This document shows positions 1-64,000 of a stretch of DNA of 64,000 bases, one piece after another. Each line of letters starts with the position of its first letter. The stretch's first letter is position 1. The translations under genes and the position numbers were made by a program. The notes beneath the pieces were generated by a model. That model saw only the letters and a list, made by a program, of their open reading frames with translations. It made no database searches and was not told where the DNA came from. This DNA is from an uncultured Bacteroidales bacterium (GTDB lineage Bacteria > Bacteroidota > Bacteroidia > Bacteroidales > FEN-979): NCBI GenBank assembly GCA_903945175.1, contig CAJAUM010000025.1:1-64000 (forward strand), written 5' to 3'.

Positions 1-2
1 AC

Positions 3-212
3 AGCATGTGCGACAGTGTATATGAGAATCCACATGCAGAAAGGGTCAATGGAACGATAAAAAATGATTACCTGGTTTTCTATAATCCACAAAATTACCT
101 GCAGCTGTATCAAATGACGCAAAAGGCCATCTACATGTACAATTATATCAGGCCACATCAATCAGTTAATCGTCTTAGTCCTGTTAAATTCGAGGAATTA
201 TTAACAGAATAA
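3..212 (+). CDS. IS3-family transposase (OrfB/integrase core), C-terminal fragment
   Basis: This is the end of a DDE integrase-type transposase, the enzyme that cuts and joins an insertion sequence. The reading frame is open to the left edge, so the start lies outside the window; the first ATG seen (position 6) is internal. The residues NPHAERVNGTIKNDYL hold the last catalytic acidic residue region of the rve core (the E of the DDE triad is in AERVNGT), and the ending YNYIRPHQSVNRLSPVKFEE is the standard IS3-type C terminus. Only 69 residues are visible, so it cannot be told whether the element is intact. The downstream 116 bp contain a plausible element end. Confidence 0.85.
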   Translation, partial: SMCDSVYENPHAERVNGTIKNDYLVFYNPQNYLQLYQMTQKAIYMYNYIRPHQSVNRLSPVKFEELLTE

Positions 213-332
213 CGAGTTGTTGACAAAAGAAAAAAGGACCAAAAAAGAAAAGAAACAATAACAAACATTACTTTTGAAAATCAAGAATAAAATCCCCTAA
301 AACGGTCAACGCTATTCAGGCGTGGACATTTT

Positions 333-388
333 GTCACGCGTAACGTGTCACGTGTCACGTTTTGTTTGTCACGCGTAACGTGTCACGA
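333..388. repeat. Heptamer tandem repeats (GTMACGY, about 8 units)
   Basis: Reading in steps of seven from 333 gives gtcacgc, gtaacgt, gtcacgt, gtcacgt, tttgttt, gtcacgc, gtaacgt, gtcacga. Seven of eight units fit GTMACGH. As a consequence a 20-bp direct repeat occurs at 333-352 and 368-387. The array ends one base before the stop codon of the rhomboid gene on the minus strand. It codes for nothing. It resembles the heptanucleotide short tandem repeats known from cyanobacteria, and two similar arrays occur elsewhere in this window. Confidence 0.85.
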
Positions 389-389
389 T

Positions 390-1004
390 TTAATTCAGGC
401 CGATCTGCTGCAGAAAAATCAATGCCAATCCTGGTTTAAGGGCCAGGGTAAATACCACTCCGAACACAGCGCCCCATAAGTGGGCATCATGTCCGATGTT
501 ATCCCGGCCTTTTTTAGCCATGTAATATTCATAGGCTACATATAAAACCCCGAAAACGGGGGCAGGAATAGGCAAAGGGATGAAGAACAGGAAAATTTTC
601 CCGGCAGGATAGAGGATGATGCTTGAAAATACCACGGCAGATACAGCGCCCGAGGCGCCAACTGCATTGTAGAACACATCGTTTTTATATTTTCCGAAGG
701 CCGGAATAATCGACAGGATGAGACCGCCGACATAGAGGAGGATAAAGTAAAAACCTGACTTGCCTGGGAAATATAAGCCGAAATAAGCTTCAACGATTAC
801 ACCAAATGAATAGAGTACGAGCATGTTGATAAACAGATGCACATACCCTGCATGAAGAAAACCATAGGTGAAGAAACGGTACCAGTGGTTGCTGTGTTTT
901 GCATCGTACGCATTGAACTTTAATTTCGCAAACCACGCTTCGTTGTTCAGCGAAAAAACTGAAACTGCAGCTGTAATGAAGATGATGATGTAGGTGATTA
1001 CCAT
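390..1004 (-). CDS. Rhomboid-family intramembrane serine protease
   Basis: A multi-pass inner-membrane protein of 204 residues expected to cleave other membrane proteins within the bilayer. The catalytic serine sits in GASG (Ser118) and the catalytic histidine in GHDAHLWG (His175), which is the Ser-His dyad of rhomboids. Near residues 41-60 the sequence HWYRFFTYGFLHAGYVHLFINM carries the family's loop/TM2 HxxxxHxxxN signature. Six hydrophobic segments can be traced. It follows the membrane protein at 1043-1867 by 38 bp on the same strand, so the two are probably cotranscribed. Substrates are unknown. Confidence 0.88.
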   Translation of the reverse strand: MVITYIIIFITAAVSVFSLNNEAWFAKLKFNAYDAKHSNHWYRFFTYGFLHAGYVHLFINMLVLYSFGVIVEAYFGLYFPGKSGFYFILLYVGGLILSIIPAFGKYKNDVFYNAVGASGAVSAVVFSSIILYPAGKIFLFFIPLPIPAPVFGVLYVAYEYYMAKKGRDNIGHDAHLWGAVFGVVFTLALKPGLALIFLQQIGLN

Positions 1005-1042
1005 ATAAATGAACGAAATAGTGCGTTAGCGAGGTGGCGAAA

Positions 1043-1867
1043 TTACTTGGTCGTTTCTATTTGTTTTTCTTTGGTGAAGTCGGTTTCAGATCCCAGTACA
1101 CTGTGGGGAATCAGGAATATGGCAAGCAGTACAATGGATGCAAGGATGGGCCAAAGCCGGTTTTCGCGGTTCTTTTTCATGACAACCAAGGCAATAACCC
1201 AGAAGATAAAGGCAACCAGTGATTTGTTATCGGTCAGATCATGTCCGAATGGCCATCCGGTCCAAAAGGCATCAAAGGCAAGTTTCTGCATGATGGGACC
1301 CAGGATCAGCACCCCGATACCTGTGGTAATTACTGTGATCCAGGCATAGATATAGGTGTTTTTCATCCTGAAGATGACCATCATGCCGGTAAGTGTTGAA
1401 AACAGCATGCCACAAAACACAAACAAAATATGAGGCAATAAAACAATCCATGACACAAATCCGGTATAGCGCAAAACAGCAGGGTGATCATTGAGCAAGA
1501 TGCGCTGATTATCCTTGACCAGGGTAACCTGATACATCACTTTTCCTGCAGGTTCCTGATGCGGAAGATATCCGACCAACGTGTCGCCATGACGCTGCAT
1601 TGGCTGTATATGCCAGGTGTCATAACTTTTAAAGCGGCGCAATTTCAACTCTCCTTTGATGCTTGTGTCAGCAGCCACAATCCTGATGGGCGCATCATCC
1701 TGCTTGTCATACGACCGGATCAGTTTATATTTAATTGTTTGCTGGCCGATCTCCGTCGTTCCACGAACCGGATAGGTAGGACCGGTCATTCGCTGGTACA
1801 TGGCGAGCGCCACAGTAAATAGGATTGCAAAAAGCCAGATAAGAATAGATTTCAACGTTAAATTCAT
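1043..1867 (-). CDS. Conserved multi-pass membrane protein of unknown function
   Basis: I do not recognise a named function. The 274-residue protein has one N-terminal membrane segment (about residues 7-24), then a hydrophilic domain of about 110 residues rich in beta-type sequence (extracytoplasmic by the orientation), and then four C-terminal membrane segments. A striking invariant-looking stretch, FWTGWPFGHDLTDNK, lies between the third and fourth of these. The overall plan, a small beta domain followed by a membrane bundle, is common in Bacteroidota proteins of unknown role. A TATCTTTG promoter element lies 38 bp upstream and the rhomboid gene follows, suggesting a two-gene operon. Confidence 0.7.
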   Translation of the reverse strand: MNLTLKSILIWLFAILFTVALAMYQRMTGPTYPVRGTTEIGQQTIKYKLIRSYDKQDDAPIRIVAADTSIKGELKLRRFKSYDTWHIQPMQRHGDTLVGYLPHQEPAGKVMYQVTLVKDNQRILLNDHPAVLRYTGFVSWIVLLPHILFVFCGMLFSTLTGMMVIFRMKNTYIYAWITVITTGIGVLILGPIMQKLAFDAFWTGWPFGHDLTDNKSLVAFIFWVIALVVMKKNRENRLWPILASIVLLAIFLIPHSVLGSETDFTKEKQIETTK

Positions 1868-1904
1868 AAATAACCAGTGTTAAAGAATAATTTCTTTTCT
1901 TCTG

Positions 1905-1912
1905 CAAAGATA
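1905..1912 (-). promoter_or_regulatory. -7 promoter element (TATCTTTG) for the 1043-1867 gene
   Basis: On the minus strand the bases read TATCTTTG, an exact match to the Bacteroidota -7 consensus TAnnTTTG. It lies 37 bases ahead of the start codon at 1867. No clear -33 TTTG was found at the expected distance. Confidence 0.5.
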
Positions 1913-1913
1913 A

Positions 1914-4832
1914 TTATTTGATCCGATATTGCTCCAGTAGATCATATACAGCCTGATGAATATTTGTCCGGATATTCATCTCTGACAGCCTGTGGTTAGC
2001 TGCATCAGGATAGACGCGGTTAGAGAGAAAAATGTAGATCAGTTCATTCACGGGATCAGCCCAGATGTACGTGCCGGTAAACCCCGAATGTCCATAGCTT
2101 TGCGGAGAGGTCCCCTTGCAGGAGGGTCCGTCAGGTGAGAAGATCAGCAACGGTTTATCGAATCCAAGCCCTCTGCGGTTTCCCTTTTCCGGAAACTGAA
2201 CCCGCGTAAATTCAAGGATGGTGGAGGACGATACATATTCTTTGCCTCCATAACTTCCTTGTTGCAGCAGCATCTGCAGGATGACTGCCACGTCTGAAGC
2301 ATTGCTGAAGAGGCCGGCATGACCCGACATGCCACCAAGCATGGCCGCACCAGGATCGTGAACGTCGCCCCAAATCAGCTGCTTTCGAAAAAGGGGTTCA
2401 TATTCTGTGGGAATGATCTGTGACATCGGGAACCTGTTCCGGGGGCTGAATCCCAAGGTCGTTAATCCCAATGGCTTATAGAATGTTGCTTCCAGATAAC
2501 GGTCGAAAGGCAGTCCGCTGATACGTTCAACGACCATGCGCAGCAGGTAAAACCCAATGTCGCTGTACTTATAATCGCTGTTTTGGCGAAGCGGTGAATC
2601 GATGATCCGTTTGATAAGCGTATCTTTATAATCCTTACGGATGTAAAGGTTTTGCGCCACCCTCACCGGGAATGCCTTCGATGAATCAGCCTGGTAAATC
2701 GCCGGATCAGGATTCCCATTCTGTAACGTGGCTTTAAAAAACGGGATCCAGTCCTGCAATCCTGCCTGGTGCGTCATAACATCGCGGATCCGGAGGTTTG
2801 CTTTGTTGCTTCCTTTGAGAACCGGCAGCAAAGTTCCGAGGCTGTCATTCAGTTTTATATTACCCTGGTCATACAGTTTCATCACAGCCAGGGTGGTGGC
2901 TGCAACTTTAGTGACAGAGGCCAGATCGTAAAGATCTTGCCGGGTAACTGCCACGGTGTCTTCGTACCGGGGATGTCCGAATGACTTTTCATAAAAGATC
3001 TTTCCGTTTTTTGCCAGCAGGATCTGGCAGCCGGGATAGGCTCCCGAAGCGATGCCTTGTTGCGCGAGTGAATCAATTATTTCCAATGATTCAGAGGGTA
3101 ATCCAATCTCTTCGGGTATCACAAATTCAAGCCTGCTCTTTTCAGTTACATCACCGGTTGCATAGGTGAACTGACCGGCTGTTACCGGGAGTTTCCCGTG
3201 AGCTCCGATTCCTCCAAAAATAACCTCGGCCATGGCAAGTTCTGTGGAGGAATTATCCTGGTAGGCTACCACGATGGCTTCAGCTTTGGCGATACCGGGG
3301 ATTTGGCTGAGTGCATAAGGGGTCCCGAAAAGGGCCATGATGGTGCGGTTTGTACGCGTAAGGGCATCGATGAAACGGATCGTGGAATGCCTCAAACCAA
3401 AGGTATCAGCCGCATTGCTGGTGATGCCATGAATGCCAAGGATCACGATATCTCTGGTGGAAATTTGCGCCAATATACTGTCCGAATGCTGTTTTGTGAA
3501 TATTTTCGGCAGATTGAAAACCTGCATATTCACATATTTTTTCAGGGTGGTCTGAAAAAGGTTTGGCAGCGAATCGCCCATTGACAGAACGGCCATTTTC
3601 CTGCGATCGAGACCGGTAAGGGGGATCATCATCAAATCATTTTTTATAATGGTCACCGATTCATTGACCATCTTCTGTCGGAGTACATTTGATGCCGGAG
3701 GATTCAGGTCTGTCACCAGGTTTTCAAGGCGGATGACCGGCTTATGCATCAGGCCAAGTTTCTCTTTCAGTTCCAGAATCCGCCGGCACCTGCGCTCCAG
3801 GGTGTCATTTGAGAATAATCCATTGTCGATGGCCGTTTTAATTCCACGGATGGCCATATCCATATCCTGCGGAAGCAGCAGGATGTCATTCCCTGCCTGA
3901 AGCGCCTTCAACTCGATTTCACCCGGTTTGTAATATTTCGTTACACCTTGCATGTCAAGGGCATCCGTGAAAACATACCCGTTGAATCCCAGTTGCTTTT
4001 TCAGCAGATCGGTGATGACACTTTTTGACAGGGTTGCCGGGGTGTTTTTCATAGAATCGAGGCTGGGCACATACAGATGCCCGATCATCACGCCCATTTC
4101 ACCTGCATTGATCAGGGCTTTGAAAGGATACAGTTCGACTGAATCCATGCGTTGCCTGCTGTGGTTGATAATGGGAAGGGTGAGGTGCGAATCGTTATCC
4201 GTATCGCCGTGACCGGGGAAATGTTTTGCCGTAGTCATGATTCCCCCATCTTGCATGCCTTTCATGTACAACAGGCTTTTACGTGTTACCAGATCACGAT
4301 TTTCGCCAAACGATCTGAAGCTGATGACCGGATTTTTCGGATTATTATTGATGTCAACCACCGGAGCAAAATTGATCTGGATTCCCAGTCTCTGGCAACT
4401 CTTTGCCACCATCCTTCCCATCGCATAGATGAGTGAATCATCTGTTATCGCTCCCAGCGCCATCTGCCGGGGAAAAGAAAAGGCGCTGTCGAGCCGCATT
4501 CCCAGTCCCCATTCTGCATCCATCGAAATCAGCATGGGGGTTTGTGCCGATTGCTGCAACCTGTTCGACAGGATGGCCTGCATTACCGGAGATCCCTTAA
4601 AAAAACAAACACCACCCACATTGTATTTCTGTATGACCCGGGTAAGACTGTCGTTGTAAGTAGAGTCTTTCCAGGAGTAGGCCCGGATGATGCACAATTG
4701 GGCGATCCGTTGTTCGATGGACAAAGATTTGTATACGGAATCGACCCAGTAATTTGAATTGACCTGTCCAGAGGCCGTTTCAGCTGTGTGGAAGATTCCA
4801 GCGAACAGGCATAGCAGGATTAAGTATTTCAT
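1914..4832 (-). CDS. Glycoside hydrolase family 3 fused to a serine beta-lactamase-like hydrolase, secreted
   Basis: A two-enzyme fusion of 972 residues. The N-terminal half is a GH3 beta-N-acetylhexosaminidase (NagZ type): KHFPGHGDTD at about 203-212 contains the family histidine/aspartate loop, followed by SHLTLP and a C-terminal GH3 alpha/beta domain to about residue 570. The second half (about 585-970) is a class C beta-lactamase/PBP4*-like hydrolase with SVTK (Ser639, Lys642), YSD (Tyr756; usual motif YxN) and a late HSG triad. I chose the ATG at 4832 rather than 4913 because it starts a clean signal peptide, MKYLILLCLFAGIFHTAETASG. Expected location is the periplasm, with a role in peptidoglycan sugar and peptide turnover. 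The same fusion is found across Bacteroidota. Confidence 0.9.
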   Translation of the reverse strand: MKYLILLCLFAGIFHTAETASGQVNSNYWVDSVYKSLSIEQRIAQLCIIRAYSWKDSTYNDSLTRVIQKYNVGGVCFFKGSPVMQAILSNRLQQSAQTPMLISMDAEWGLGMRLDSAFSFPRQMALGAITDDSLIYAMGRMVAKSCQRLGIQINFAPVVDINNNPKNPVISFRSFGENRDLVTRKSLLYMKGMQDGGIMTTAKHFPGHGDTDNDSHLTLPIINHSRQRMDSVELYPFKALINAGEMGVMIGHLYVPSLDSMKNTPATLSKSVITDLLKKQLGFNGYVFTDALDMQGVTKYYKPGEIELKALQAGNDILLLPQDMDMAIRGIKTAIDNGLFSNDTLERRCRRILELKEKLGLMHKPVIRLENLVTDLNPPASNVLRQKMVNESVTIIKNDLMMIPLTGLDRRKMAVLSMGDSLPNLFQTTLKKYVNMQVFNLPKIFTKQHSDSILAQISTRDIVILGIHGITSNAADTFGLRHSTIRFIDALTRTNRTIMALFGTPYALSQIPGIAKAEAIVVAYQDNSSTELAMAEVIFGGIGAHGKLPVTAGQFTYATGDVTEKSRLEFVIPEEIGLPSESLEIIDSLAQQGIASGAYPGCQILLAKNGKIFYEKSFGHPRYEDTVAVTRQDLYDLASVTKVAATTLAVMKLYDQGNIKLNDSLGTLLPVLKGSNKANLRIRDVMTHQAGLQDWIPFFKATLQNGNPDPAIYQADSSKAFPVRVAQNLYIRKDYKDTLIKRIIDSPLRQNSDYKYSDIGFYLLRMVVERISGLPFDRYLEATFYKPLGLTTLGFSPRNRFPMSQIIPTEYEPLFRKQLIWGDVHDPGAAMLGGMSGHAGLFSNASDVAVILQMLLQQGSYGGKEYVSSSTILEFTRVQFPEKGNRRGLGFDKPLLIFSPDGPSCKGTSPQSYGHSGFTGTYIWADPVNELIYIFLSNRVYPDAANHRLSEMNIRTNIHQAVYDLLEQYRIK

Positions 4833-4983
4833 AATGTTCAGTTTATATTGTCTGTTGAAGATCCATCTCATGACATGATCCCGCTTTACAAAAGTCAGAA
4901 CTTTCATATTCATTCTGAAGCGACCCTTGCCAAATCTTTTCTTTTTTTATTAACATGCGCCCGTGCCCGTTGGGTAATTAACC

Positions 4984-4991
4984 TATCTTTG
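4984..4991 (+). promoter_or_regulatory. -7 promoter element (TATCTTTG) for the transketolase operon
   Basis: Exact TAnnTTTG match, 50 bases ahead of the transketolase N-half ATG at 5042, in the 209-bp divergent gap. A TTGGG at 4970-4974 is too close to be a standard -33 element. Confidence 0.5.
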
Positions 4992-5041
4992 TTTCAGGTC
5001 AAATTAAGAAAATTTTCATTTTTCATTTTTTATACAATTCG

Positions 5042-5887
5042 ATGCTTTCAATTGATGCTTTAGAAAAACTTGCCTCGCAAGTCAGACGCGACATTGTTCG
5101 TATGGTTAACGGAGTATCATCCGGCCATCCCGGAGGACCGCTGGGATGTGCAGATTTCCTTGTCGCCCTCTATTTTAAAATCATGAAGCCCGATCTTTTG
5201 AAATTTTCCATTGATGGGGTGGGAGAGGATCTCTTCTTTTTGTCAAACGGACATCTTTCAGCTTTATGGTATAGTGTTTTGGCGCGTTATGGTTATTTCG
5301 ACGTGAAAGAACTGACCACATTCCGCAAGCTGGGATCGCGTTTGCAGGGACATCCTGCCACAGCCGAGGGGTTGCCCGGTGTGCGTATGAGTTCAGGTTC
5401 CCTTGGGCAGGGTTTATCCGTTGCTATTGGAGCCTCTATTGCAAAGAAAATGAACAATGACGACCATCTTGTGTACTGTTTGATGGGCGATGGAGAGCTT
5501 CAGGAGGGTCAGAACTGGGAGGCAGCAATGTTTGCAGCGGGCAAAAAAGTGGATAATCTCATTGCTGTGGTAGACTGCAACGGCCAGCAAATTGACGGGC
5601 CAAATGAGCGTGTTCTGCCTTTGGGTGATCTTCAGGCAAAATTTTTATCCTTTGGATGGAATGTGATATCAATGTACGGCAACGACATGACCGAAGTGGT
5701 GGAGACACTGAAAAAGGCCCAGTGGTATACCGGCCAGGGGCAACCTGTGATGATCCTGATGACAACCCACATGGGATATGGTGTTGACTTTATGTTAGAC
5801 AACCATGAGTGGCATGGCATATTTCCAAATGATGAACAAACGAAAAGCGCCCTTGAACAGTTGGAGGAGACGGTTGGAGACTATTAA
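5042..5887 (+). CDS. Transketolase, N-terminal (thiamine diphosphate-binding) subunit
   Basis: Together with the product of 7419-8372 this makes a two-polypeptide transketolase, which moves two-carbon ketol units in the non-oxidative pentose phosphate pathway in the cytosol. The protein has 281 residues, the usual size for the split N-half. It carries SGHPGGPLGCADF near residue 28 (substrate/ThDP site) and GDGELQEGQNWEA near 148, the GDG(x)N thiamine diphosphate-Mg motif. The C-terminal pyrimidine-binding domain is absent and is encoded separately. Unusually the partner gene is not adjacent: a VWA-protein gene of about 1.5 kb lies between. Confidence 0.93.
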   Translation: MLSIDALEKLASQVRRDIVRMVNGVSSGHPGGPLGCADFLVALYFKIMKPDLLKFSIDGVGEDLFFLSNGHLSALWYSVLARYGYFDVKELTTFRKLGSRLQGHPATAEGLPGVRMSSGSLGQGLSVAIGASIAKKMNNDDHLVYCLMGDGELQEGQNWEAAMFAAGKKVDNLIAVVDCNGQQIDGPNERVLPLGDLQAKFLSFGWNVISMYGNDMTEVVETLKKAQWYTGQGQPVMILMTTHMGYGVDFMLDNHEWHGIFPNDEQTKSALEQLEETVGDY

Positions 5888-5891
5888 AAAA

Positions 5892-5947
5892 ATGACGAAT
5901 GACGAATGACGAATGGCGAATTACCAATGACCAGTGACCAATTACCA
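5892..5947. repeat. Heptamer tandem repeat (degenerate ATKACSA, 8 units)
   Basis: Steps of seven from 5892 give atgacga, atgacga, atgacga, atggcga, attacca, atgacca, gtgacca, attacca. The array starts five bases after the transketolase N-half stop codon and covers the first possible ATG (5906) of the VWA gene. Because the unit is seven bases, gain or loss of one unit would shift any frame that starts inside the array. Confidence 0.85.
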
Positions 5948-7417
5948 ATTTCGGAGGATAAATCAGGGAGAGCAGCACTCTTAACGGGTCGGTATTCAAT
6001 TTTTCATTGGTCATTGGTCATTGGTAACTGGTCATTTTTCCTCATTCTGCTCCTCCTCTTTTTATTTTGCCTCTCCCTCTCTGGTTTTTCCCAGGGTCAG
6101 CAAGAACAGGGAAGGCCAAAGCCGACCACCCGTATTTTGTTTGTGTTTGATGCCTCTCAGAGCATGTTTGGCCGTTGGCAGAGTGATACCAAATTCAATA
6201 TTGCCGTCAAACTTTTCTCAAACATCCTTGATAGTTTACGCACCCAACCCAACCTGGAACTGGCTTTACGTATGTACGGACACCAGAAGCAATTCCCACC
6301 ACAGGATTGCAATGATACCCGGCTTGAGGTGCCTTTTGCGAAAGATAATATAACCAGGATTAAACATGTTCTCAAAACAATTATCCCCAAAGGAACAACC
6401 CCCATTGCCTATGCCCTTTCTCAGGCAACCAAAGATTTCCCGCCATGCGATAATTGCAGGAATGTAGTGATCCTGATAACCGATGGGCTGGAAGAATGCG
6501 GTGGTGACCCATGCGCCGTTTCTCTTGAACTTCAGAAAAAGGGCATCATGTTAAAGCCTTTTATTGTCGGGATCGGGAAAAATTTTCGCGATCAGTTTGA
6601 ATGCGTGGGCACCTATTTTGATGCTTCTAACGAAAAGGAATTCAGAAATGCCCTCAATGTGATCATTTCCAGAACTTTGAACCCGACAACCATCCAGGTG
6701 AACCTGCTTGATATTTATGGTAAACCAACAGAAACCAATGTCAACATGACCCTGTACGATAATTTTTCTGCTCTTCCTAAATACAATTTTATCCACTCAT
6801 TCAATGCCAAAGGACTTCCGGATACACTCGATATCGATCCGCTGATCACCTACGATGTGGTAGTCCACACCATTCCACCGGTTCGCAAGGACAGTGTTAA
6901 GCTCACGCCCGGCAAGCATAACATCGTTGGCATTGATGCGCCACAGGGGTTTCTGGCATTCAAGGCATCCGGTAACAGCACGCTGAAGTATCTCCCGTGT
7001 ATTATCCGTAAGAAAGATCAAAACGAAACCATCAACGTTCAGCAGTTTGACCAGATTGAAAAATATCTTACCGGTTCCTATGATGTCGAGATTTTATGTC
7101 TCCCAAGGCTCAAAGTTCGTGATGTTGAAGTAAAGCAAAGCCATACAACCATGGTCGAAATGCCCCTTCCCGGGATTGCTGTGATCCAGAAATCGACCAA
7201 TGGTTACGGCAGTCTATACCTGGAGGATAAAAACCAGCTGGTTTGGTTATACAATCTCAGGGACAACCAGCAGCAGCAGGAAACGCTCTATTTGCAGCCG
7301 GGAACATATCGCGTGGTGTTTCGTTCAAAATATTCTAATAAATCATCCTATACAACAGAAAAAACATTTAAAGTCGAACCTGGCCAAACGGTCAATTTAA
7401 AATTATACCCGAACTGA
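5906..7417 (+). CDS. Secreted VWA-domain (von Willebrand factor A) protein
   Basis: A secreted or membrane-anchored protein with a VWA domain, a metal-dependent protein-binding fold. The MIDAS motif DASQS is present (FVFDASQSMFG), followed by ITDGLEECGGDPC; two cysteine pairs (CDNC, CGGDPC) suggest disulphides outside the cytoplasm. The C-terminal half is made of beta-rich segments that look like repeated small sandwich domains. The start is uncertain: ATG 5906 and ATG 5927 lie in heptamer repeats, while TTG 6014 would give a neat signal peptide, VIGNWSFFLILLLLFLFCL, ending at GFSQG. The stop is one base before the ATG of the transketolase C-half, so translation is probably coupled. Ligand unknown. 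Confidence 0.85.
   Translation: MTNGELPMTSDQLPISEDKSGRAALLTGRYSIFHWSLVIGNWSFFLILLLLFLFCLSLSGFSQGQQEQGRPKPTTRILFVFDASQSMFGRWQSDTKFNIAVKLFSNILDSLRTQPNLELALRMYGHQKQFPPQDCNDTRLEVPFAKDNITRIKHVLKTIIPKGTTPIAYALSQATKDFPPCDNCRNVVILITDGLEECGGDPCAVSLELQKKGIMLKPFIVGIGKNFRDQFECVGTYFDASNEKEFRNALNVIISRTLNPTTIQVNLLDIYGKPTETNVNMTLYDNFSALPKYNFIHSFNAKGLPDTLDIDPLITYDVVVHTIPPVRKDSVKLTPGKHNIVGIDAPQGFLAFKASGNSTLKYLPCIIRKKDQNETINVQQFDQIEKYLTGSYDVEILCLPRLKVRDVEVKQSHTTMVEMPLPGIAVIQKSTNGYGSLYLEDKNQLVWLYNLRDNQQQQETLYLQPGTYRVVFRSKYSNKSSYTTEKTFKVEPGQTVNLKLYPN
6004..6031. repeat. Inverted copy of the heptamer repeat (4 units)
   Basis: tcattgg, tcattgg, tcattgg, taactgg. This is the same heptamer family as 5892-5947 in reverse orientation. 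TTACCAATGACCA at 5921-5933 is perfectly complementary to 6015-6027, so the two arrays could pair as a 13-bp stem around an 81-base loop. In the VWA frame the array encodes part of the signal-peptide start. Confidence 0.8.
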
Positions 7418-7418
7418 T

Positions 7419-8372
7419 ATGACTGAATATAAAAACCTTGGTTCCAAAGATACCCGGTCCGGATTTGGAGAGGCGCTGCTTGAGGTGGGCAGGCAAAACC
7501 CCAATGTGGTTGCCTTGTGTGCCGATCTTACCGGATCGATGAAGATGGATGCATTTGCGCATGAATTTCCTGCCCGCTTTATTCAGGTTGGGATCGCAGA
7601 AGCCAACATGATGGGCATTGCCGCAGGGCTGACTATCGGAGGTAAAATTCCCTATACAGGAACCTTCGCCAATTTTTCTACAGGCAGGGTCTATGATCAG
7701 ATCAGGCAATCGATCGCTTATGCCAACAAAAATGTGAAAATCTGTGCTTCACACGCAGGACTCACCCTGGGCGAGGATGGGGCAACGCATCAGATCCTTG
7801 AGGACCTGGGATTGATGAAGATGCTCCCAAACATGACCGTGATCAACCCGTGTGATTTTAACCAGACCAAGGCTGCCACCCTGGCCATCGCGAACCATCC
7901 AGGACCGGTGTATCTGCGTTTTGGCCGCCCCAAATGGCCCAATTTCACATCACCGGAACAGCCGTTCATCATTGGGAAGGCCCTGATGCTCAGCGAAGGT
8001 TCGGATGTCTCCATTTTTGCAACAGGGCACCTGGTTTGGACCGCATTGCAGGCCTGTAAAGTGCTTGAGGAACAAGGGATTCATGCAGAGATCATCGATG
8101 TTCATACCATTAAGCCCCTGGATGAGGAGGCCATTCTTGCCTCAGTGATTAAAACAGGGTGCGTGGTAACGGCAGAGGAACACATGAGAAATGGCGGATT
8201 GGGCGACAGCATTGCCCAACTGCTTGCCCTGAAGCATCCGGCCCCCATGGAAATGGTTGCCGTCAATGATCATTTTGGGGAAAGCGGGAAACCTGAAGAT
8301 CTGCTGAAGAAATTCGGACTGGATGTTCCGGATATTGTGGCTGCGGCGCTCAAGGCCATGGCAAGAACGTAA
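7419..8372 (+). CDS. Transketolase, C-terminal subunit
   Basis: The second half of the split transketolase, 317 residues: pyrimidine-binding domain followed by the C-terminal regulatory domain. The motif GIAEANMMGIAAGL near residue 67 holds the glutamate that activates thiamine diphosphate, and SHAGLTLGEDGATHQ near 113 holds the substrate-binding histidines. The C-terminal domain runs from VSIFATGHLVW onward (about 196-317). Only one base separates it from the stop of the VWA gene. Function depends on pairing with the 5042-5887 product. The family also includes DXP synthase, but the two-gene layout and size fit transketolase. Confidence 0.93.
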   Translation: MTEYKNLGSKDTRSGFGEALLEVGRQNPNVVALCADLTGSMKMDAFAHEFPARFIQVGIAEANMMGIAAGLTIGGKIPYTGTFANFSTGRVYDQIRQSIAYANKNVKICASHAGLTLGEDGATHQILEDLGLMKMLPNMTVINPCDFNQTKAATLAIANHPGPVYLRFGRPKWPNFTSPEQPFIIGKALMLSEGSDVSIFATGHLVWTALQACKVLEEQGIHAEIIDVHTIKPLDEEAILASVIKTGCVVTAEEHMRNGGLGDSIAQLLALKHPAPMEMVAVNDHFGESGKPEDLLKKFGLDVPDIVAAALKAMART

Positions 8373-8392
8373 TCAGACGCAGCCATTCGCAA

Positions 8393-10360
8393 TCAACCCC
8401 AGTGTTTCGTCAGGTCATTCCTCGATAAAAGTATCGGGGTTTCCTTGTCGACATAGAGCGGAACGGTTTCCACAGTTACATTGCTGGTATCAAGCCCCAG
8501 TGCCTTTACTTCGGATATTCCGAAACGCTTGAAAATGGAATAGAGATCCATGACAAACTGCTCTTTTGGCGGAAAATCAAAATCGTAATTCTGAATCCGG
8601 TCGATCACGACGAACCTGAAGTCGGCACTTATCAAATGCTTCCGGAGGGAGGCATAGTGACTGAGCATATCAATTTCGTGATTGTGGCTTAATTCTTCAA
8701 GAACCTGCCTGAAAAAGAGGTTCACCCTGGGCTGTACTTTAAATCCGATTTTAAAATCCACCTTTATCAAGGTCCCTGGAATGATATGGGTAATCTTGTA
8801 TTCCAGCACATGCGGGTCATCAAGAATGTCGACATGCAGCAGCCAGTAAAGGTCGGCACGCTTAGGATGCTTGTTCAGGATGGAATAAATGATCTTTGAT
8901 TCGATGTCGGTCACTTTGTTGGCCTTGGTAAGAAAAACCAGGTTGGTCGCATATTTCGGCACAGTAACATCGTGACTCAGGTCTTTAATTACATCCACAT
9001 ATTTCTCAATCCGCTGAAATTCGATAAAACTGTTTTTGATGCGCCGGCCGCTGAACCATACATACATGATTAAAAACAGGAATCCGCCAAGCAGCAGGGT
9101 AAACCATCCTCCATGCATGAACTTGTTCAGGTTTGCAATGAGGAAGGAGCCCTCGATGGAAAGATACACTATCAGAAAAATAATAATCACGTAAATGGGG
9201 GTTTTTTTATAAAAAAGATAGATGCTGAGGAGGCTGGTGGTCATCAGCATGGTGATGGTAATCGACAGTCCATATGCTGCTTCCATATTGGTTGATCGTT
9301 GAAAGAACAGGACAACAAAGAGGCAGGAAAAATAGAGCATCCAGTTGATGCTGGAGATATACATCTGCCCTTTGATATTGGTAGGGTAGTTGATCTTGAT
9401 CTTTGGCCAGAAGTTGAGCTGGATGGCTTCGCTGATCAGCGTATAAGAACCGCTGATCAGGGCCTGGCTGGCGATGACGGCTGCTGCTGTGGAGATGATG
9501 ATCCCGATGAGCAGGAACCAGTGCGGCATGATGGCAAAGAAAGGGTTGGTCCATTCATAAATGCTGTCGGAGTTGGCAATAATCCATGAACCCTGTCCGA
9601 AATAATTAAGCAGAAGCATACTTTTGACATATATCCAGGTGATCCGGATGTTTTTCAGCCCGCAATGCCCCAGATCGGAATAGAGCGCTTCGGCGCCGGT
9701 GGTGCATAGAAATACGGCCCCCATAAGCAGGAATCCCTGCGGATATTGTGTCAGAAAAACATAGGCATGATGGGGGTCGATGGCCTTCAGAATCATGGGA
9801 TTGTTGAGAATCTGGGAAAAGCCTAACACCCCAAGCATGGCGAACCATACGAACATGATGGGGCCGAAGGATGCCCCGACTGCTTTGGTCCCGAATTTTT
9901 GCACCAGGAAAAGCCCGGTGATGATCACAAGAACAATCGGTATTATCGGAATCCGCGGGTTAATGATGGTTAGTCCCTCTACAGCAGAAACAATGGTAAT
10001 GGATGGGGTAATGACCCCGTCGGCCAGCAGCGTGCTTCCACCGATGATTGCAAACACATAGGCCCATTTGGCCCTTTTCCTGATCAGGGCAAACAGGGAG
10101 AAGATGCCACCCTCTCCGTTGTTGTCGGCTCGCAGGGTGATGATGATATATTTTACCGTTGTCTGAAGGGTCAGTGTCCAAAAAATGCATGACAAGCCGC
10201 CCATGATGAAGGGTTCGGTAATTGAATCGGCCCCGGCCACGATGGCTTTCATAACATAAAGGGGCGATGTTCCAATATCACCGTAAATGATCCCGAGGGT
10301 GATTAGTAAACCTGCAGCTGAAATTGCCTGGCCGTGGCTCTTGTGTATGGCACTCCGCAT
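8393..10360 (-). CDS. kup: KUP-family potassium uptake transporter (copy 1)
   Basis: A proton-coupled K+ importer of the KUP/HAK family in the inner membrane, 655 residues. It starts its core with LGIIYGDIGTSPLYVMKAI, the hallmark GDIGTSPLY, then GGIFSLFALIRKRAKW, and has about twelve membrane segments over the first 440 residues. The rest is a cytosolic domain ending in VETVPLYVDKETPILL. It is closely similar along its whole length to the next gene upstream (10460-12427), a tandem duplication. A TACATTTG promoter element lies 35 bases upstream, so it can be transcribed independently of the other copy. Confidence 0.93.
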   Translation of the reverse strand: MRSAIHKSHGQAISAAGLLITLGIIYGDIGTSPLYVMKAIVAGADSITEPFIMGGLSCIFWTLTLQTTVKYIIITLRADNNGEGGIFSLFALIRKRAKWAYVFAIIGGSTLLADGVITPSITIVSAVEGLTIINPRIPIIPIVLVIITGLFLVQKFGTKAVGASFGPIMFVWFAMLGVLGFSQILNNPMILKAIDPHHAYVFLTQYPQGFLLMGAVFLCTTGAEALYSDLGHCGLKNIRITWIYVKSMLLLNYFGQGSWIIANSDSIYEWTNPFFAIMPHWFLLIGIIISTAAAVIASQALISGSYTLISEAIQLNFWPKIKINYPTNIKGQMYISSINWMLYFSCLFVVLFFQRSTNMEAAYGLSITITMLMTTSLLSIYLFYKKTPIYVIIIFLIVYLSIEGSFLIANLNKFMHGGWFTLLLGGFLFLIMYVWFSGRRIKNSFIEFQRIEKYVDVIKDLSHDVTVPKYATNLVFLTKANKVTDIESKIIYSILNKHPKRADLYWLLHVDILDDPHVLEYKITHIIPGTLIKVDFKIGFKVQPRVNLFFRQVLEELSHNHEIDMLSHYASLRKHLISADFRFVVIDRIQNYDFDFPPKEQFVMDLYSIFKRFGISEVKALGLDTSNVTVETVPLYVDKETPILLSRNDLTKHWG

Positions 10361-10395
10361 ATGGATAACGGATTAACCTGTGGATAAAAAGTGTG

Positions 10396-10403
10396 CAAAT
10401 GTA
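10396..10403 (-). promoter_or_regulatory. -7 promoter element (TACATTTG) for kup copy 1
   Basis: Exact TAnnTTTG on the minus strand, 35 bases ahead of the kup start at 10360. A TTG on the minus strand at 10422-10424 sits 18 bases further up, near the distance expected for the -33 element. Confidence 0.55.
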
Positions 10404-10459
10404 ATCTTTTTTTTAGCAAAGCAACCCGGCGACAATTTTATCAGGGATTTTGTCGAAGG

Positions 10460-12427
10460 CTAACCATAATGTTTGGTCAGGTCGTTGCGGGTAAGCAAAA
10501 CCGGGGTCTCCTTGTCAATGTATAGTGGAACTGTCTCAACAGTAACATTGCTGGTGTCCAAACCCAACGAACGTACTTCACCGATTCCAAACCGCTTTAG
10601 GATGTCATAGATATCCATGATAAATTGCTCCCGGGGGGGGAAGTCGAAATCGTAATTCTGTATCCGGTCAATGATAACAAAACGAAAATCGCTCAATATA
10701 TTGAATTGTCTGAGTGAAACATAATGGCTTAACAGGTCGATTTCTTTATTCCTGCTCATCTCTTCGAGAACCTGCCTGAAAAAGAGGTTCAACCTGGGCT
10801 GAACTTTAAACCCGATTTTGAAATCAACCTTAATCAAAATTCCCTGGATGATTTGTGTGACCTTGTACTCGAGCACGTGAGGTTCATCAAGAATATCGAT
10901 GTGCAGCAACCAATAGGTGTCGGCCCGCTTGGGTTGCTTATTCAAAAGAGAATAGATGATTTTTGACTCAACATCCGTTTCCCTGTTGGCTTTTGTCAGG
11001 AAAACCAGGTTTGTGGCATATTTTGGTATTGACTTGTCTCTGGCAAGGGCTTTGATGATATCAATATACTGATCAATTTTAAGGAACTCTATAAAGCTGT
11101 TCTTGATTTTTCGTCCATGGAACCATACGTACATAATGATGAATAGGATGCTGCCGATCATAAAGGTGAGGTATCCGCCATGGAGGAATTTATTCATATT
11201 GGCGATAAGGAAGGATCCTTCGATGAAAAGGTAAATTAGCAGGAACAACACGAGCAGGTACTTCGGAACATGCTTGTAATACAAATAGGTCCCCAGCAAA
11301 ATGGTGGTCATCAGCATTGTAATGTTGATCGTAAGCCCATAGGCCGCCTCCATGTTTGACGATTTTTGAAAAAAGAGGACGACGCCGATGCAACAGATAT
11401 ACAGGATCCAGTTAATGCTGGAGATGTACATTTGTCCCTTGATATTGGTTGGGTAATTGATCTTTACTTTTGGCCAGAAATTGAGGGAGATGGCTTCACT
11501 GATCAGCGTAAAGGAACTGGTAATCATGGCCTGGCTTGCAATGATGGCTGCCACTGTTGCAATCACGATTCCCGGCATAAGAAACCAGGAGGGCATGATG
11601 GCGAAAAAAGGATTGGTCCATTCATTTACGAAATCGACATTTTTAAGGATCCAGGCGCCCTGACCAAAATAGTTGAGAAGAAGGCAAATTTTCACAAAGC
11701 CCCAGGTTATACGTATGTTGTTTCTTCCGCAGTGACCCAGGTCGGAGTAGAGCGCATCAGCACCGGTGGTGCACAGGAATACGGCGCCCAGGAGGACGAA
11801 TCCCTTGGGGTACTTTGTAAGGAAATCGAATGCATAGGCAGGATTCAGGGCATGGAGGATCTGAGGGAACTGCAAGAGTTGAATCATGCCAAGAATGCCA
11901 AGCATTGAAAACCAGATGAACATGATCGGACCGAAAGATTTTCCGATCATCTTGGTTCCGAATTTCTGGATCAGGAACAGCAGTGTGATGATCATTACGG
12001 CTATGGGCACCACCGGGATTCGTGGATTTTTGATCAGGGTTCCTTCAATGGCAGAAACGATGGTGATGGCAGGTGTGATGATGCTGTCGGCCAGCAGCGT
12101 ACAACCACCGATCATGGCAAAAAGAAAGGCCCATTTGGCTCTCTTTCTGATCAGTGCAAAAAGGGCAAATATTCCACCCTCTCCTTTGTTGTCGGCACGT
12201 AACGCAAAGGTGATGTATTTGATGGTCGTTTGCATCGTAAGCGTCCATACAATACATGAGAGCCCGCCGATGATGAACGGGGCATTGATGGAATCTGCTC
12301 CGGCAATAATGGCCCGCATCACATAGAGGGGAGAGGTGCCGATATCTCCGTAAATAATCCCCAAAGTGACAATCAGCCCAGCGGTGGTTATCTTGTCAAT
12401 CTGGCTTTTATTTGTTGAATGATTCAT
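10460..12427 (-). CDS. kup: KUP-family potassium uptake transporter (copy 2)
   Basis: A second KUP K+/H+ symporter, also 655 residues, with GDIGTSPLYVMRAI at about residues 27-40, GGIFALFALIRKRAKW, the same membrane layout and the same C-terminal domain (NVTVETVPLYIDKETPVLL). It lies 99 bp upstream of copy 1. Its start follows the dedA stop by only 5 bp, so it is read from the dedA promoter. Differences between the copies are spread along the protein and include the periplasmic loops. Keeping two copies under separate promoters suggests different expression conditions or affinities, which is inference. Confidence 0.93.
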   Translation of the reverse strand: MNHSTNKSQIDKITTAGLIVTLGIIYGDIGTSPLYVMRAIIAGADSINAPFIIGGLSCIVWTLTMQTTIKYITFALRADNKGEGGIFALFALIRKRAKWAFLFAMIGGCTLLADSIITPAITIVSAIEGTLIKNPRIPVVPIAVMIITLLFLIQKFGTKMIGKSFGPIMFIWFSMLGILGMIQLLQFPQILHALNPAYAFDFLTKYPKGFVLLGAVFLCTTGADALYSDLGHCGRNNIRITWGFVKICLLLNYFGQGAWILKNVDFVNEWTNPFFAIMPSWFLMPGIVIATVAAIIASQAMITSSFTLISEAISLNFWPKVKINYPTNIKGQMYISSINWILYICCIGVVLFFQKSSNMEAAYGLTINITMLMTTILLGTYLYYKHVPKYLLVLFLLIYLFIEGSFLIANMNKFLHGGYLTFMIGSILFIIMYVWFHGRKIKNSFIEFLKIDQYIDIIKALARDKSIPKYATNLVFLTKANRETDVESKIIYSLLNKQPKRADTYWLLHIDILDEPHVLEYKVTQIIQGILIKVDFKIGFKVQPRLNLFFRQVLEEMSRNKEIDLLSHYVSLRQFNILSDFRFVIIDRIQNYDFDFPPREQFIMDIYDILKRFGIGEVRSLGLDTSNVTVETVPLYIDKETPVLLTRNDLTKHYG

Positions 12428-12432
12428 CGGAT

Positions 12433-13089
12433 TTAGGTAAGCTTCTTGCGATCCGTGAATTTTTGGAGAAACGCAATAAGCATGGGTAAAAGCGATATAA
12501 AGATAATAACCAGGATGACAATGGAGAAATTATTTTTCACGAAAGGAATGTTGCCGAAAAAATAACCGGCAATACAAAAGGATGCAACCCAAAGGAACCC
12601 ACCGATAATATTAAAGGAGGTAAACCGTTGGTAACCCATGGTTCCAATACCGGCAACAAAAGGAGCAAAGGTACGGATGATGGGCATAAACCGTGCAATG
12701 ATGATTGTTTTTCCGCCATGTTTTTCATAAAATGCATGGGTTTTATCCAGGTATTCGCGTTTAATCAGCCGGTAGTTCTTTTCATATACACTTTTTCCAA
12801 GGTATTTCCCTGTAAAATAATTAACTGTATCGCCCAAAAACGCTGCGATGGTAAGCAATGGGATTAGAATCAAGATGCTAAGTGGCTCTCCTTCCATCGC
12901 GGCCACGGTGCCCGCAGCAAATAACATCGAGTCGCCCGGTAAAAATGGCGTGACCACAAACCCCGTCTCCATAAAAACAATGAGAAATAAAATCAGATAG
13001 GTCCAGGTCCGGTAATCAGTTACCCATTGCTGAAGATGGATATCAATGTGCATGATGATATCAAGGAAATTCTTGAGAAGTTCGAGCAT
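12433..13089 (-). CDS. DedA-family inner-membrane protein
   Basis: A DedA/SNARE-associated-type membrane protein, a family linked to lipid flipping (undecaprenyl phosphate or phospholipid) and membrane homeostasis. Family motifs: ETGFVVTPFLPGDSMLF near residue 42, GDTVNYFTGKYLGK, and IIARFMPIIRTFAPFVAGIGTM with the conserved arginines. I chose ATG 13089 (MLELLKNFLD) over the longer 13164 frame because a promoter element at 13121-13128 lies inside that extension and DedA proteins normally begin this way. It leads an operon with kup copy 2, 5 bp downstream. Confidence 0.9.
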   Translation of the reverse strand: MLELLKNFLDIIMHIDIHLQQWVTDYRTWTYLILFLIVFMETGFVVTPFLPGDSMLFAAGTVAAMEGEPLSILILIPLLTIAAFLGDTVNYFTGKYLGKSVYEKNYRLIKREYLDKTHAFYEKHGGKTIIIARFMPIIRTFAPFVAGIGTMGYQRFTSFNIIGGFLWVASFCIAGYFFGNIPFVKNNFSIVILVIIFISLLPMLIAFLQKFTDRKKLT

Positions 13090-13120
13090 AGAATGATGGG
13101 ATGTTTGTGAAAATGATCGA

Positions 13121-13128
13121 CAAAGATA
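13121..13128 (-). promoter_or_regulatory. -7 promoter element (TATCTTTG) for dedA-kup
   Basis: Exact TAnnTTTG on the minus strand, 31 bases ahead of the chosen dedA ATG at 13089. It argues against the longer reading frame beginning at 13164. Confidence 0.55.
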
Positions 13129-13223
13129 AGTCAAGAAAAGTGATTGAATGACAGGTTGCTTCATAAATAATTTATTAACAAATATTTAACAAACGTGACT
13201 TGGAAAATCGCTGCCAACATTTC

Positions 13224-13231
13224 TATTTTTG
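13224..13231 (+). promoter_or_regulatory. -7 promoter element (TATTTTTG) ahead of the small secreted ORF
   Basis: Exact TAnnTTTG with a TTGG at 13200-13203 about 20 bases upstream, close to the standard -33/-7 spacing. The ATG at 13238 begins six bases after the element, so the transcript would have almost no leader. Confidence 0.5.
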
Positions 13232-13237
13232 CATCCC

Positions 13238-13540
13238 ATGAATCATAGCCGGATAATCTCATTTGGAATGCTATTTTCCCTGACAACTCTTTTCTGTTCA
13301 GGAATAAATGGCTGTCCAAATCCGGATTTCCGATTACATACCATTCAGCTATCTGCAGATTCAACGATTGGTTGGAATGACCTCTGCTCAGAAATGGACT
13401 TTTTTGATGATGATCAAATTTTTCATGCCATTGAGATCAGATCATTGGTGGAGCCATTCGTAACAACGGCCATTTCCCGGAACTGCAATTTGATTCATGA
13501 ATTCTTCCTTTCTTTCTGGCAACCGCCAAAAATTTCCTGA
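13238..13540 (+). CDS. Hypothetical small secreted protein (about 100 aa)
   Basis: I do not recognise it. From ATG 13238 the frame gives about 100 residues. The N terminus MNHSRIISFGMLFSLTTLFC has the shape of a signal peptide, and the end SFWQPPKIS resembles the PP-ending tails of small exported Bacteroidota proteins. Four further cysteines occur in the mature part. A promoter element directly ahead supports expression. The frame otherwise has no strong evidence, and codon use does not settle it. If it is not a gene, 13090-13665 is a 576-bp intergenic region holding only the two promoters described here. Confidence 0.4.
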   Translation: MNHSRIISFGMLFSLTTLFCSGINGCPNPDFRLHTIQLSADSTIGWNDLCSEMDFFDDDQIFHAIEIRSLVEPFVTTAISRNCNLIHEFFLSFWQPPKIS

Positions 13541-13665
13541 AATAATTTTTAATTTTTCTCGCACCCGTCTGTAGCGTATGGGTATAAGTATGCATGGTAC
13601 GAAACCCTGGGCGTATTATTACGCTCAGTAGCGATCGTTGTAATAAAATTTATTTAATCAAAAAA

Positions 13666-15096
13666 ATGACCAAAATCAGCAGAAGAAAATTTATTGGCAA
13701 ATGCGTGTTCTACAACGCATCAGCCCTGTTGGGAGCAGGATGGCTCATTTCCTGTGCAAAGGATTCCAGTGGTGCGACCATGGATTCCGAATGGGACTAT
13801 TTGCCTATCCAAAATGAAAATCCCGCGATCGCTTTGTGGAGGGAGAAGTGCGAAGAGTGTGGCGACTGTGTTGAGGCTTGTGCAGAAAAGCAAAAAGTGT
13901 TTGGAACCTATCATGCAAATGCGGTCAACCATGTTTGCATCCATTGCGGAACATGCATCATGGCATGTGAAGAGGGCGCCCTGACTGAAAAGTATCACTG
14001 GAAGGATGTGTTAAATGCCATTGACGATCCATCAACCATTGTCATAGCCTCTATCTCTCCTTCAGTCCGTGTTGGAATTGGCGACTACTTTGGCATGGAA
14101 CCAGGTTCATTTGTATTGGAAAATATGGTGGGAGCCTGCCGTGCCGTTGGATTTGACTATGTGCTGGATACCAACTTCAGCGCCGATTTAACCATCATGG
14201 AAGAGGCCGGCGAACTCCAGAAACGCATACAGGAGAAGGTCGACATTCCTCAATTTACGAGTTGCTGCCCGGCCTGGGTAAAGTATGTGGAAATTTATTA
14301 CCCTTTACTACTTCCATATCTGTCAACTGCTAAAAGTCCGGTTAGCATGCAAGGCGCCATGGTTAAAAGCTACTTTGCACAAAAGAAGGGCCTGAATCCC
14401 CGCAATATCGTCCATGTGGCCATTACGCCATGCGCTGCTAAAAAATATGAAATAACGCGTGACGATCTCGCGATGGACGGCATCCAGGGAACCGACATCG
14501 TTATAACAACCAATGAGTTAGCGAGAATGTTGAAAAGGCGTAATGTCAATTTAACAGCGCAAAAAGGTAACTTCGACTCTTGTATGGGCGCCGCCTCAGG
14601 CGCCGGCATCATCTTTGGCAATACAGGTGGCGTGACGAGAGCGGCTCTTCGAACGGCCTATTATAATATTACAGGTGCAAATCCACCTGCCAACCTTCTT
14701 GATCTGCAACAGGTGCAGGGACTCAATGGCTTAAAAGAAGCACAGGTCACCATAGGGGATACAACGCTCAACGTGGCGGTGTGTTATGAGATGAGAAATG
14801 CGCAGAGATTACTTGAACAGGTGATGAACGGTACCTGCAAATACCATTTTATCGAGGTGATGGCCTGTAAAGGGGGATGTGTTGGAGGCGTAGGTCAGCC
14901 TGCCGGAAGCAGTAAAATACAAAAGCGCATCAGCGCACTGAATACGGCAGATATGGAAGCCACCACCCGATATTGTCATGAAAATCCCGAAATTGCAGCC
15001 ATCTATACAGATTTCCTTGGCGAGGTCGGCGGCCCGGAAGCAAAAAAATATTTACATACAGTATACAATGACAAATCAAACCTGCTCTTAAAATGA
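13666..15096 (+). CDS. [FeFe]-hydrogenase catalytic subunit, Tat-exported lipoprotein-like
   Basis: Catalyses 2H+ + 2e- = H2. The start MTKISRRKFIGK gives a twin-arginine signal (SRRKFI) and the segment ends in LISC, a lipobox, so it is probably exported folded and lipid-anchored. The longer frame from 13594 would bury this signal. Two 4Fe-4S ferredoxin motifs follow (CEECGDCVEAC; CIHCGTCIMAC). The H-cluster loops are FTSCCPAW (Cys200/201), ITPCAAKK (Cys256) and EVMACKGGCVGGVGQP (Cys401/405). All cluster cysteines and the proton-transfer cysteine are present, but the methionine usual before PC in loop 2 is Thr254. No maturase (HydEFG) or electron partner lies nearby. The stop overlaps the ATG of the P-type ATPase (ATGA). 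Confidence 0.88.
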   Translation: MTKISRRKFIGKCVFYNASALLGAGWLISCAKDSSGATMDSEWDYLPIQNENPAIALWREKCEECGDCVEACAEKQKVFGTYHANAVNHVCIHCGTCIMACEEGALTEKYHWKDVLNAIDDPSTIVIASISPSVRVGIGDYFGMEPGSFVLENMVGACRAVGFDYVLDTNFSADLTIMEEAGELQKRIQEKVDIPQFTSCCPAWVKYVEIYYPLLLPYLSTAKSPVSMQGAMVKSYFAQKKGLNPRNIVHVAITPCAAKKYEITRDDLAMDGIQGTDIVITTNELARMLKRRNVNLTAQKGNFDSCMGAASGAGIIFGNTGGVTRAALRTAYYNITGANPPANLLDLQQVQGLNGLKEAQVTIGDTTLNVAVCYEMRNAQRLLEQVMNGTCKYHFIEVMACKGGCVGGVGQPAGSSKIQKRISALNTADMEATTRYCHENPEIAAIYTDFLGEVGGPEAKKYLHTVYNDKSNLLLK

Positions 15097-17687
15097 AAAT
15101 AGATTTTGATCCTGGAAAAATATCCGGACTTAGCTCTGAAGAGGTTGAAAAGACACTATTGTCCGAAGGGTACAATGAACTGCCCTCTTCGAAATCGAGA
15201 AATTTTATCACCATAGCCCTTGGGGTTGTTAAGGAACCAATGTTCCTGCTGCTTGTTGCCTGCGGAACGCTTTATATGTTTCTGGGTGATGTGCAGGAAG
15301 GGCTCATGCTCCTCAGTTTTGTCTTTGTAATCATGGGTATTGAGTTTTACCAGGAGAAAAAAACCGAGAAGGCGCTGGATGCGTTACGTGACCTGGCAAG
15401 TCCAAGGGCCCTGGTTATCCGCGACGGGGTCGAGAAAAGGATCGCCGGCAGAGAGGTTGTTACCGGTGATATCCTGATTTTGCAGGAGGGTGACCGCGTA
15501 CCGGCCGATGCGACCATTCTCTCCTCGGTCAGCCTTCTGGCCGATGAATCGCTGCTTACAGGTGAGCCCGTGCCGGTTCGAAAACAGGACTGGGACGGGA
15601 AAAATCCGGGGGTCCAACCCGGCGGCGACGACCTGCCGTTTGTTTATTCTGGTTCTATGATCGTTCAGGGATCGGGTGTAGCGCAGGTTTCGGCGACCGG
15701 GATCAACACGGAGATCGGGAAGATCGGCAAGGCCATCGGAGAGGTAAAGGAGGAGCCCACGCGGTTAAAGAAAGAGATGGGAATACTGGTGAAGCGACTG
15801 GCAATTACCGGGTTCGTCTTGTGTTTGCTTGTCATTGTTGTGTATACACTGACCAGGGGAGATCTGCTGAAGGGATTTCTGGCCGGGATTACCCTTGCGA
15901 TGGCGATGCTGCCCGAAGAATTTCCTGTGGTTTTAGCCATTTTTCTGGCTTTGGGCGCCTGGCGGATGTCGAAAAAAAATGTGCTGACAAGAAAACCCTC
16001 GGCCATAGAAACACTTGGTTCTGCTACCGTACTGTGTACCGACAAGACAGGCACCCTGACATTAAATAAAATGACCGTTCACCAGCTATTTAATGGCACC
16101 GATTTTTTCATGTCGGATAAGGAGAACGCGTTGCCTGAAACATTTCACAGGGTTGTTGAATATGGAATCCTTGCCAGCCAGGTTAACCCCTTCGATCCGA
16201 TGGAGAAAGCCATTGCCCGGCTCGGTGATCAATTTCTTCAGGGGAGTGAACATGTGAACCATCAGTGGGAGATGATTCGCGAGTATCCGCTTTCAAAAGA
16301 ACTGCTTGCCATGTCGCGCGTTTTTTCCGAACGCACAACAGGAGAACGAAACATTGCAGCCAAAGGCGCTCCCGAAGTGATTTGCGATCTATGCCATCTG
16401 TCCGCTGACCTCCGCGAAAAGTATGCGGGCGCCATTGAAGAGATGGCTGGAAACGGCCTCCGGGTATTGGGAGTCGCCATGTCAAAAATTTCTTCGGATG
16501 TTCTGCCTGAGAACCAGCATGATTTCGAATTTGAATTTCTGGGATTGATAGGCCTTTCAGACCCCATCAGGCCTGAAGTAAAGGATGCAGTCGCCGAATG
16601 TTACAGGGCAGGAATCCGGGTGATCATGATCACGGGCGACTATCCCGTAACAGCCATGAACATCGCCGGGCAAATTGGTCTCAGGAATCCCGGTATTTGC
16701 ATCAGCGGACCGGAGCTCAAAGCCATGACAGAAGAGGAACTTGGCATGCGGATCAGCAATGTGAATGTCTTTGCCAGGGTCGTCCCCGAGCAAAAGCTGA
16801 TGCTTGTAAATGCCCTGAAAAGGAACGGGGAGGTCGTAGCCATGACAGGGGATGGGATCAACGATGCCCCAGCCCTGAAAGCCGCCCACATTGGGATTGC
16901 CATGGGCGAAAAGGGTACGGATGTCGCACGGGAAGCCGCATCGCTGGTGCTTCTGGATGACAACTTCGCTTCGATCGTCGCCGGGAACGCCATGGGGCGT
17001 CGGATCTTTGACAATCTTCAGAAGGCCCTTGGATACATCTTTGCGATCCATGTCCCTATTGCAGGCCTCTCGCTTATACCCATCCTGCTCATGGATCTTC
17101 CGCTCATCCTTTGGCCCATTCACATCGTATTTTTGGAACTCATCATCGATCCTGCCTGTTCAATGATCTTTGAAGCGGAAAAGGAGGAGAAAAATGTCAT
17201 GGACCGACCTCCAAGGGATATCAAGGAACCGTTCTTTGGCTTTAAAAAAATTATTCTTAGTTGCATGCAGGGAGTCGGGATCCTGGTTTTTGTCATGGGG
17301 ATCTATCTGTACAGCCATTACAGCGGGCACAGTGAGGGGCAGGTCCGTGCCATGTCGTTCATCACACTCATTGCCGCAAACATTGCATTTATCATGTCGA
17401 ACCGCTCCTGGACACGAAGTATCTTTGAATTGATTACTATCCGGAATAAAGCGGCCGGATGGGTCATTGGAGGCGCTGTTCTTTTTATGATCCTTATCCT
17501 GAATATTCCTTTCTGCCTGAAGATGTTCCAGTTCGAGCAGCCGGGGATTGCAGATTCGATGATATGCATTGCAGCCGGATTGCTCACCATCACCTGGTTC
17601 GAGGTATACAAGGCCGTTAATTTTCGGAGAACGAAACGGTCGGTGTTATTTGAAAATCATCCTAAGGATAAAAAAGAGGAGTCCTGA
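15093..17687 (+). CDS. Cation-transporting P-type ATPase (P2A-like, probable Ca2+ or Mn2+ type)
   Basis: An ATP-driven cation pump of 864 residues. It has the N-terminal cation-ATPase domain, an actuator domain with TGEP (usually TGES), the phosphorylation motif DKTGTLT, TGD (MITGDYPVT) and GDGINDAPALKAA. The membrane segment 4 motif is MLPEEFPVV where Ca2+ pumps usually have PEGLP, so the site-forming Glu is kept but the next two residues differ. Membrane segment 6 reads FLELIIDPAC, keeping the Asp. Ten membrane segments fit. Its ATG overlaps the hydrogenase stop by four bases, implying coupled translation. Its 3' end overlaps the convergent PiT gene by 42 bp. The ion is not certain. Confidence 0.88.
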   Translation: MKIDFDPGKISGLSSEEVEKTLLSEGYNELPSSKSRNFITIALGVVKEPMFLLLVACGTLYMFLGDVQEGLMLLSFVFVIMGIEFYQEKKTEKALDALRDLASPRALVIRDGVEKRIAGREVVTGDILILQEGDRVPADATILSSVSLLADESLLTGEPVPVRKQDWDGKNPGVQPGGDDLPFVYSGSMIVQGSGVAQVSATGINTEIGKIGKAIGEVKEEPTRLKKEMGILVKRLAITGFVLCLLVIVVYTLTRGDLLKGFLAGITLAMAMLPEEFPVVLAIFLALGAWRMSKKNVLTRKPSAIETLGSATVLCTDKTGTLTLNKMTVHQLFNGTDFFMSDKENALPETFHRVVEYGILASQVNPFDPMEKAIARLGDQFLQGSEHVNHQWEMIREYPLSKELLAMSRVFSERTTGERNIAAKGAPEVICDLCHLSADLREKYAGAIEEMAGNGLRVLGVAMSKISSDVLPENQHDFEFEFLGLIGLSDPIRPEVKDAVAECYRAGIRVIMITGDYPVTAMNIAGQIGLRNPGICISGPELKAMTEEELGMRISNVNVFARVVPEQKLMLVNALKRNGEVVAMTGDGINDAPALKAAHIGIAMGEKGTDVAREAASLVLLDDNFASIVAGNAMGRRIFDNLQKALGYIFAIHVPIAGLSLIPILLMDLPLILWPIHIVFLELIIDPACSMIFEAEKEEKNVMDRPPRDIKEPFFGFKKIILSCMQGVGILVFVMGIYLYSHYSGHSEGQVRAMSFITLIAANIAFIMSNRSWTRSIFELITIRNKAAGWVIGGAVLFMILILNIPFCLKMFQFEQPGIADSMICIAAGLLTITWFEVYKAVNFRRTKRSVLFENHPKDKKEES

Positions 17688-19061
17688 AAGTACGATCGTA
17701 ATGGGCAGGGTGATAAGCCATGCGATCATAATATTTTTTACCGTGCCCATGCGCAGGTTTTGCCTGCCACCACCCGCGACCATAGAGCCTGCAATGCCTG
17801 AGGATAAAACATGGGTGGTACTTACCGGCAGCCCGAACATGGTCGATACGCCAATGGTACTGGCCGCCACTAATTCCGCGCTTGCGCCCTGGGCATAGGT
17901 AAGGTGCGTTTTTCCAATCTTTTCTCCAATGGTAACCACGATTCGTTTCCAGCCGATCATGGTGCCGAGGCCGAGCGAGATGGAGACCAGCAGGATCACC
18001 CAACGGGGAGAGTATTCCGTATTGGTCTTGAATTTTTTCAGATTGGATGTAATGATGGCCTGCCGGGTTGGAGAAATGGCTGCTGCAGGATTTGCCTTGA
18101 TGGTTTTTAGAATGGATTCAGTCTTTTTACTTACCAGAATGATGGCCTTTCTCATTTTAAAATGATCATCCTTCTTTAGATCATCAAAGGTTTTAACTCC
18201 GGTGAGGGTCGTTTTCATAAATTCCAGATTCATCAAAACAGCCTGGAGCGAAGCTCGGTCGCCAAGACTCAGCGTATTTGTATCGAAATGGGTTAGGTTC
18301 CATTCAATCTGGCGGGTCTGATATAGCAGGTTTTCAGGCTTTTTTGATCGGTCAACAGAAAAATAAACCGGAGAAAATCCAATGAGGATCAACATGATCA
18401 GTCCAACGCCCTTTTGTCCGTCATTTGAGCCATGTGCGTAGCTGACACTTGTACAGGTCAGGATCAGGATGCTGCGGATCCAAAATGGGGGCGCCTTTTT
18501 TGCCGGTGGTTCCTTAAAGATCATTTTATTCTTCACCGTTTTTCGCAGGATATACATGAGAAGCAGCGCAAAGGCAAAACCAAACAGCGGTGAAACCAGC
18601 AGAGAAAGCCCTACATCAAGCACCTTGTTCCAGTTTAAGGCATAGGCTGTCACTCCGGGAAGAAAATAATAGGCAAGGCCAACCCCGAAAATTGATCCGA
18701 TCAAGGTATGCGAGCTGCTGCATGGAATTCCGATATACCATGTTGCGAGGTTCCAGATGATGGCAGTGAAGATTAGGGCGAAAATCATGGAAATGCTGTG
18801 TGCCAGATTCTGGTCAACCAGCAGTTCAACAGGCAAAAGGTTCACGATCCCCATGGCCACTGCGATCCCGCCGACATTTACCCCGATAAAATTCCACAAT
18901 CCCGACCAGATAACGGCCGTGGTTGGTTTAAGGGAATGGGTATAGATTACCGTAGCCACTGCGTTGGCCGTGTCATGAAACCCGTTGATGAATTCAAAAG
19001 CAGCAGCAGCTAATAAACAGATTAAGAGGAGAATGGTGTAAGAGGTGTCGAGACCAAACAT
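17646..19061 (-). CDS. PiT-family inorganic phosphate transporter
   Basis: A low-affinity phosphate/cation symporter in the inner membrane, 471 residues. The two PiT signature repeats are visible: GFHDTANAVATVIYT near residue 27 and, in the second half, AQGASAELVAASTIGVSTMFGLPVSTTHV; SSSHTLIGSIFGVGLAYY and YAHGSNDGQKGVG also match. A hydrophilic loop of about 120 residues (about 230-345) separates the halves. The gene starts 15 bp after the antiporter stop, so the two are cotranscribed. The end overlaps the convergent P-type ATPase gene. Confidence 0.92.
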   Translation of the reverse strand: MFGLDTSYTILLLICLLAAAAFEFINGFHDTANAVATVIYTHSLKPTTAVIWSGLWNFIGVNVGGIAVAMGIVNLLPVELLVDQNLAHSISMIFALIFTAIIWNLATWYIGIPCSSSHTLIGSIFGVGLAYYFLPGVTAYALNWNKVLDVGLSLLVSPLFGFAFALLLMYILRKTVKNKMIFKEPPAKKAPPFWIRSILILTCTSVSYAHGSNDGQKGVGLIMLILIGFSPVYFSVDRSKKPENLLYQTRQIEWNLTHFDTNTLSLGDRASLQAVLMNLEFMKTTLTGVKTFDDLKKDDHFKMRKAIILVSKKTESILKTIKANPAAAISPTRQAIITSNLKKFKTNTEYSPRWVILLVSISLGLGTMIGWKRIVVTIGEKIGKTHLTYAQGASAELVAASTIGVSTMFGLPVSTTHVLSSGIAGSMVAGGGRQNLRMGTVKNIMIAWLITLPITIVLSGLLFFILRMIFK

Positions 19062-19076
19062 AGGGGCAAGCGTATA

Positions 19077-20330
19077 TTAAGGTAAAATTGTTGTTGGCTT
19101 TTGCTGGGCCCTGTCGATCAGCCTAAACCCTTCTTTTAATAAAAACGGTGTGAATATGGTGGTGAGCAGCGCCATGATCACCAGAATTGAAAACACCTGA
19201 ATATCAATAAATCCCTTGGCAAGGGCAATGTTGGCAATGACGAGTTCCATGATTCCACGTGCATTTAACCCAAGCCCCAGTGTCAATGATTTGGCGTGGT
19301 CAAATCCTGCCAGTCTCCCTCCGAGGTATCCCCCGAAAATTTTACTGAAAAAGGAGGCGCCGAGTACGACAAGCAGGAGGGTCATATTGTTAAATGACCC
19401 GAAATTAAACGATATGCCCATGGTAGCAAAGAAAATCGGGGCGAGAAAACCCATCGTAATCCCTGAAATGCTGCGTTGAACCTTTTCAAAATCACGGTTG
19501 GCGAACATGCTTCGCGGAATCAGAATGGCCCCGAAAAAGGCCCCTACCACGAAATGCAGCCCCAGCAGTTCAGCAATGCTTGAAAATATCAAAACAAACA
19601 GGATGACAAGGGCGAAAATCGACTCCTTCCCGCGGAGGTAATGGGTGAATTTGTTCATCCTCGGATTTACGACATTGACCTTCCTTTTGGCAAGTTTAAA
19701 AAAGTGATACGATACCATCAGGATGGCCGTAAAAACAACAACTTTCAGGGTGGTCCACAGGATGGACAAGGTGAGGTCTTTCAGGTTTTTTGTCGCATCA
19801 TTGAAATCCAGGATAATCCCAAGGATCAAAAGTGCAAGGATATCATTAAAAATAGCTGCTGAAATAATTCGCTGGCCAATATCGGTTTTTAGCTTTCCAA
19901 GATCCATCAGGATCCGGATGCTCACGGGGAGCGCCGTTATCGCAATACACAGACCAAGGAAGATGGTAAAGGTATTTGAAAAATGAAAAAATAATCCGAT
20001 CCCTATTCCACTGGCCATCGGAACGATGAACCCAAGCAGTGCGATCCAGATGCTCTTTCCGCGGATCGAATTCCGGATCTCTTCCACTTCAATCTCCATC
20101 CCGGCCAGAACGATCAGCATAAAAACACCCAGCTCTGCGATGACCTTGATTTCACCGGCATCCGGGATGATGTGCAGCATTGAGGGGCCAAGAATCACAC
20201 CTGCGATCACCTCACCGATCATTGAAGGCTGCCTGAAACGTTCGGCTAATTCTCCCAGTAATTTCGCCACCAAGAGTAGGATCAGCAGGTTGACAATGAA
20301 AGGGAGCTGCGTGTGGACGAGATGGAACAT
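19077..20330 (-). CDS. CPA2-type cation:proton antiporter (KefB/NapA-like membrane domain)
   Basis: A Na+ or K+/H+ antiporter with about twelve membrane segments and no C-terminal TrkA domain, about 417 residues. Early segments read LLVAKLLGELAERFRQPSMIGEVIAGVILGPS, the standard CPA2 opening; ALPVSIRILMDLGKL and GLNARGIMELVIANIAL match the ion-binding core and later helices. I chose ATG 20330 (MFHLVHTQL) over 20360 because the promoter element at 20358-20365 covers the longer start. It is the first gene of a two-gene operon with the phosphate transporter. Ion preference cannot be read. Confidence 0.88.
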   Translation of the reverse strand: MFHLVHTQLPFIVNLLILLLVAKLLGELAERFRQPSMIGEVIAGVILGPSMLHIIPDAGEIKVIAELGVFMLIVLAGMEIEVEEIRNSIRGKSIWIALLGFIVPMASGIGIGLFFHFSNTFTIFLGLCIAITALPVSIRILMDLGKLKTDIGQRIISAAIFNDILALLILGIILDFNDATKNLKDLTLSILWTTLKVVVFTAILMVSYHFFKLAKRKVNVVNPRMNKFTHYLRGKESIFALVILFVLIFSSIAELLGLHFVVGAFFGAILIPRSMFANRDFEKVQRSISGITMGFLAPIFFATMGISFNFGSFNNMTLLLVVLGASFFSKIFGGYLGGRLAGFDHAKSLTLGLGLNARGIMELVIANIALAKGFIDIQVFSILVIMALLTTIFTPFLLKEGFRLIDRAQQKPTTILP

Positions 20331-20357
20331 GTTGACCTGAATTCCTGAGTGCAGATG

Positions 20358-20365
20358 CAAAATTA
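20358..20365 (-). promoter_or_regulatory. -7 promoter element (TAATTTTG) for the antiporter-PiT operon
   Basis: Exact TAnnTTTG on the minus strand, 27 bases ahead of ATG 20330. It overlaps the alternative start at 20360, which it therefore disfavours. Confidence 0.5.
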
Positions 20366-20433
20366 GTTTCTTTTTCGATACCTTAGAAATAAAAGGTTGT
20401 GGCCGCGTTTCGTTTCGGTAAGAATGGAAACGC

Positions 20434-20441
20434 TACCTTTG
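20434..20441 (+). promoter_or_regulatory. -7 promoter element (TACCTTTG) for pnuC-nadR
   Basis: Exact TAnnTTTG ending five bases before the pnuC ATG at 20447, again implying a very short or absent leader. It rules out the longer frame from 20399. Confidence 0.55.
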
Positions 20442-20446
20442 TCCCC

Positions 20447-21043
20447 ATGGATTTGACCTCACTGATCAACATTGGACCCGTTCAAACCACCTTCCTTGAA
20501 CTTTTTGCCGTTGCATTCGGGCTGCTTTCCGTTTGGTACATGAAAAAGGAAAGCCTGCTGGCATTCCCGTTTGGAATTGTCAATGTGCTTATCTATGTGT
20601 ACATATTTTTTTCTTCCAGGCTCTTTGCCAATGCAGGAATTAATGGTTTTTTCTTCCTCATGAGTGTCTATGGATTTTACAACTGGTCGCGTAAAGACAG
20701 CAACAATAAAACCATCCGGATTGGGCAGTGCTCAAAACTGGAACTTCTGCTGAACTTCCTGGCCCTGGTTGTTTTTTTCATAATCATCAGGTTTTTACTT
20801 ATCCGCTACACATCAAGCCAAATTCCCACATGGGATTCATTAACCACCGCTATCTACATCATTGCCCAATGGATGCTTTCACAAAAGAAAATTGAAAACT
20901 GGATATTGTGGATATCAGCCGATACAATCATGGTCGTCATGTGTGTATGGGAAGGACTTTACTTCACCAGCTTTCAGTACTTTGTCTTTACCATCATTGC
21001 CACGCTCGGTTTTCTTGAATGGCGGATAAAACTGATGAAATGA
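20447..21043 (+). CDS. pnuC: Nicotinamide riboside transporter PnuC
   Basis: A small inner-membrane facilitator that brings nicotinamide riboside into the cell for NAD salvage. The 198-residue protein has about seven membrane segments and PnuC signatures LLSVWYMKKESLLAFPFGIVNVLIYVYIFF and SVYGFYNWSRK, with AQWMLSQKKIENWILWI in the second half. ATG 20447 (MDLTSLINIG) was chosen because it follows the promoter directly and gives the standard family N terminus. The last bases overlap the nadR-like kinase, so uptake and phosphorylation are encoded as a unit. Confidence 0.92.
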   Translation: MDLTSLINIGPVQTTFLELFAVAFGLLSVWYMKKESLLAFPFGIVNVLIYVYIFFSSRLFANAGINGFFFLMSVYGFYNWSRKDSNNKTIRIGQCSKLELLLNFLALVVFFIIIRFLLIRYTSSQIPTWDSLTTAIYIIAQWMLSQKKIENWILWISADTIMVVMCVWEGLYFTSFQYFVFTIIATLGFLEWRIKLMK

Positions 21044-21555
21044 TCCGGAGAATCGCCATTACCGGTCCGGAATCAACTGGAAAATCGGTTCTTGCAGAAC
21101 AGCTTGCCAGCCACTTTCATACATCCTGGGTCCCTGAATATGCCCGTGCATATCTTGAAAAACTGGAACGACCCTATGTGGAACATGATCTTTTGATGAT
21201 AGCAAAAGGCCAACTGGAACGGGAGGAGACTCAAACCAACCTGGCTGAAAAATATCTTTTTTGCGACACTGAGCTGCTCGTTATCAAAATCTGGAGCGAG
21301 GTGAAGTATAACCATTGTGATCCATGGATCATGGAAGCGATTGAAACACACCGATACGATTTGTATCTTCTTTGTGACATCGATCTCCCCTGGCAATATG
21401 ATCCGCTTCGCGAACACCCGCATAAACGTCAGTATCTGTACGATTTGTATTACAATGAGTTAAAATGCAGGCAGTTCCCATTTGCGGTCATCCGCGGAAG
21501 CGGTCCCGATCGGCTCAGCAATGCATTGAAAACTATTGATAACTTTCCTTTCTAG
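21040..21555 (+). CDS. nadR: NadR-like nicotinamide riboside kinase (AAA family ATPase)
   Basis: A P-loop kinase of 171 residues that phosphorylates nicotinamide riboside to NMN, trapping what PnuC imports. RRIAITGPESTGKSVL at residues 2-17 is the Walker A of the NadR C-terminal domain; WVPEYARAYLE and LYLLCDIDLPWQYDPLREH are further signatures of this domain. It has no adenylyltransferase or repressor domain. I chose ATG 21040, which overlaps the pnuC stop (ATGA) and gives MIRRIAITGPE; an in-frame ATG at 21019 is possible. Confidence in the family is high. Confidence 0.9.
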   Translation: MIRRIAITGPESTGKSVLAEQLASHFHTSWVPEYARAYLEKLERPYVEHDLLMIAKGQLEREETQTNLAEKYLFCDTELLVIKIWSEVKYNHCDPWIMEAIETHRYDLYLLCDIDLPWQYDPLREHPHKRQYLYDLYYNELKCRQFPFAVIRGSGPDRLSNALKTIDNFPF

Positions 21556-21602
21556 TTTCAATCCATTTGCAGATATTTGATGATTGCAAAACAACCTATT
21601 AC

Positions 21603-22790
21603 GTGCCTCGAAAGATCAGGGTTCTCTTTTTGCCAAAATGGTATCCTCACAGGTATGATCCCATGCCCGGATTGTTTATTCAGCGCCAGGCAGAGTCACT
21701 CACGCCTTTTTGCGATGTGGCCGTAATCTATGTCCATCCCGATCCCGATTGTCCGAATAAATATGAGGTAGAATTCAGCGAAGAAAATGAAGTCAGGGTA
21801 CTGAGGGTGTACTATAAGGTAAAGGGTCAGTCGGCTACCTTCATGGGCAAGGCACACGGCTGGTGGAAGTTTTACAGGGCAAACATGAAAGCAATTCACA
21901 GTATCAGGCAGTTCTCTCCCGACCTGGTGCATGCCCATGTCCTGACCAGGATGGGCCTTATTGCCTGGAAAGTTTGTCGAAGCCATCGGATTCCCCTCGT
22001 GATTTCCGAACACTGGTCCAGATATTTTCCGCAAAATAATTCATACCATGGATGGTTAAGGCGGTGGGGAACCTCCCGTGTTGTAGGAAAGGCCTCCCTG
22101 GTCATAGCAGTTTCGGAGCCGCTTAAGTCGGCCATGCAGCAATGTCAATTGATCAATCAGAATTTTCAGATCATTCCCAATGTGGTGGATACCCTGACGT
22201 TTAAACCAATTCCGGTTTTTTCTGAACATCCCATAAAAACAATTGTTCACATTTCCTGTTTCGAGGATAAGTCAAAAAACATTTCAGGATTCCTCGAAGC
22301 CATTAAGGAGCTGTCGATGAAGCGCAGCGATTTTCAATGCCTGCTGGTTGGCGCAGGCCCTGACTGGGATTCGCTGAAATCATATGCCGGAAGCCTTGGA
22401 ATTATTGATAAATTTGCCTTCTTCACCGGGTTAAAGACAGGTGTTGATTTAGTAAAAATCATACAGGAGGCAGATTTTACCGTTGTATCAAGCCATTATG
22501 AGACTTTTGGCACAGTGGTTATTGAAAGCTTGTCTTGCGGAATTCCTGTTGTTGCAACCAGGGTGGGAATTGCCCAGGCCGTGATCAACGAAAAAAACGG
22601 GATGCTTGTTCCCCCTGGCGACAAAGAGGCCATGATTTTTGCACTGTATGCGATGATTGAACGGTGCAGGGACTATGATAAAATGGAAATTCATGCCGAT
22701 GTTTCGGATAAATTCAGCAAAGAAACAATCGGAAGGCAACTGGCCGATCTTTACCGGCCTTTGATTCCGGAACGTAATTTAACGCAGTAA
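21603..22790 (+). CDS. Glycosyltransferase family 4
   Basis: Transfers a sugar from a nucleotide sugar in surface-polysaccharide assembly, GT-B fold, about 396 residues. The N terminus reads RVLFLPKWYPHRYDPMPGLFIQRQ, typical of GT4. The donor-binding EX7E-type motif lies in HYETFGTVVIESLSCGIPVVATRVG, followed by NGMLVPPGD. There is no upstream in-frame ATG. GTG 21603 gives VPRKIRVLFLPK, and TTG 21567 is the longer alternative; I prefer GTG. The next two genes (formyltransferase fusion and flippase) on the same strand point to a small glycan cluster. Confidence 0.86.
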   Translation: MPRKIRVLFLPKWYPHRYDPMPGLFIQRQAESLTPFCDVAVIYVHPDPDCPNKYEVEFSEENEVRVLRVYYKVKGQSATFMGKAHGWWKFYRANMKAIHSIRQFSPDLVHAHVLTRMGLIAWKVCRSHRIPLVISEHWSRYFPQNNSYHGWLRRWGTSRVVGKASLVIAVSEPLKSAMQQCQLINQNFQIIPNVVDTLTFKPIPVFSEHPIKTIVHISCFEDKSKNISGFLEAIKELSMKRSDFQCLLVGAGPDWDSLKSYAGSLGIIDKFAFFTGLKTGVDLVKIIQEADFTVVSSHYETFGTVVIESLSCGIPVVATRVGIAQAVINEKNGMLVPPGDKEAMIFALYAMIERCRDYDKMEIHADVSDKFSKETIGRQLADLYRPLIPERNLTQ

Positions 22791-22793
22791 TTT

Positions 22794-22801
22794 TATCTTT
22801 G
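22794..22801 (+). promoter_or_regulatory. -7-like element (TATCTTTG) abutting the 22802 start codon
   Basis: Exact TAnnTTTG whose last base is immediately followed by the ATG at 22802. A start site at the normal distance would fall in the start codon, so it is either coincidence, a leaderless start, or a promoter for the downstream flippase. Confidence 0.35.
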
Positions 22802-24502
22802 ATGGCCAAGGAAACCAAAGAAAAACGATCGAAGCCCCTGCGGTTTGCAGTCATGTGCAATGGCCCTGTTTTTCAGCAATGGCAGGCTGATGCGCTGAAG
22901 GAGCTGAAGTTTCATGGACATGATTTGGTTTTGCTGATCAGAGATGTGAGAAAAGGTCGTGAACTGAACGCCGGAAGCTGGATTTTGAAAAAAAAATGGA
23001 GCATGTTCCTTTATCATTATTTGGAGAAACGGTATTTTACTCCAAAGGCCAAAACACTGGTCAACCTGGAACATGAGCTTGAGGGCGTTGATTCCCTTCC
23101 CTGTACGGTGGAGCTACAAGGGTATTCAGAATATTTTCCGACCGCAGAGGTGGAGGCCATTCGTACATATGACCTCGATTTTATTCTTCGTTTTGGATTT
23201 AACATCATCCGAGGGGATATCCTGAATGCAGCCCGGTTCGGGGTTTGGTCGTTTCACCACGACGATGAAATGAAGTATCGTGGAGGCCCGGCAGGTTTCT
23301 GGGAGATTTTTAATGGAGATCCGGTCAGTGGCGTCATATTGCAGAGACTCACGGATAAGCTTGACGGAGGAACCATTCTTAAAAAGGGGTATCTTAAAAC
23401 CATCATGCATTCCTACAAGGGAAATCTGGAGCAGTTGTATTCTGTTTCCTCTTCCTGGCCGGCCCAGGTTGCCAATGAAATTTTAATCTATCCTGATGAA
23501 TTTTCTTCAACCAGCCAAACGACAGCCCCAATCTACAAAGTACCTGGAAATTATCAAATGAAACAGTTTCTTCTGAAGTTGTTTTTGAACAGGATTAAAT
23601 TTTATTACAAAGAATTGGCCGCTGCAGAGGTCTGGAATGTCGGCCTGATCAATAAACCGATCCATGAAGTGGCCCTTGGAACTGATAAATTAAAAAAGTC
23701 AGATATCACGTGGCTTCGCCAGTTTGCCAATACCAAATACCTGGCCGATCCTTTTGGTTTTATGGAAAACGGGAAACTTCATATCATGGCGGAGGACTAT
23801 AACTACCGGTGGCAGAAAGCCAATATTTCTGAAATCATCTGGGATATCAACCGCGATAGTTTTTCTGTTCCAATAAGGATTATTGAGGGTGACAAGCACC
23901 TTTCCTATCCCTATATTATTGAACATCAGAATCTTGTTTATTGTGTTCCTGAGTCTTTCCGCTCCTCAAATATCACCCTTTACCGGCGTAATTTTTCAGA
24001 AGAGGCCTTCATTGAAGACCAGTTGCTGATTGATAAGGTGGAAGCTGTGGATCCGACATTGTTTTTGTATGATGATTGCTGGTGGATGTTATTTACAATT
24101 AAAAAACACTCCACAACCCATCTGTATATCTATTATTCGAAAGAGCTTAAGGGTAAGTACGAGCCACATCGCCGCAACCCCGTAAAGATTGATATCTGTT
24201 CGGCGCGGCCTGCCGGAACCCCCTTTATCTTTGAGGGAAATCTTTACCGGCCAGCCCAGGACTGCTCGGTCACCTATGGAGGCCGTGTAGTGATCAATCA
24301 GGTACTGCGCCTGACCAAAGATGAGTTCGTTGAAAAAACAGTCAGGATCATTGATTCGGTACCAGGAAGCCCGTTCGACGATGGGTTGCATACCATATCA
24401 AGGGCTGGGAATTACACCCTGATCGATGGCAAACGTTACCGGATCAACCGCTTTTTCTTTATGAGCCAGCTCCGGGAAAAGCTGAATAAATCGAAGCAGT
24501 AA
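22802..24502 (+). CDS. Formyltransferase-like domain fused to a glucosamine-inositolphosphorylceramide-transferase-like domain
   Basis: A two-domain protein of 566 residues, probably modifying a surface sugar. Residues about 15-240 resemble the formyl-THF transferase fold: FGVWSFHHDDEMKYRGGPAGFWEIFNG matches the active-site stretch, but the catalytic Asn of the N-x-H motif is Ser (SFH). The later Asp is kept in DKLDGGTIL. The C-terminal part (about 300-560) begins WLRQFANTKYLADPFGFMENGKLHIMAEDY, the beta-propeller-like domain seen in plant GIPC glucosamine transferases and in bacterial polysaccharide clusters. Placed between a GT4 and a flippase, a role in N-formyl or acyl sugar decoration is inferred, not shown. 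Confidence 0.72.
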   Translation: MAKETKEKRSKPLRFAVMCNGPVFQQWQADALKELKFHGHDLVLLIRDVRKGRELNAGSWILKKKWSMFLYHYLEKRYFTPKAKTLVNLEHELEGVDSLPCTVELQGYSEYFPTAEVEAIRTYDLDFILRFGFNIIRGDILNAARFGVWSFHHDDEMKYRGGPAGFWEIFNGDPVSGVILQRLTDKLDGGTILKKGYLKTIMHSYKGNLEQLYSVSSSWPAQVANEILIYPDEFSSTSQTTAPIYKVPGNYQMKQFLLKLFLNRIKFYYKELAAAEVWNVGLINKPIHEVALGTDKLKKSDITWLRQFANTKYLADPFGFMENGKLHIMAEDYNYRWQKANISEIIWDINRDSFSVPIRIIEGDKHLSYPYIIEHQNLVYCVPESFRSSNITLYRRNFSEEAFIEDQLLIDKVEAVDPTLFLYDDCWWMLFTIKKHSTTHLYIYYSKELKGKYEPHRRNPVKIDICSARPAGTPFIFEGNLYRPAQDCSVTYGGRVVINQVLRLTKDEFVEKTVRIIDSVPGSPFDDGLHTISRAGNYTLIDGKRYRINRFFFMSQLREKLNKSKQ

Positions 24503-24503
24503 A

Positions 24504-25790
24504 ATGTTTAAAAAAATTGTCGGGACAATCGGAACCCGCTTGATCAATGCGCTTCTTGCGTTCGTGATTTGGACCTTGAATGCACATTACCTGGATCCCG
24601 AAAAAGTTGGAACCATTTTCCTCATCATCTTCTCCGTTACAATTATACAGCTTGTAATCAATTTTATCGGCGGAGCTGCCCTTATTTATCTTACACCACG
24701 TACCGGGATCTATAAATTGTTCATCCCAGCCTATTTATGGACATTTTTCATGACCATTCTTGTTGCTTTTCTCCTTGATCTCATGGCCTCCCTGTTTCCG
24801 GTATTGGAGGTTATTCCTGCAGGTTATTTCTGGCAGGTGTTGTTTCTCGCGCTCATCATGTCGTTTGCATCGGTAAACTCCATGCTGCTGTTGGGCCTCG
24901 AGAAGGTGAAAACCTATAACTATATCAATCTTGTACAGATTTCAATACTTTTCATGATTCTGATGTTTTGCCTCTTTGGAATCCGCTTCCTGGAGGTGAT
25001 GGCATACTACTGGGCCATATGCGTGTCCTACATCATCGCCCTGATCATCAGTTTAATCATGCTTTGGCCCTCCTTTAAGAAGGTTCCGCTGACCAACATG
25101 AAATCGCTCATGGTTGAAATTCTGCGCTTCGGAACCTATGTGCAATTTGCCAATATATTTCAGACACTGAATTATCGCCTCAGCCTGAAGTTTGTTGATT
25201 ATTTTTCCGGACGCGGGGCAGTGGGCGTTTTATCGATCGGGATCACGCTGGCAGAAGGACTTTGGCTGATAAGCCGCAGCATTGCCATGGTTCAGTACTC
25301 CCGGCTGTCAAATGAAATGAATTATGACTATTCGGTAAAACTGACCCTTACCTTTGCAAAGATCACCTGGGTTATAACCGGAGCAGGCATGGTGGCGCTG
25401 CTTGCCATTCCCAATTTTGTTTTCATCACCCTTTTTTCAGCAAAATTCGGAGATGTGAAAATGGTCATTGCCTCGCTCGCTGTCGGTATCGTCACCCTGA
25501 GCGTATCCATGATCTTCAGCGGCTTTTTTTCCAGCATTAACAAGCCCTATCACAACACCATAAGTTCTGCAATCGGCCTGGTCTTTACCATCGTGTTCGG
25601 ATTGCTGCTCATCCCGAAATATGGGATGGTCGGTGCCGGTGTGTCCGCAAGCTTTTCATATACGTTTGCCACACTTTACCAATTCATCGTTTTTTCCCGG
25701 ATGACCAAACTCCGTCTTCGTGACTTTCTCATAAGCCGTGCCGAGATCAGGCTGCTCTATGGAGAAATAAAGAAAATCACTCCCCCTTAA
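24504..25790 (+). CDS. Polysaccharide biosynthesis flippase (Wzx/MATE-like)
   Basis: An oligosaccharide-lipid flippase of 428 residues with about twelve membrane segments. The opening TRLINALLAFVIWTLNAHYLDPEKVGT matches the polysaccharide biosynthesis protein family, and GFFSSINKPYHNTISSAIGLV in TM 9-10 is typical. It starts one base after the preceding gene's stop, so the two are surely cotranscribed. It would move the glycan made by the GT4/formyltransferase pair across the inner membrane. The last 14 bp overlap the convergent scpB-like gene. Confidence 0.86.
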   Translation: MFKKIVGTIGTRLINALLAFVIWTLNAHYLDPEKVGTIFLIIFSVTIIQLVINFIGGAALIYLTPRTGIYKLFIPAYLWTFFMTILVAFLLDLMASLFPVLEVIPAGYFWQVLFLALIMSFASVNSMLLLGLEKVKTYNYINLVQISILFMILMFCLFGIRFLEVMAYYWAICVSYIIALIISLIMLWPSFKKVPLTNMKSLMVEILRFGTYVQFANIFQTLNYRLSLKFVDYFSGRGAVGVLSIGITLAEGLWLISRSIAMVQYSRLSNEMNYDYSVKLTLTFAKITWVITGAGMVALLAIPNFVFITLFSAKFGDVKMVIASLAVGIVTLSVSMIFSGFFSSINKPYHNTISSAIGLVFTIVFGLLLIPKYGMVGAGVSASFSYTFATLYQFIVFSRMTKLRLRDFLISRAEIRLLYGEIKKITPP

Positions 25791-26556
25791 ACTCCGGCTT
25801 CCGCTTCTCGTAAAAAGCATGGATTCCTTCGAGGTAATCATAGCTCCTTCCGGCGATGCTGCGCAGCATATCGATGTGCTCAAAGGTCTGCGGGGTCATT
25901 GGAAGGGCATTTCCCAGGATGTTGAGCTGCTCTTTGATTACCTGGATGCTGAGCGGGGAGTTGGCGATGATTTTTTTTGCCAGCCTGACGGTGAAATCCT
26001 CCAGCTCACCTGAATCCACCAGGTGGTTGATGATCCCCAGGGATTGCGCTTTTTCAGCTGCAATGGGTTCTGCCGTGAAAAACATTTCCTTAACTATATG
26101 TGCCCCAATAATATCCAAAAATTGCAGGATGCCGGAGGTGTTGTAGGGAACGCCAATTTTTGCAGGTGTGATCGCCAGGCATGTATCCTTGGTCCCGATT
26201 ACTATATCACAAACAAAGGCAATGTTACAGGCGCCTCCCCAGATGCTTCCTTCGGCCATGGCGATAACTGGCACAGGAATGCCCTGTATGGTGCGGATCA
26301 CCTTTTGCAAAGGGTTATCATACGCCAGCGGATCACTTCCATCACGGGGTAATTCATCGATAAAAAAGCCCGACGACCACACCTTCATCCCTTTGTTGGC
26401 CCGGATGATGATCACCCTTGCCTTCTCCTCCTTCAGTGACTTCAGCGCCAAATTCAATTCAGTAAGTAACGCAATGCTTAATGCATTTCGCTTGGCGTCG
26501 TGATTCAGGGTAATCCACCCGATCTGTTCGTTCAGTTCTTTCAGTACCAGTGTCAT
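25777..26556 (-). CDS. scpB: Methylmalonyl-CoA decarboxylase-like enoyl-CoA hydratase/isomerase family enzyme
   Basis: A crotonase-fold enzyme of 259 residues, most like E. coli ScpB, which decarboxylates methylmalonyl-CoA to propionyl-CoA. Shared stretches are KVWSSGFFIDELP, DPLAYDNPLQKVIRTIQ, AEGSIWGGACNIAF (oxyanion hole), TPAKIGVPYNTSGI with the catalytic Tyr, GIINHLVDSGELEDFT and the end AFYEKRKPEF. ATG 26556 (MTLVLKELN) fits the family better than 26604. Alternatives are other crotonase enzymes, but the VPYN and DELP blocks favour ScpB. No succinate-propionate genes are adjacent. Confidence 0.8.
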   Translation of the reverse strand: MTLVLKELNEQIGWITLNHDAKRNALSIALLTELNLALKSLKEEKARVIIIRANKGMKVWSSGFFIDELPRDGSDPLAYDNPLQKVIRTIQGIPVPVIAMAEGSIWGGACNIAFVCDIVIGTKDTCLAITPAKIGVPYNTSGILQFLDIIGAHIVKEMFFTAEPIAAEKAQSLGIINHLVDSGELEDFTVRLAKKIIANSPLSIQVIKEQLNILGNALPMTPQTFEHIDMLRSIAGRSYDYLEGIHAFYEKRKPEFKGE

Positions 26557-26668
26557 ATTTTCTTGAATTAAAAAGTTCAGTGCATCAAAGTAACGGATTT
26601 TCATGGAAATGTGAATAACTTAATCGTAAATATTTTGTGATTTATATAGCGCTGACAAGCCTTTCCTA

Positions 26669-26676
26669 TATATTTG
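26669..26676 (+). promoter_or_regulatory. -7 promoter element (TATATTTG) for parE
   Basis: Exact TAnnTTTG, 23 bases ahead of the parE ATG at 26700. Confidence 0.5.
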
Positions 26677-26699
26677 CCGCTTGATAAGCATTTGTTGGA

Positions 26700-28556
26700 A
26701 TGGCAGAAGAGGTAATCTATTCGGAAGATAGCATCAGGTCGCTGGAGTGGAGCGAACATATCCGCCTCAGGCCGGGCATGTACATTGGAAAGCTGGGTGA
26801 CGGATCATCTCCGGATGACGGCATTTATGTGCTTATTAAGGAAATCCTGGATAATTCCATCGATGAATTTGTCATGGGATACGGAAAGACCATTGAGGTT
26901 ACCATCAAGGACCAGCTTGTGTGCGTGCGCGATTACGGACGGGGAATCCCTCTGGGGAAAGTGGTGGAATGCGTATCAAAAATTAACACCGGGGCCAAGT
27001 ATGATTCAAAGGTCTTTAAGAAGGCCGTTGGATTGAACGGGGTTGGTTCAAAGGCTGTAAATGCGTTGTCTTCCCTGTTTAAAGCGCAGGCCATCCGTGA
27101 TAGCCGAACCCGCATCGTTGAGTTTCACAGGGGTGATTTGGTTCAGGATGAGCCCGAAAAACAGATCGAGCTTCGTTCCGGAACCATCATTACCTTCATG
27201 CCCGATGAGGAAATCTTTGGAAAGTATCACTATATTCCTGAATATGTGCAAAAAATGTTGTGGAACTATGTGTTCCTCAACAACGGGCTCACCATTATTT
27301 TCAACGGGGAGCGGTTTCATGCCCAAAACGGTTTGCTCGACCTGCTCAACAGTTATATCGACACACCAAATCTCTATCCAATCATACATCTGAGGGATGG
27401 TGATTTTGAATGCGCCTTTTCCCATTGTGAAATGTATGGTGAGGAGTATTATACCTTTGTAAACGGGCAGCATACCACCCAGGGAGGTACGCATCTGGCG
27501 GCCTTTCGCGAAGCGCTGGTGAAAACAATCCGGGAGTTTTATAAAAAAGATTTCGATACCAACGATATCAAAGCATCCTTGATCGCAGCACTGAGCATCA
27601 AGGTACAGGATCCGGTTTTTGAATCACAGACCAAAACCAAGCTGGGTTCAATTCACATCGAGCCTGATGGCATAACCATCCGCAACTATATCATGGATAT
27701 TGTCAAAAAACAGCTTGACAATTTTCTGCACATGAATCCCGACACGGCCGAGGCCTTGCTCCGGAAGATCATGCAAAGTGAGAAGGAGCGGAAGGAGTGG
27801 GCAAACATCAAAAAGATTGCCAAGGAAAGTGTGAAAAAGGTAAGCCTGCACAATAAAAAGCTGCGCGACTGCCGGATCCACTACAACAACCACGATGACC
27901 GCCGTTATGAATCAACGATCTTCATAACCGAAGGTGATTCAGCAAGCGGATCCATTACCAAGGCACGCGATGTGAATACGCAGGCCGTATTCAGCTTAAA
28001 GGGAAAGCCGCTGAACTGCTTTGGATTGAGCAAACGTGTGGTGTATGAAAATGAGGAGTTCAACCTGCTTCAGTCTGCCTTGAATGTGGAGGATGGCCTG
28101 GAAAATCTGCGTTACAATTATGTGGTTGTTGCCACGGATGCGGATGTGGATGGCATGCACATCCGGTTATTGCTGCTGACCTTTTTTCTGCAGTTTTATC
28201 CGGACCTGGTCCGCAACGGACACCTTTATATCTTACAGACCCCGTTGTTCCGGGTCAGGAATAAGCAGAAAACGATCTATTGCTACTCTCATCAGGAAAA
28301 GCTGGCTGCGATGGAAAAGCTGGGTGTAAATCCGGAAATTACCCGCTTCAAAGGATTGGGCGAAATATCACCAGATGAATTCAAGTACTTCATTGCCAAA
28401 GACATTCGCCTCGATCCGGTCATACTTACGAGGGAATCGGCCGTGCTGGATGTGCTGACCTTTTATATGGGAAAAAATACGCCGGAGCGCCAGAACTTTA
28501 TCATCGATAATCTGAAGGTGGAAGCCGATATAATCGAGGATGCATTGGTGGCCTGA
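26700..28556 (+). CDS. parE: DNA topoisomerase IV subunit B
   Basis: ATPase subunit of the type IIA topoisomerase that decatenates chromosomes; 618 residues, typical for Bacteroidota ParE. GHKL ATPase motifs: [10 protein letters not shown] at about 21-30, [34 protein letters not shown]. The Toprim domain has [10 protein letters not shown] and [17 protein letters not shown] with the metal-binding acidic residues, and ends with [14 protein letters not shown] GyrB would usually be longer and carry other spacing. The partner parC is not next to it: a convergent gene begins 2 bp after the stop. Confidence 0.92.
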
Positions 28557-28558
28557 AC

Positions 28559-29137
28559 CTATTCATTTCGTTTCATTGGCCAGATTACAGAAGATAGTTT
28601 CATGTTCGATTCACGCCGTCGCAGCAAATCCTGCAATTCAAAAAGCATATCCTGATTGACCTTTTCAGCCATCGGAATGACCCACTTTTTGGTATCTGCG
28701 ATCATGTTTTTTATATACTCCTTGTCAAAAATGTCAGGATGAAGGTCAGTGAGATTGCTGATGCGGTCGGCAATTTTCAACACCTTGGCGCTGTCAGAAC
28801 CTTCAAACAGGATGCGCTTCAGGAAATCTTCCTTGGTCTCCGGCTTCCGGCGGGTCACTTCCAAAACAAGTTCCAGCACCTGCTGGCCATCTCTGTCAAT
28901 TGACCTGATTTCGTCATAGGAGGTGCATTTGACATCCTCTATCAGGTCATGAATCACAGAGGCTTTAAGCAATACAGCGTCCATGTAATGATAATCGATC
29001 AGAATCGCAAATGTGGCAAAGGCATGCCTGAACTGGTTGCCCCCTACATACCTTTTTACACCGCGGAGGGCGGTAGCTTTCTGAAGGTAAGGCGCAATGA
29101 CCATGACGGCAAGAATGTCTTTTTCAAAATTTTCCAT
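28559..29137 (-). CDS. Single-domain HD phosphohydrolase of the RelA/SpoT hydrolase type
   Basis: Resembles the HD hydrolase half of RSH proteins, which removes pyrophosphate from (p)ppGpp, but with no synthetase or regulatory domains, as in small alarmone hydrolases (MESH1 type). Metal-binding motif: FRHAF (His), VIHDLIEDV (His-Asp), VLKIADRISNLTDL (Asp). The last block is nearly identical in plan to the RSH KLADRLHNMRT region. Length is 192 residues. The ATG lies inside the end of nnrED (14-bp overlap), so it belongs to the same transcript. Activity on ppGpp is inferred from the fold motif only. Confidence 0.72.
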   Translation of the reverse strand: MENFEKDILAVMVIAPYLQKATALRGVKRYVGGNQFRHAFATFAILIDYHYMDAVLLKASVIHDLIEDVKCTSYDEIRSIDRDGQQVLELVLEVTRRKPETKEDFLKRILFEGSDSAKVLKIADRISNLTDLHPDIFDKEYIKNMIADTKKWVIPMAEKVNQDMLFELQDLLRRRESNMKLSSVIWPMKRNE

Positions 29138-30650
29138 AGAGTGTTTGAAATGATTTCCCGAGATTTAAAATAATATCATTGGCGATCATGGCTTCATAGC
29201 CCTCTTCTGATGCAGCTATATCTCCTGAAAGTCCATGAAGGTAGACGCCAAGGAGGCATGATTCAAGCGCGGAATACCCCTGTGCCTGAAGTCCGGCAAT
29301 GATCCCTGTAAGGACATCTCCGCTGCCGCCGGTCGCCATGCCGGGATTGCCGGTGGAGTTGAAATAACAGCGGCCATCAGGAGTGGTTATGGCGGTGTGG
29401 GCGCCTTTCAGTACGATGTAACATTGATGTTTGACAGAAAAATCCAGCTGCATCCTGTTCCGGTCAAAATTATTGCTGCTTTTTCCGGCCAATCGCTCAA
29501 ATTCTTTGGGGTGCGGGGTAAATATCGAGCCCCTGGGTATAAACCCAAGCCATGTTTTATTTTCAGAAAGTAAATTGATCGCATCAGCATCAAAGAGTAT
29601 CGGAAGCGATGAATTTTGTATCAGGATCTTCAATGCAGCGGCCGTCTTTTGAGATGTTCCGATGCCTGGCCCGATGGCGATGGCGGAATAGGCTGACAAA
29701 TCGGGAGATGCCGTAAAGAGATGCTCATCCTGATCAATGGAGACCATGGCTTCAGGAACGGCTGTTTGCACAATGGGAACTCCTGACTTTGGGAGATGTA
29801 CCGTGACAAGGCCGCTTCCCGAACGCAGGCAGGCCCGAGCAGACAAAATCGCAGCACCCATTTTCCCCAATGAACCGCAAATAAGCAGCGTATGTCCGAA
29901 ATTTCCCTTGTGTGAAAATTTATTGCGTTTCCTGAGGATATATTTCATGTCAGGCTGGTCAAGCATGATGTTGTTTACGGCGGCAGCCTCAATAAAATCC
30001 TGCATTATGCCAATATCCAGCAGTTGCCACTCCCCAACGAACGCATCGTTTTCAGGAAAGAAAAAGGCCAGTTTAGGTGGGGAAAAGGTAAGTGTATAAT
30101 CCGCCCTGATCACTGGTGGATTATTCCTTTCCACCGATGTTGCGTCACAGAAAAGTCCTGACGGAACGTCGATGGCCACAATCCTCGCCCCGCTTGAATT
30201 GATGTGGCGGATCAGATCAACTGAAAAACCATCAGGAGGCCTGGTTAATCCACTGCCAAACAGGGCATCAATTATGATATCTGTCTTTCCAATGGCCGGC
30301 AATTCAAGTGAAGGACTGAGCAGGTGTAGCGGCATTGGTTGCATGGTCAGCAATCGTTCATAGTTGGCGAGGCAGGAGGGTGTCATTTTTTCGGGCCCGT
30401 GAAGTACAAAAGCCTCTATCCTGAATCCCGAAAGCAGCAGCATACGCGCTATGACAAGGCCATCGCCCCCGTTATTGCCGGATCCGGAAAAAATCAATAT
30501 TTTTTGACCTTTGTCCAGGTGTTTCTCCAGCCACTGAACGCATGCCGATGCAGCACGTTCCATCAGGTCGATTTCTGAAATCGGTTCATGCCCGATGGTA
30601 TAAGCATCCGCATCCCTGATCAGCGAAACTGGTAAAATTTTCATGGTCAT
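29124..30650 (-). CDS. nnrED: Bifunctional NAD(P)H-hydrate epimerase / ADP-dependent NAD(P)H-hydrate dehydratase
   Basis: A repair enzyme that restores damaged hydrated NAD(P)H. The N-terminal epimerase (YjeF_N, about 1-210) shows IFSGSGNNGGDGLVIARML and DALFGSGLTRPP. The C-terminal ADP-dependent dehydratase (ribokinase-like, about 230-505) shows the KGAHTAI stretch and GNPGMATGGSGDVLTGIIAGL, the nucleotide-binding GSGDVLTG. I chose ATG 30650, which overlaps the upstream stop in ATGA; ATG 30644 (MKILPVSLI) is nearly as good, and the 30752 frame is too long. It is the middle gene of a three-gene minus-strand operon. Confidence 0.92.
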   Translation of the reverse strand: MTMKILPVSLIRDADAYTIGHEPISEIDLMERAASACVQWLEKHLDKGQKILIFSGSGNNGGDGLVIARMLLLSGFRIEAFVLHGPEKMTPSCLANYERLLTMQPMPLHLLSPSLELPAIGKTDIIIDALFGSGLTRPPDGFSVDLIRHINSSGARIVAIDVPSGLFCDATSVERNNPPVIRADYTLTFSPPKLAFFFPENDAFVGEWQLLDIGIMQDFIEAAAVNNIMLDQPDMKYILRKRNKFSHKGNFGHTLLICGSLGKMGAAILSARACLRSGSGLVTVHLPKSGVPIVQTAVPEAMVSIDQDEHLFTASPDLSAYSAIAIGPGIGTSQKTAAALKILIQNSSLPILFDADAINLLSENKTWLGFIPRGSIFTPHPKEFERLAGKSSNNFDRNRMQLDFSVKHQCYIVLKGAHTAITTPDGRCYFNSTGNPGMATGGSGDVLTGIIAGLQAQGYSALESCLLGVYLHGLSGDIAASEEGYEAMIANDIILNLGKSFQTLYGKF

Positions 30651-31018
30651 TGGATCATTCCCCAGAAGGGCAAAGTGACCAGGACGCCGATGATCATCAG
30701 CATGACAAACACAAATACGATGATAGAAATCGTCATTCCGATGAGGGCGCATATGCGTCCTGCTTTGACATTATTCAATGAACCTTCAGAATAGCGCGAC
30801 GGGTCAGCTGAGTATAATGCAATTTCCCTTTTTGACAGCACAAGAGAAATAATTCCCAGCACAATCCCGGCGATGGAGATGAAATGCCACCAGCACAACA
30901 ATATGGATAAAATACCCAGGATCAGGATGAGATTGGCGTTGGGCAGATTTTGAGGAACGGGCTTGGTGTAAAGATCCCCTTGCTTATCGGATCCGAAATG
31001 GTTGGATTGATTTTCCAT
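30647..31018 (-). CDS. CCC-motif/DUF4190-like small membrane protein
   Basis: A 123-residue protein with a hydrophilic N terminus of about 27 residues and two hydrophobic hairpin segments (about 28-60 and 88-120). NANLILILGILSILLCWWHFISIAGIVLGIISLVLSKREIALY is the type of sequence found in Bacteroidota CCC-motif and DUF4190 membrane proteins, with AGRICALIGMTISII in the second segment. Function is unknown. Its stop overlaps the nnrED start, so it leads this operon. Confidence 0.7.
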   Translation of the reverse strand: MENQSNHFGSDKQGDLYTKPVPQNLPNANLILILGILSILLCWWHFISIAGIVLGIISLVLSKREIALYSADPSRYSEGSLNNVKAGRICALIGMTISIIVFVFVMLMIIGVLVTLPFWGMIQ

Positions 31019-31078
31019 GGCAAATTAAAAGGTAAAGATACTTGATTTTTTTTGAAATGACAAGATCGAAATTTTTAA

Positions 31079-32158
31079 TCACTTTACCTTTAGTTTATTA
31101 AGCGCTTGCTGGTATTTGTGAGCATTCCGGTTATGATCTGACAGGTTCACGGCAAAATTATGGTAACCCGAAAGATCCTCCTTCGCGCAAAAATAAAGGT
31201 AAGCATGAGAAGTTGAATGGAGAACCGACTCAACAGAAGCCATCGATGGAATACAGATAGGCCCCGGAGGAAGTCCTGCCCGAAGATAGGTGTTATAGGG
31301 GGAATTGATCTTCAGGTGAAGGTTCAGGACCCGCCTGATGGTGTAATCATTCCATGCAAAAATGATCGTCGGATCAGCCTGTAGCGGAATGCCTATCTTC
31401 AGGCGGTTGAGATAAACCCCGGCAATGACAGGCTTCTCATCATGCTTATTGCTCTCCTTTTCGACAATGGAGGCCAGGGTGACAATTTCAGGGATGGTCA
31501 GGTGCAGTGAGTCGGCCTGATGCCTGCGTTTCGGAGTCCAGAACTGGTTGAATTCCTCGTTCATCCTTGCGAATAGCTGTTCTCCGGATGTGTTCCAGAA
31601 AAACTCATAGGTGTTGGGGATGAACAGAATGAAGAGGGTAGGAGGGGCAAGTCCGAATGTTTTAAGATAACTTCGGTCATTGAACATCCTGATCAGCGTC
31701 GTTGAATCGACCTCCAGCTGCCGGCCGATCCTGCCTGCCAGCTCTTCGCGGGTCCGGATGTTCTGAACGATGATCCGCACGGGAACCTGCCTCCCTGACC
31801 TCAAAAGATTGACAAGTGCATTGTTGCTCATGCCATCCTTTAGCTGGTAACGGCCGGCCTTTACCTTATGGTCATAATGCTTCCGCCTTGATAACCATTC
31901 AAAGGCAAAACGATCTTTAAGATAGCCTTTGTTTAGCAGCGAATCCTTCACGGATTCAAAGTCTGATCCGGTTGGGATGTAAAAGTATGCGCTTTCTTTT
32001 CCGCGCAGATCGACCATGGACCGGGTCGCAAAAAAACAGAGGCGGAACAAGGCAAAACCCAGGATGATCAGGGTTGCCCCCACGAGGATTACCGGCATCA
32101 GGTCGCCAAAAAGAGATCGCCTTGGATTGGTTTGGTATTGATAAAAAAAATTACCCAT
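31079..32158 (-). CDS. mltG: Endolytic peptidoglycan transglycosylase MltG
   Basis: An inner-membrane lytic transglycosylase that cuts nascent glycan strands and sets their length. It has 359 residues: a short cytosolic tail, one membrane helix (about 22-42), a LysM-like subdomain and the YceG catalytic domain. The catalytic glutamate lies in VTLASIVEKES; IPLQADPTIIFAW and SPYNTYLRAGLPPGPICIPS are family signatures. ATG 32158 (MGNFFYQYQTNPRRS) places positive residues before the helix and is preferred to 32191. It marks the left housekeeping border of the biosynthetic locus. Confidence 0.92.
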   Translation of the reverse strand: MGNFFYQYQTNPRRSLFGDLMPVILVGATLIILGFALFRLCFFATRSMVDLRGKESAYFYIPTGSDFESVKDSLLNKGYLKDRFAFEWLSRRKHYDHKVKAGRYQLKDGMSNNALVNLLRSGRQVPVRIIVQNIRTREELAGRIGRQLEVDSTTLIRMFNDRSYLKTFGLAPPTLFILFIPNTYEFFWNTSGEQLFARMNEEFNQFWTPKRRHQADSLHLTIPEIVTLASIVEKESNKHDEKPVIAGVYLNRLKIGIPLQADPTIIFAWNDYTIRRVLNLHLKINSPYNTYLRAGLPPGPICIPSMASVESVLHSTSHAYLYFCAKEDLSGYHNFAVNLSDHNRNAHKYQQALNKLKVK

Positions 32159-32355
32159 GGAAATGACAATAGGATTATTCCATCTGACCATTGAAAAACA
32201 AATTGTTACAGATGAAACGGCTTTAGCGTAATATTGAGCTTAACAATTCCGAAATATACACAGATTTTGAAAGCGATCAATTAAAACCAAGGAAATTCTC
32301 CAATAAATCTGTTTTTGATTTTTATTGGTCTATGTGAAATATAAAAAATGTCATG

Positions 32356-32363
32356 TACATTTG
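32356..32363 (+). promoter_or_regulatory. -7 promoter element (TACATTTG) for the radical SAM pair
   Basis: Exact TAnnTTTG, 59 bases ahead of the first radical SAM ATG at 32423, in the 264-bp divergent gap with mltG. It is the likely main promoter at the left end of the biosynthetic locus. Confidence 0.5.
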
Positions 32364-32422
32364 TCCTACCATGAAACCTTGGACCTGAAACCTGCAAATT
32401 GGTATTCGTAGAGGATATTAAC

Positions 32423-34051
32423 ATGACAGCGAAAAAACGGATTTTACTGATAATGCCTGAATGGAGGTTGACCACTTCCCGATGGAGCCTGAATAACCAC
32501 CCTTATATTAAAAAAAGAGCTTTTATTCCTCCAATATCATTGGCGATAATTGCTGCAGTCACTCCCGATAATTTTGAAGTTGATATCTGGGACGAAAGTG
32601 TTCACGGCTTCATTGATAAAGAGACCCGGTTCCCTGTGTCCTATGAGATTGTTGGCATAGGCGGATATTTCACACATTTTTTCCGGGCTGTAGCCATTGC
32701 AAATTTCTTTAAAAAAAGAGGTGTGTTGGTTGTTGTTGGAGGAGCCGGTGTTACAGCCTCCCCACAAGCGTATCGCGATCATTTTGATGTGATGATATTG
32801 GGCGAAAGTGAAAATATCTGGCCTCGGTTTTTACATGATTTTCTGGCAGGGAGTTATAAAAAAAGATATAAAGACAAGAATCTGGTCGACATATCGCTTT
32901 CTCCAAAACCTAAATGGGGAAACATTAAGGCGTTGATGTTAGACAATTATGCAGTTGGCGCAATTCAAACTTCAAGGGGATGTCCTTTCAGATGCGAATT
33001 TTGCAATGTGTGGAAAGTTTTCGGAAGAAAGATGCGTACCAAAACCAAACAACAGGTTATAGAAGAGATTGAAGAAATCAGTGATGCGGGGATGAAGCAT
33101 ATTGCTTTTTGTGAAGATAATTTTTTCGGAAATCCTAAATACACCAAAGAAATCTTAAGGGCATTGATTGATTTGAACAAAACCCAGACAGTGCCTTTAT
33201 ATTACTATACAGAGATCTCCATCAATATAGCCTCCGACGACGAAGTCCTGAAAATGCTTGCCGATGCAGGGTTTGCCGGTCTTTTTATTGGCGTTGAATC
33301 TCCCAGCAGAGATAGCCTTAGTGAATCGAAAAAGGTACAAAATCTGAAAGGCGATCTGATTGAAAATTGTAACAAAATTCAATCTTACGGTTTGCCTGTT
33401 GAAGCCTCCATGATTGTCGGATTTGATCATGATGATGAAGGGATATTTGACATGCAGTTCGAATTCTTGCAGAAGGCATGCATTCCCTACCCGCGAATGC
33501 GTATGTTACAGGCCAGGGCCGGGACAGAGACATTCGGGAAGTTGATGCGGGAAAACCGTGTACTTGATACATCGAAACTCCATTCAGAAGGAACATATTT
33601 TGACATGTACCTGATCCCCAATATAATTCCTGCTAAGATGACCCGTATCAGCTTATTTGAACATTATATTGAATTGTTGGAGCGACTTTATGACTGGGAT
33701 AATTTTACAGAACGAATGATAGGTTTTATTGATATTATTGTGTACATTCCGGAAAGGGATCGTAAACCGGAGGTCAGGGACCCAGACCGAAAATTGCCGC
33801 AGGAGTTGACAAATTTTATCTCTTTACTTGGTGAAAAGGAGCGGCAATGTGTGGTGAAGATATTGAACCATACGGCTAATAAAGCGCCTCATCAATTGTA
33901 TAATGTTGTTTCGATCATTGTCAGGCAGCAATTAGAGGCTCAAAATCTGGAGATTACACGGAAATCCATTATGAATCAAATAGAATTTGAACGAAATCTC
34001 GATCTCAGTAAATTTATTCTAAAGGATTCAACTGTCGATGGCACCGTATAG
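32423..34051 (+). CDS. Cobalamin-binding radical SAM enzyme (copy 1)
   Basis: Predicted to bind cobalamin and a 4Fe-4S cluster and to act on an unactivated carbon or rearrange a bond by radical chemistry. N-terminal B12-binding Rossmann fold (about 1-165): VGIGGYFTHFF, VVVGGAGVTASPQAY, DVMILGESENIW. The radical SAM barrel has RGCPFRCEFCN (Cys187, Cys191, Cys194) and FIGVESPSRDSL. The part after about residue 350 (MLQARAGTETFGKLMRENRVL) looks like DUF4070, found in lipid- and hopanoid-acting members. The canonical cobalamin DxHxxG is not evident. ATG 32423 gives MTAKKRILLIMPEW. The next gene is a close paralog. Confidence 0.85.
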   Translation: MTAKKRILLIMPEWRLTTSRWSLNNHPYIKKRAFIPPISLAIIAAVTPDNFEVDIWDESVHGFIDKETRFPVSYEIVGIGGYFTHFFRAVAIANFFKKRGVLVVVGGAGVTASPQAYRDHFDVMILGESENIWPRFLHDFLAGSYKKRYKDKNLVDISLSPKPKWGNIKALMLDNYAVGAIQTSRGCPFRCEFCNVWKVFGRKMRTKTKQQVIEEIEEISDAGMKHIAFCEDNFFGNPKYTKEILRALIDLNKTQTVPLYYYTEISINIASDDEVLKMLADAGFAGLFIGVESPSRDSLSESKKVQNLKGDLIENCNKIQSYGLPVEASMIVGFDHDDEGIFDMQFEFLQKACIPYPRMRMLQARAGTETFGKLMRENRVLDTSKLHSEGTYFDMYLIPNIIPAKMTRISLFEHYIELLERLYDWDNFTERMIGFIDIIVYIPERDRKPEVRDPDRKLPQELTNFISLLGEKERQCVVKILNHTANKAPHQLYNVVSIIVRQQLEAQNLEITRKSIMNQIEFERNLDLSKFILKDSTVDGTV

Positions 34052-34061
34052 AACTACAAGG

Positions 34062-35702
34062 ATGGATGTAAACACAGCTGGGAAAAAAAGAATTTTGCTT
34101 GTGATGCCTGATTGGAGGTCGGCTACCTCTCAATGGACCCCCAATGATCATCCATACCTCAATAAGAAAGCGTTAATGCCCCCATTGTCTTTGGCCACCA
34201 TTGCTGCCCTGACCCCTGAGGATTTCGAAACTGATATATGGGACGAAAGTGTTCATGGCTTTATCGATGATGACACCCGGTTCCCTGTATCTTATGATAT
34301 TGTTGGAATAGGAGGGTATTATACGCATATTTTCCGAGTTAAAATCCTTGCTGAAATATTTAAACGGAGAGGCGATTTCCTGGTCGCAGGCGGAGCTGGA
34401 GTCACAGCTGCACCTAAAGAATACCGCGCGTATTTTGATGTTATAATTTTGGGAGAAAGTGAATATATCTGGCCTCAGTTTTTACATGATTTTCTTGAAG
34501 GAAATTATAAAAGAATCTATAAGGAGATCAACCCGGTCAATATGATACACTCTCCCAAACCCAAGTGGGGAAACATTAAGGCATCGATGTCCGGCAACTA
34601 TACAGTAGGCGCGGTTCAAACCACAAGGGGATGTCCTTTCTCATGCTCCTTCTGCAATGAATGGAAAGTTTTTGGAAGAAAGGTGCGTACAAAAACCACG
34701 CAACAGGTGATTGAGGAGATTGAAGAGCTCAGTAATGCCGGGCTGAAACAAATAGTTTTTGGGGTTGATAATTTTTACGGAAATCATAAATATGCCAGAG
34801 AAATCCTGGCTGCATTAATTAATTTTAATAAAACCCAGGCCGAGCCTTTGCATTTCATTACGCAGATTTCCGTTACCATCGCTGCTGACGATGAATTTCT
34901 CAAAATGATGGCTGATGCAGGATTTAACGGTCTGTTTATTGGCATTGAATCTCCCAAAGCAGCAAGCCTTATCGAGTCAAAAAAAATACAAAACTTAAAA
35001 GGTGATCTGGTAGAAAATTGTAAAAAAATACTTTCTTATGGCTTGCCTGTTGAAGCCTCCATGATTGTGGGATTTGATGAGGATGATGAAGGCATTTTTG
35101 ATGAGCAGTTTGATTTTATACAAAAATCATGCATTCCATACCCGCGCATTCGCTTGCTGCAGGCTAAACCCGGCACTGACCTTTTTGACAGGCTGATCCT
35201 TGAGAGGCGGGTACTCGACACAACGAAACTTCATCTGGCTGAAAATTATTTTGATACATTCCTGATATCCAATATCATTCCGGCGTCGATGACCCGTGTC
35301 AGCCTATTTGAGAATTATATAAAATTATTAGACCGGCTATTCGACATGGATAATTTCACGGAGCGCATGATTGGCTATATCGACCTTATCACCTACGTTC
35401 CGGAACGAGAAAATAAAGAAGATGTCCGGATAACAGGTGGGAAATTGCCAGCGGGTTTAATTGATTTCATTTGTAAAATTGATCAAAAAGAGCGAGCATG
35501 TGTTGAAAAGATCTTGAATTACGCTGCAAGCAAGGTTCCACACCAATTGAATAATATCGTTGGATTAATTGTAAGGCAGCAATTTGAATCTCAGAATGTG
35601 GAAATAACAAAGAAGACTATTTTATCCCAAATTGAATTTGAGCGAAATCTTGATTTGAGTCAATGCATCCTTGAAATTTCGGAAGGAGTTGAAGTTTTAT
35701 GA
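34062..35702 (+). CDS. Cobalamin-binding radical SAM enzyme (copy 2, tandem paralog)
   Basis: Same architecture as the gene before it and visibly similar throughout: DIWDESVHGFIDDDTRFPVSYD, VAGGAGVTAAPKEY, RGCPFSCSFCN (Cys191, Cys195, Cys198), FIGIESPKAASL, LLQAKPGTDLFDRL. In the motif region it has Ser-Ser flanking residues where copy 1 has Arg-Glu, and substrate-loop differences are scattered, so the two may act at different steps. ATG 34062 (MDVNTAGKKRILL) aligns with copy 1; ATG 34038 would overlap copy 1 by 14 bp. A gap of 183 bp follows. Substrate unknown; modification of the NRPS-PKS product or its starter acid is inferred from position. Confidence 0.85.
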   Translation: MDVNTAGKKRILLVMPDWRSATSQWTPNDHPYLNKKALMPPLSLATIAALTPEDFETDIWDESVHGFIDDDTRFPVSYDIVGIGGYYTHIFRVKILAEIFKRRGDFLVAGGAGVTAAPKEYRAYFDVIILGESEYIWPQFLHDFLEGNYKRIYKEINPVNMIHSPKPKWGNIKASMSGNYTVGAVQTTRGCPFSCSFCNEWKVFGRKVRTKTTQQVIEEIEELSNAGLKQIVFGVDNFYGNHKYAREILAALINFNKTQAEPLHFITQISVTIAADDEFLKMMADAGFNGLFIGIESPKAASLIESKKIQNLKGDLVENCKKILSYGLPVEASMIVGFDEDDEGIFDEQFDFIQKSCIPYPRIRLLQAKPGTDLFDRLILERRVLDTTKLHLAENYFDTFLISNIIPASMTRVSLFENYIKLLDRLFDMDNFTERMIGYIDLITYVPERENKEDVRITGGKLPAGLIDFICKIDQKERACVEKILNYAASKVPHQLNNIVGLIVRQQFESQNVEITKKTILSQIEFERNLDLSQCILEISEGVEVL

Positions 35703-35885
35703 AAATGGTGAAATGAGTTTGCAAAATTATTTCACACAATCAACCTCTTTGTTTATGGGATTAACAATGAGAATAAATATATTTTAAATAAAACTGGACT
35801 TTTTGTAAAATATTTTTAAAAAATAATTAATTTAGTACCAGGATTGTTTTGATTCATTTGTTTACTCAAGAACCCATTCAGAAAA

Positions 35886-36539
35886 ATGCTGGCAAATATT
35901 TTTAACAAACGGACCCTTCAGGATCTTATAATGTATCTGGGTATTCCATTGTTAATATGGAATACGTGCCGACCATGGCTGGGCGATTATTTTTCGATGC
36001 TTCTGTCGACTTTGCCAGGTATCCTTTATACCCTGTACACCTTCTTTAAAGAAAAGCAATACAGTATCACAGGTTTATTTATTCTTGCCACCATGATCAT
36101 CGGAGGCATTCTGGATATCTACTCGAAAACGGCATATCAGATGCTTTGGAACATGGTTTATTTAAATATTGGCCTGGTGATATTCTGGTGTTTCACCATG
36201 ATCATTAAGAAACCCATGGGGATGATCTTCTTTATTGACTATGCATCACTGCATGGCGTTCCAAAGGATCATACCCGTTTGCTCTATCGCCAGATGCCAT
36301 ATTTCAAATATTTTATGTTATTGACGGGATTTTTGGCAATGCGCGATCTGTCGGATATTTTTCTGAGAATTTTCCTGATTCAGCTTTACGATGTTGAAGG
36401 TTTTAATAAGATCAAACTCATTACGCAGTTTTGGAATACTGCAACGACCGTCATGTTCGTATATGGGATCCTGTTAATCGTTAAAAAAATCCAAATTCAT
36501 GCAAAAAATGCGGATCAGGAAAAAGAGATTTTGAAATAA
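35886..36539 (+). CDS. VC0807-like multi-pass membrane protein
   Basis: A 217-residue protein with five or six membrane segments. The arrangement WLGDYFSMLLSTLPGILYTLYTFFKEKQYSITGLFILATMIIGG resembles the VC0807 family of unknown-function membrane proteins. No catalytic motif is visible. It lies between the radical SAM pair and the exporter genes on the same strand, so it may protect against, transport or help process the product; none of this is shown by sequence. The 183-bp gap before it holds no exact promoter match, only TTCATTTG at about 35855. Confidence 0.55.
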   Translation: MLANIFNKRTLQDLIMYLGIPLLIWNTCRPWLGDYFSMLLSTLPGILYTLYTFFKEKQYSITGLFILATMIIGGILDIYSKTAYQMLWNMVYLNIGLVIFWCFTMIIKKPMGMIFFIDYASLHGVPKDHTRLLYRQMPYFKYFMLLTGFLAMRDLSDIFLRIFLIQLYDVEGFNKIKLITQFWNTATTVMFVYGILLIVKKIQIHAKNADQEKEILK

Positions 36540-36560
36540 AACACGTCAGTTCTTAACGTT

Positions 36561-36584
36561 CATTCATTCATTCATTCATTCATT
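36561..36584. repeat. Tetranucleotide repeat (CATT)6
   Basis: Six perfect CATT units, 24 bases before the ATG of the 71-aa ORF. Perfect short repeats of this kind are prone to slippage, and here the length would change promoter spacing or the leader and not the reading frame. Confidence 0.9.
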
Positions 36585-36608
36585 TTTCACAAATCAAAAA
36601 TTACAACC

Positions 36609-36824
36609 ATGGAAAATCAAAAGAAAAATTTTTATCCGAATTTCCCCAAGATGCCTGCTAAAATGAACATGCCAAAGAAATCCGGTGAATCAGAACCTGG
36701 TAAAATGCCGGACCCCACCAAGTGGAACCACCATATTAAGAACCATCTGGATGAAAATGGCAATTGGAAGCCAAAATTGGTTGCATTGGGTTTAGCACAT
36801 TGGAGGAAGCAAAATATGAAGTAA
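36609..36824 (+). CDS. Small Lys/Pro/Met-rich 71-aa protein, candidate exported peptide
   Basis: I do not recognise a family. The sequence is hydrophilic and basic, with no signal peptide. The N-terminal half is rich in K, P and M (FYPNFPKMPAKMNMPKKS), and the C-terminal half reads PTKWNHHIKNHLDENGNWKPK and ends LGLAHWRKQNMK. There is no double-glycine site and no nitrile-hydratase-like leader of the kind NHLM exporters normally process. Its place between a (CATT)6 repeat and a perfect hairpin, directly before exporter genes, makes it a real gene candidate. It could be an exported peptide, a regulator or an accessory protein; which one is unknown. Confidence 0.6.
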   Translation: MENQKKNFYPNFPKMPAKMNMPKKSGESEPGKMPDPTKWNHHIKNHLDENGNWKPKLVALGLAHWRKQNMK

Positions 36825-36849
36825 ATTTTTTGAGGCTTAAACGTTTTAA

Positions 36850-36874
36850 GGCGGGTTGTTTAACACAACCCGCC
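36850..36874 (+). terminator. Perfect 10-bp hairpin, probable terminator or attenuator
   Basis: GGCGGGTTGT (36850-36859), loop TTAAC, ACAACCCGCC (36865-36874). It lies 25 bp after the 71-aa ORF and 35 bp before the HlyD-like gene. The T-tract after it is weak (ctgttggtttatt), so read-through is likely. It would make the small ORF the most abundant part of the transcript. Confidence 0.7.
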
Positions 36875-36909
36875 CTGTTGGTTTATTATGTTAACCGGTA
36901 ATAAATTTA

Positions 36910-38163
36910 ATGATGGATAAGGCAGAAAAAATACAACCTGCAGGATCAACTGGCAATCCTGAAGAGATGAACCGTATGTTGAAAATTACACGGCCACACT
37001 ATTGGATCTCCCTGACTGCCCTCGGTTTGCTCGTTATAATCACCATAATTTGGGGCATATTCGGAAGCATTCCACAACGGATTGAAGGTTTGGGGGAAAT
37101 TGTTAGCGAACAGGGCCTTCACGGGATTATCGCACTCTATCCGGGTGGTGTTGAACAGGTTAATTTTGAATTGGGGGAGAAGGTAAAAAAAGGCGATATT
37201 TTGCTTCATTTAAATCAACCTCAGGTATTACATCAACTTGTTGAACTGAATGCCGAGATGGAAGTACTGAAATTGCAGGATTCCCTTCTCAGAATTCGTG
37301 ATACACGGGATTATCCCAATAAAATGAGATATTACAGTCTTGAGGAGGAACGCTTGAAAAAGGAGACGGAACATCTTCAGGACCAGATTACTTTTTTTGA
37401 GTTGAAGATCCAGCAGCAGCAGGATTTATGGAACAAGGGCCTTGCAACAAGGGAAAATTTTGTGGATGCCAAAAATCAATTGTCGGAAGCTCATGACCAG
37501 CGAATTCAAACTGAGCAAATGGTTCGGACCAATCAGCTGGATCAGCAAACATGGATGTATGACCGTGTTTACAAGCAGGAAGATTACCTGGGCCAGATAC
37601 AGATTTTAGAAAAAAAGATAGATAATATTAGCGAGGATTATAATCGCCAGAGTATCATTGGTAGCCCGGTCGATGGCATCATTATCGATATGTCGGTGAC
37701 CAATGGCGATTTCGTAAATGCGGGTACCCGGATGATGGTGGTTGAAGATTTAGGAAACCAAAAAAACCATTTGTTAGATCTCTTTATTCCGTTTAACTCA
37801 AACGCTGAGGTAACACCGGGTATGGAGGTTATGATAGAACCATTTACTGTAAATCACAATCTTTATGGGTGGTTAATAGGCAAGGTGTTAGAGGTTAATC
37901 ATTTTGTTTCAAATACAAGCTCCATCCTCGATGAATTGAACAATCCTGATCTGGTGGCACTTATACAGCAGCAAGGTCCTACTTACCGGGTTAAGATTGC
38001 ATTGATAACTGATCCTTCAACAAAAAGCGGTTTTAAGTGGTCAAACAGAACAGGCCCCCCCTACACCATTAATACCGGTACGCTCTGTAATGCCTCCGTG
38101 CTGGTGAAGGAAAAACCTCCCATAGACTACATCATTCCAATTTTTAAATCATTTTTCGAATAA
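36910..38163 (+). CDS. NHLM-type secretion adaptor (HlyD family periplasmic protein)
   Basis: The membrane-fusion adaptor that bridges the inner-membrane ABC exporter and the TolC-like channel. It has 417 residues: one membrane helix (about 34-56, SLTALGLLVIITIIWGIFGSIP), a beta-barrel/lipoyl half-motif (LGEKVKKGDILLHL), a long alpha-helical hairpin (about 112-235) and the second lipoyl half (IIGSPVDGIIIDMSVTNGDFV). The IWGIFGSIPQRIEG opening is characteristic of the NHLM bacteriocin secretion protein family. It begins the four-gene export block; the next gene follows by 30 bp. Confidence 0.87.
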   Translation: MMDKAEKIQPAGSTGNPEEMNRMLKITRPHYWISLTALGLLVIITIIWGIFGSIPQRIEGLGEIVSEQGLHGIIALYPGGVEQVNFELGEKVKKGDILLHLNQPQVLHQLVELNAEMEVLKLQDSLLRIRDTRDYPNKMRYYSLEEERLKKETEHLQDQITFFELKIQQQQDLWNKGLATRENFVDAKNQLSEAHDQRIQTEQMVRTNQLDQQTWMYDRVYKQEDYLGQIQILEKKIDNISEDYNRQSIIGSPVDGIIIDMSVTNGDFVNAGTRMMVVEDLGNQKNHLLDLFIPFNSNAEVTPGMEVMIEPFTVNHNLYGWLIGKVLEVNHFVSNTSSILDELNNPDLVALIQQQGPTYRVKIALITDPSTKSGFKWSNRTGPPYTINTGTLCNASVLVKEKPPIDYIIPIFKSFFE

Positions 38164-38193
38164 CCACCCGTAAAAATCTAGCGAGACCTTACC

Positions 38194-40368
38194 ATGAGCA
38201 ATCTGCATGTGAAAAAAAAGGTTCCGGTCATTCTCCAGATTGGTGAAAATGAATCCGGTCCGGTTGCGCTCACAATGGTTTTTTCCTTCTACCATTGTAA
38301 CCCGGCAAAGGATGCTCTAAACCAGGAATGTGGTGTTTCTGATAATTCAAAAATACCGATCGACCGATTAATGAAGGTAGCCGCAGGCCATGAGTTTATA
38401 TCGGAAGTCCGCTCTTGTGGCATTGAAGAGCTAAAGTCACTTCAATTGCCAGTTATCATTGGGATTAATGGTGGATATTACAGTGTCTTAACCGGCTATA
38501 ATAAAGATACTTTCCAGGTAAATGACACCCATGAAGGGAAGACGCGCCTAAGCGGAGCGGAACTGGAAAAGGCGTATGACGGTCACACCTTGGTTATTAC
38601 ACCCGGCCCCGATTTTAAATCAGACAAAGAGAAGAACGTATTTTTTGACAGAGTTTGGGGTCGAATAGCTCCTAGCAAGTTTGATTTGGGTTTTGTTTTA
38701 CTGTGTGGGACCATACTGGTTATACCTGCAATAATTATGGCCGGGTTGAATAAACTGTTTTTTGATGATATTATTGGATTAAAACAGCCAATGTACTTCA
38801 AACCTATGTTGGTGTTGATTGCCGGGCTTTTCTTTTTAAATGGCTTTCTTACATATCTGCAACAAAAAATTCTTGTCAAAGTTGAACTACGCCTTGCCAT
38901 TGTTGAGTCCTCAAAACTTTTGATGCATATTTTAAAGCTTCCCATCCGATTTTTTATGACGCGCCAACCTGGAGAAATTTTTAAGCGCGTTCAACTCAAT
39001 GACGACCTGGCATCCTTGCTCTCAACCCAACTTGCAGGCACGGTTTCAAGCATGATTACAGTTATATTTTATGCTGCTGTCATGATCCAGTATAATGTTC
39101 TTCTTACTGTAATTGGGGTCAGTGTAATCCTGGTCAACCTTTTTGTGCTTCGCATCATTTCTGAAAAAAGATCCACCCTGAACCAGCTGCTTTTTGAGCG
39201 CAACCAACGTACATTCAGCACCGCCGGTGTCGGGCTTGAGCAAATAGAAACCATAAAAGCTACCGGATCCGAAAACGATTTTTTCGGTCTGTGGTCGGGA
39301 AACCTTTCCAATGCAGTTGTGTTTGATCAGAAGCTGAATTTTACTTCCAACCTTCTTGATGCGTTACCAGATTTTCTCTCAAACCTGAATAATATCATTT
39401 TATTGACGCTTGGCGGGCTGCTCGTTATTTATGGCGAGATGACCATTGGTATTTTCATTGCATTCCAGAGCCTGATGTCTAATTTTACCGGACCTGTAAA
39501 GTCTGTTGTTTCTATGGGAAGCGACATGCAGGTGGCAAAGAGCAATATCAACACCATTCAGGACGCTTTGTCGACCAAACCGGATATCTATTATAATGAT
39601 GAGACCGTTGAAAACCCACAATCCATCACTGCTGCAAATTCCAAATTACATGGATTCCTTGATTTTAAAAATGTCACCTTCGGGTATGATCGCTTCCGTG
39701 ATCCACTGATAGAGAACTTTTCATTGCATGTTGAACCGGGACGAAGGATTGCCCTGGTGGGAGGTTCTGGATCAGGAAAATCGACCCTGGCAAAACTGGT
39801 GGCCGGGTTATACCACCCCTGGGCCGGGCAAATTCTTTTCGATAACTGCGAACGGAACGCATTTCCGCAAGATTTAATCAGAAACTCCGTTTCACTTGTT
39901 GATCAGGAAATATTCCTTTTCAAAGGAACAGTCAACGAGAATATCACAATGTGGAATAATACCATTGGTACGCCCGACATTATCCAGTCGACCAAAGATG
40001 CCTGCATTCACGATGTTATCTCATCAAGACCCGGCGGTTACACCAGCATGCTTATCAATGCAGGAAACAACCTCAGCGGAGGACAGCGGCAACGGATAGA
40101 AATTGCCCGTGCATTGGTCGTTAACCCTACTATTCTTGTGATGGATGAAGCGACCAGTGCCCTGGATGCAAATACCGAAAAAAGCATTGATAATAACATA
40201 CGCCGGCGGGGCTGTACCACGCTTATTATTGCCCACCGGCTCAGTACGATCCGCGATTGCGATGAAATCATTGTGCTTGATAATGGAAAAGTAGCTCAGC
40301 GTGGAACACACGGGGAATTGGTTAGGGACAGGCAAGGGCTTTATTTTAAACTGGTAAATCTAAACTGA
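38194..40368 (+). CDS. NHLM-type ABC exporter 1 with a degenerate C39 peptidase domain
   Basis: A half-size ABC exporter of 724 residues. Residues 1-135 form a C39 peptidase-like domain. Aligned by eye to active relatives (QMEAVECGAAAL, NHFLVVEGF, LNDPASG), this protein has Ser21 for the catalytic Cys (NESGPVAL), Tyr95 for the His (GGYYSVLTGY), and keeps Asp111 (VNDTHEG). It should not cleave. Six membrane helices follow, then a complete ATPase: GGSGSGKST (about 523-531), LSGGQRQRIEIARAL, ILVMDEATSALD, IAHRLSTI. The body matches NHLM exporter 1 closely (GEIFKRVQLNDD, IETIKATGSENDFF). It probably binds cargo like the HlyB C39-like domain and pairs with the next gene's product. Confidence 0.88.
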   Translation: MSNLHVKKKVPVILQIGENESGPVALTMVFSFYHCNPAKDALNQECGVSDNSKIPIDRLMKVAAGHEFISEVRSCGIEELKSLQLPVIIGINGGYYSVLTGYNKDTFQVNDTHEGKTRLSGAELEKAYDGHTLVITPGPDFKSDKEKNVFFDRVWGRIAPSKFDLGFVLLCGTILVIPAIIMAGLNKLFFDDIIGLKQPMYFKPMLVLIAGLFFLNGFLTYLQQKILVKVELRLAIVESSKLLMHILKLPIRFFMTRQPGEIFKRVQLNDDLASLLSTQLAGTVSSMITVIFYAAVMIQYNVLLTVIGVSVILVNLFVLRIISEKRSTLNQLLFERNQRTFSTAGVGLEQIETIKATGSENDFFGLWSGNLSNAVVFDQKLNFTSNLLDALPDFLSNLNNIILLTLGGLLVIYGEMTIGIFIAFQSLMSNFTGPVKSVVSMGSDMQVAKSNINTIQDALSTKPDIYYNDETVENPQSITAANSKLHGFLDFKNVTFGYDRFRDPLIENFSLHVEPGRRIALVGGSGSGKSTLAKLVAGLYHPWAGQILFDNCERNAFPQDLIRNSVSLVDQEIFLFKGTVNENITMWNNTIGTPDIIQSTKDACIHDVISSRPGGYTSMLINAGNNLSGGQRQRIEIARALVVNPTILVMDEATSALDANTEKSIDNNIRRRGCTTLIIAHRLSTIRDCDEIIVLDNGKVAQRGTHGELVRDRQGLYFKLVNLN

Positions 40369-40369
40369 T

Positions 40370-43297
40370 ATGGAGCAGCAAACGATTTCTTCGTTTTATA
40401 GCCAAACTGTGCAACTGGTCAGTAATCAGCCACTTTCTCTAAACAGCCGTTCAACAGTAGGTTTCTACCTTGAAGAGGGCGATGCCGATGTTTTCTATGT
40501 TGAAAAACTACCCACCGGTCCGGGCAGGAGACTATTCCTCATCAGAGTAAATGGCCCGTTTCTGATACCATCATTTAAGGAAAATGATTCCCTGTCGATG
40601 GTTATTTATGCGTTAACGAATTGTACCATCGGAGTTCTCAATACGGATTCATTGAACAGTCTTGTATCGGCAAACACCGATTATGCTTCATCTCTTTTTG
40701 ATAGTTGGTTAATCAAGGTCTCTTCAGGACTGAACCAATTCGGAACAATGCCCCTGTTAAACGGTCTCACAGCGATGCCCTCCTTTTCGGCCGATCCGCT
40801 GAAAAGCTACAGCGCATCCAACCCCGATGAAGTGTTATGGGTGGAAGCGATGGGCCTGAAACCACTATATTATCATATTGCTGATCCTTTGTCGTTGAAT
40901 ATCAAATTCTTGCCGATTACATCAAATCTTTGGATGAATTTTGGCGTAACTACACAGAGAAAAATATTTCTGACAAGGCAAATTATTGCAGATGATCAGT
41001 TTCTGCCTCAGTTATTTGAATTTAATAATCTGATTATAATCGTATTAAAAAATTTATACGCTTCGGAGCAAAAAATTGAACTTGCCCAGGTTAAAGAAAC
41101 ATACACCTACAGGACGCAATCAGTTTCCAGTGCACTGAGACGGTTCAAATCTATTATTACGGGTAAAGATAACGATGATCTTTTTAAAGACGTCAAGAGC
41201 CCCGGTGGAGACCCATTCACTCCGGTTAATGAGAAGATGCTGATCCTGCAAACCTGTCAGTTAATTGGTGAGGGAGAGAAGATCGATTTCATCGACCCGG
41301 GAACCCGTATCAGCGATAGGCATGATTCTCTCTGGAACATTCTCAGGGCTTCAAACATCCGTTCGAGAATGGTAACCCTTGAACCGCACTGGTGGACCAA
41401 TAATGCCGGCTCGATGCTTGGTTTTCTTAAAGATGGCCATACGCCTGTGGGACTTATTGCCAGAGGAAATACAGGGTACTGGATGATTGATCTGAAGAAC
41501 CGTAAAAAGGAGGTGGTAACAGAAGCGGTTCACCAGCAACTGGATTCAAGGGGATATAGTTTTTTCACACCTTTTCCCAAGGGAAAACTTCAGGGCAAAG
41601 AACTAATTCGTTTTGCCCTTCAATTTACCTACAAGGATATTGTCAGTTTTATGGTTATTGGTATCATTGGCGCGTTGCTGGCGTTGATTATTCCTGTTGT
41701 TGGAGGATATGTATTCAATAAGGTAATTCCTGGAGGCGACACCAGTGAGCTTTGGCAGATCGGGGCTATTATGGTCATTTGTGTAATCACAATCGGCCTA
41801 CTGAATTTTGCTAAATCCATTGCGGTTCTCAGGATAGCCGGAAAGGCAGGTTATAAGCTCCAGTCAGCCTTATGGGACCGTATACTATCCCTTAAAGTTG
41901 ATTTTTTCAGGAACTACAGCCCTGGCAACCTTGCTGAGCGAAGTATGGGGATTGAGCGGATCCGCGATACACTGTCAACGACCGTCCTGGGCGCCATGAT
42001 TTCGGGAATTTTTTCGGTTTTTTATCTTGCGCTTCTGTTTTTTTATGATCTCAAGCTGGCACTACTTGCCCTCTTTCTGGGACTTGTGGTTGCCGGATTT
42101 ACTCTTACAATCAGTTTATTGGCATATAAACACGTCGTATTCATGCGCCGTATGGATGCCATGATTTCCGGGTTCCTACTCATGGCTATTCGCGGAATTA
42201 ACAAAATACGGGTTACCGGCAGCAAAGAAAAGGTGTTCTCCTTGTGGGCTGACCGGTATGCGCAGCAAAAAGTCCATTACCGTCAAAAACGTACGCTACT
42301 CATGGTTGCAAGTATTTTCACGGTGACTTTTCCTGTCCTTGCATCCATGCTTATTTTTATCAGGGTATATGACATTTTTACTTCGGGAATGCCCGGTTTC
42401 GGCATCGGAGATTTCGTAGCATTCAACAGTGCCTATCTCAGCTTTCAGGGAGCCATGATACAAACTTTCATGGTCACAGTACCTTTGCTGAACATCAAGC
42501 CTACATATCAATTGTTTCAACCGATTTTAGAGGCCGATACCGAAGATATGAACGAGAAACTTGATCCGGGGGAGCTCAGCGGCGGCATCGAAATCACAAA
42601 ACTGAGTTTTCAATATCCGAACGCTCCAGACTGGAGCCTGAAAGATCTTTCCATGGTGATTTCTCCAGGTCAGTTTGTGGCGATTACCGGAAGTTCTGGT
42701 TCAGGAAAATCAACGTTGGTGAGGTTACTGCTCGGATTCGAAAATTATAATACAGGTAGTATTCTTTTTGATGACAGGGAGCTTAAAGATCTTGATATCA
42801 GAGGTATAAGAGATCAATTGGGCGTTGTGTTGCAGAATTCAAAAATTATGCAGGGAACCGTTTTGTATAACATTACGGGTTCATCTCTCTTCACGGAAGA
42901 GGATGCCTGGAGGGCTGCTGAGATGGCAGGATGTGATGATGAGATCAGAAACCTTCCAAACAGGATGTATACAATACTGCCTCCTGGCGGCGATACCTTG
43001 TCGGGAGGACAGCAGCAACGAATCATTATTGCACGGGCGCTGATCCGTAATCCGAAGATATTTATTTTTGATGAGGCTACCAGCGCACTCGACAATGAAA
43101 CACAAGGGATCGTTAGCGCAAGTATTGAAAAACTGAATGCTACACGTATCGTAATAGCACATCGCCTGAGTACCATCATCAATGCTGACCGGATTTTTGT
43201 GCTTGACAAAGGTCAGCTTATCGAAGAGGGCAGCTACCAGGAACTAATTGAGAAGAACGGGTTCTTTGCAGAACTGACCCGGCGTCAATTGGCATGA
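40370..43297 (+). CDS. NHLM-type ABC exporter 2, ATP-binding protein
   Basis: The partner exporter subunit, 975 residues, starting one base after the previous stop. It has a long N-terminal cytosolic region (about 1-420) that lacks a peptidase signature and resembles the cyclic-nucleotide-like N domain of NHLM exporter 2. Six membrane helices follow (starting IVSFMVIGIIGALLALIIPVVGGYVFNKVIPGG), then the ATPase GSSGSGKST (about 774-783), LSGGQQQRIIIARAL, IFIFDEATSALD and IAHRLSTI. Both ATP sites look intact. With the adaptor and the TolC protein it makes a complete trans-envelope export route. Confidence 0.88.
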   Translation: MEQQTISSFYSQTVQLVSNQPLSLNSRSTVGFYLEEGDADVFYVEKLPTGPGRRLFLIRVNGPFLIPSFKENDSLSMVIYALTNCTIGVLNTDSLNSLVSANTDYASSLFDSWLIKVSSGLNQFGTMPLLNGLTAMPSFSADPLKSYSASNPDEVLWVEAMGLKPLYYHIADPLSLNIKFLPITSNLWMNFGVTTQRKIFLTRQIIADDQFLPQLFEFNNLIIIVLKNLYASEQKIELAQVKETYTYRTQSVSSALRRFKSIITGKDNDDLFKDVKSPGGDPFTPVNEKMLILQTCQLIGEGEKIDFIDPGTRISDRHDSLWNILRASNIRSRMVTLEPHWWTNNAGSMLGFLKDGHTPVGLIARGNTGYWMIDLKNRKKEVVTEAVHQQLDSRGYSFFTPFPKGKLQGKELIRFALQFTYKDIVSFMVIGIIGALLALIIPVVGGYVFNKVIPGGDTSELWQIGAIMVICVITIGLLNFAKSIAVLRIAGKAGYKLQSALWDRILSLKVDFFRNYSPGNLAERSMGIERIRDTLSTTVLGAMISGIFSVFYLALLFFYDLKLALLALFLGLVVAGFTLTISLLAYKHVVFMRRMDAMISGFLLMAIRGINKIRVTGSKEKVFSLWADRYAQQKVHYRQKRTLLMVASIFTVTFPVLASMLIFIRVYDIFTSGMPGFGIGDFVAFNSAYLSFQGAMIQTFMVTVPLLNIKPTYQLFQPILEADTEDMNEKLDPGELSGGIEITKLSFQYPNAPDWSLKDLSMVISPGQFVAITGSSGSGKSTLVRLLLGFENYNTGSILFDDRELKDLDIRGIRDQLGVVLQNSKIMQGTVLYNITGSSLFTEEDAWRAAEMAGCDDEIRNLPNRMYTILPPGGDTLSGGQQQRIIIARALIRNPKIFIFDEATSALDNETQGIVSASIEKLNATRIVIAHRLSTIINADRIFVLDKGQLIEEGSYQELIEKNGFFAELTRRQLA

Positions 43298-43356
43298 AAC
43301 TGTAAAATCTGATCAACTCATGAATCGGACAGACATTTAACAAGGTTAATAGAGCA

Positions 43357-44886
43357 ATGAAAAAGACAATCCTGATCCTCATCCTTCTTGCAGCGGGAAC
43401 CTCAATTGTGAAATGCCAAGAGACCTTTAATTATGATTCCTTGTCTACATTCAGGATACTGCAGACAGGTCTTGAGACAAATTTTAACATCAAGTTGAAA
43501 AGATATGTAGTGAATGGAAGCATGGGGCAAATGACTACTGCCAAAGGCATCTTTAATCCGCAACTTACGATGGAAGGTTATGGATTTTATGGTCAGGATC
43601 CAACGATGACATTCCAGGATTCCTATTCCCTGAAGGGACAGCTTTTAGTTCCTACCCGTTCTGGAATCAAGTTCTATACGGGATTTAAGCTTTCCAACGA
43701 AATCGATATAATTACCGGTGCTCCGGGAATTTTTCCTTCTCAGTATTTACTTATCAATGAATCGGGTATGTGGGCCGGTTTTTACTTGCCCCTCCTTCGC
43801 GATCTTGGCCGAAACAATTCCAACAATGTAACATTTCTTTCAGCCAAAATGATGTACAAAGCCCAGAGTGTTTCGTTTAACGATGGGATATGCCAGTTCA
43901 TCAGGGATGCCCTTATATCATATTATAATACGTATCAGTGCGTTACAGCTTTCAAAATACTGCGCGATGCCAATAAAGATGCACACGAATACGTTGCCGA
44001 TATTCAGGCATTGATAGATAATGAGCAATTACCAAAAACCGAGGTCTATCGAGCACAAGCCTATCAGCTCAACATTTCCCAACAATTTTCATTGGCGCGC
44101 AATGATATCGTTAATTCATTCTATGATCTCATTACCTCTTTGGGTATAAAAGGAACCCTGGTTGCCAATACTTTACCTACCTTTCTTGATTCGCTTCCTG
44201 ATCCATCCACCTTTCCGTGGGACAAATATTCAGCCTACATTATCAGGAACATTGATTCAATGGTGGTCAATACTCCGTATTTTAAAAGTCAGGACCTGCT
44301 GACTTCCTCCTCTCAGATTATAATGAATGGCGCAAAGTTTAATCAGTTAAATGATCTTAACCTTGATTTTCGATTCATGTATTTCGGGTCAACAGTAGGT
44401 GAGCCGATTTCGCAATTCGGAGACAGTTTTTCCAGTGGGTTGCCGGGATCTGCCTTGAATATTACCTTGTCATATAAGATACCTTTTTTGAATGAGGAGC
44501 GTAAAGGCGATTACCTTTCCAAACTATCTACCTTTGAATACAACAACACGCAACTCCAGAGGGTGAAATTTGAGGCGAAATCGAAGGTTTATAAACTTTT
44601 AAGCGATATTGGGAATCTTATGCCTTTATTCAAGAACCAGATTGATCTCGCCGAAATTGAGAAAAAAACTTTCCAGAGTGAAGTTCAGAAATTTGATATG
44701 GGGGCTTCAACCCAGATCGATATGATCAATACCTATATGGATTATAATAAGGCCCTTTTGAATGTGGAGTCAGGTCGTCTGGCAATTATCAACAGGGTGA
44801 TAAACCTGAAATATCTGATCGGAGACTTTCCCGTAAGTTCTGATGAGCTGGTCACTTATAATCCCTGGGTTTTCAACACGAAATAG
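43357..44886 (+). CDS. TolC-family outer-membrane efflux protein
   Basis: The outer-membrane exit duct of the export system, 509 residues. A signal peptide (MKKTILILILLAAGTSIVKC) is followed by alternating long helices and short beta strands, with the repeat of a helical region near 170-270 and again near 390-480 typical of TolC. SLKGQLLVPTRSGIKFYTGFKLSN and ALNITLSYKIPFLNEERKGDYLSKL are beta-strand stretches, the latter a common TolC-family block before the second helical pair. It lies 59 bp after the exporter gene and 49 bp before the first NRPS gene, which ties export physically to biosynthesis. Confidence 0.83.
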   Translation: MKKTILILILLAAGTSIVKCQETFNYDSLSTFRILQTGLETNFNIKLKRYVVNGSMGQMTTAKGIFNPQLTMEGYGFYGQDPTMTFQDSYSLKGQLLVPTRSGIKFYTGFKLSNEIDIITGAPGIFPSQYLLINESGMWAGFYLPLLRDLGRNNSNNVTFLSAKMMYKAQSVSFNDGICQFIRDALISYYNTYQCVTAFKILRDANKDAHEYVADIQALIDNEQLPKTEVYRAQAYQLNISQQFSLARNDIVNSFYDLITSLGIKGTLVANTLPTFLDSLPDPSTFPWDKYSAYIIRNIDSMVVNTPYFKSQDLLTSSSQIIMNGAKFNQLNDLNLDFRFMYFGSTVGEPISQFGDSFSSGLPGSALNITLSYKIPFLNEERKGDYLSKLSTFEYNNTQLQRVKFEAKSKVYKLLSDIGNLMPLFKNQIDLAEIEKKTFQSEVQKFDMGASTQIDMINTYMDYNKALLNVESGRLAIINRVINLKYLIGDFPVSSDELVTYNPWVFNTK

Positions 44887-44935
44887 CAGATCGATTTTTA
44901 AAATTTTAATTAACCGGGTGGTCCAACAGTTAATT

Positions 44936-47900
44936 ATGGATAAATTTATTCCTTTACACGAGGAAATATTCCTGAAGTCGGCAACAACACCCGAATCACG
45001 AGCAATAATTGATCAGAATGAGGGTATCAGTTTCAACAGTCTTGACCATTTTTCCTCCAAACTTGCCTGGCAGTTGCAGGAGTCGGGGATAGGACCGGGA
45101 TCTAAAGTTGGAATTTATTTACATCCTGATTTAAGCCTGGCTATTTCAATATTTGCCGTCCTCAAATCCGGGGCGGCTTATATCCCGCTCTCTCCCCATT
45201 TTCCTGAAGAGCGGATAAGGTTTATACTTCATGATGCAGCAGCAAAATTTGTTATTACCGATAAAACACTATCAAATGCGCTGGCTTCTGTGCATACCCC
45301 TTTGTTTATCCCGGATTGGCCAAGCCTAAAGCAACATGATGAAAGAAGAGTCTTAAAGCCAATCGATATCAATCCATCCGACCTGGCTTACATATTGTAT
45401 ACCTCTGGTTCTACGGGCAATCCGAAAGGAGTAATGATTGAACACAGAAACCTCAGCTATTACATCCACTGGTTTTGTCAGTCGGTTATATCTCAATCCA
45501 GGGTCGGGCTGCCATTGACATCGTCATTTATCTTTGCTGCCGCCGTCACACAATTTTATTCAACCCTCCTCTCAGGAAAAACGCTTCACATGCTGGATCC
45601 ATTTATGGTGCGTCAACCTGAAAAATTGTTAGAATGGTATGCTACACATCCTGAAATGGGCTTATACTGTGTGCCAACACTTTGGTCGGAAATTCTTCAT
45701 TATTTGGAGACAAGAAATGGAGCGGTCTCTGAAAATATGGCACCATCTTGTGTTTATCTTTCAGGAGAAGCCGTTACAGATGTTCTGCTTAAAAGATGCT
45801 TCAGGTTTTTCCCCAACTTACAACTCTGGAATCTTTATGGCCCTACGGAGGCAACAGCCAACCTTACCGCCACCCGCCTGTATCCTGAAAACCCTGTCAA
45901 TATTGGAAAACCGCTCGAAGGAACAAAAATATTCATCGTAGGCGATGACCTGGCTCTGGTCGATACCGGTGCTCCTGGCGAACTTTTAGCAAGCGGACCG
46001 GGCATTGCCCGGGGATATCTTAACCTGCCGGGACTTACCAGTAAAACCTTCTTTCCCATAACATTCAATGGAGGGGCTCCAATAGATGTATATCGAACCG
46101 GTGACCTGGTTAAGGAAGATGAATCGGGACTACTGATTTATCTCGGTCGCAAAGACCAGCAGGTTAAAATTCGCGGGTTCCGTATCGAACTTCCCGAAAT
46201 AGAACAAGCCCTGCTTGCCATACCCGAGGTGAAACATGCCATTTTAAAGGTTGTCGAAGACAGGCAAAATGGGAAAAGGCTGGCAGCCTACCTGGTATAC
46301 AAACGGGAGATAACCATCCCTGTTAATGAGCTGCGCAAACACCTGAGGCGCACTCTTCCCGATTTCATGGTGCCTGAGGTATTTGTAACCCTTGAGCATC
46401 TGCCACAACTCCCAAATGGAAAAATTGACCGCAAATTGCTGCCACTACCGGGAATTCAAAGACCCGATCTTGGATATCAGTTTATTTCCCCTGTAACTCC
46501 TGATGAAAAAAGGATGATCCGTGTTTGGGAAGAGGTGCTGGGAATAGAAGGTGTTGGACTGGAAGATAACTTCTTCGATCTTGGAGGCAATTCATTAAAG
46601 GCAAATGCAATCGTTGTTGAATTGAATGCTGCAACAGGCGTTTCCATTCAGATTAAGAATATTTTCGATGCGCTCACTCCCGGAAGCCTGGTCAGGCATA
46701 TTGCCCTTACATCAGAGAACCAACAGACGGAGATGGTGTCGGATAGCAAACCTGCCTTTGTGCATACGACTTCGCATAAAAGCTATTCCCCGGAAGATGA
46801 ATTCCCCGGTGGCCTTCCACCGGGATTATCTGAAAATCAGAAAGCCCTTTGGTTTGTTCAGCATGCTTATCCAACTCTTTCAGCCTATAATATTCTTTAC
46901 AGTATTGCAATTACAGGTTCTTTAGATTTAAAGGCTCTTGAAAAGGCGCTCAGTCAAATTATTGATAAGTACCCAATACTGAAAACAAAGTTTCAGATAA
47001 AGAAAAATCAAAACAGGGAAGAGCATCAGGTTTTGAATGATAAACTTTTGGAGACATTCAATCCGCAACCTGAAAATTTGCCATTTTCTTCATCTCAGGC
47101 CCATGCCCATGCCAGCACTCAGGCAGCGCTCCCTTTTAACCTGGATCAAGAGCTCCCTTTTCGAATGATCCTGTACGAACTGGAGGATCATCAGTTTGTG
47201 CTTGCATTCATTGTGCACCATATTGTCTTTGATGGATCTTCATTTGAAATTTTTCTTAGGGAGCTTTCTTTCTTCTATGATCAGGAAAAATCGGGGTTTT
47301 TGTCAGGTCCCACAGTTCCGGCAGTGTCTTATAACCATTTTTGCGAAGAAGAGATGCATTACCTGAGCGGAATAAAATATTCGGAAGACAGGCAATACTG
47401 GCAACAGCAACTATTATCAGCCCCAACGCACTTTGAAATCCCTACTGATTTTACCCGGCCTGCAACCGTCACCTATGAAGGGGGACAAGTCAGGAGCATA
47501 ATTGATCCGATACTAAAATCAAAATTAAAAAAAATTAGTGATGATGTGGGTGCCAGTATGTTTATGACCTGCCTGGCTGCTTTTTCGATCCTCTTATATC
47601 GTCATACCGACCGTAAGGATTTTCTTGTTGGCATCCCTGTTGCGAACCGGGTAAAAAAAACCTTTGTATCTATGATGGGGTATCTTGTCAACACCATGCT
47701 TTTCAGGGCAAAGATCGATCCGGGTTTGTCGTTCATGGATTGGCTGGGATTGGTGCGGGAGCAGATCCTCGAAAATCTTCATCATTCCAGGTTTCCCTTC
47801 AGCCGGATGAGCGAAGTAATTAAAACCGAACGGATCCCGGGCATCAATCCGTTTTTTCAGGTGATGTTTGCATATCATGAAACAAATTGGGAGTTTTCAA

Positions 47901-50056
47901 CCCGGTCTGGTATAAACGGTATGGCTGGAGAAACGTTTTTCGGCTGTTCAAAATTCGATCTTTTTACCGAAATTTTCGACCGGAAAGAAGATACCGAAAT
48001 AGTTGTTACCTATTCATCGCAGCTTTACCATCCGGCAACAGTCGCGATACTGCTTGACCATTTTATTCAGTTACTTGAGCACCTCTGCATTTCTCCAGAA
48101 GCCAAAATGAATGAGCTAATCCTTCATTCACCTGCAGAGTATAACCGGATTGTGTACACATGGAATCAGAATGTCTTCACGCATGAGAATAAGGAAAATA
48201 TAGTCGACCTGATCGATCAGCAGATTGAAAGAACTCCCGACCTGCCGGCGCTGGTTTCACGGCATGAGGTTATTTCGTACAGGGAGATGGGGCACAAAAC
48301 GGATGTTATGGCATCTAACCTGCGTCGTCTTGGATTTAAAAATGGGATGACTGCCGGTATTCATATTGAAAATTCTCCGGTTATGGTTATGTGCATCATC
48401 GCTGTTTTTAAAGCAGGAGGCATTTACATTCCGATGGATCCCTATTACCCTCAGGAGCGTCTCCGTTATGTCATTGAAAAGACCAGGACACGGTTTCTGG
48501 TTGTTGACGATGACTGTGCGAACCGGAAACAGGAATTATCGGAACAGATCATACCGGTCAGTAAACTGCTGATCGAATCTGCAGATCACTTGCCTGCAGG
48601 AACATATGGTCATACAAATTCGGACGGTCTGGCATATATCATGTTCACATCTGGATCAACAGGTAATCCGAAAGGCGTGATGGTCGGTCACGATAGCTTG
48701 CGGAATCTTCTTGTCTGGATGAAGATGGAGATAAACCTTTCGCCGAAGGATACAGTTTTATCTACTGCATCCATCAATTTCGATATCTCTTTTATAGAGC
48801 TGTTTGCCCCATTGATCAGTGGCGCCAGGCTGGTGTTGGAAAAAAGAAGCGGGTTACAGGCTCCTGAAAAGATTGAAGCCATCCTGAATGAGATGAAGGT
48901 GAATATCATACAGTTTGTTCCCTCAGGGCTTAAAGCTTTGTGTGATGCTGGTACATTGCGGCGGGCTTCTCACCTGAGATGCATTATTTCAGGAGGTGAG
49001 AAGCTGTCGAAAATCCTGCAGGAGCAGATTTTCGGAGAATTTGATGGCGAGTTGATAAATTCGTATGGTCCAACAGAAGCTACTGTTTATGTGACATGCT
49101 GGCATTGCCTTCGCGACAATCCACTCAGGACTGTGCCCATTGGCACGCCTATTTTCAATGCATCCATGTATATTTTGAATGAAAACCTGGAGCCGGCTCC
49201 AATCGGGATAACCGGTGAAATTTATATCGGAGGCGATGTTCTTGCAGATGGGTATTTTGAAGACCCGGAACAAACATCTTCCCGGTTTCTTGCCAATCCA
49301 TTCATTCAAGGCACAGGGAACAGGATATATAAAACAGGCGACTTAGGCAGGTTTCTGCACAATGGTTCTGTGGAAATTCTTGGCAGAAGTGACCATCAGG
49401 TGAAAGTTCGCGGTTTCCGGATTGAACTTGGCGAAGTTGAATCGGTTATACAGCGTTTTCCCGGGGTCAGACATGTATCGGTTCAAGTGAGTGATAAAAC
49501 AGCAGAAGATGTCAGGCTTTCTGCATACCTGATTCCTGAACCCGGATCAACAATTAATAAGAATGAATTAAGGGATTTTTTGCGTCTTCATCTTCCGGTT
49601 TACATGATTCCCGGGCATTTTATGATTTTACCTAAGTTTCCATCGCTGCCCAATGGGAAGTTGGATACTAAGTCATTGGTCAGTCTTCGGCCGCATGCTC
49701 CTAAAATTCCCGAATTCATTCACCATCAAATGAACGAGACGGAGGTTTCACTTTCAGCCATTTGGAATGAGATCCTTGATCATGATTCATTCACCATGAA
49801 GGATAATTTTTTTGAAGCAGGGGGTCATTCTCTGCTTTTGGTGAGGATGAAAGAGCTCATCGCTGAAAAATTGAATGCGGAAGTCAGCATTGTCGATCTT
49901 TTCCATTATCCCTCGATCTCAAGTCTTGCTGCTTTTCTGAGAAAGGATAAGCCTGAAAACCCCATTTCCGATATTGCTAAACGCGTTGCTATGCGGAACA
50001 GGAATATCAAGCAACAGATCATTAAACGAATCTTCCCGGATAAAAATCAATTCTAA
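44936..50056 (+). CDS. Non-ribosomal peptide synthetase, A-T-C-A-T
   Basis: First assembly-line protein, 1706 residues. A1 (about 20-510): YTSGSTGNPKG with Thr156; A10 NGKIDRK. T1: DLGGNSL with Ser553. C (about 590-1030): HHIVFDG, His761/762. A2 (about 1060-1570): FTSGSTGNPKG with Thr1238, NGKLDTK. T2: EAGGHSL with Ser1632. By-eye specificity residues are A1 = A-A-T-C-Y-S-L-A-N-K and A2 = D-I-I-Q-I-G-S-V-Y-K. A1 lacks the Asp that normally binds an alpha-amino group, so it may load a non-amino acid starter; A2 looks like an amino-acid domain. There is no thioesterase, so the chain passes to the PKS. ATG 44936 was chosen over a longer frame that overlaps the TolC gene. Confidence 0.92.
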   Translation: MDKFIPLHEEIFLKSATTPESRAIIDQNEGISFNSLDHFSSKLAWQLQESGIGPGSKVGIYLHPDLSLAISIFAVLKSGAAYIPLSPHFPEERIRFILHDAAAKFVITDKTLSNALASVHTPLFIPDWPSLKQHDERRVLKPIDINPSDLAYILYTSGSTGNPKGVMIEHRNLSYYIHWFCQSVISQSRVGLPLTSSFIFAAAVTQFYSTLLSGKTLHMLDPFMVRQPEKLLEWYATHPEMGLYCVPTLWSEILHYLETRNGAVSENMAPSCVYLSGEAVTDVLLKRCFRFFPNLQLWNLYGPTEATANLTATRLYPENPVNIGKPLEGTKIFIVGDDLALVDTGAPGELLASGPGIARGYLNLPGLTSKTFFPITFNGGAPIDVYRTGDLVKEDESGLLIYLGRKDQQVKIRGFRIELPEIEQALLAIPEVKHAILKVVEDRQNGKRLAAYLVYKREITIPVNELRKHLRRTLPDFMVPEVFVTLEHLPQLPNGKIDRKLLPLPGIQRPDLGYQFISPVTPDEKRMIRVWEEVLGIEGVGLEDNFFDLGGNSLKANAIVVELNAATGVSIQIKNIFDALTPGSLVRHIALTSENQQTEMVSDSKPAFVHTTSHKSYSPEDEFPGGLPPGLSENQKALWFVQHAYPTLSAYNILYSIAITGSLDLKALEKALSQIIDKYPILKTKFQIKKNQNREEHQVLNDKLLETFNPQPENLPFSSSQAHAHASTQAALPFNLDQELPFRMILYELEDHQFVLAFIVHHIVFDGSSFEIFLRELSFFYDQEKSGFLSGPTVPAVSYNHFCEEEMHYLSGIKYSEDRQYWQQQLLSAPTHFEIPTDFTRPATVTYEGGQVRSIIDPILKSKLKKISDDVGASMFMTCLAAFSILLYRHTDRKDFLVGIPVANRVKKTFVSMMGYLVNTMLFRAKIDPGLSFMDWLGLVREQILENLHHSRFPFSRMSEVIKTERIPGINPFFQVMFAYHETNWEFSTRSGINGMAGETFFGCSKFDLFTEIFDRKEDTEIVVTYSSQLYHPATVAILLDHFIQLLEHLCISPEAKMNELILHSPAEYNRIVYTWNQNVFTHENKENIVDLIDQQIERTPDLPALVSRHEVISYREMGHKTDVMASNLRRLGFKNGMTAGIHIENSPVMVMCIIAVFKAGGIYIPMDPYYPQERLRYVIEKTRTRFLVVDDDCANRKQELSEQIIPVSKLLIESADHLPAGTYGHTNSDGLAYIMFTSGSTGNPKGVMVGHDSLRNLLVWMKMEINLSPKDTVLSTASINFDISFIELFAPLISGARLVLEKRSGLQAPEKIEAILNEMKVNIIQFVPSGLKALCDAGTLRRASHLRCIISGGEKLSKILQEQIFGEFDGELINSYGPTEATVYVTCWHCLRDNPLRTVPIGTPIFNASMYILNENLEPAPIGITGEIYIGGDVLADGYFEDPEQTSSRFLANPFIQGTGNRIYKTGDLGRFLHNGSVEILGRSDHQVKVRGFRIELGEVESVIQRFPGVRHVSVQVSDKTAEDVRLSAYLIPEPGSTINKNELRDFLRLHLPVYMIPGHFMILPKFPSLPNGKLDTKSLVSLRPHAPKIPEFIHHQMNETEVSLSAIWNEILDHDSFTMKDNFFEAGGHSLLLVRMKELIAEKLNAEVSIVDLFHYPSISSLAAFLRKDKPENPISDIAKRVAMRNRNIKQQIIKRIFPDKNQF

Positions 50057-50067
50057 AAACCACACTC

Positions 50068-53000
50068 ATGCAATCTGATGAAGGAAAAAATTTTGAAGGT
50101 AAAATTGCGATCATCGGCATGGCCTGCCGCCTGCCTGGTGCAAGAAATATATATGAATACTGGAAGAACCTTCTTGACGGGGTTGAAACGATGAGCACCT
50201 TTTCCGATAAGGAACTCCTGGCAGCGGGTGTAGATCCCTCGGTATTCAGACAGCCAAATTATATCAGAAATCGAGGTATTATTGATGGAGCTGAATATTT
50301 CGATGCGGAATTTTTTGGGTATACCCCCCGCGAAGCCGAGTTGATGGACCCCCAGCAAAGGGTATTCCTCGAATGCTCCTGGCATGCCCTCGAAGATGCA
50401 GGCTGCGATCCCTATCACACAAAGGAAAGGATTGGTGTTTTCGGAGGCACAGGGACACCGCTTCACCTGGTCGAAACGATGGCAAACCCCTGGGTCCGCA
50501 AGAATGCGAGTGGAGCATCCATTGTTACAAGCAATGACAAGGATTATGTCACGACAAGGGTCTCGTACAAACTGAATCTGACTGGTCCCAGCTTCGATGT
50601 GCAAAGCGCCTGTTCAACCTCCCTTGTTGCCATTGTTACAGGGATCAACAGCCTGATAAGCTATCAGAGCGATCTGATCATTGCAGGTGGAGCAACGATC
50701 GAACTGCCCGAACGGCATGGTTATCTTTACCAGGCTGGCGGTATGGAATCGGCCGACGGGCATTGCAGAACCTTTGACAAGGATGCCAACGGAACTGTTT
50801 TCAGCCGGGGTTGCGGAGTGATAGTACTCAAGCGACTGGAGGATGCATTGCACGATCGCAATCATATTTATGCCGTTATCCTTGGAGGTGCCGTAAATAA
50901 CGATGGCAACAAAAAAGTAGGATACACTGCGCCTTCGGTTGAAGGCCAGGTCGAAGTCATTACAGAAGCCCTTGCCTTGTCGGATATCTCTGCAGATACG
51001 ATAACGTATGTTGAGGCTCATGGTACAGCAACTCCGATCGGAGACCCCATCGAAGTGACTTCACTTTCTGAGTCGTTCAGGAAGCATTCTGCAAGAAAAC
51101 AATTTTGTGCCATCGGATCGGTCAAAACCAACATAGGGCATACCGACATTGCCTCTGGGGCAGCAAGCATCATCAAAACTGCGCTATGCCTTAAGAGCAG
51201 AAAGATCCCTGCTTCCTTGCATTTTAATGAGGCAAACCCGAAGATCGATTTTCAGAACAGTCCGTTTTTTGTCAATACGGAACTCAGGGACTGGCTGCCG
51301 CAAAATGGCACACCACTGCGTGCCCTGGTGAATGCATTTGGTGTGGGCGGCACCAATGCCTGTATTATTCTTGAAGAGGCTCCGGTGGCCCGCATGGAGG
51401 CAGATGACCTTCCCTGCGATTTGCTGCTTGTTTCCGGCCGCAGTCAAAATGCAGTGAATGCAGCCCAGTCGGAAATCAAAGCTTTTCTTGAAGCATTTCC
51501 AGAGGCAGATCCACACGCCATTGCCTACACTTCTCGTTATGGCAGGCATCCGTTCCTTAACAGAACAGCCATACCATTCAGGAACAGGGAAGATTTGCTC
51601 GCAGCGCTGGGAACAAAAACGGCCACATCGATAAAATCACCTGAGAAAAAACCCCTGGTGTTTATGTTCCCCGGACAAGGAAATCAGTATATCAAGATGG
51701 GACTGCCTTTATATGAAACCCAGGAAGTATTCAAACAGACGATTGATGAATGTTCTGAAATCCTGAAAGAGGAATTGGGTTTCGACATCCGCACTATACT
51801 CTTCCCTTCCCCTGCCGATGAAGTAGAGGCTTCTATTAAAATCAACGAAACGTATATTACACAACCCGCTCTTTTCATGGTCAGCTATGCACAGGCGAAG
51901 TTGCTGATGTCGCTGGGCCTTCAGCCCGACATGCTGATTGGCCATAGCGTGGGTGAATATGTTGCCGCGGCCATCTCTGGGGTGTTTTCACTGAAGGATG
52001 CATTGAAAGCCGTTGCCCGCAGGGGGCGGCTGGTTCAGGATCTTCCAGGGGGAGCCATGCTAGCCATTCTGCTTACCGAAGAACAACTGTCGCCATTACT
52101 CCCGGAAGGCCTTGAGATAGCTGTTGTGAACAGCCCGGGATTATGCGTTGTGTCAGGCCCGGTTGAGCTGATCGACCGTTTTGCCGATCAGATGAATAAA
52201 ACGAGAACCTTCAATAAAAAGATTCCGACTTCGCATGCCTTCCATTCGGCTATGATGGACCCGGCTTTGCCTGCCTTCGCCGAGTTTTTCAAAGAAATCT
52301 CCCTCTCTGCGCCAACGATTCCGATTGCCTCAACGGTAACCGGACAATGGTTAAGCGCCGGAGAATCGACCAATCCCGATTTCTGGGTGAAGCATGTCAG
52401 AAAAACAGTGCGGTTTGCTGATGCCGCTAAGCTATGCATTGATGCAGCTCCATCTATTTTCATAGAGTCAGGTCCGGGACAATCCCTCGAATCGGCCGTC
52501 AAACGACAGCTTACAAAGGAAAGTCCGCACGGGGTCTTCAGCACCATCCCTTCATTGGATACCAAAGCAGATCCCCTGATTTATTATTATTCGGCGTTGG
52601 GCCAACTCTGGGGTCTGGGTGATTATTTTAACTGGGAGTTGTTTGACTCAGGTAAAAGGCAGATGATCTCATACCCGGGCTATCCCTTCGAACGTAAACC
52701 CTATAGCATTGATTTCTCGCGCAAAGATAACTCCAAGACCAAATCTGAAATTAAAAAGAAACCCGACATCCTCCAGTGGTTCTACATTCCCGGCTGGAAG
52801 AGAACTGCCCCTCCTCAATGGATTCCTGCCAACGGTATGGCTGCTGCGGAACAAACTTCTGAAAAAACCTGCTGGCTGCTGTTTACTGATGAATCGGGCC
52901 TTTGTGACAGAATCGCGGAAGAACTGCAATCGGAAACCATTCCTTTTTTCAAGGTAAGAAAAGGAAAGGACTTTGAAAAGCTGGAAGATGGCTTTGCTCT

Positions 53001-55650
53001 GGATCATCTCAGAAAGGAACAGTTTGTCAGGCTGATCAAAACACTGAAAACCGCGAATTGGAACCCGGGCCATATCATTTATGCCTGGAATTACGGAAGC
53101 CCGCCGTCAGCGGGACATCTCAGCCCGGACCTTGCAGAACAGCTGACCGCCGATCATTTTTTCGCTCCCTTGTACCTTGAACAGGCATTGATCAGTGAAG
53201 GCTTTGTAAAAAACCAGTTTCTGCTGTTTGTCGTAAACGACCTGTTTGATGTGACGGGGGAAGAAGTTTTGGCTCCTGAGAAAGCGCTTGCGATCGGACC
53301 AGCCCGTGTGATCGGGCAGGAACATCCGGGGATCATCTCCAGGCTAGTTGATTTGCCGTTTGCCTCCGGTTCCCGGCTCAGGGAACTAAGCGCTTCTTTA
53401 ATCAATGAATGTCGCCTGTCGGCAGATGAGAATATCGTGGCCTACAGGAATGGGGCCCGCTGGATTGAAGACTATACCGCCATCCTGCCTGAAGACAGCG
53501 GTTCTCCGGATCCCGCCCTGGTTGTGAACGGAGTTTATCTGATTACAGGCGGTGTTAGCGGAATAGGAATGGAACTTGCCAAATTCATAGCCAGGTCGGT
53601 AAAAGCGACCCTTGTCCTTACGCACCGTTCTCCCCTCCCTCCGCGCGAAGAATGGCAGAACATTGCACATCATGAGGCAAACGACGATGCCAGTGCGCGT
53701 CGCATCAGGGATATACTGGAGCTTGAATCCCTTGGAGCCACGGTGGTCCTTGGTAGGCTTGATGCCTCCGACTATGAGGGGACAAGGGATCTTGTAGAGA
53801 AGGTCGAAAATGAGTACGGAGCGGTGAGGGGTGTGCTGCATTCAGCAGGAATGCCAGGTGCAGGGGTTATTGCCCTGAAGGAGAAGGAGCAGGCCGACCT
53901 GGTGCTGAAGTCAAAAGTGCACGGAACCCTCATCCTTCATGACATCTTCAGGGAACGGAAACTCGACTTCTTTTTTCTGTTTTCCTCGGTTTCCTCCATT
54001 TTTGGGGAAGCTGCAAGGATCGATTATTGCGGTTCTAATTCATTCATGGATGCTTTCGCCAATTACCGCAAACGGCTCAATGGTGACGGCACCATGTCGA
54101 TAAACTGGGGCTCCTGGGGCGTTGTCGGCATGGCCGCAAACTGGGAAAAATCAAAAGCTGAAAAAAAACAGCTTTTACAATCGGGAAAAACCATTACCCC
54201 CAAGGAGACAAGGAATGGCATCAGACTGCAATTCCAAACATCGGAAAATGATCAGGAGATCTACATCATTGACCTTGATCCTGAACGCGACTGGCTGCTG
54301 GGGTCACATCGCCTGTCGGGGAAGGCGGCATTCATAGGGATTGCAACACTGGAGATACTAAATGAATTTGTTAAGATCAAAAATACAAACGGAAGACCAG
54401 AAGTGAGTTCTCTCTCCTTTGTAACTCCACTCATTTTTGATCCTGAAATCAGCCGTAAAATCAGGTTGCTGGTAAAATCATCTGAAAAATTCATGTCATT
54501 CAGGATCAGTAGTAAAGAAGATAAAGGTGGATCATCAAGAGATGTTTGGATGGACCATGTGAAAGGGGAATTTAAAATTGCAATGGATCCCCACTCTGAA
54601 ATCATTGACATACAGGATATTTCAAAAAAAATCGGTGGTACAACGGATAAAACACCTCATTTTCTTGAATTGTTAAACGAAGAAGGCCGCCCAGTTCTGA
54701 AGTATGACAATCGATGGGATTGCAAAGTATCAAACCAGTATAACGGGAAGGAGTTTTTGATTGGAATTAAGCTCAGGGATGAGTTTCTGGATGACCTGAA
54801 TTTTTTCTCATTCCATCCCGCCATGTTGGATGTAGCGACCTCTTGTTCCATTCCATTGATTGAAAAGAAGTTGTTTCTTCCATTCGCCTATAAGGATATC
54901 GCTGTTTATGAACCTCTCCCTGCCCAATTTTGGTGCTATACTAAGCTTAGCGATGACTGGAAACCCGGTAATGAAGAGATGAAATTTACTGTCAGGCTTA
55001 TAGATTCCGAGAACCGTCTTCTTGTAAGTTTCGGACAGGTTTCGTTCAAGCGGTTGATGCAGAATCTCGGCGGATACTCAAATTCAGAATTTAAAGAGCG
55101 TGTTGGCACACCCTCCTCTGAGACCAGCTCCGTTTTTGCCGGCAAGAACGATATTTTGCCTGAAGAGGGAGTTAAAGTATTTGAACACTTTCTAACGTTC
55201 AATGAGTTCCCTCAGGTTGTTGTCAGCACGACCGATCTGAACCAGGACATCATTGAAGAAAGACCTTCATATAAGAAACGTGAGAAGCAGGAAAAAGAGG
55301 AGGAACAGGACGAAAAAGCATCTTCCTATGAACGGCCGGCTTTGTCGACCCCTTTCGAACCTCCTTCAAACGAGATCGAATCGGCTGTGGCAGGCATCTG
55401 GAAAGGAATTCTGGGTATTGACAAAATCGGGATCAATGACACGTTCATGGAGCTAGGAGGGAATTCGCTGCTGGCGATACAAACCATTTCAAATATTGCC
55501 GATGAGTTTGATCTTGAGCTCCAGCCAAATGTATTCTTTGAGAACCCCACGGTGAGAGGCTTATCTGAAAAGATTGTCGGGATGATCATTGCAGCTAAGG
55601 GATCAGATGAAATAGAAGCCATGTTGAAGGAGATCGAGAATGAACAATGA
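50068..55650 (+). CDS. Type I polyketide synthase, KS-AT-KR-DH-ACP
   Basis: One modular PKS module of 1860 residues that extends the NRPS-bound chain by two carbons. KS: SACSTS (Cys182), EAHGTAT (His318), NIGH (His358). AT: GHSVGE (Ser627) with HAFH at 723, the malonyl-CoA type. The KR structural half begins near 910; NADPH site ITGGVSGIG near 1159, Tyr1320 and Asn1324. A dehydratase-like domain follows the KR, with HRLSG (His1414; the HxxxGxxxxP proline is Ile) and HPAMLD (Asp1588). ACP: ELGGNSL, Ser1800. DH after KR is the reverse of the usual order. No ER is built in; the next gene supplies one, overlapping by 11 bp. Confidence 0.92.
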   Translation: MQSDEGKNFEGKIAIIGMACRLPGARNIYEYWKNLLDGVETMSTFSDKELLAAGVDPSVFRQPNYIRNRGIIDGAEYFDAEFFGYTPREAELMDPQQRVFLECSWHALEDAGCDPYHTKERIGVFGGTGTPLHLVETMANPWVRKNASGASIVTSNDKDYVTTRVSYKLNLTGPSFDVQSACSTSLVAIVTGINSLISYQSDLIIAGGATIELPERHGYLYQAGGMESADGHCRTFDKDANGTVFSRGCGVIVLKRLEDALHDRNHIYAVILGGAVNNDGNKKVGYTAPSVEGQVEVITEALALSDISADTITYVEAHGTATPIGDPIEVTSLSESFRKHSARKQFCAIGSVKTNIGHTDIASGAASIIKTALCLKSRKIPASLHFNEANPKIDFQNSPFFVNTELRDWLPQNGTPLRALVNAFGVGGTNACIILEEAPVARMEADDLPCDLLLVSGRSQNAVNAAQSEIKAFLEAFPEADPHAIAYTSRYGRHPFLNRTAIPFRNREDLLAALGTKTATSIKSPEKKPLVFMFPGQGNQYIKMGLPLYETQEVFKQTIDECSEILKEELGFDIRTILFPSPADEVEASIKINETYITQPALFMVSYAQAKLLMSLGLQPDMLIGHSVGEYVAAAISGVFSLKDALKAVARRGRLVQDLPGGAMLAILLTEEQLSPLLPEGLEIAVVNSPGLCVVSGPVELIDRFADQMNKTRTFNKKIPTSHAFHSAMMDPALPAFAEFFKEISLSAPTIPIASTVTGQWLSAGESTNPDFWVKHVRKTVRFADAAKLCIDAAPSIFIESGPGQSLESAVKRQLTKESPHGVFSTIPSLDTKADPLIYYYSALGQLWGLGDYFNWELFDSGKRQMISYPGYPFERKPYSIDFSRKDNSKTKSEIKKKPDILQWFYIPGWKRTAPPQWIPANGMAAAEQTSEKTCWLLFTDESGLCDRIAEELQSETIPFFKVRKGKDFEKLEDGFALDHLRKEQFVRLIKTLKTANWNPGHIIYAWNYGSPPSAGHLSPDLAEQLTADHFFAPLYLEQALISEGFVKNQFLLFVVNDLFDVTGEEVLAPEKALAIGPARVIGQEHPGIISRLVDLPFASGSRLRELSASLINECRLSADENIVAYRNGARWIEDYTAILPEDSGSPDPALVVNGVYLITGGVSGIGMELAKFIARSVKATLVLTHRSPLPPREEWQNIAHHEANDDASARRIRDILELESLGATVVLGRLDASDYEGTRDLVEKVENEYGAVRGVLHSAGMPGAGVIALKEKEQADLVLKSKVHGTLILHDIFRERKLDFFFLFSSVSSIFGEAARIDYCGSNSFMDAFANYRKRLNGDGTMSINWGSWGVVGMAANWEKSKAEKKQLLQSGKTITPKETRNGIRLQFQTSENDQEIYIIDLDPERDWLLGSHRLSGKAAFIGIATLEILNEFVKIKNTNGRPEVSSLSFVTPLIFDPEISRKIRLLVKSSEKFMSFRISSKEDKGGSSRDVWMDHVKGEFKIAMDPHSEIIDIQDISKKIGGTTDKTPHFLELLNEEGRPVLKYDNRWDCKVSNQYNGKEFLIGIKLRDEFLDDLNFFSFHPAMLDVATSCSIPLIEKKLFLPFAYKDIAVYEPLPAQFWCYTKLSDDWKPGNEEMKFTVRLIDSENRLLVSFGQVSFKRLMQNLGGYSNSEFKERVGTPSSETSSVFAGKNDILPEEGVKVFEHFLTFNEFPQVVVSTTDLNQDIIEERPSYKKREKQEKEEEQDEKASSYERPALSTPFEPPSNEIESAVAGIWKGILGIDKIGINDTFMELGGNSLLAIQTISNIADEFDLELQPNVFFENPTVRGLSEKIVGMIIAAKGSDEIEAMLKEIENEQ

Positions 55651-56788
55651 CGAACTGTTAAAGAAGATCGCAAATCTTTCTCCCTTACAGAAAGATATCC
55701 TTTTAAAACGCCTTGGTTATGCTTCAGCGAAGGGGGCCGAAAATCACGACAACCAGGTAAAGGAGGAGCTACACCTGCCGGATTGTTTTTCCTGCGATCC
55801 CGGTAATCCCGGTACATTGAATATCAGCTTCAGAGAAGCTGCAGTTGCTGACCCTCCCGAAGGTTATGTGCAGGTGAAGGCGCGGGCAGCCGGTATGAAT
55901 TATCGTGACCTGATGATTGCCATGGGACAATATCCGGAAGCTCCTGGAGTGCCATCGAATATGGGATCGGATTATGCGGGCATCGTGACGCGGGTTGGGG
56001 CAGGGGTTGAGGGTATAAGGGAAGGCGATGAAGTCATTGCCCTTTCGGCTGGTACGTTTATCGGAGGCCAGGTGCAGCCCCAGAGCCATTTTATTAATAT
56101 TTTCAACGTTTCACACCTGCAGGTCGTGCCAAAACCTGCGTTGCTCAGTTTTGAAGATGCGGCTGCAGTTCCTACTGTTTTCCTTACGGCTTTCACCGGA
56201 CTGGTAAGGCTGGCAGGCCTTACTGAAGGCGAATCGGTATTGATCCATACAGCCACAGGTGGCGTAGGCCTGGCAGCACTTGAGATAGCCCGCTGGAAAA
56301 AGGCTGAAATATATGCAACGGCAGGATCGCCGGAGAAAAGAGAATTCCTTGTTAAACGAGGAATCGTTCATCCCATGGATTCCAGATCCGTTGCCTTTGG
56401 CGAGGAGATCATGGAACTCAGCAGGGGCAGGGGTGTCGATGTGGTATTGAATACTCTTTCGGGAGATGCCATGATGAAAGGAATGGAGGTTCTTGCGCCG
56501 TTCGGCCGTTTTATTCAGCTCGATAAAAAGGACATTGCAAGGAATTCACTTCTGCCGATGAACCTGTTCAGAAAAGGGATCACTTTTTCGGTTCTCGACA
56601 TTTCTTTGTACCTGATACAGCCGCGCAAGCTGAAAGAACAACTCATGGAAATCGCCGCGCTTTTCAACAGTGGTGTTTTTAAACCGATTCCTTGTGTGAC
56701 ATTCCCTGTTCAAGAGCTTAAAGAAGCGCTTACAGCCATGTCGCGTTCGAAACATATCGGAAAACTTGTGCTCACCTATTCATCGTAG
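55640..56788 (+). CDS. Free-standing enoyl reductase (MDR family), probable trans-acting PKS ER
   Basis: A medium-chain dehydrogenase/reductase of 382 residues resembling PKS enoyl reductase domains and quinone oxidoreductases. NADPH site: TATGGVGLAALEIAR; also AAGMNYRDLMIAMGQYP and GSDYAGIVTRVGAGVEG, and the ER-typical LNTLSGDAMMKGMEVLAPFGRFIQLDKKD. No zinc ligands are evident. The first 30 residues (NDELLKKIANLSPLQKDILLKRLG) are a helix like the linkers at the front of NRPS/PKS proteins and could dock on the synthase. It overlaps the PKS gene by 11 bp. Together with KR and DH it would give full reduction of the added C2 unit. Confidence 0.85.
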   Translation: MNNDELLKKIANLSPLQKDILLKRLGYASAKGAENHDNQVKEELHLPDCFSCDPGNPGTLNISFREAAVADPPEGYVQVKARAAGMNYRDLMIAMGQYPEAPGVPSNMGSDYAGIVTRVGAGVEGIREGDEVIALSAGTFIGGQVQPQSHFINIFNVSHLQVVPKPALLSFEDAAAVPTVFLTAFTGLVRLAGLTEGESVLIHTATGGVGLAALEIARWKKAEIYATAGSPEKREFLVKRGIVHPMDSRSVAFGEEIMELSRGRGVDVVLNTLSGDAMMKGMEVLAPFGRFIQLDKKDIARNSLLPMNLFRKGITFSVLDISLYLIQPRKLKEQLMEIAALFNSGVFKPIPCVTFPVQELKEALTAMSRSKHIGKLVLTYSS

Positions 56789-56850
56789 TTGCAGGCGAAA
56801 ATTTAGAGTGAAATTCATCGAATAAACAACAGCCGGGATTTCATCCGGGA

Positions 56851-59800
56851 ATGATAAAAAGCATGGCCAGGGAAGAAAAATCATTGAGTGAGCGCTTGTC
56901 AGGATTAACCCCCGATCAACTGAAAGCCTTGCTCAGGAAGGGAAGAGACGAATCGTCTGCCAGACCCGGAAAACCTCCTAAAATGGAAAAAAATCCGGCT
57001 GGGATCTATCCTCTGTCAAAGGCACAGGAAAGGATGTGGTTCCTTGACAGGCTCACTGAAGGAGAGGCTATTTACAACAATCCCGTGGCCTTGAGGATTT
57101 TGGCGCTATTCCCGCTCAATATTGATATCCTGATTCAAAGTCTGGATAATTTGATTGAACGGCATGAAATTCTTCGAACCACCTTTCATCTCGAGAACGG
57201 TATCCCGGTCCAAAGGATTCACGCCACAGGCAAGCCCGAGATCATATACGAGGATCTCCGTGATCTGCAGGCAAAAGAAAGGGAGACATGGGCTATGAAG
57301 GTTGCCCTGGAACACGGGAAAACCGCCATTCCTCTTAACGAGCTGCCCCTGCTGAGATTCAAGGTGCTTCATCTGCGCGACCTGGAGTATTTGCTTTTGA
57401 TTAACCCCCACCACATCATTTCCGATGGATGGTCGAATGCCCTTTTCGCCAAGGAACTCTCCATGACCTATGCTGCCCTTGAAGGCCATGAGAATCCATC
57501 ATTTCCAGTTCCTGAATTCCAGTATATTGATTATGTGCAATGGGAGAAAGACTGGATCCAAACGCATGTTTACAGGGAACAGCTTGCATTCTGGAAGACC
57601 CAGCTTGCCGACCTGCCCGAATCGCTGCATCTCCCTCTTGATTTTCAACGGCCTGCGGTCATGTCGCACAGGGGGGGTAAAGAGGTGGATGCCCTGGATG
57701 CTGCAGAAACGGATAAACTCAGACAATTCTGCCAGCGGGAGAACCTTACCCTGTTTCATTTATTATTCGGAGCATTCTCATTGCTGATGTCAAAATATAG
57801 TGGCCAGAAAGATATTATGATAGGCATCCCAGTTGCAAGGCGCAACCAGACCTGGTTCCAGCAAACCATGGGTCTTTTTATCAATACCTTGCCTATGAGG
57901 ATAAAAGCAGAGGAGAAGCTGACTGCTTCAGAATTCCTGAAGTGGATAAAATCCTATTGCCAGGAGGCCTTCATACGTCAGGAACTGCCATTTGAAAAAC
58001 TTATCGAGGAGGTGAACCCCGACCGGAACCTGAGTACAAACCCTGTATTCCAGGTGCATTTCGTACACCAGAATATTCCCTCATTGTATAGTGTCAAAGG
58101 TTTGACCGTAAAGCCTGAAAGTATTGATTATTCTTATGCCAAATTTGACCTGAATTTTTGGGTGGAGGAGGCAAATCAGGAACTGATCCTATCGGCAACC
58201 TATCCGCTTGACATTTTCCTTCCTCCTACCATTCAGAAAATCCTGATCAATTACAAGATCCTTTTGAAATCCATTATAAGCCAACCGGAAGAAGAATGTG
58301 GACGTCTGGCATTTTTTCCTGGTGCAGAACGATCTGTTTGCGTCGGTTTCACCACAGGAGATCAGGAGCCAGGCACTGCCCAACCCTCCACATGGCTTGG
58401 TGAATTCAAGGCTCAGGTAAAGGCTACACCCGATTTCATTGCCCTGCGCGACCTGAATCGTCGTATGACATACCGGGAACTGGATATGGACTCCGATCGT
58501 TTGGCCTCTGTTTTATTCGAAAAAGGGGTCAGAAAGGGAGATCTGGTCGGATTGTTCCTGCCGAGAGATAATTCCCTGGTAATTTCCATGCTGGGAATAT
58601 TTAAAACGGGGGCTGCATATGTTCCCCTGGATATGGGTATTCCGGAAGCCCGAATGAATTTCATAGCGAAGGATGCCGGGTTAAAAGTGATCATCAGCAC
58701 GAAGGAGTTATCTGTTGCAGTTTCCGGGAGTGGAATCCCTGTTTTGTTTTTCACGGAGGTGATGTCGGGCCCTATGCTGCCTGAATGGTCGATTCCCGCT
58801 CCCGATGACCTTGCTTACGTGATCTATACTTCGGGTACATCAGGCACTCCCAAGGGCGTGTGCATCGGATTCGACCAGTTGCTGAATTGTTCAAAAACGG
58901 TCTGGAATCGTATGAAACTGCAGGCTGGAGAATCGTTTGCAACCATTTCATCCATCGCAGCCGACCTCGGGAATACGATGATCTTTCCACCCCTGATTCA
59001 TGGAGGAGAGGTGGTTATTGTACCTGAAAAATTCACCACCGATGCCTCTCTTTTGGCAGATTGGTTTGGAAGCCAGCCGGTCGATTGTCTGAAAATTGTC
59101 CCATCGCATCTGATGAGCCTGCTCCATTCATCCCGGGCTGGAAAACTGCTCCCTCAGAAATTGCTTGTGCTTGCAGGAGAAGGTTGCTCCGCCGGGATTG
59201 TAGAACAGGTAAGGGATATTTCCCCCAACCTGAGGATTATTAACAGTTATGGCCCTACAGAAGCCACGATAAGTTCATTGACCTGGGAGATTCCCTTTAA
59301 CCAGACACCGCAATATTCCTCTTATCCTGTCGGATTTCCCCTTGACAATACGGCGGTATATATTGTGGGACCTGATCTGCAGCTTCTCCCGAAAAATATT
59401 CCAGGGGAAATCATTTTAAGCGGAAGGAATATTGCAAAGGGCTACCTGAACCAGGATGCCTTGACCTGTGATAAATTTGCAGATGATCCATTCAGACCAG
59501 GGGAGAGGATTTATTTTACCGGTGATCTTGGCCGAATGAACGGAGACGGAGTTGTTATTTTTCATGGGCGCAAGGATTTTCAGGTAAAAATCAGGGGCTA
59601 CCGGGTTGAAACTATGGAAATTGAGGCCGCTCTAAAAAATTTTCCATCCATCGAACAGGCAGTGGTGATTGTTCCCGATCATTCCGGAATAATCAATTCA
59701 TTAAAGGTCGCTGTGATCATCAGGCAAGGTTTTGTTTATGATGAGCCGGCGCTCAGGGTGTGGCTTTCGCACCAGCTCCCTGTGTACATGATCCCTTCGG

Positions 59801-60990
59801 AGATTCATGTAATGGATTTTTTTCCCCTCACCTCCAATGGCAAGCTGGCCATCAAGGAGTTAATCCGGATAGTTGATCAGCCCGGGAATCAGATTAAGGC
59901 ACACAATCCGCCCCGGGATATGACAGAACTTCAGATGGTCAATATTTTCCAGGATGTATTAAAGAGGGAAGATGTTGGTATTGAAGATGGGTTTTTTGAT
60001 CTGGGAGGACATTCACTTCTGGCCATACAGTTATTTGCCGCGATCGAGCGTGTATTTCATGTTCATCTGCCGCTCGCCACTTTATTTGAACGGGGAAACG
60101 TGATGAATCTTGCCGAAATAGTGCGTAAATCCGGCATGATTCTGAAACAGACCTCATTGGTTCTCATCAGGCAGGGGAAAGGGAAAAAACAATTGTTTCT
60201 TGTGCATCCGGCCGGGGGAAATGTTCTTTGTTATTATGAGCTGGCAAAGGAATTGGGAAATGAATATACTGTTTACGGGATACAGGCGATGGGGCTTTAT
60301 GGCAAAAATGTGGATACGGTAAACGACATGGCAGGTTTGTACCTGAGTGAAATCAAGCTACCCGATTGTAAGGATGATGTGATTTTTGCAGGATGGTCGA
60401 TGGGTGCGCTTATTGCTTTTGAGATGGCCAGGCAGGTAGGGGAAATGTATGGAACAAATCCACGGTTAATGATCATCGACCAGCTGGCTCCCGATAAAGA
60501 ACATGATTTGGGTGAGAATAAAATCATCGATCCTGTTGAGCGGATGATCTCCTTTGCCGGCAAAGTGGAGCATCTTGTCGGACGCCCCCTCGGGATCACC
60601 GTTGCCAACCTGACAGGGAAAACTACGGAAGAACAATCCGAAATTTTTCTGACTGAATTTAAATCGGTTAACCTTGTTCCTCCTGATATGAAAATCAGCG
60701 ATTTCCACGGATATTTGGAATTGATGATCCATCACAATGAAATCACCTCGGCTTGCCCCCCTGGCTCCTTTGCTGGCAAAACACTCCTGATACGGGCTGA
60801 GGATGCTTTGACACCGATTGAAAAACAGATCGAAAATCCGATTCGAAGTGCCGATCTGGGTTGGATACGCTGGATTGGAATGGATCTTGCGATTGCAAAT
60901 ATTCCGGGCAATCATGTTTCCATTATTGCTCAACCCTTTGTTAAACAGATTGCGCTTGCCTTAATGAAATGGGTGAATTCCGCTTTATAA
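56851..60990 (+). CDS. Non-ribosomal peptide synthetase, C-A-T-TE (terminal module)
   Basis: Last assembly-line protein, 1379 residues. After a linker of about 50 residues (SLSERLSGLTPDQLKALL), the C domain has HHIISDGWS (His187/188). A: YTSGTSGTPKG with Thr660, NSYGPTEAT, and A10 NGKLAIK. A4 is unusual: SIAADLGNT where FDxS is expected, so the Asp is displaced by one position; by-eye residues A-D-N-K-V-A-S-I-S-K. T: DLGGHSL with Ser1055. TE: GWSMGA (Ser1183), DQLAPD, and GNHVSII (His1355), a full thioesterase triad for release or cyclisation. The order fits a final amino-acid addition and off-loading. Gap to the previous gene is 62 bp. Confidence 0.92.
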   Translation: MIKSMAREEKSLSERLSGLTPDQLKALLRKGRDESSARPGKPPKMEKNPAGIYPLSKAQERMWFLDRLTEGEAIYNNPVALRILALFPLNIDILIQSLDNLIERHEILRTTFHLENGIPVQRIHATGKPEIIYEDLRDLQAKERETWAMKVALEHGKTAIPLNELPLLRFKVLHLRDLEYLLLINPHHIISDGWSNALFAKELSMTYAALEGHENPSFPVPEFQYIDYVQWEKDWIQTHVYREQLAFWKTQLADLPESLHLPLDFQRPAVMSHRGGKEVDALDAAETDKLRQFCQRENLTLFHLLFGAFSLLMSKYSGQKDIMIGIPVARRNQTWFQQTMGLFINTLPMRIKAEEKLTASEFLKWIKSYCQEAFIRQELPFEKLIEEVNPDRNLSTNPVFQVHFVHQNIPSLYSVKGLTVKPESIDYSYAKFDLNFWVEEANQELILSATYPLDIFLPPTIQKILINYKILLKSIISQPEEECGRLAFFPGAERSVCVGFTTGDQEPGTAQPSTWLGEFKAQVKATPDFIALRDLNRRMTYRELDMDSDRLASVLFEKGVRKGDLVGLFLPRDNSLVISMLGIFKTGAAYVPLDMGIPEARMNFIAKDAGLKVIISTKELSVAVSGSGIPVLFFTEVMSGPMLPEWSIPAPDDLAYVIYTSGTSGTPKGVCIGFDQLLNCSKTVWNRMKLQAGESFATISSIAADLGNTMIFPPLIHGGEVVIVPEKFTTDASLLADWFGSQPVDCLKIVPSHLMSLLHSSRAGKLLPQKLLVLAGEGCSAGIVEQVRDISPNLRIINSYGPTEATISSLTWEIPFNQTPQYSSYPVGFPLDNTAVYIVGPDLQLLPKNIPGEIILSGRNIAKGYLNQDALTCDKFADDPFRPGERIYFTGDLGRMNGDGVVIFHGRKDFQVKIRGYRVETMEIEAALKNFPSIEQAVVIVPDHSGIINSLKVAVIIRQGFVYDEPALRVWLSHQLPVYMIPSEIHVMDFFPLTSNGKLAIKELIRIVDQPGNQIKAHNPPRDMTELQMVNIFQDVLKREDVGIEDGFFDLGGHSLLAIQLFAAIERVFHVHLPLATLFERGNVMNLAEIVRKSGMILKQTSLVLIRQGKGKKQLFLVHPAGGNVLCYYELAKELGNEYTVYGIQAMGLYGKNVDTVNDMAGLYLSEIKLPDCKDDVIFAGWSMGALIAFEMARQVGEMYGTNPRLMIIDQLAPDKEHDLGENKIIDPVERMISFAGKVEHLVGRPLGITVANLTGKTTEEQSEIFLTEFKSVNLVPPDMKISDFHGYLELMIHHNEITSACPPGSFAGKTLLIRAEDALTPIEKQIENPIRSADLGWIRWIGMDLAIANIPGNHVSIIAQPFVKQIALALMKWVNSAL

Positions 60991-61016
60991 AAGGAGATCG
61001 CACCAATGAAGATCGC

Positions 61017-61766
61017 ATGAAGAATACAAAAGAATTTTTTCAATCAACGATCCACTTTTCTTTAGGAAATGAAGAATTGGCAGCTGGCCTCACGCTTTTC
61101 ACCTCACTCAGCAACGAAGGGCTTAACAATAAAACCCTGGAATTACTTCATCCTGAAGAGATAAAAATCGGTGGCGGTTATGCCTCAGAGGTGCGCCGAA
61201 GATCATTTTTTAACGGAAGAATAGTTGGGAAAATGGCCATGAATCAGGTATTCCCTGGCATTCCGCCAGCAGCCTGCCGGATCATAACCGGGTCCATCGG
61301 GAGACCGGTAATAGAGGCCCTCCCACAACCATATGGCATCTCCATTTCCCATAATGAATTGTGGAATGCTGGTGTATGTTTCCCCCTTTCCGTTCCAATG
61401 GGCATAGATGTAGAAACCATCACAGAGAAAAACCGGGCGATCATAGCCTCCATACTTAGCGATCATGAAAAGGATCTTTGCAGCAGCGAAGGAGATACCC
61501 TTGAAATTATTCACCTCCTCTGGACCGCGAAGGAGGCAGCAGCAAAGGCCATCGGCCTTGGATTTCTCGTGCCGACAGCGTGGTATGAGATTGAATTTAT
61601 TGAAACCCTGAGAACCGAACCTCAACGCATACACCAGTGCCGCTTTAAAAACCTGTCGGTGTTCACGGCGCTTACGGTTGAAATTCCGGGAGCAATGCTT
61701 TCCATCGCATTCCCGTCAGAAAATAATTTTAGCCAGACAATGATCTCGTTACTGCAATTAACTTAA
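61017..61766 (+). CDS. Sfp-type 4'-phosphopantetheinyl transferase
   Basis: Activates the carrier domains by adding the phosphopantetheine arm from CoA. Family motifs: MGIDVETI (the Mg-binding GIDxE) and LLWTAKEAAAKAIGLG (WxxKEAxxK); SISHNE precedes them. The protein has about 249 residues, the broad-range Sfp class rather than AcpS. ATG 61017 follows an AAAAGGAG at 60989-60996; ATG 60969 would overlap the thioesterase gene. As the last gene in the run, it supplies activation for the two NRPSs and the PKS. Confidence 0.88.
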   Translation: MKNTKEFFQSTIHFSLGNEELAAGLTLFTSLSNEGLNNKTLELLHPEEIKIGGGYASEVRRRSFFNGRIVGKMAMNQVFPGIPPAACRIITGSIGRPVIEALPQPYGISISHNELWNAGVCFPLSVPMGIDVETITEKNRAIIASILSDHEKDLCSSEGDTLEIIHLLWTAKEAAAKAIGLGFLVPTAWYEIEFIETLRTEPQRIHQCRFKNLSVFTALTVEIPGAMLSIAFPSENNFSQTMISLLQLT

Positions 61767-61838
61767 AATGTGGAGGAGATTGTCATCCTGATACGATTTT
61801 GTATATTTATGAGTATGCAATTTGTACTTCATAACGGA

Positions 61839-62378
61839 CTAAACGTTGATCAGTTGAAACGTCCACTCCTCCTTCCACAGAGATCCTTCATTGATCCAAT
61901 CACGTTTTACGGCACACCTGACGAAGCCAAGTTTTTCGAATAAATGCAGGCTCGATGCATTGTCAGGTGAAATGTTGCAGTAGAGCTGGTGAAGCCTGAG
62001 TGTTTCGAATGCATACCTGATCATAATCTCCAGGGCTTCCCCGGCATATCCCTTCCCTCGGCTCTTCTCGCGGATCATAATCCCTACGCCTGCGCGGAAA
62101 TGAAATGGATCAAAATCGAACAGGTCAACCGTTCCAACAGATGTTTCATCCCCGTTCGGTTCAAGCAGATCCACCATCAGCCGCAATTGCCTAGTAGCAA
62201 ATATATCGTTTTGTGAATTCAGCACATACTCCTCCATTTGAAACTTCGAGAACGGGGTCAGGGTATTGCTTACTTTCCATATGGATGTGTCATTCTCCCA
62301 TGCATACAACGTTTCAATATCCTGGGGCTCTAACGCACGCAGATGAAGATTTGGACCGGAGAGAATGTTGTTTGTCAT
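61839..62378 (-). CDS. GNAT-family N-acetyltransferase (RimJ/RimL or SpeG type)
   Basis: An acetyl-CoA-dependent acetyltransferase of 179 residues. LHLRALEPQDIETLYAWENDTSIWKVS is the usual RimL-type opening, and REKSRGKGYAGEALEIMIRYAF is the acetyl-CoA pyrophosphate loop (RGKGYA), followed by NASSLHLFEKLGFV. The substrate may be a polyamine, an antibiotic or a protein N terminus; sequence alone does not say. It faces the biosynthetic locus tail to tail with a 72-bp gap and is probably not part of it. Confidence 0.88.
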   Translation of the reverse strand: MTNNILSGPNLHLRALEPQDIETLYAWENDTSIWKVSNTLTPFSKFQMEEYVLNSQNDIFATRQLRLMVDLLEPNGDETSVGTVDLFDFDPFHFRAGVGIMIREKSRGKGYAGEALEIMIRYAFETLRLHQLYCNISPDNASSLHLFEKLGFVRCAVKRDWINEGSLWKEEWTFQLINV

Positions 62379-62390
62379 TGTTTAATAAAA

Positions 62391-62422
62391 GTAACAAGGT
62401 AATAAGGTAACAGGGTAATATG
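62391..62422. repeat. Octamer tandem repeat (GTAAYARG, 4 units)
   Basis: gtaacaag, gtaataag, gtaacagg, gtaatatg. It fills most of the 51-bp gap between the GNAT start and the dapF stop. It is the third short tandem array of this style in the window, here with an eight-base unit. Confidence 0.8.
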
Positions 62423-62429
62423 GTTGTAT

Positions 62430-63215
62430 TTAAACTTCAATTTCTCCTTTGAATACAAAGGTCGCCGGTCCCTCGAGCCAGATTTCAGAAAAAAGCGTTC
62501 CTGTTTGAATGAAACTGACCTTTAAATTTCCCCCGGGTGTTTCGATGTGATAAAAGCCCTGATTGAGACGATTGACCGATGCCGCTGCAATGGCCGATGC
62601 AGTAACGCCCGTGCCACATGAAAGTGTTTCATCCTCCACACCCCGCTCGTATGACCTGACGAACAGCCCTTCGGCCAACTGCTCAACAAAATCGACATTG
62701 GTGCCGCCCGGGGCAAACCGTTCATCATAGCGCAATCTTCGTCCTTCAGTGAAAACATCGATGTGCGAAACGTCCGCCGCAAACGTTACAAAATGGGGTG
62801 ACCCGGTATCAATGAACATCCCATCGTTATATACCTTATCGATAAAGGTGTCCTTCATTTTGATGCGGTAGGTGTAATCCTCGCCGATCGCGGATATTTC
62901 AGCGTTGTGGCCCCCATCCACGGCCCAAAAGTGCGCCCTGTTTCCGACCAGCCCCAGCGATTTGGCGAAGGCCGTCATGCATCGTCCGCCATTGCCGCAC
63001 AGGGTACTCTCATTTCCATCGGAATTGTAATAGTTCATGGCAAAATCGTATCCGCTCCTTGTAGAGAGCAGCATCAAACCATCGGCACCAATCCCAACGT
63101 GGCGGTCGCAAAGTGAGGATACCTCCTCCTTGCCGGGGAGCCAGTGAATCAACCGGTTATCAATGATGATGAAATCATTGCCTGTGCCATGGTATTTTGT
63201 AAAGGTGAGTTTCAT
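62430..63215 (-). CDS. dapF: Diaminopimelate epimerase
   Basis: Converts LL- to meso-diaminopimelate for lysine and peptidoglycan synthesis in the cytosol. It has 261 residues. Both catalytic cysteines are visible: NESTLCGNGGRC in the N-terminal domain and ETLSCGTGVTASAIA in the C-terminal one. The opening KYHGTGNDFIIID and VGIGADGLMLL also match. It ends with LEGPATFVFKGEI, the normal C terminus. A TAGCTTTG promoter element lies 16 bases upstream. It is a housekeeping gene and marks the right border of the biosynthetic locus. Confidence 0.95.
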   Translation of the reverse strand: MKLTFTKYHGTGNDFIIIDNRLIHWLPGKEEVSSLCDRHVGIGADGLMLLSTRSGYDFAMNYYNSDGNESTLCGNGGRCMTAFAKSLGLVGNRAHFWAVDGGHNAEISAIGEDYTYRIKMKDTFIDKVYNDGMFIDTGSPHFVTFAADVSHIDVFTEGRRLRYDERFAPGGTNVDFVEQLAEGLFVRSYERGVEDETLSCGTGVTASAIAAASVNRLNQGFYHIETPGGNLKVSFIQTGTLFSEIWLEGPATFVFKGEIEV

Positions 63216-63231
63216 AGGGTTCTTGCGGTTA

Positions 63232-63239
63232 CAAAGCTA
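63232..63239 (-). promoter_or_regulatory. -7 promoter element (TAGCTTTG) for dapF
   Basis: Exact TAnnTTTG on the minus strand, 16 bases ahead of the dapF ATG at 63215. It lies 20 bp from the plus-strand element at 63260, so the two promoters share their upstream DNA. Confidence 0.6.
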
Positions 63240-63259
63240 ATGAAAAGCAATTAATTTAT

Positions 63260-63267
63260 TACTTTTG
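63260..63267 (+). promoter_or_regulatory. -7 promoter element (TACTTTTG) for the Omp85-type gene
   Basis: Exact TAnnTTTG ending seven bases before the ATG at 63275, implying a very short leader. Confidence 0.5.
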
Positions 63268-63274
63268 ATGCCTG

Positions 63275-64000
63275 ATGAGGCAGACTCTTTTCCGTTTTTT
63301 GTTCATTTTCATCTCGCTGGGGATGGTAAAATTTTCCCCCGGACAGGGCACAGCCGGACGCGTAGCATCTGACTCATTGCCGACTACAGGGAGTTGTCCA
63401 CAGCAAGATATTTTCGATATCCTCACCAAAAAAAAGCTTCAGGCCCCTGAAATCCCATCGCGAAAAGTGCGGGCGATCATCCTTCCGCTGATTGCATCTT
63501 CCCCCTCTACAGGTCTGCAACTTGGTGCCGGTTCTTCCGTATCTTGGACCATCGGGAACCATCCTGTAACCAAGCTCTCGGCAGGATCGGTACAGGTTTT
63601 ATGGACCACCAAGAAGCAGTTGATCTCCTACATCAGAACGAATGTGTTCTTCAGTCAGAATAAATGGATCCTTCAAACCGACTGGCGATGGTATCTTTTT
63701 CGTTTGCCCACTTACGGGTTGGGCACGGGACCGATCGATAACATTCCTGTCATCCCCGAAGAACAAAATTTGCCTGCAAATCCGGTATCCTATGAAGGCG
63801 GAAAATTTCCGATGAGATACAATTGGATCAAATTTCACAACATCGTATTCAGGGAGATTACCAGCCATTTTTATGGTGGCCTCGGTTATCACTTCGATTC
63901 CTATTATGATATTGTGGACGAGAAATTGAATATTGACTCAGTCGTTGAGGTGATCACGCCGCATTATGCCTATTCCAAACTGCACGAAATTAACTCCCTG
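63275..64000 (+). CDS. BamA/TamA (Omp85) family outer-membrane protein, N-terminal part
   Basis: Open from ATG 63275 to the window edge without a stop (242 codons), so the 3' end is missing. The start MRQTLFRFLFIFISLGMVKFSPGQG is a signal peptide. The mature part goes quickly into beta-strand sequence: KVRAIILPLIASSPSTGLQLGAG, NHPVTKLSAGSVQVLWTTKKQ and RYNWIKFHNIVFREI, the pattern of short Bacteroidota surface-antigen (D15) proteins that have a barrel but few or no POTRA domains. A role in outer-membrane protein or lipid insertion is the family expectation. The identification is moderate because the conserved barrel end lies outside the window. Confidence 0.7.
   Translation, partial: MRQTLFRFLFIFISLGMVKFSPGQGTAGRVASDSLPTTGSCPQQDIFDILTKKKLQAPEIPSRKVRAIILPLIASSPSTGLQLGAGSSVSWTIGNHPVTKLSAGSVQVLWTTKKQLISYIRTNVFFSQNKWILQTDWRWYLFRLPTYGLGTGPIDNIPVIPEEQNLPANPVSYEGGKFPMRYNWIKFHNIVFREITSHFYGGLGYHFDSYYDIVDEKLNIDSVVEVITPHYAYSKLHEINSL

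Follow-up and report, generated by a model that had tools for sequence, protein, structure and literature searches.

An NHLM-type exporter whose C39 domain has lost its catalytic Cys and His lies within a conserved NRPS-PKS block in one family of Bacteroidales

In this study, we describe an exporter locus at positions 36910..44886 of the window, a stretch of 64,000 nucleotides of DNA from an uncultured Bacteroidales bacterium, and the conserved block of genes spanning 35886..61766 in which it lies. The coordinates given earlier for the four exporter genes agreed with those obtained on rechecking. The block comprises the following genes:

35886..36539, + strand: VC0807-family membrane protein, first gene of the block (NF041646, 84.8 bits, cut-off 65)
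36609..36824, + strand: small protein of 71 amino acids with no Pfam or NCBIfam match, a candidate partner of the exporter or a rival cargo
36910..38163, + strand: HlyD-like adaptor of the NHLM type (TIGR03794 passed with 263.6 bits, cut-off 156.2)
38194..40368, + strand: ABC1, with a C39-like domain (residues 9-140 approximately), a membrane domain and an ATPase (PF03412, TIGR03796)
40370..43297, + strand: ABC2, partner permease/ATPase without a peptidase (TIGR03797 passed with 769.5 bits, cut-off 709.4)
43357..44886, + strand: TolC-type outer membrane channel (PF02321, 34 bits, cut-off 22)
44936..50056, + strand: NRPS1, A-PCP-C-A-PCP (the longest open reading frame would begin at 44843)
50068..55650, + strand: PKS, KS-AT-KR-DH-ACP (domain matches and motifs)
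55640..56788, + strand: discrete enoyl-reductase-like zinc-type dehydrogenase (PF13602, PF00107, PF08240)
56851..60990, + strand: NRPS2, C-A-PCP-TE (domain matches and motifs)
60969..61766, + strand: phosphopantetheinyl transferase (PPTase), last gene of the block, its position conserved (PF01648, 50.3 bits)

The start of NRPS1 was set at 44936 because the matches of its orthologues begin at or near that Met.

The exporter genes resemble the NHLM/NHLP three-gene exporter (TIGR03794/TIGR03796/TIGR03797), a cassette which, according to passages of PMC2887384, was first recognised through its tie to NHLP precursors. The adaptor and ABC2 passed the curated models, and ABC1 covered nearly the full length of TIGR03796 (positions 1-709 of 710 aligned), but its 794.0 bits lay below the curated cut-off of 853.3. 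The locus also differs from that cassette in the loss of the C39 Cys and His, in having no leader peptide (TIGR03793) on the contig and in the adjoining NRPS-PKS genes. The same set of exporter genes was found grouped in Spirosoma oryzicola, but with the TolC gene ahead of the adaptor gene. Walker A, LSGGQ, DEATSALD and H-loop motifs were present at residues 523, 627, 647 and 680 of ABC1 and at residues 774, 877, 897 and 930 of ABC2, and the ATPase sites of both proteins are, judged by these motifs, intact. The earlier note had described an intact ATPase in ABC1 together with a complete adaptor, second ABC gene and TolC gene, and on all of these points it was correct.

Pattern searches of the downstream genes detected the main NRPS motifs and the KS, AT and ACP motifs of the PKS; patterns A7 and A10 were without an exact match in NRPS2. 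The genes are predicted to encode a complete assembly line with a release domain (A-PCP-C-A-PCP, KS-AT-KR-DH-ACP, ER, C-A-PCP-TE and PPTase). The domain order of the PKS, KS-AT-KR-DH-ACP, is uncommon for a single PKS module, and the enoyl reductase is encoded as a separate gene. On by-eye reading, the first adenylation domain (44936-46700) seems to lack, at what we presume to be its position, the Asp by which such domains usually hold the amino group of an amino acid, and the starter may therefore not be an alpha-amino acid. Relatives of the PKS were matched in 35/395 genomes of a class sample, the window's own included, with identities of at most 45% outside the block.

The N-terminal domain of ABC1 matched PF03412 with 60.6 bits over residues 10-139. 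Alignment matched Ser21 to the catalytic Cys of C39 peptidases, Tyr95 to their His and Asp111 to their Asp, with Gln15 of the oxyanion site kept, and the register was identical when the domain was aligned to LahT150 (6mpz). That Ser21 and Tyr95 stand in place of the Cys and His of active domains, as had been noted before, was borne out by comparison with relatives. The Cys, His and Asp were found in 37 of 38 relatives that had been collected by whole-length HMM or BLAST, independently of any Cys pattern, the remaining one (L012) being cut short at that region. They were likewise kept in 114/114 relatives of a wider set, which leans towards Cys because it was found in part with a Cys-containing pattern (80 of 543 matches kept).

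Orthologues of this ABC1 were identified in 12/43 genomes of the window's family (window included), belonging to three of its eight genera, and showed 77-100% identity across their first 475 residues. Residue 21 was Ser in all 12; residue 95 was Tyr in 10 and Asn in 2; and residue 111 was Asp in 9, Asn in 2 and Ser in 1. As the loss was common to 12 orthologues, a sequencing error or a lone pseudogene was ruled out as its cause, and repetition in 12/12 likewise indicates that the substitutions are not due to chance; the 12 genomes are related drafts, and so are not independent trials. The family also has seven ordinary NHLM paralogues, which were only 32-34% identical to ABC1 and all had the Cys, His and Asp. 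The matches listed included a public copy of one orthologue (L042), CAIJYT010000078.1, from an uncultured Bacteroidales bacterium. Searches with TIGR03796 at E 1e-150 recognised no further orthologue in overlapping samples of 198 order, 395 class and 395 phylum genomes, a partial match in G798 being set aside. A plasmid search with ABC1 gave relatives 37-43% identical among the ten matches listed. In a quick tree of 56 rows, thinned from 126 and built with the C39 columns left out, the 12 exporters formed one branch with a long stem (SH-aLRT 100); their nearest neighbours were two ordinary exporters, one of them from Chlorobium, and this placement was weak (support 91). The proposal that the exporter no longer cleaves is strongly supported by this comparison, and the C39 domain of the clade is accordingly termed dead below.

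The dead domain has diverged faster than its active counterparts. At membrane-domain identities of 0.80-0.90, C39 identity was 0.68 in the dead clade vs 0.86-0.88 in active relatives (57 vs 111 pairs). When this range was divided into bins of 0.80-0.85 and 0.85-0.90, active C39 identity was 0.86 and 0.88 (79 and 32 pairs) and that of the dead clade 0.68 in each (8 and 49 pairs), and in the bin of 0.90-0.95 the values were 0.75 in the dead clade (8 pairs) vs 0.91 in active relatives (10 pairs). Among the active relatives, C39 identity tracked membrane-domain identity. In the dead clade, dN/dS by the Nei-Gojobori method, with many synonymous sites near saturation, was 0.18 in the C39 domain (59 of 66 pairs usable), 0.045 in the membrane domain (47 pairs) and 0.038 in the ATPase (52 pairs). 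Faster divergence together with a dN/dS of 0.18 indicates that constraint on the domain is relaxed and yet that selection persists. The acceleration would also suit a decaying relic without a role, but we regard that reading as very improbable in view of this dN/dS, of an ABC1 reading frame that is open in 12/12 orthologues (723-724 residues), and of 24 residues (Ser21 counted, initiator Met excluded) that are invariant in the clade and each found in <10% of relatives. These include Gly17, Asn19, Ser21, Cys35, Asn43, Asp50, Ser52, His66, Gly90, Gly93 and Gly94. Gln15, Glu20 and Gly22 are retained as well, and these together with the 24 clade-invariant residues suggest that the dead domain still binds something, perhaps a polypeptide.

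Cys35 and His66, invariant across all 12 dead orthologues, each occur in 5/114 active relatives. This pattern could be expected if the two residues formed a relocated catalytic pair in a domain that is still an active peptidase. However, position 35 lies 14 residues past the old nucleophile and should thus lie away from the old site, the contig carries no NHLP precursor, and there is no other credible free small open reading frame; an active peptidase of this kind is therefore extremely improbable.

By sequence, the nearest solved relative of the C39 domain is LahT150. A profile built from the domain and its relatives matched 6mpz with an E of 1.8e-58 vs 9.5e-7 for the HlyB domain (3zua), although with 38 rows, 26 of them active, the makeup of this profile favours LahT; the C39 sequence of the window alone ranked the two likewise (1e-8 for LahT150 vs 0.65 for HlyB). 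According to passages of PMC6363468, LahT cleaves leaders, its catalytic residues are Cys27, His101 and Asp117, and the leader helix sits in a hydrophobic groove some 20 A from them.

It had also been suggested that the exporter works like HlyB, and this held only as an analogy. HlyB likewise has a non-catalytic C39 relative at the exporter N-terminus and is partnered with HlyD and TolC. The Cys is replaced in the window's domain too, and its fold may be retained, as its sequence suggests. The likeness does not extend to the sequence itself, which is nearer to LahT150, nor to the His. In the passages of a review (PMC8277102) that concern it, the Cys of HlyB is replaced by Tyr and His83 is kept, stacked on a Trp, whereas the window's clade has Ser in the Cys column and Tyr or Asn in the His column in 12/12 orthologues. 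No match to an RTX cargo was obtained among 21 window proteins scanned with Pfam. On sequence grounds, the window exporter is a variant of the NHLM exporter that stands outside the HlyB group, and its dead C39 domain seems to have been derived separately from that of HlyB, out of an NHLM exporter.

Analysis of the surrounding genes revealed a fixed association with the NRPS-PKS genes. The order membrane protein, small protein, adaptor, ABC1, ABC2, TolC, NRPS1, PKS, enoyl reductase, NRPS2 and PPTase was complete in 9/12 orthologous loci on the stretches read. In G926, G938 and G940 the block was interrupted at contig ends; the rest of it was found at the ends of second contigs in G938 and G940, and in G926 a second contig supplied the PKS and the final part of NRPS1, the last three genes not being seen. 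The PKS was present in the same 12/43 family genomes as the exporter (E 1e-200), and the other 31 had neither. A second genuine PKS without an exporter was ruled out in G923: across 16,161 bases the contig in question, C67, matches the G946 locus with 100% identity and has therefore probably been mis-binned, and TolC also stands at its start. Divergence of ABC1 was moderately correlated with that of nine other block genes (Spearman 0.41-0.70). As far as their contigs extend, all 12 dead exporters thus adjoin the NRPS-PKS genes in this one arrangement.

Around ordinary exporters, the window's NRPS/PKS were matched in 0/81 loci at E 1e-20, at least 8 kb downstream being available in 55 of the 81. 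At E 1e-5, two weak PKS-like matches appeared in these loci (26% identity along 272 and 347 residues, with E near 1e-12), and the membrane protein, small protein and PPTase were absent from all 81. In the eight stretches surrounding the seven family paralogues, no NRPS/PKS match appeared at E 1e-5. Fixed gene order and presence in the same 12/43 genomes strongly support the view, also put forward in the earlier note, that the exporter was recruited into an NRPS-PKS locus.

The flanks of the block varied. Five flank genes of the window were sought in the other 11 stretches, some of them short; none was found in 10, and two were found in G922. These two are tandem radical SAM genes (32399-34051 and 34038-35702) just upstream of the block in the window, 67% identical to each other, the first with a B12-binding Pfam match. 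At E 1e-100 the pair was found in 1/19 genus genomes, the window's own, and in G922, which belongs to another genus, it lies at 88-90% identity on the opposite side of the block; it is possible that the pair represents shared tailoring genes moved between species. An epimerase gene that flanks the block in the window lies, in G936 and G940, on a contig other than that of the block. As the assemblies are drafts, these differences only hint at mobility of the block. Elsewhere in the window lie two K+ transporter genes in tandem (8393-10360 and 10460-12427), both belonging to the K_trans family.

The same genome carries a natural control, an ordinary NHLM exporter on contig C3 (L163, L164) with an intact C39 domain and six NHLP leader peptides on the contig. 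A profile search of the genome with TIGR03793 (E up to 1) gave eight matches, of which seven were above the cut-off, six on C3 and one on C52, and the eighth, below it, was on C42; this threshold is loose, as 5/14 control genomes also matched, none above the cut-off. No leader peptide was detected by this search on C25, the contig of the window, and no leader-bearing precursor was thus found near the dead exporter. The frame at 36609-36824 is, judged by eye, the sole credible free small open reading frame of the locus; others were dismissed as precursors on the same by-eye judgement.

A profile search (E 0.01) detected the small protein in exactly the same 12/43 family genomes as the exporter, and in one of 198 order genomes, the window's own. 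The copies in G923, G936 and G938 were missed by tblastn and were placed by reading of open reading frames and by the profile. The membrane protein is present in all 11 loci, the own included, whose stretch reaches that far, and the small protein sits between it and the adaptor in 11/11; the G940 copies of both genes lie on a second contig. In its relatives the small protein has 67-157 amino acids, with a variable, Pro-rich N-terminus and a conserved, basic C-terminus. No GG motif is present in the window's copy, and none is conserved in the relatives. With synonymous sites near saturation, median dN/dS was 0.19 in the C-terminus (19/55 pairs usable) vs 0.27 in the remainder of the protein (35/55).

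This protein, which the earlier note passed over, could itself be the cargo, secreted uncleaved in the fashion of HlyB by means of a C-terminal signal, with the metabolite leaving otherwise or decorating it. Its occurrence with the exporter, always just upstream of the adaptor, its conserved C-terminus and the apparent selection on it all fit, and parts of the review cited above (PMC8277102) associate inactive C39-like domains with C-terminal signals. The cargo reported there, however, is large RTX protein of >50 kDa, not a protein of 67-157 residues, and no export signal was recognised in a reading without a prediction program. In G922, moreover, the small-protein frame runs on from the membrane protein, so that the small protein may be translated as its tail, which argues against a secreted cargo. 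We consider this reading unlikely, although it is the most plausible of the alternatives. The continuous frame in G922 would better suit an anchored partner, and the small protein might be a detached leader-like partner that docks on the groove of the dead C39 domain and gates the exporter or joins it to the assembly line. Retention of the domain after loss of its catalytic residues, and its coupled presence with the small protein, are consistent with such a role, but a conserved GG is absent from the protein, no NCBIfam model matches it, and the proposal is doubtful. Equally tentative, and held with slightly less confidence, is the idea that an exporter of ribosomal peptides became a carrier of a non-ribosomal product, with the dead peptidase serving as receptor for the small protein as a leader in trans that links assembly line and exporter.

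The explanation we favour, as probable though well short of certain, is that of an NHLM-derived tripartite exporter which was captured by the NRPS-PKS cluster, lost its peptidase and became dedicated to export of the cluster product. Linkage is not proof of a substrate; nevertheless, the NRPS-PKS product is the most likely cargo in view of linkage, co-occurrence, the lack of a leader peptide and the thioesterase at the end of the assembly line. The NHLM cassette of two ABC half-transporters, HlyD adaptor and TolC channel would have been captured once, in one Bacteroidales family, and the C39 Cys and His would have been lost once, probably because the cargo carries no leader to remove. The assembly line, with its one reducing PKS module, would release a short peptide-polyketide into the cytoplasm, from which the ABC1/ABC2 pair would take it up and export it in a single step via the adaptor and TolC. 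The C39-like domain would persist as a module that no longer cuts but serves in docking or gating.

A literature search covering titles and abstract openings, with few subscription journals, gave no report of an NHLM exporter whose C39 domain is inactive, nor of one that serves an NRPS/PKS cluster, and the terms 'ABC transporter' and 'peptidase' are absent from the papers on puwainaphycin and laxaphycin (PMC4219810, PMC7524897). The dead C39 domain described here seems to have arisen in an NHLM exporter in step with a changeover of its locus from ribosomal synthesis to non-ribosomal synthesis. The exporter thereby offers a natural test of the role of C39 domains in transport once cutting is gone, with the active paralogue in the same genome as a built-in control, and it may provide a small Bacteroidales metabolite with a one-step export route across the outer membrane.
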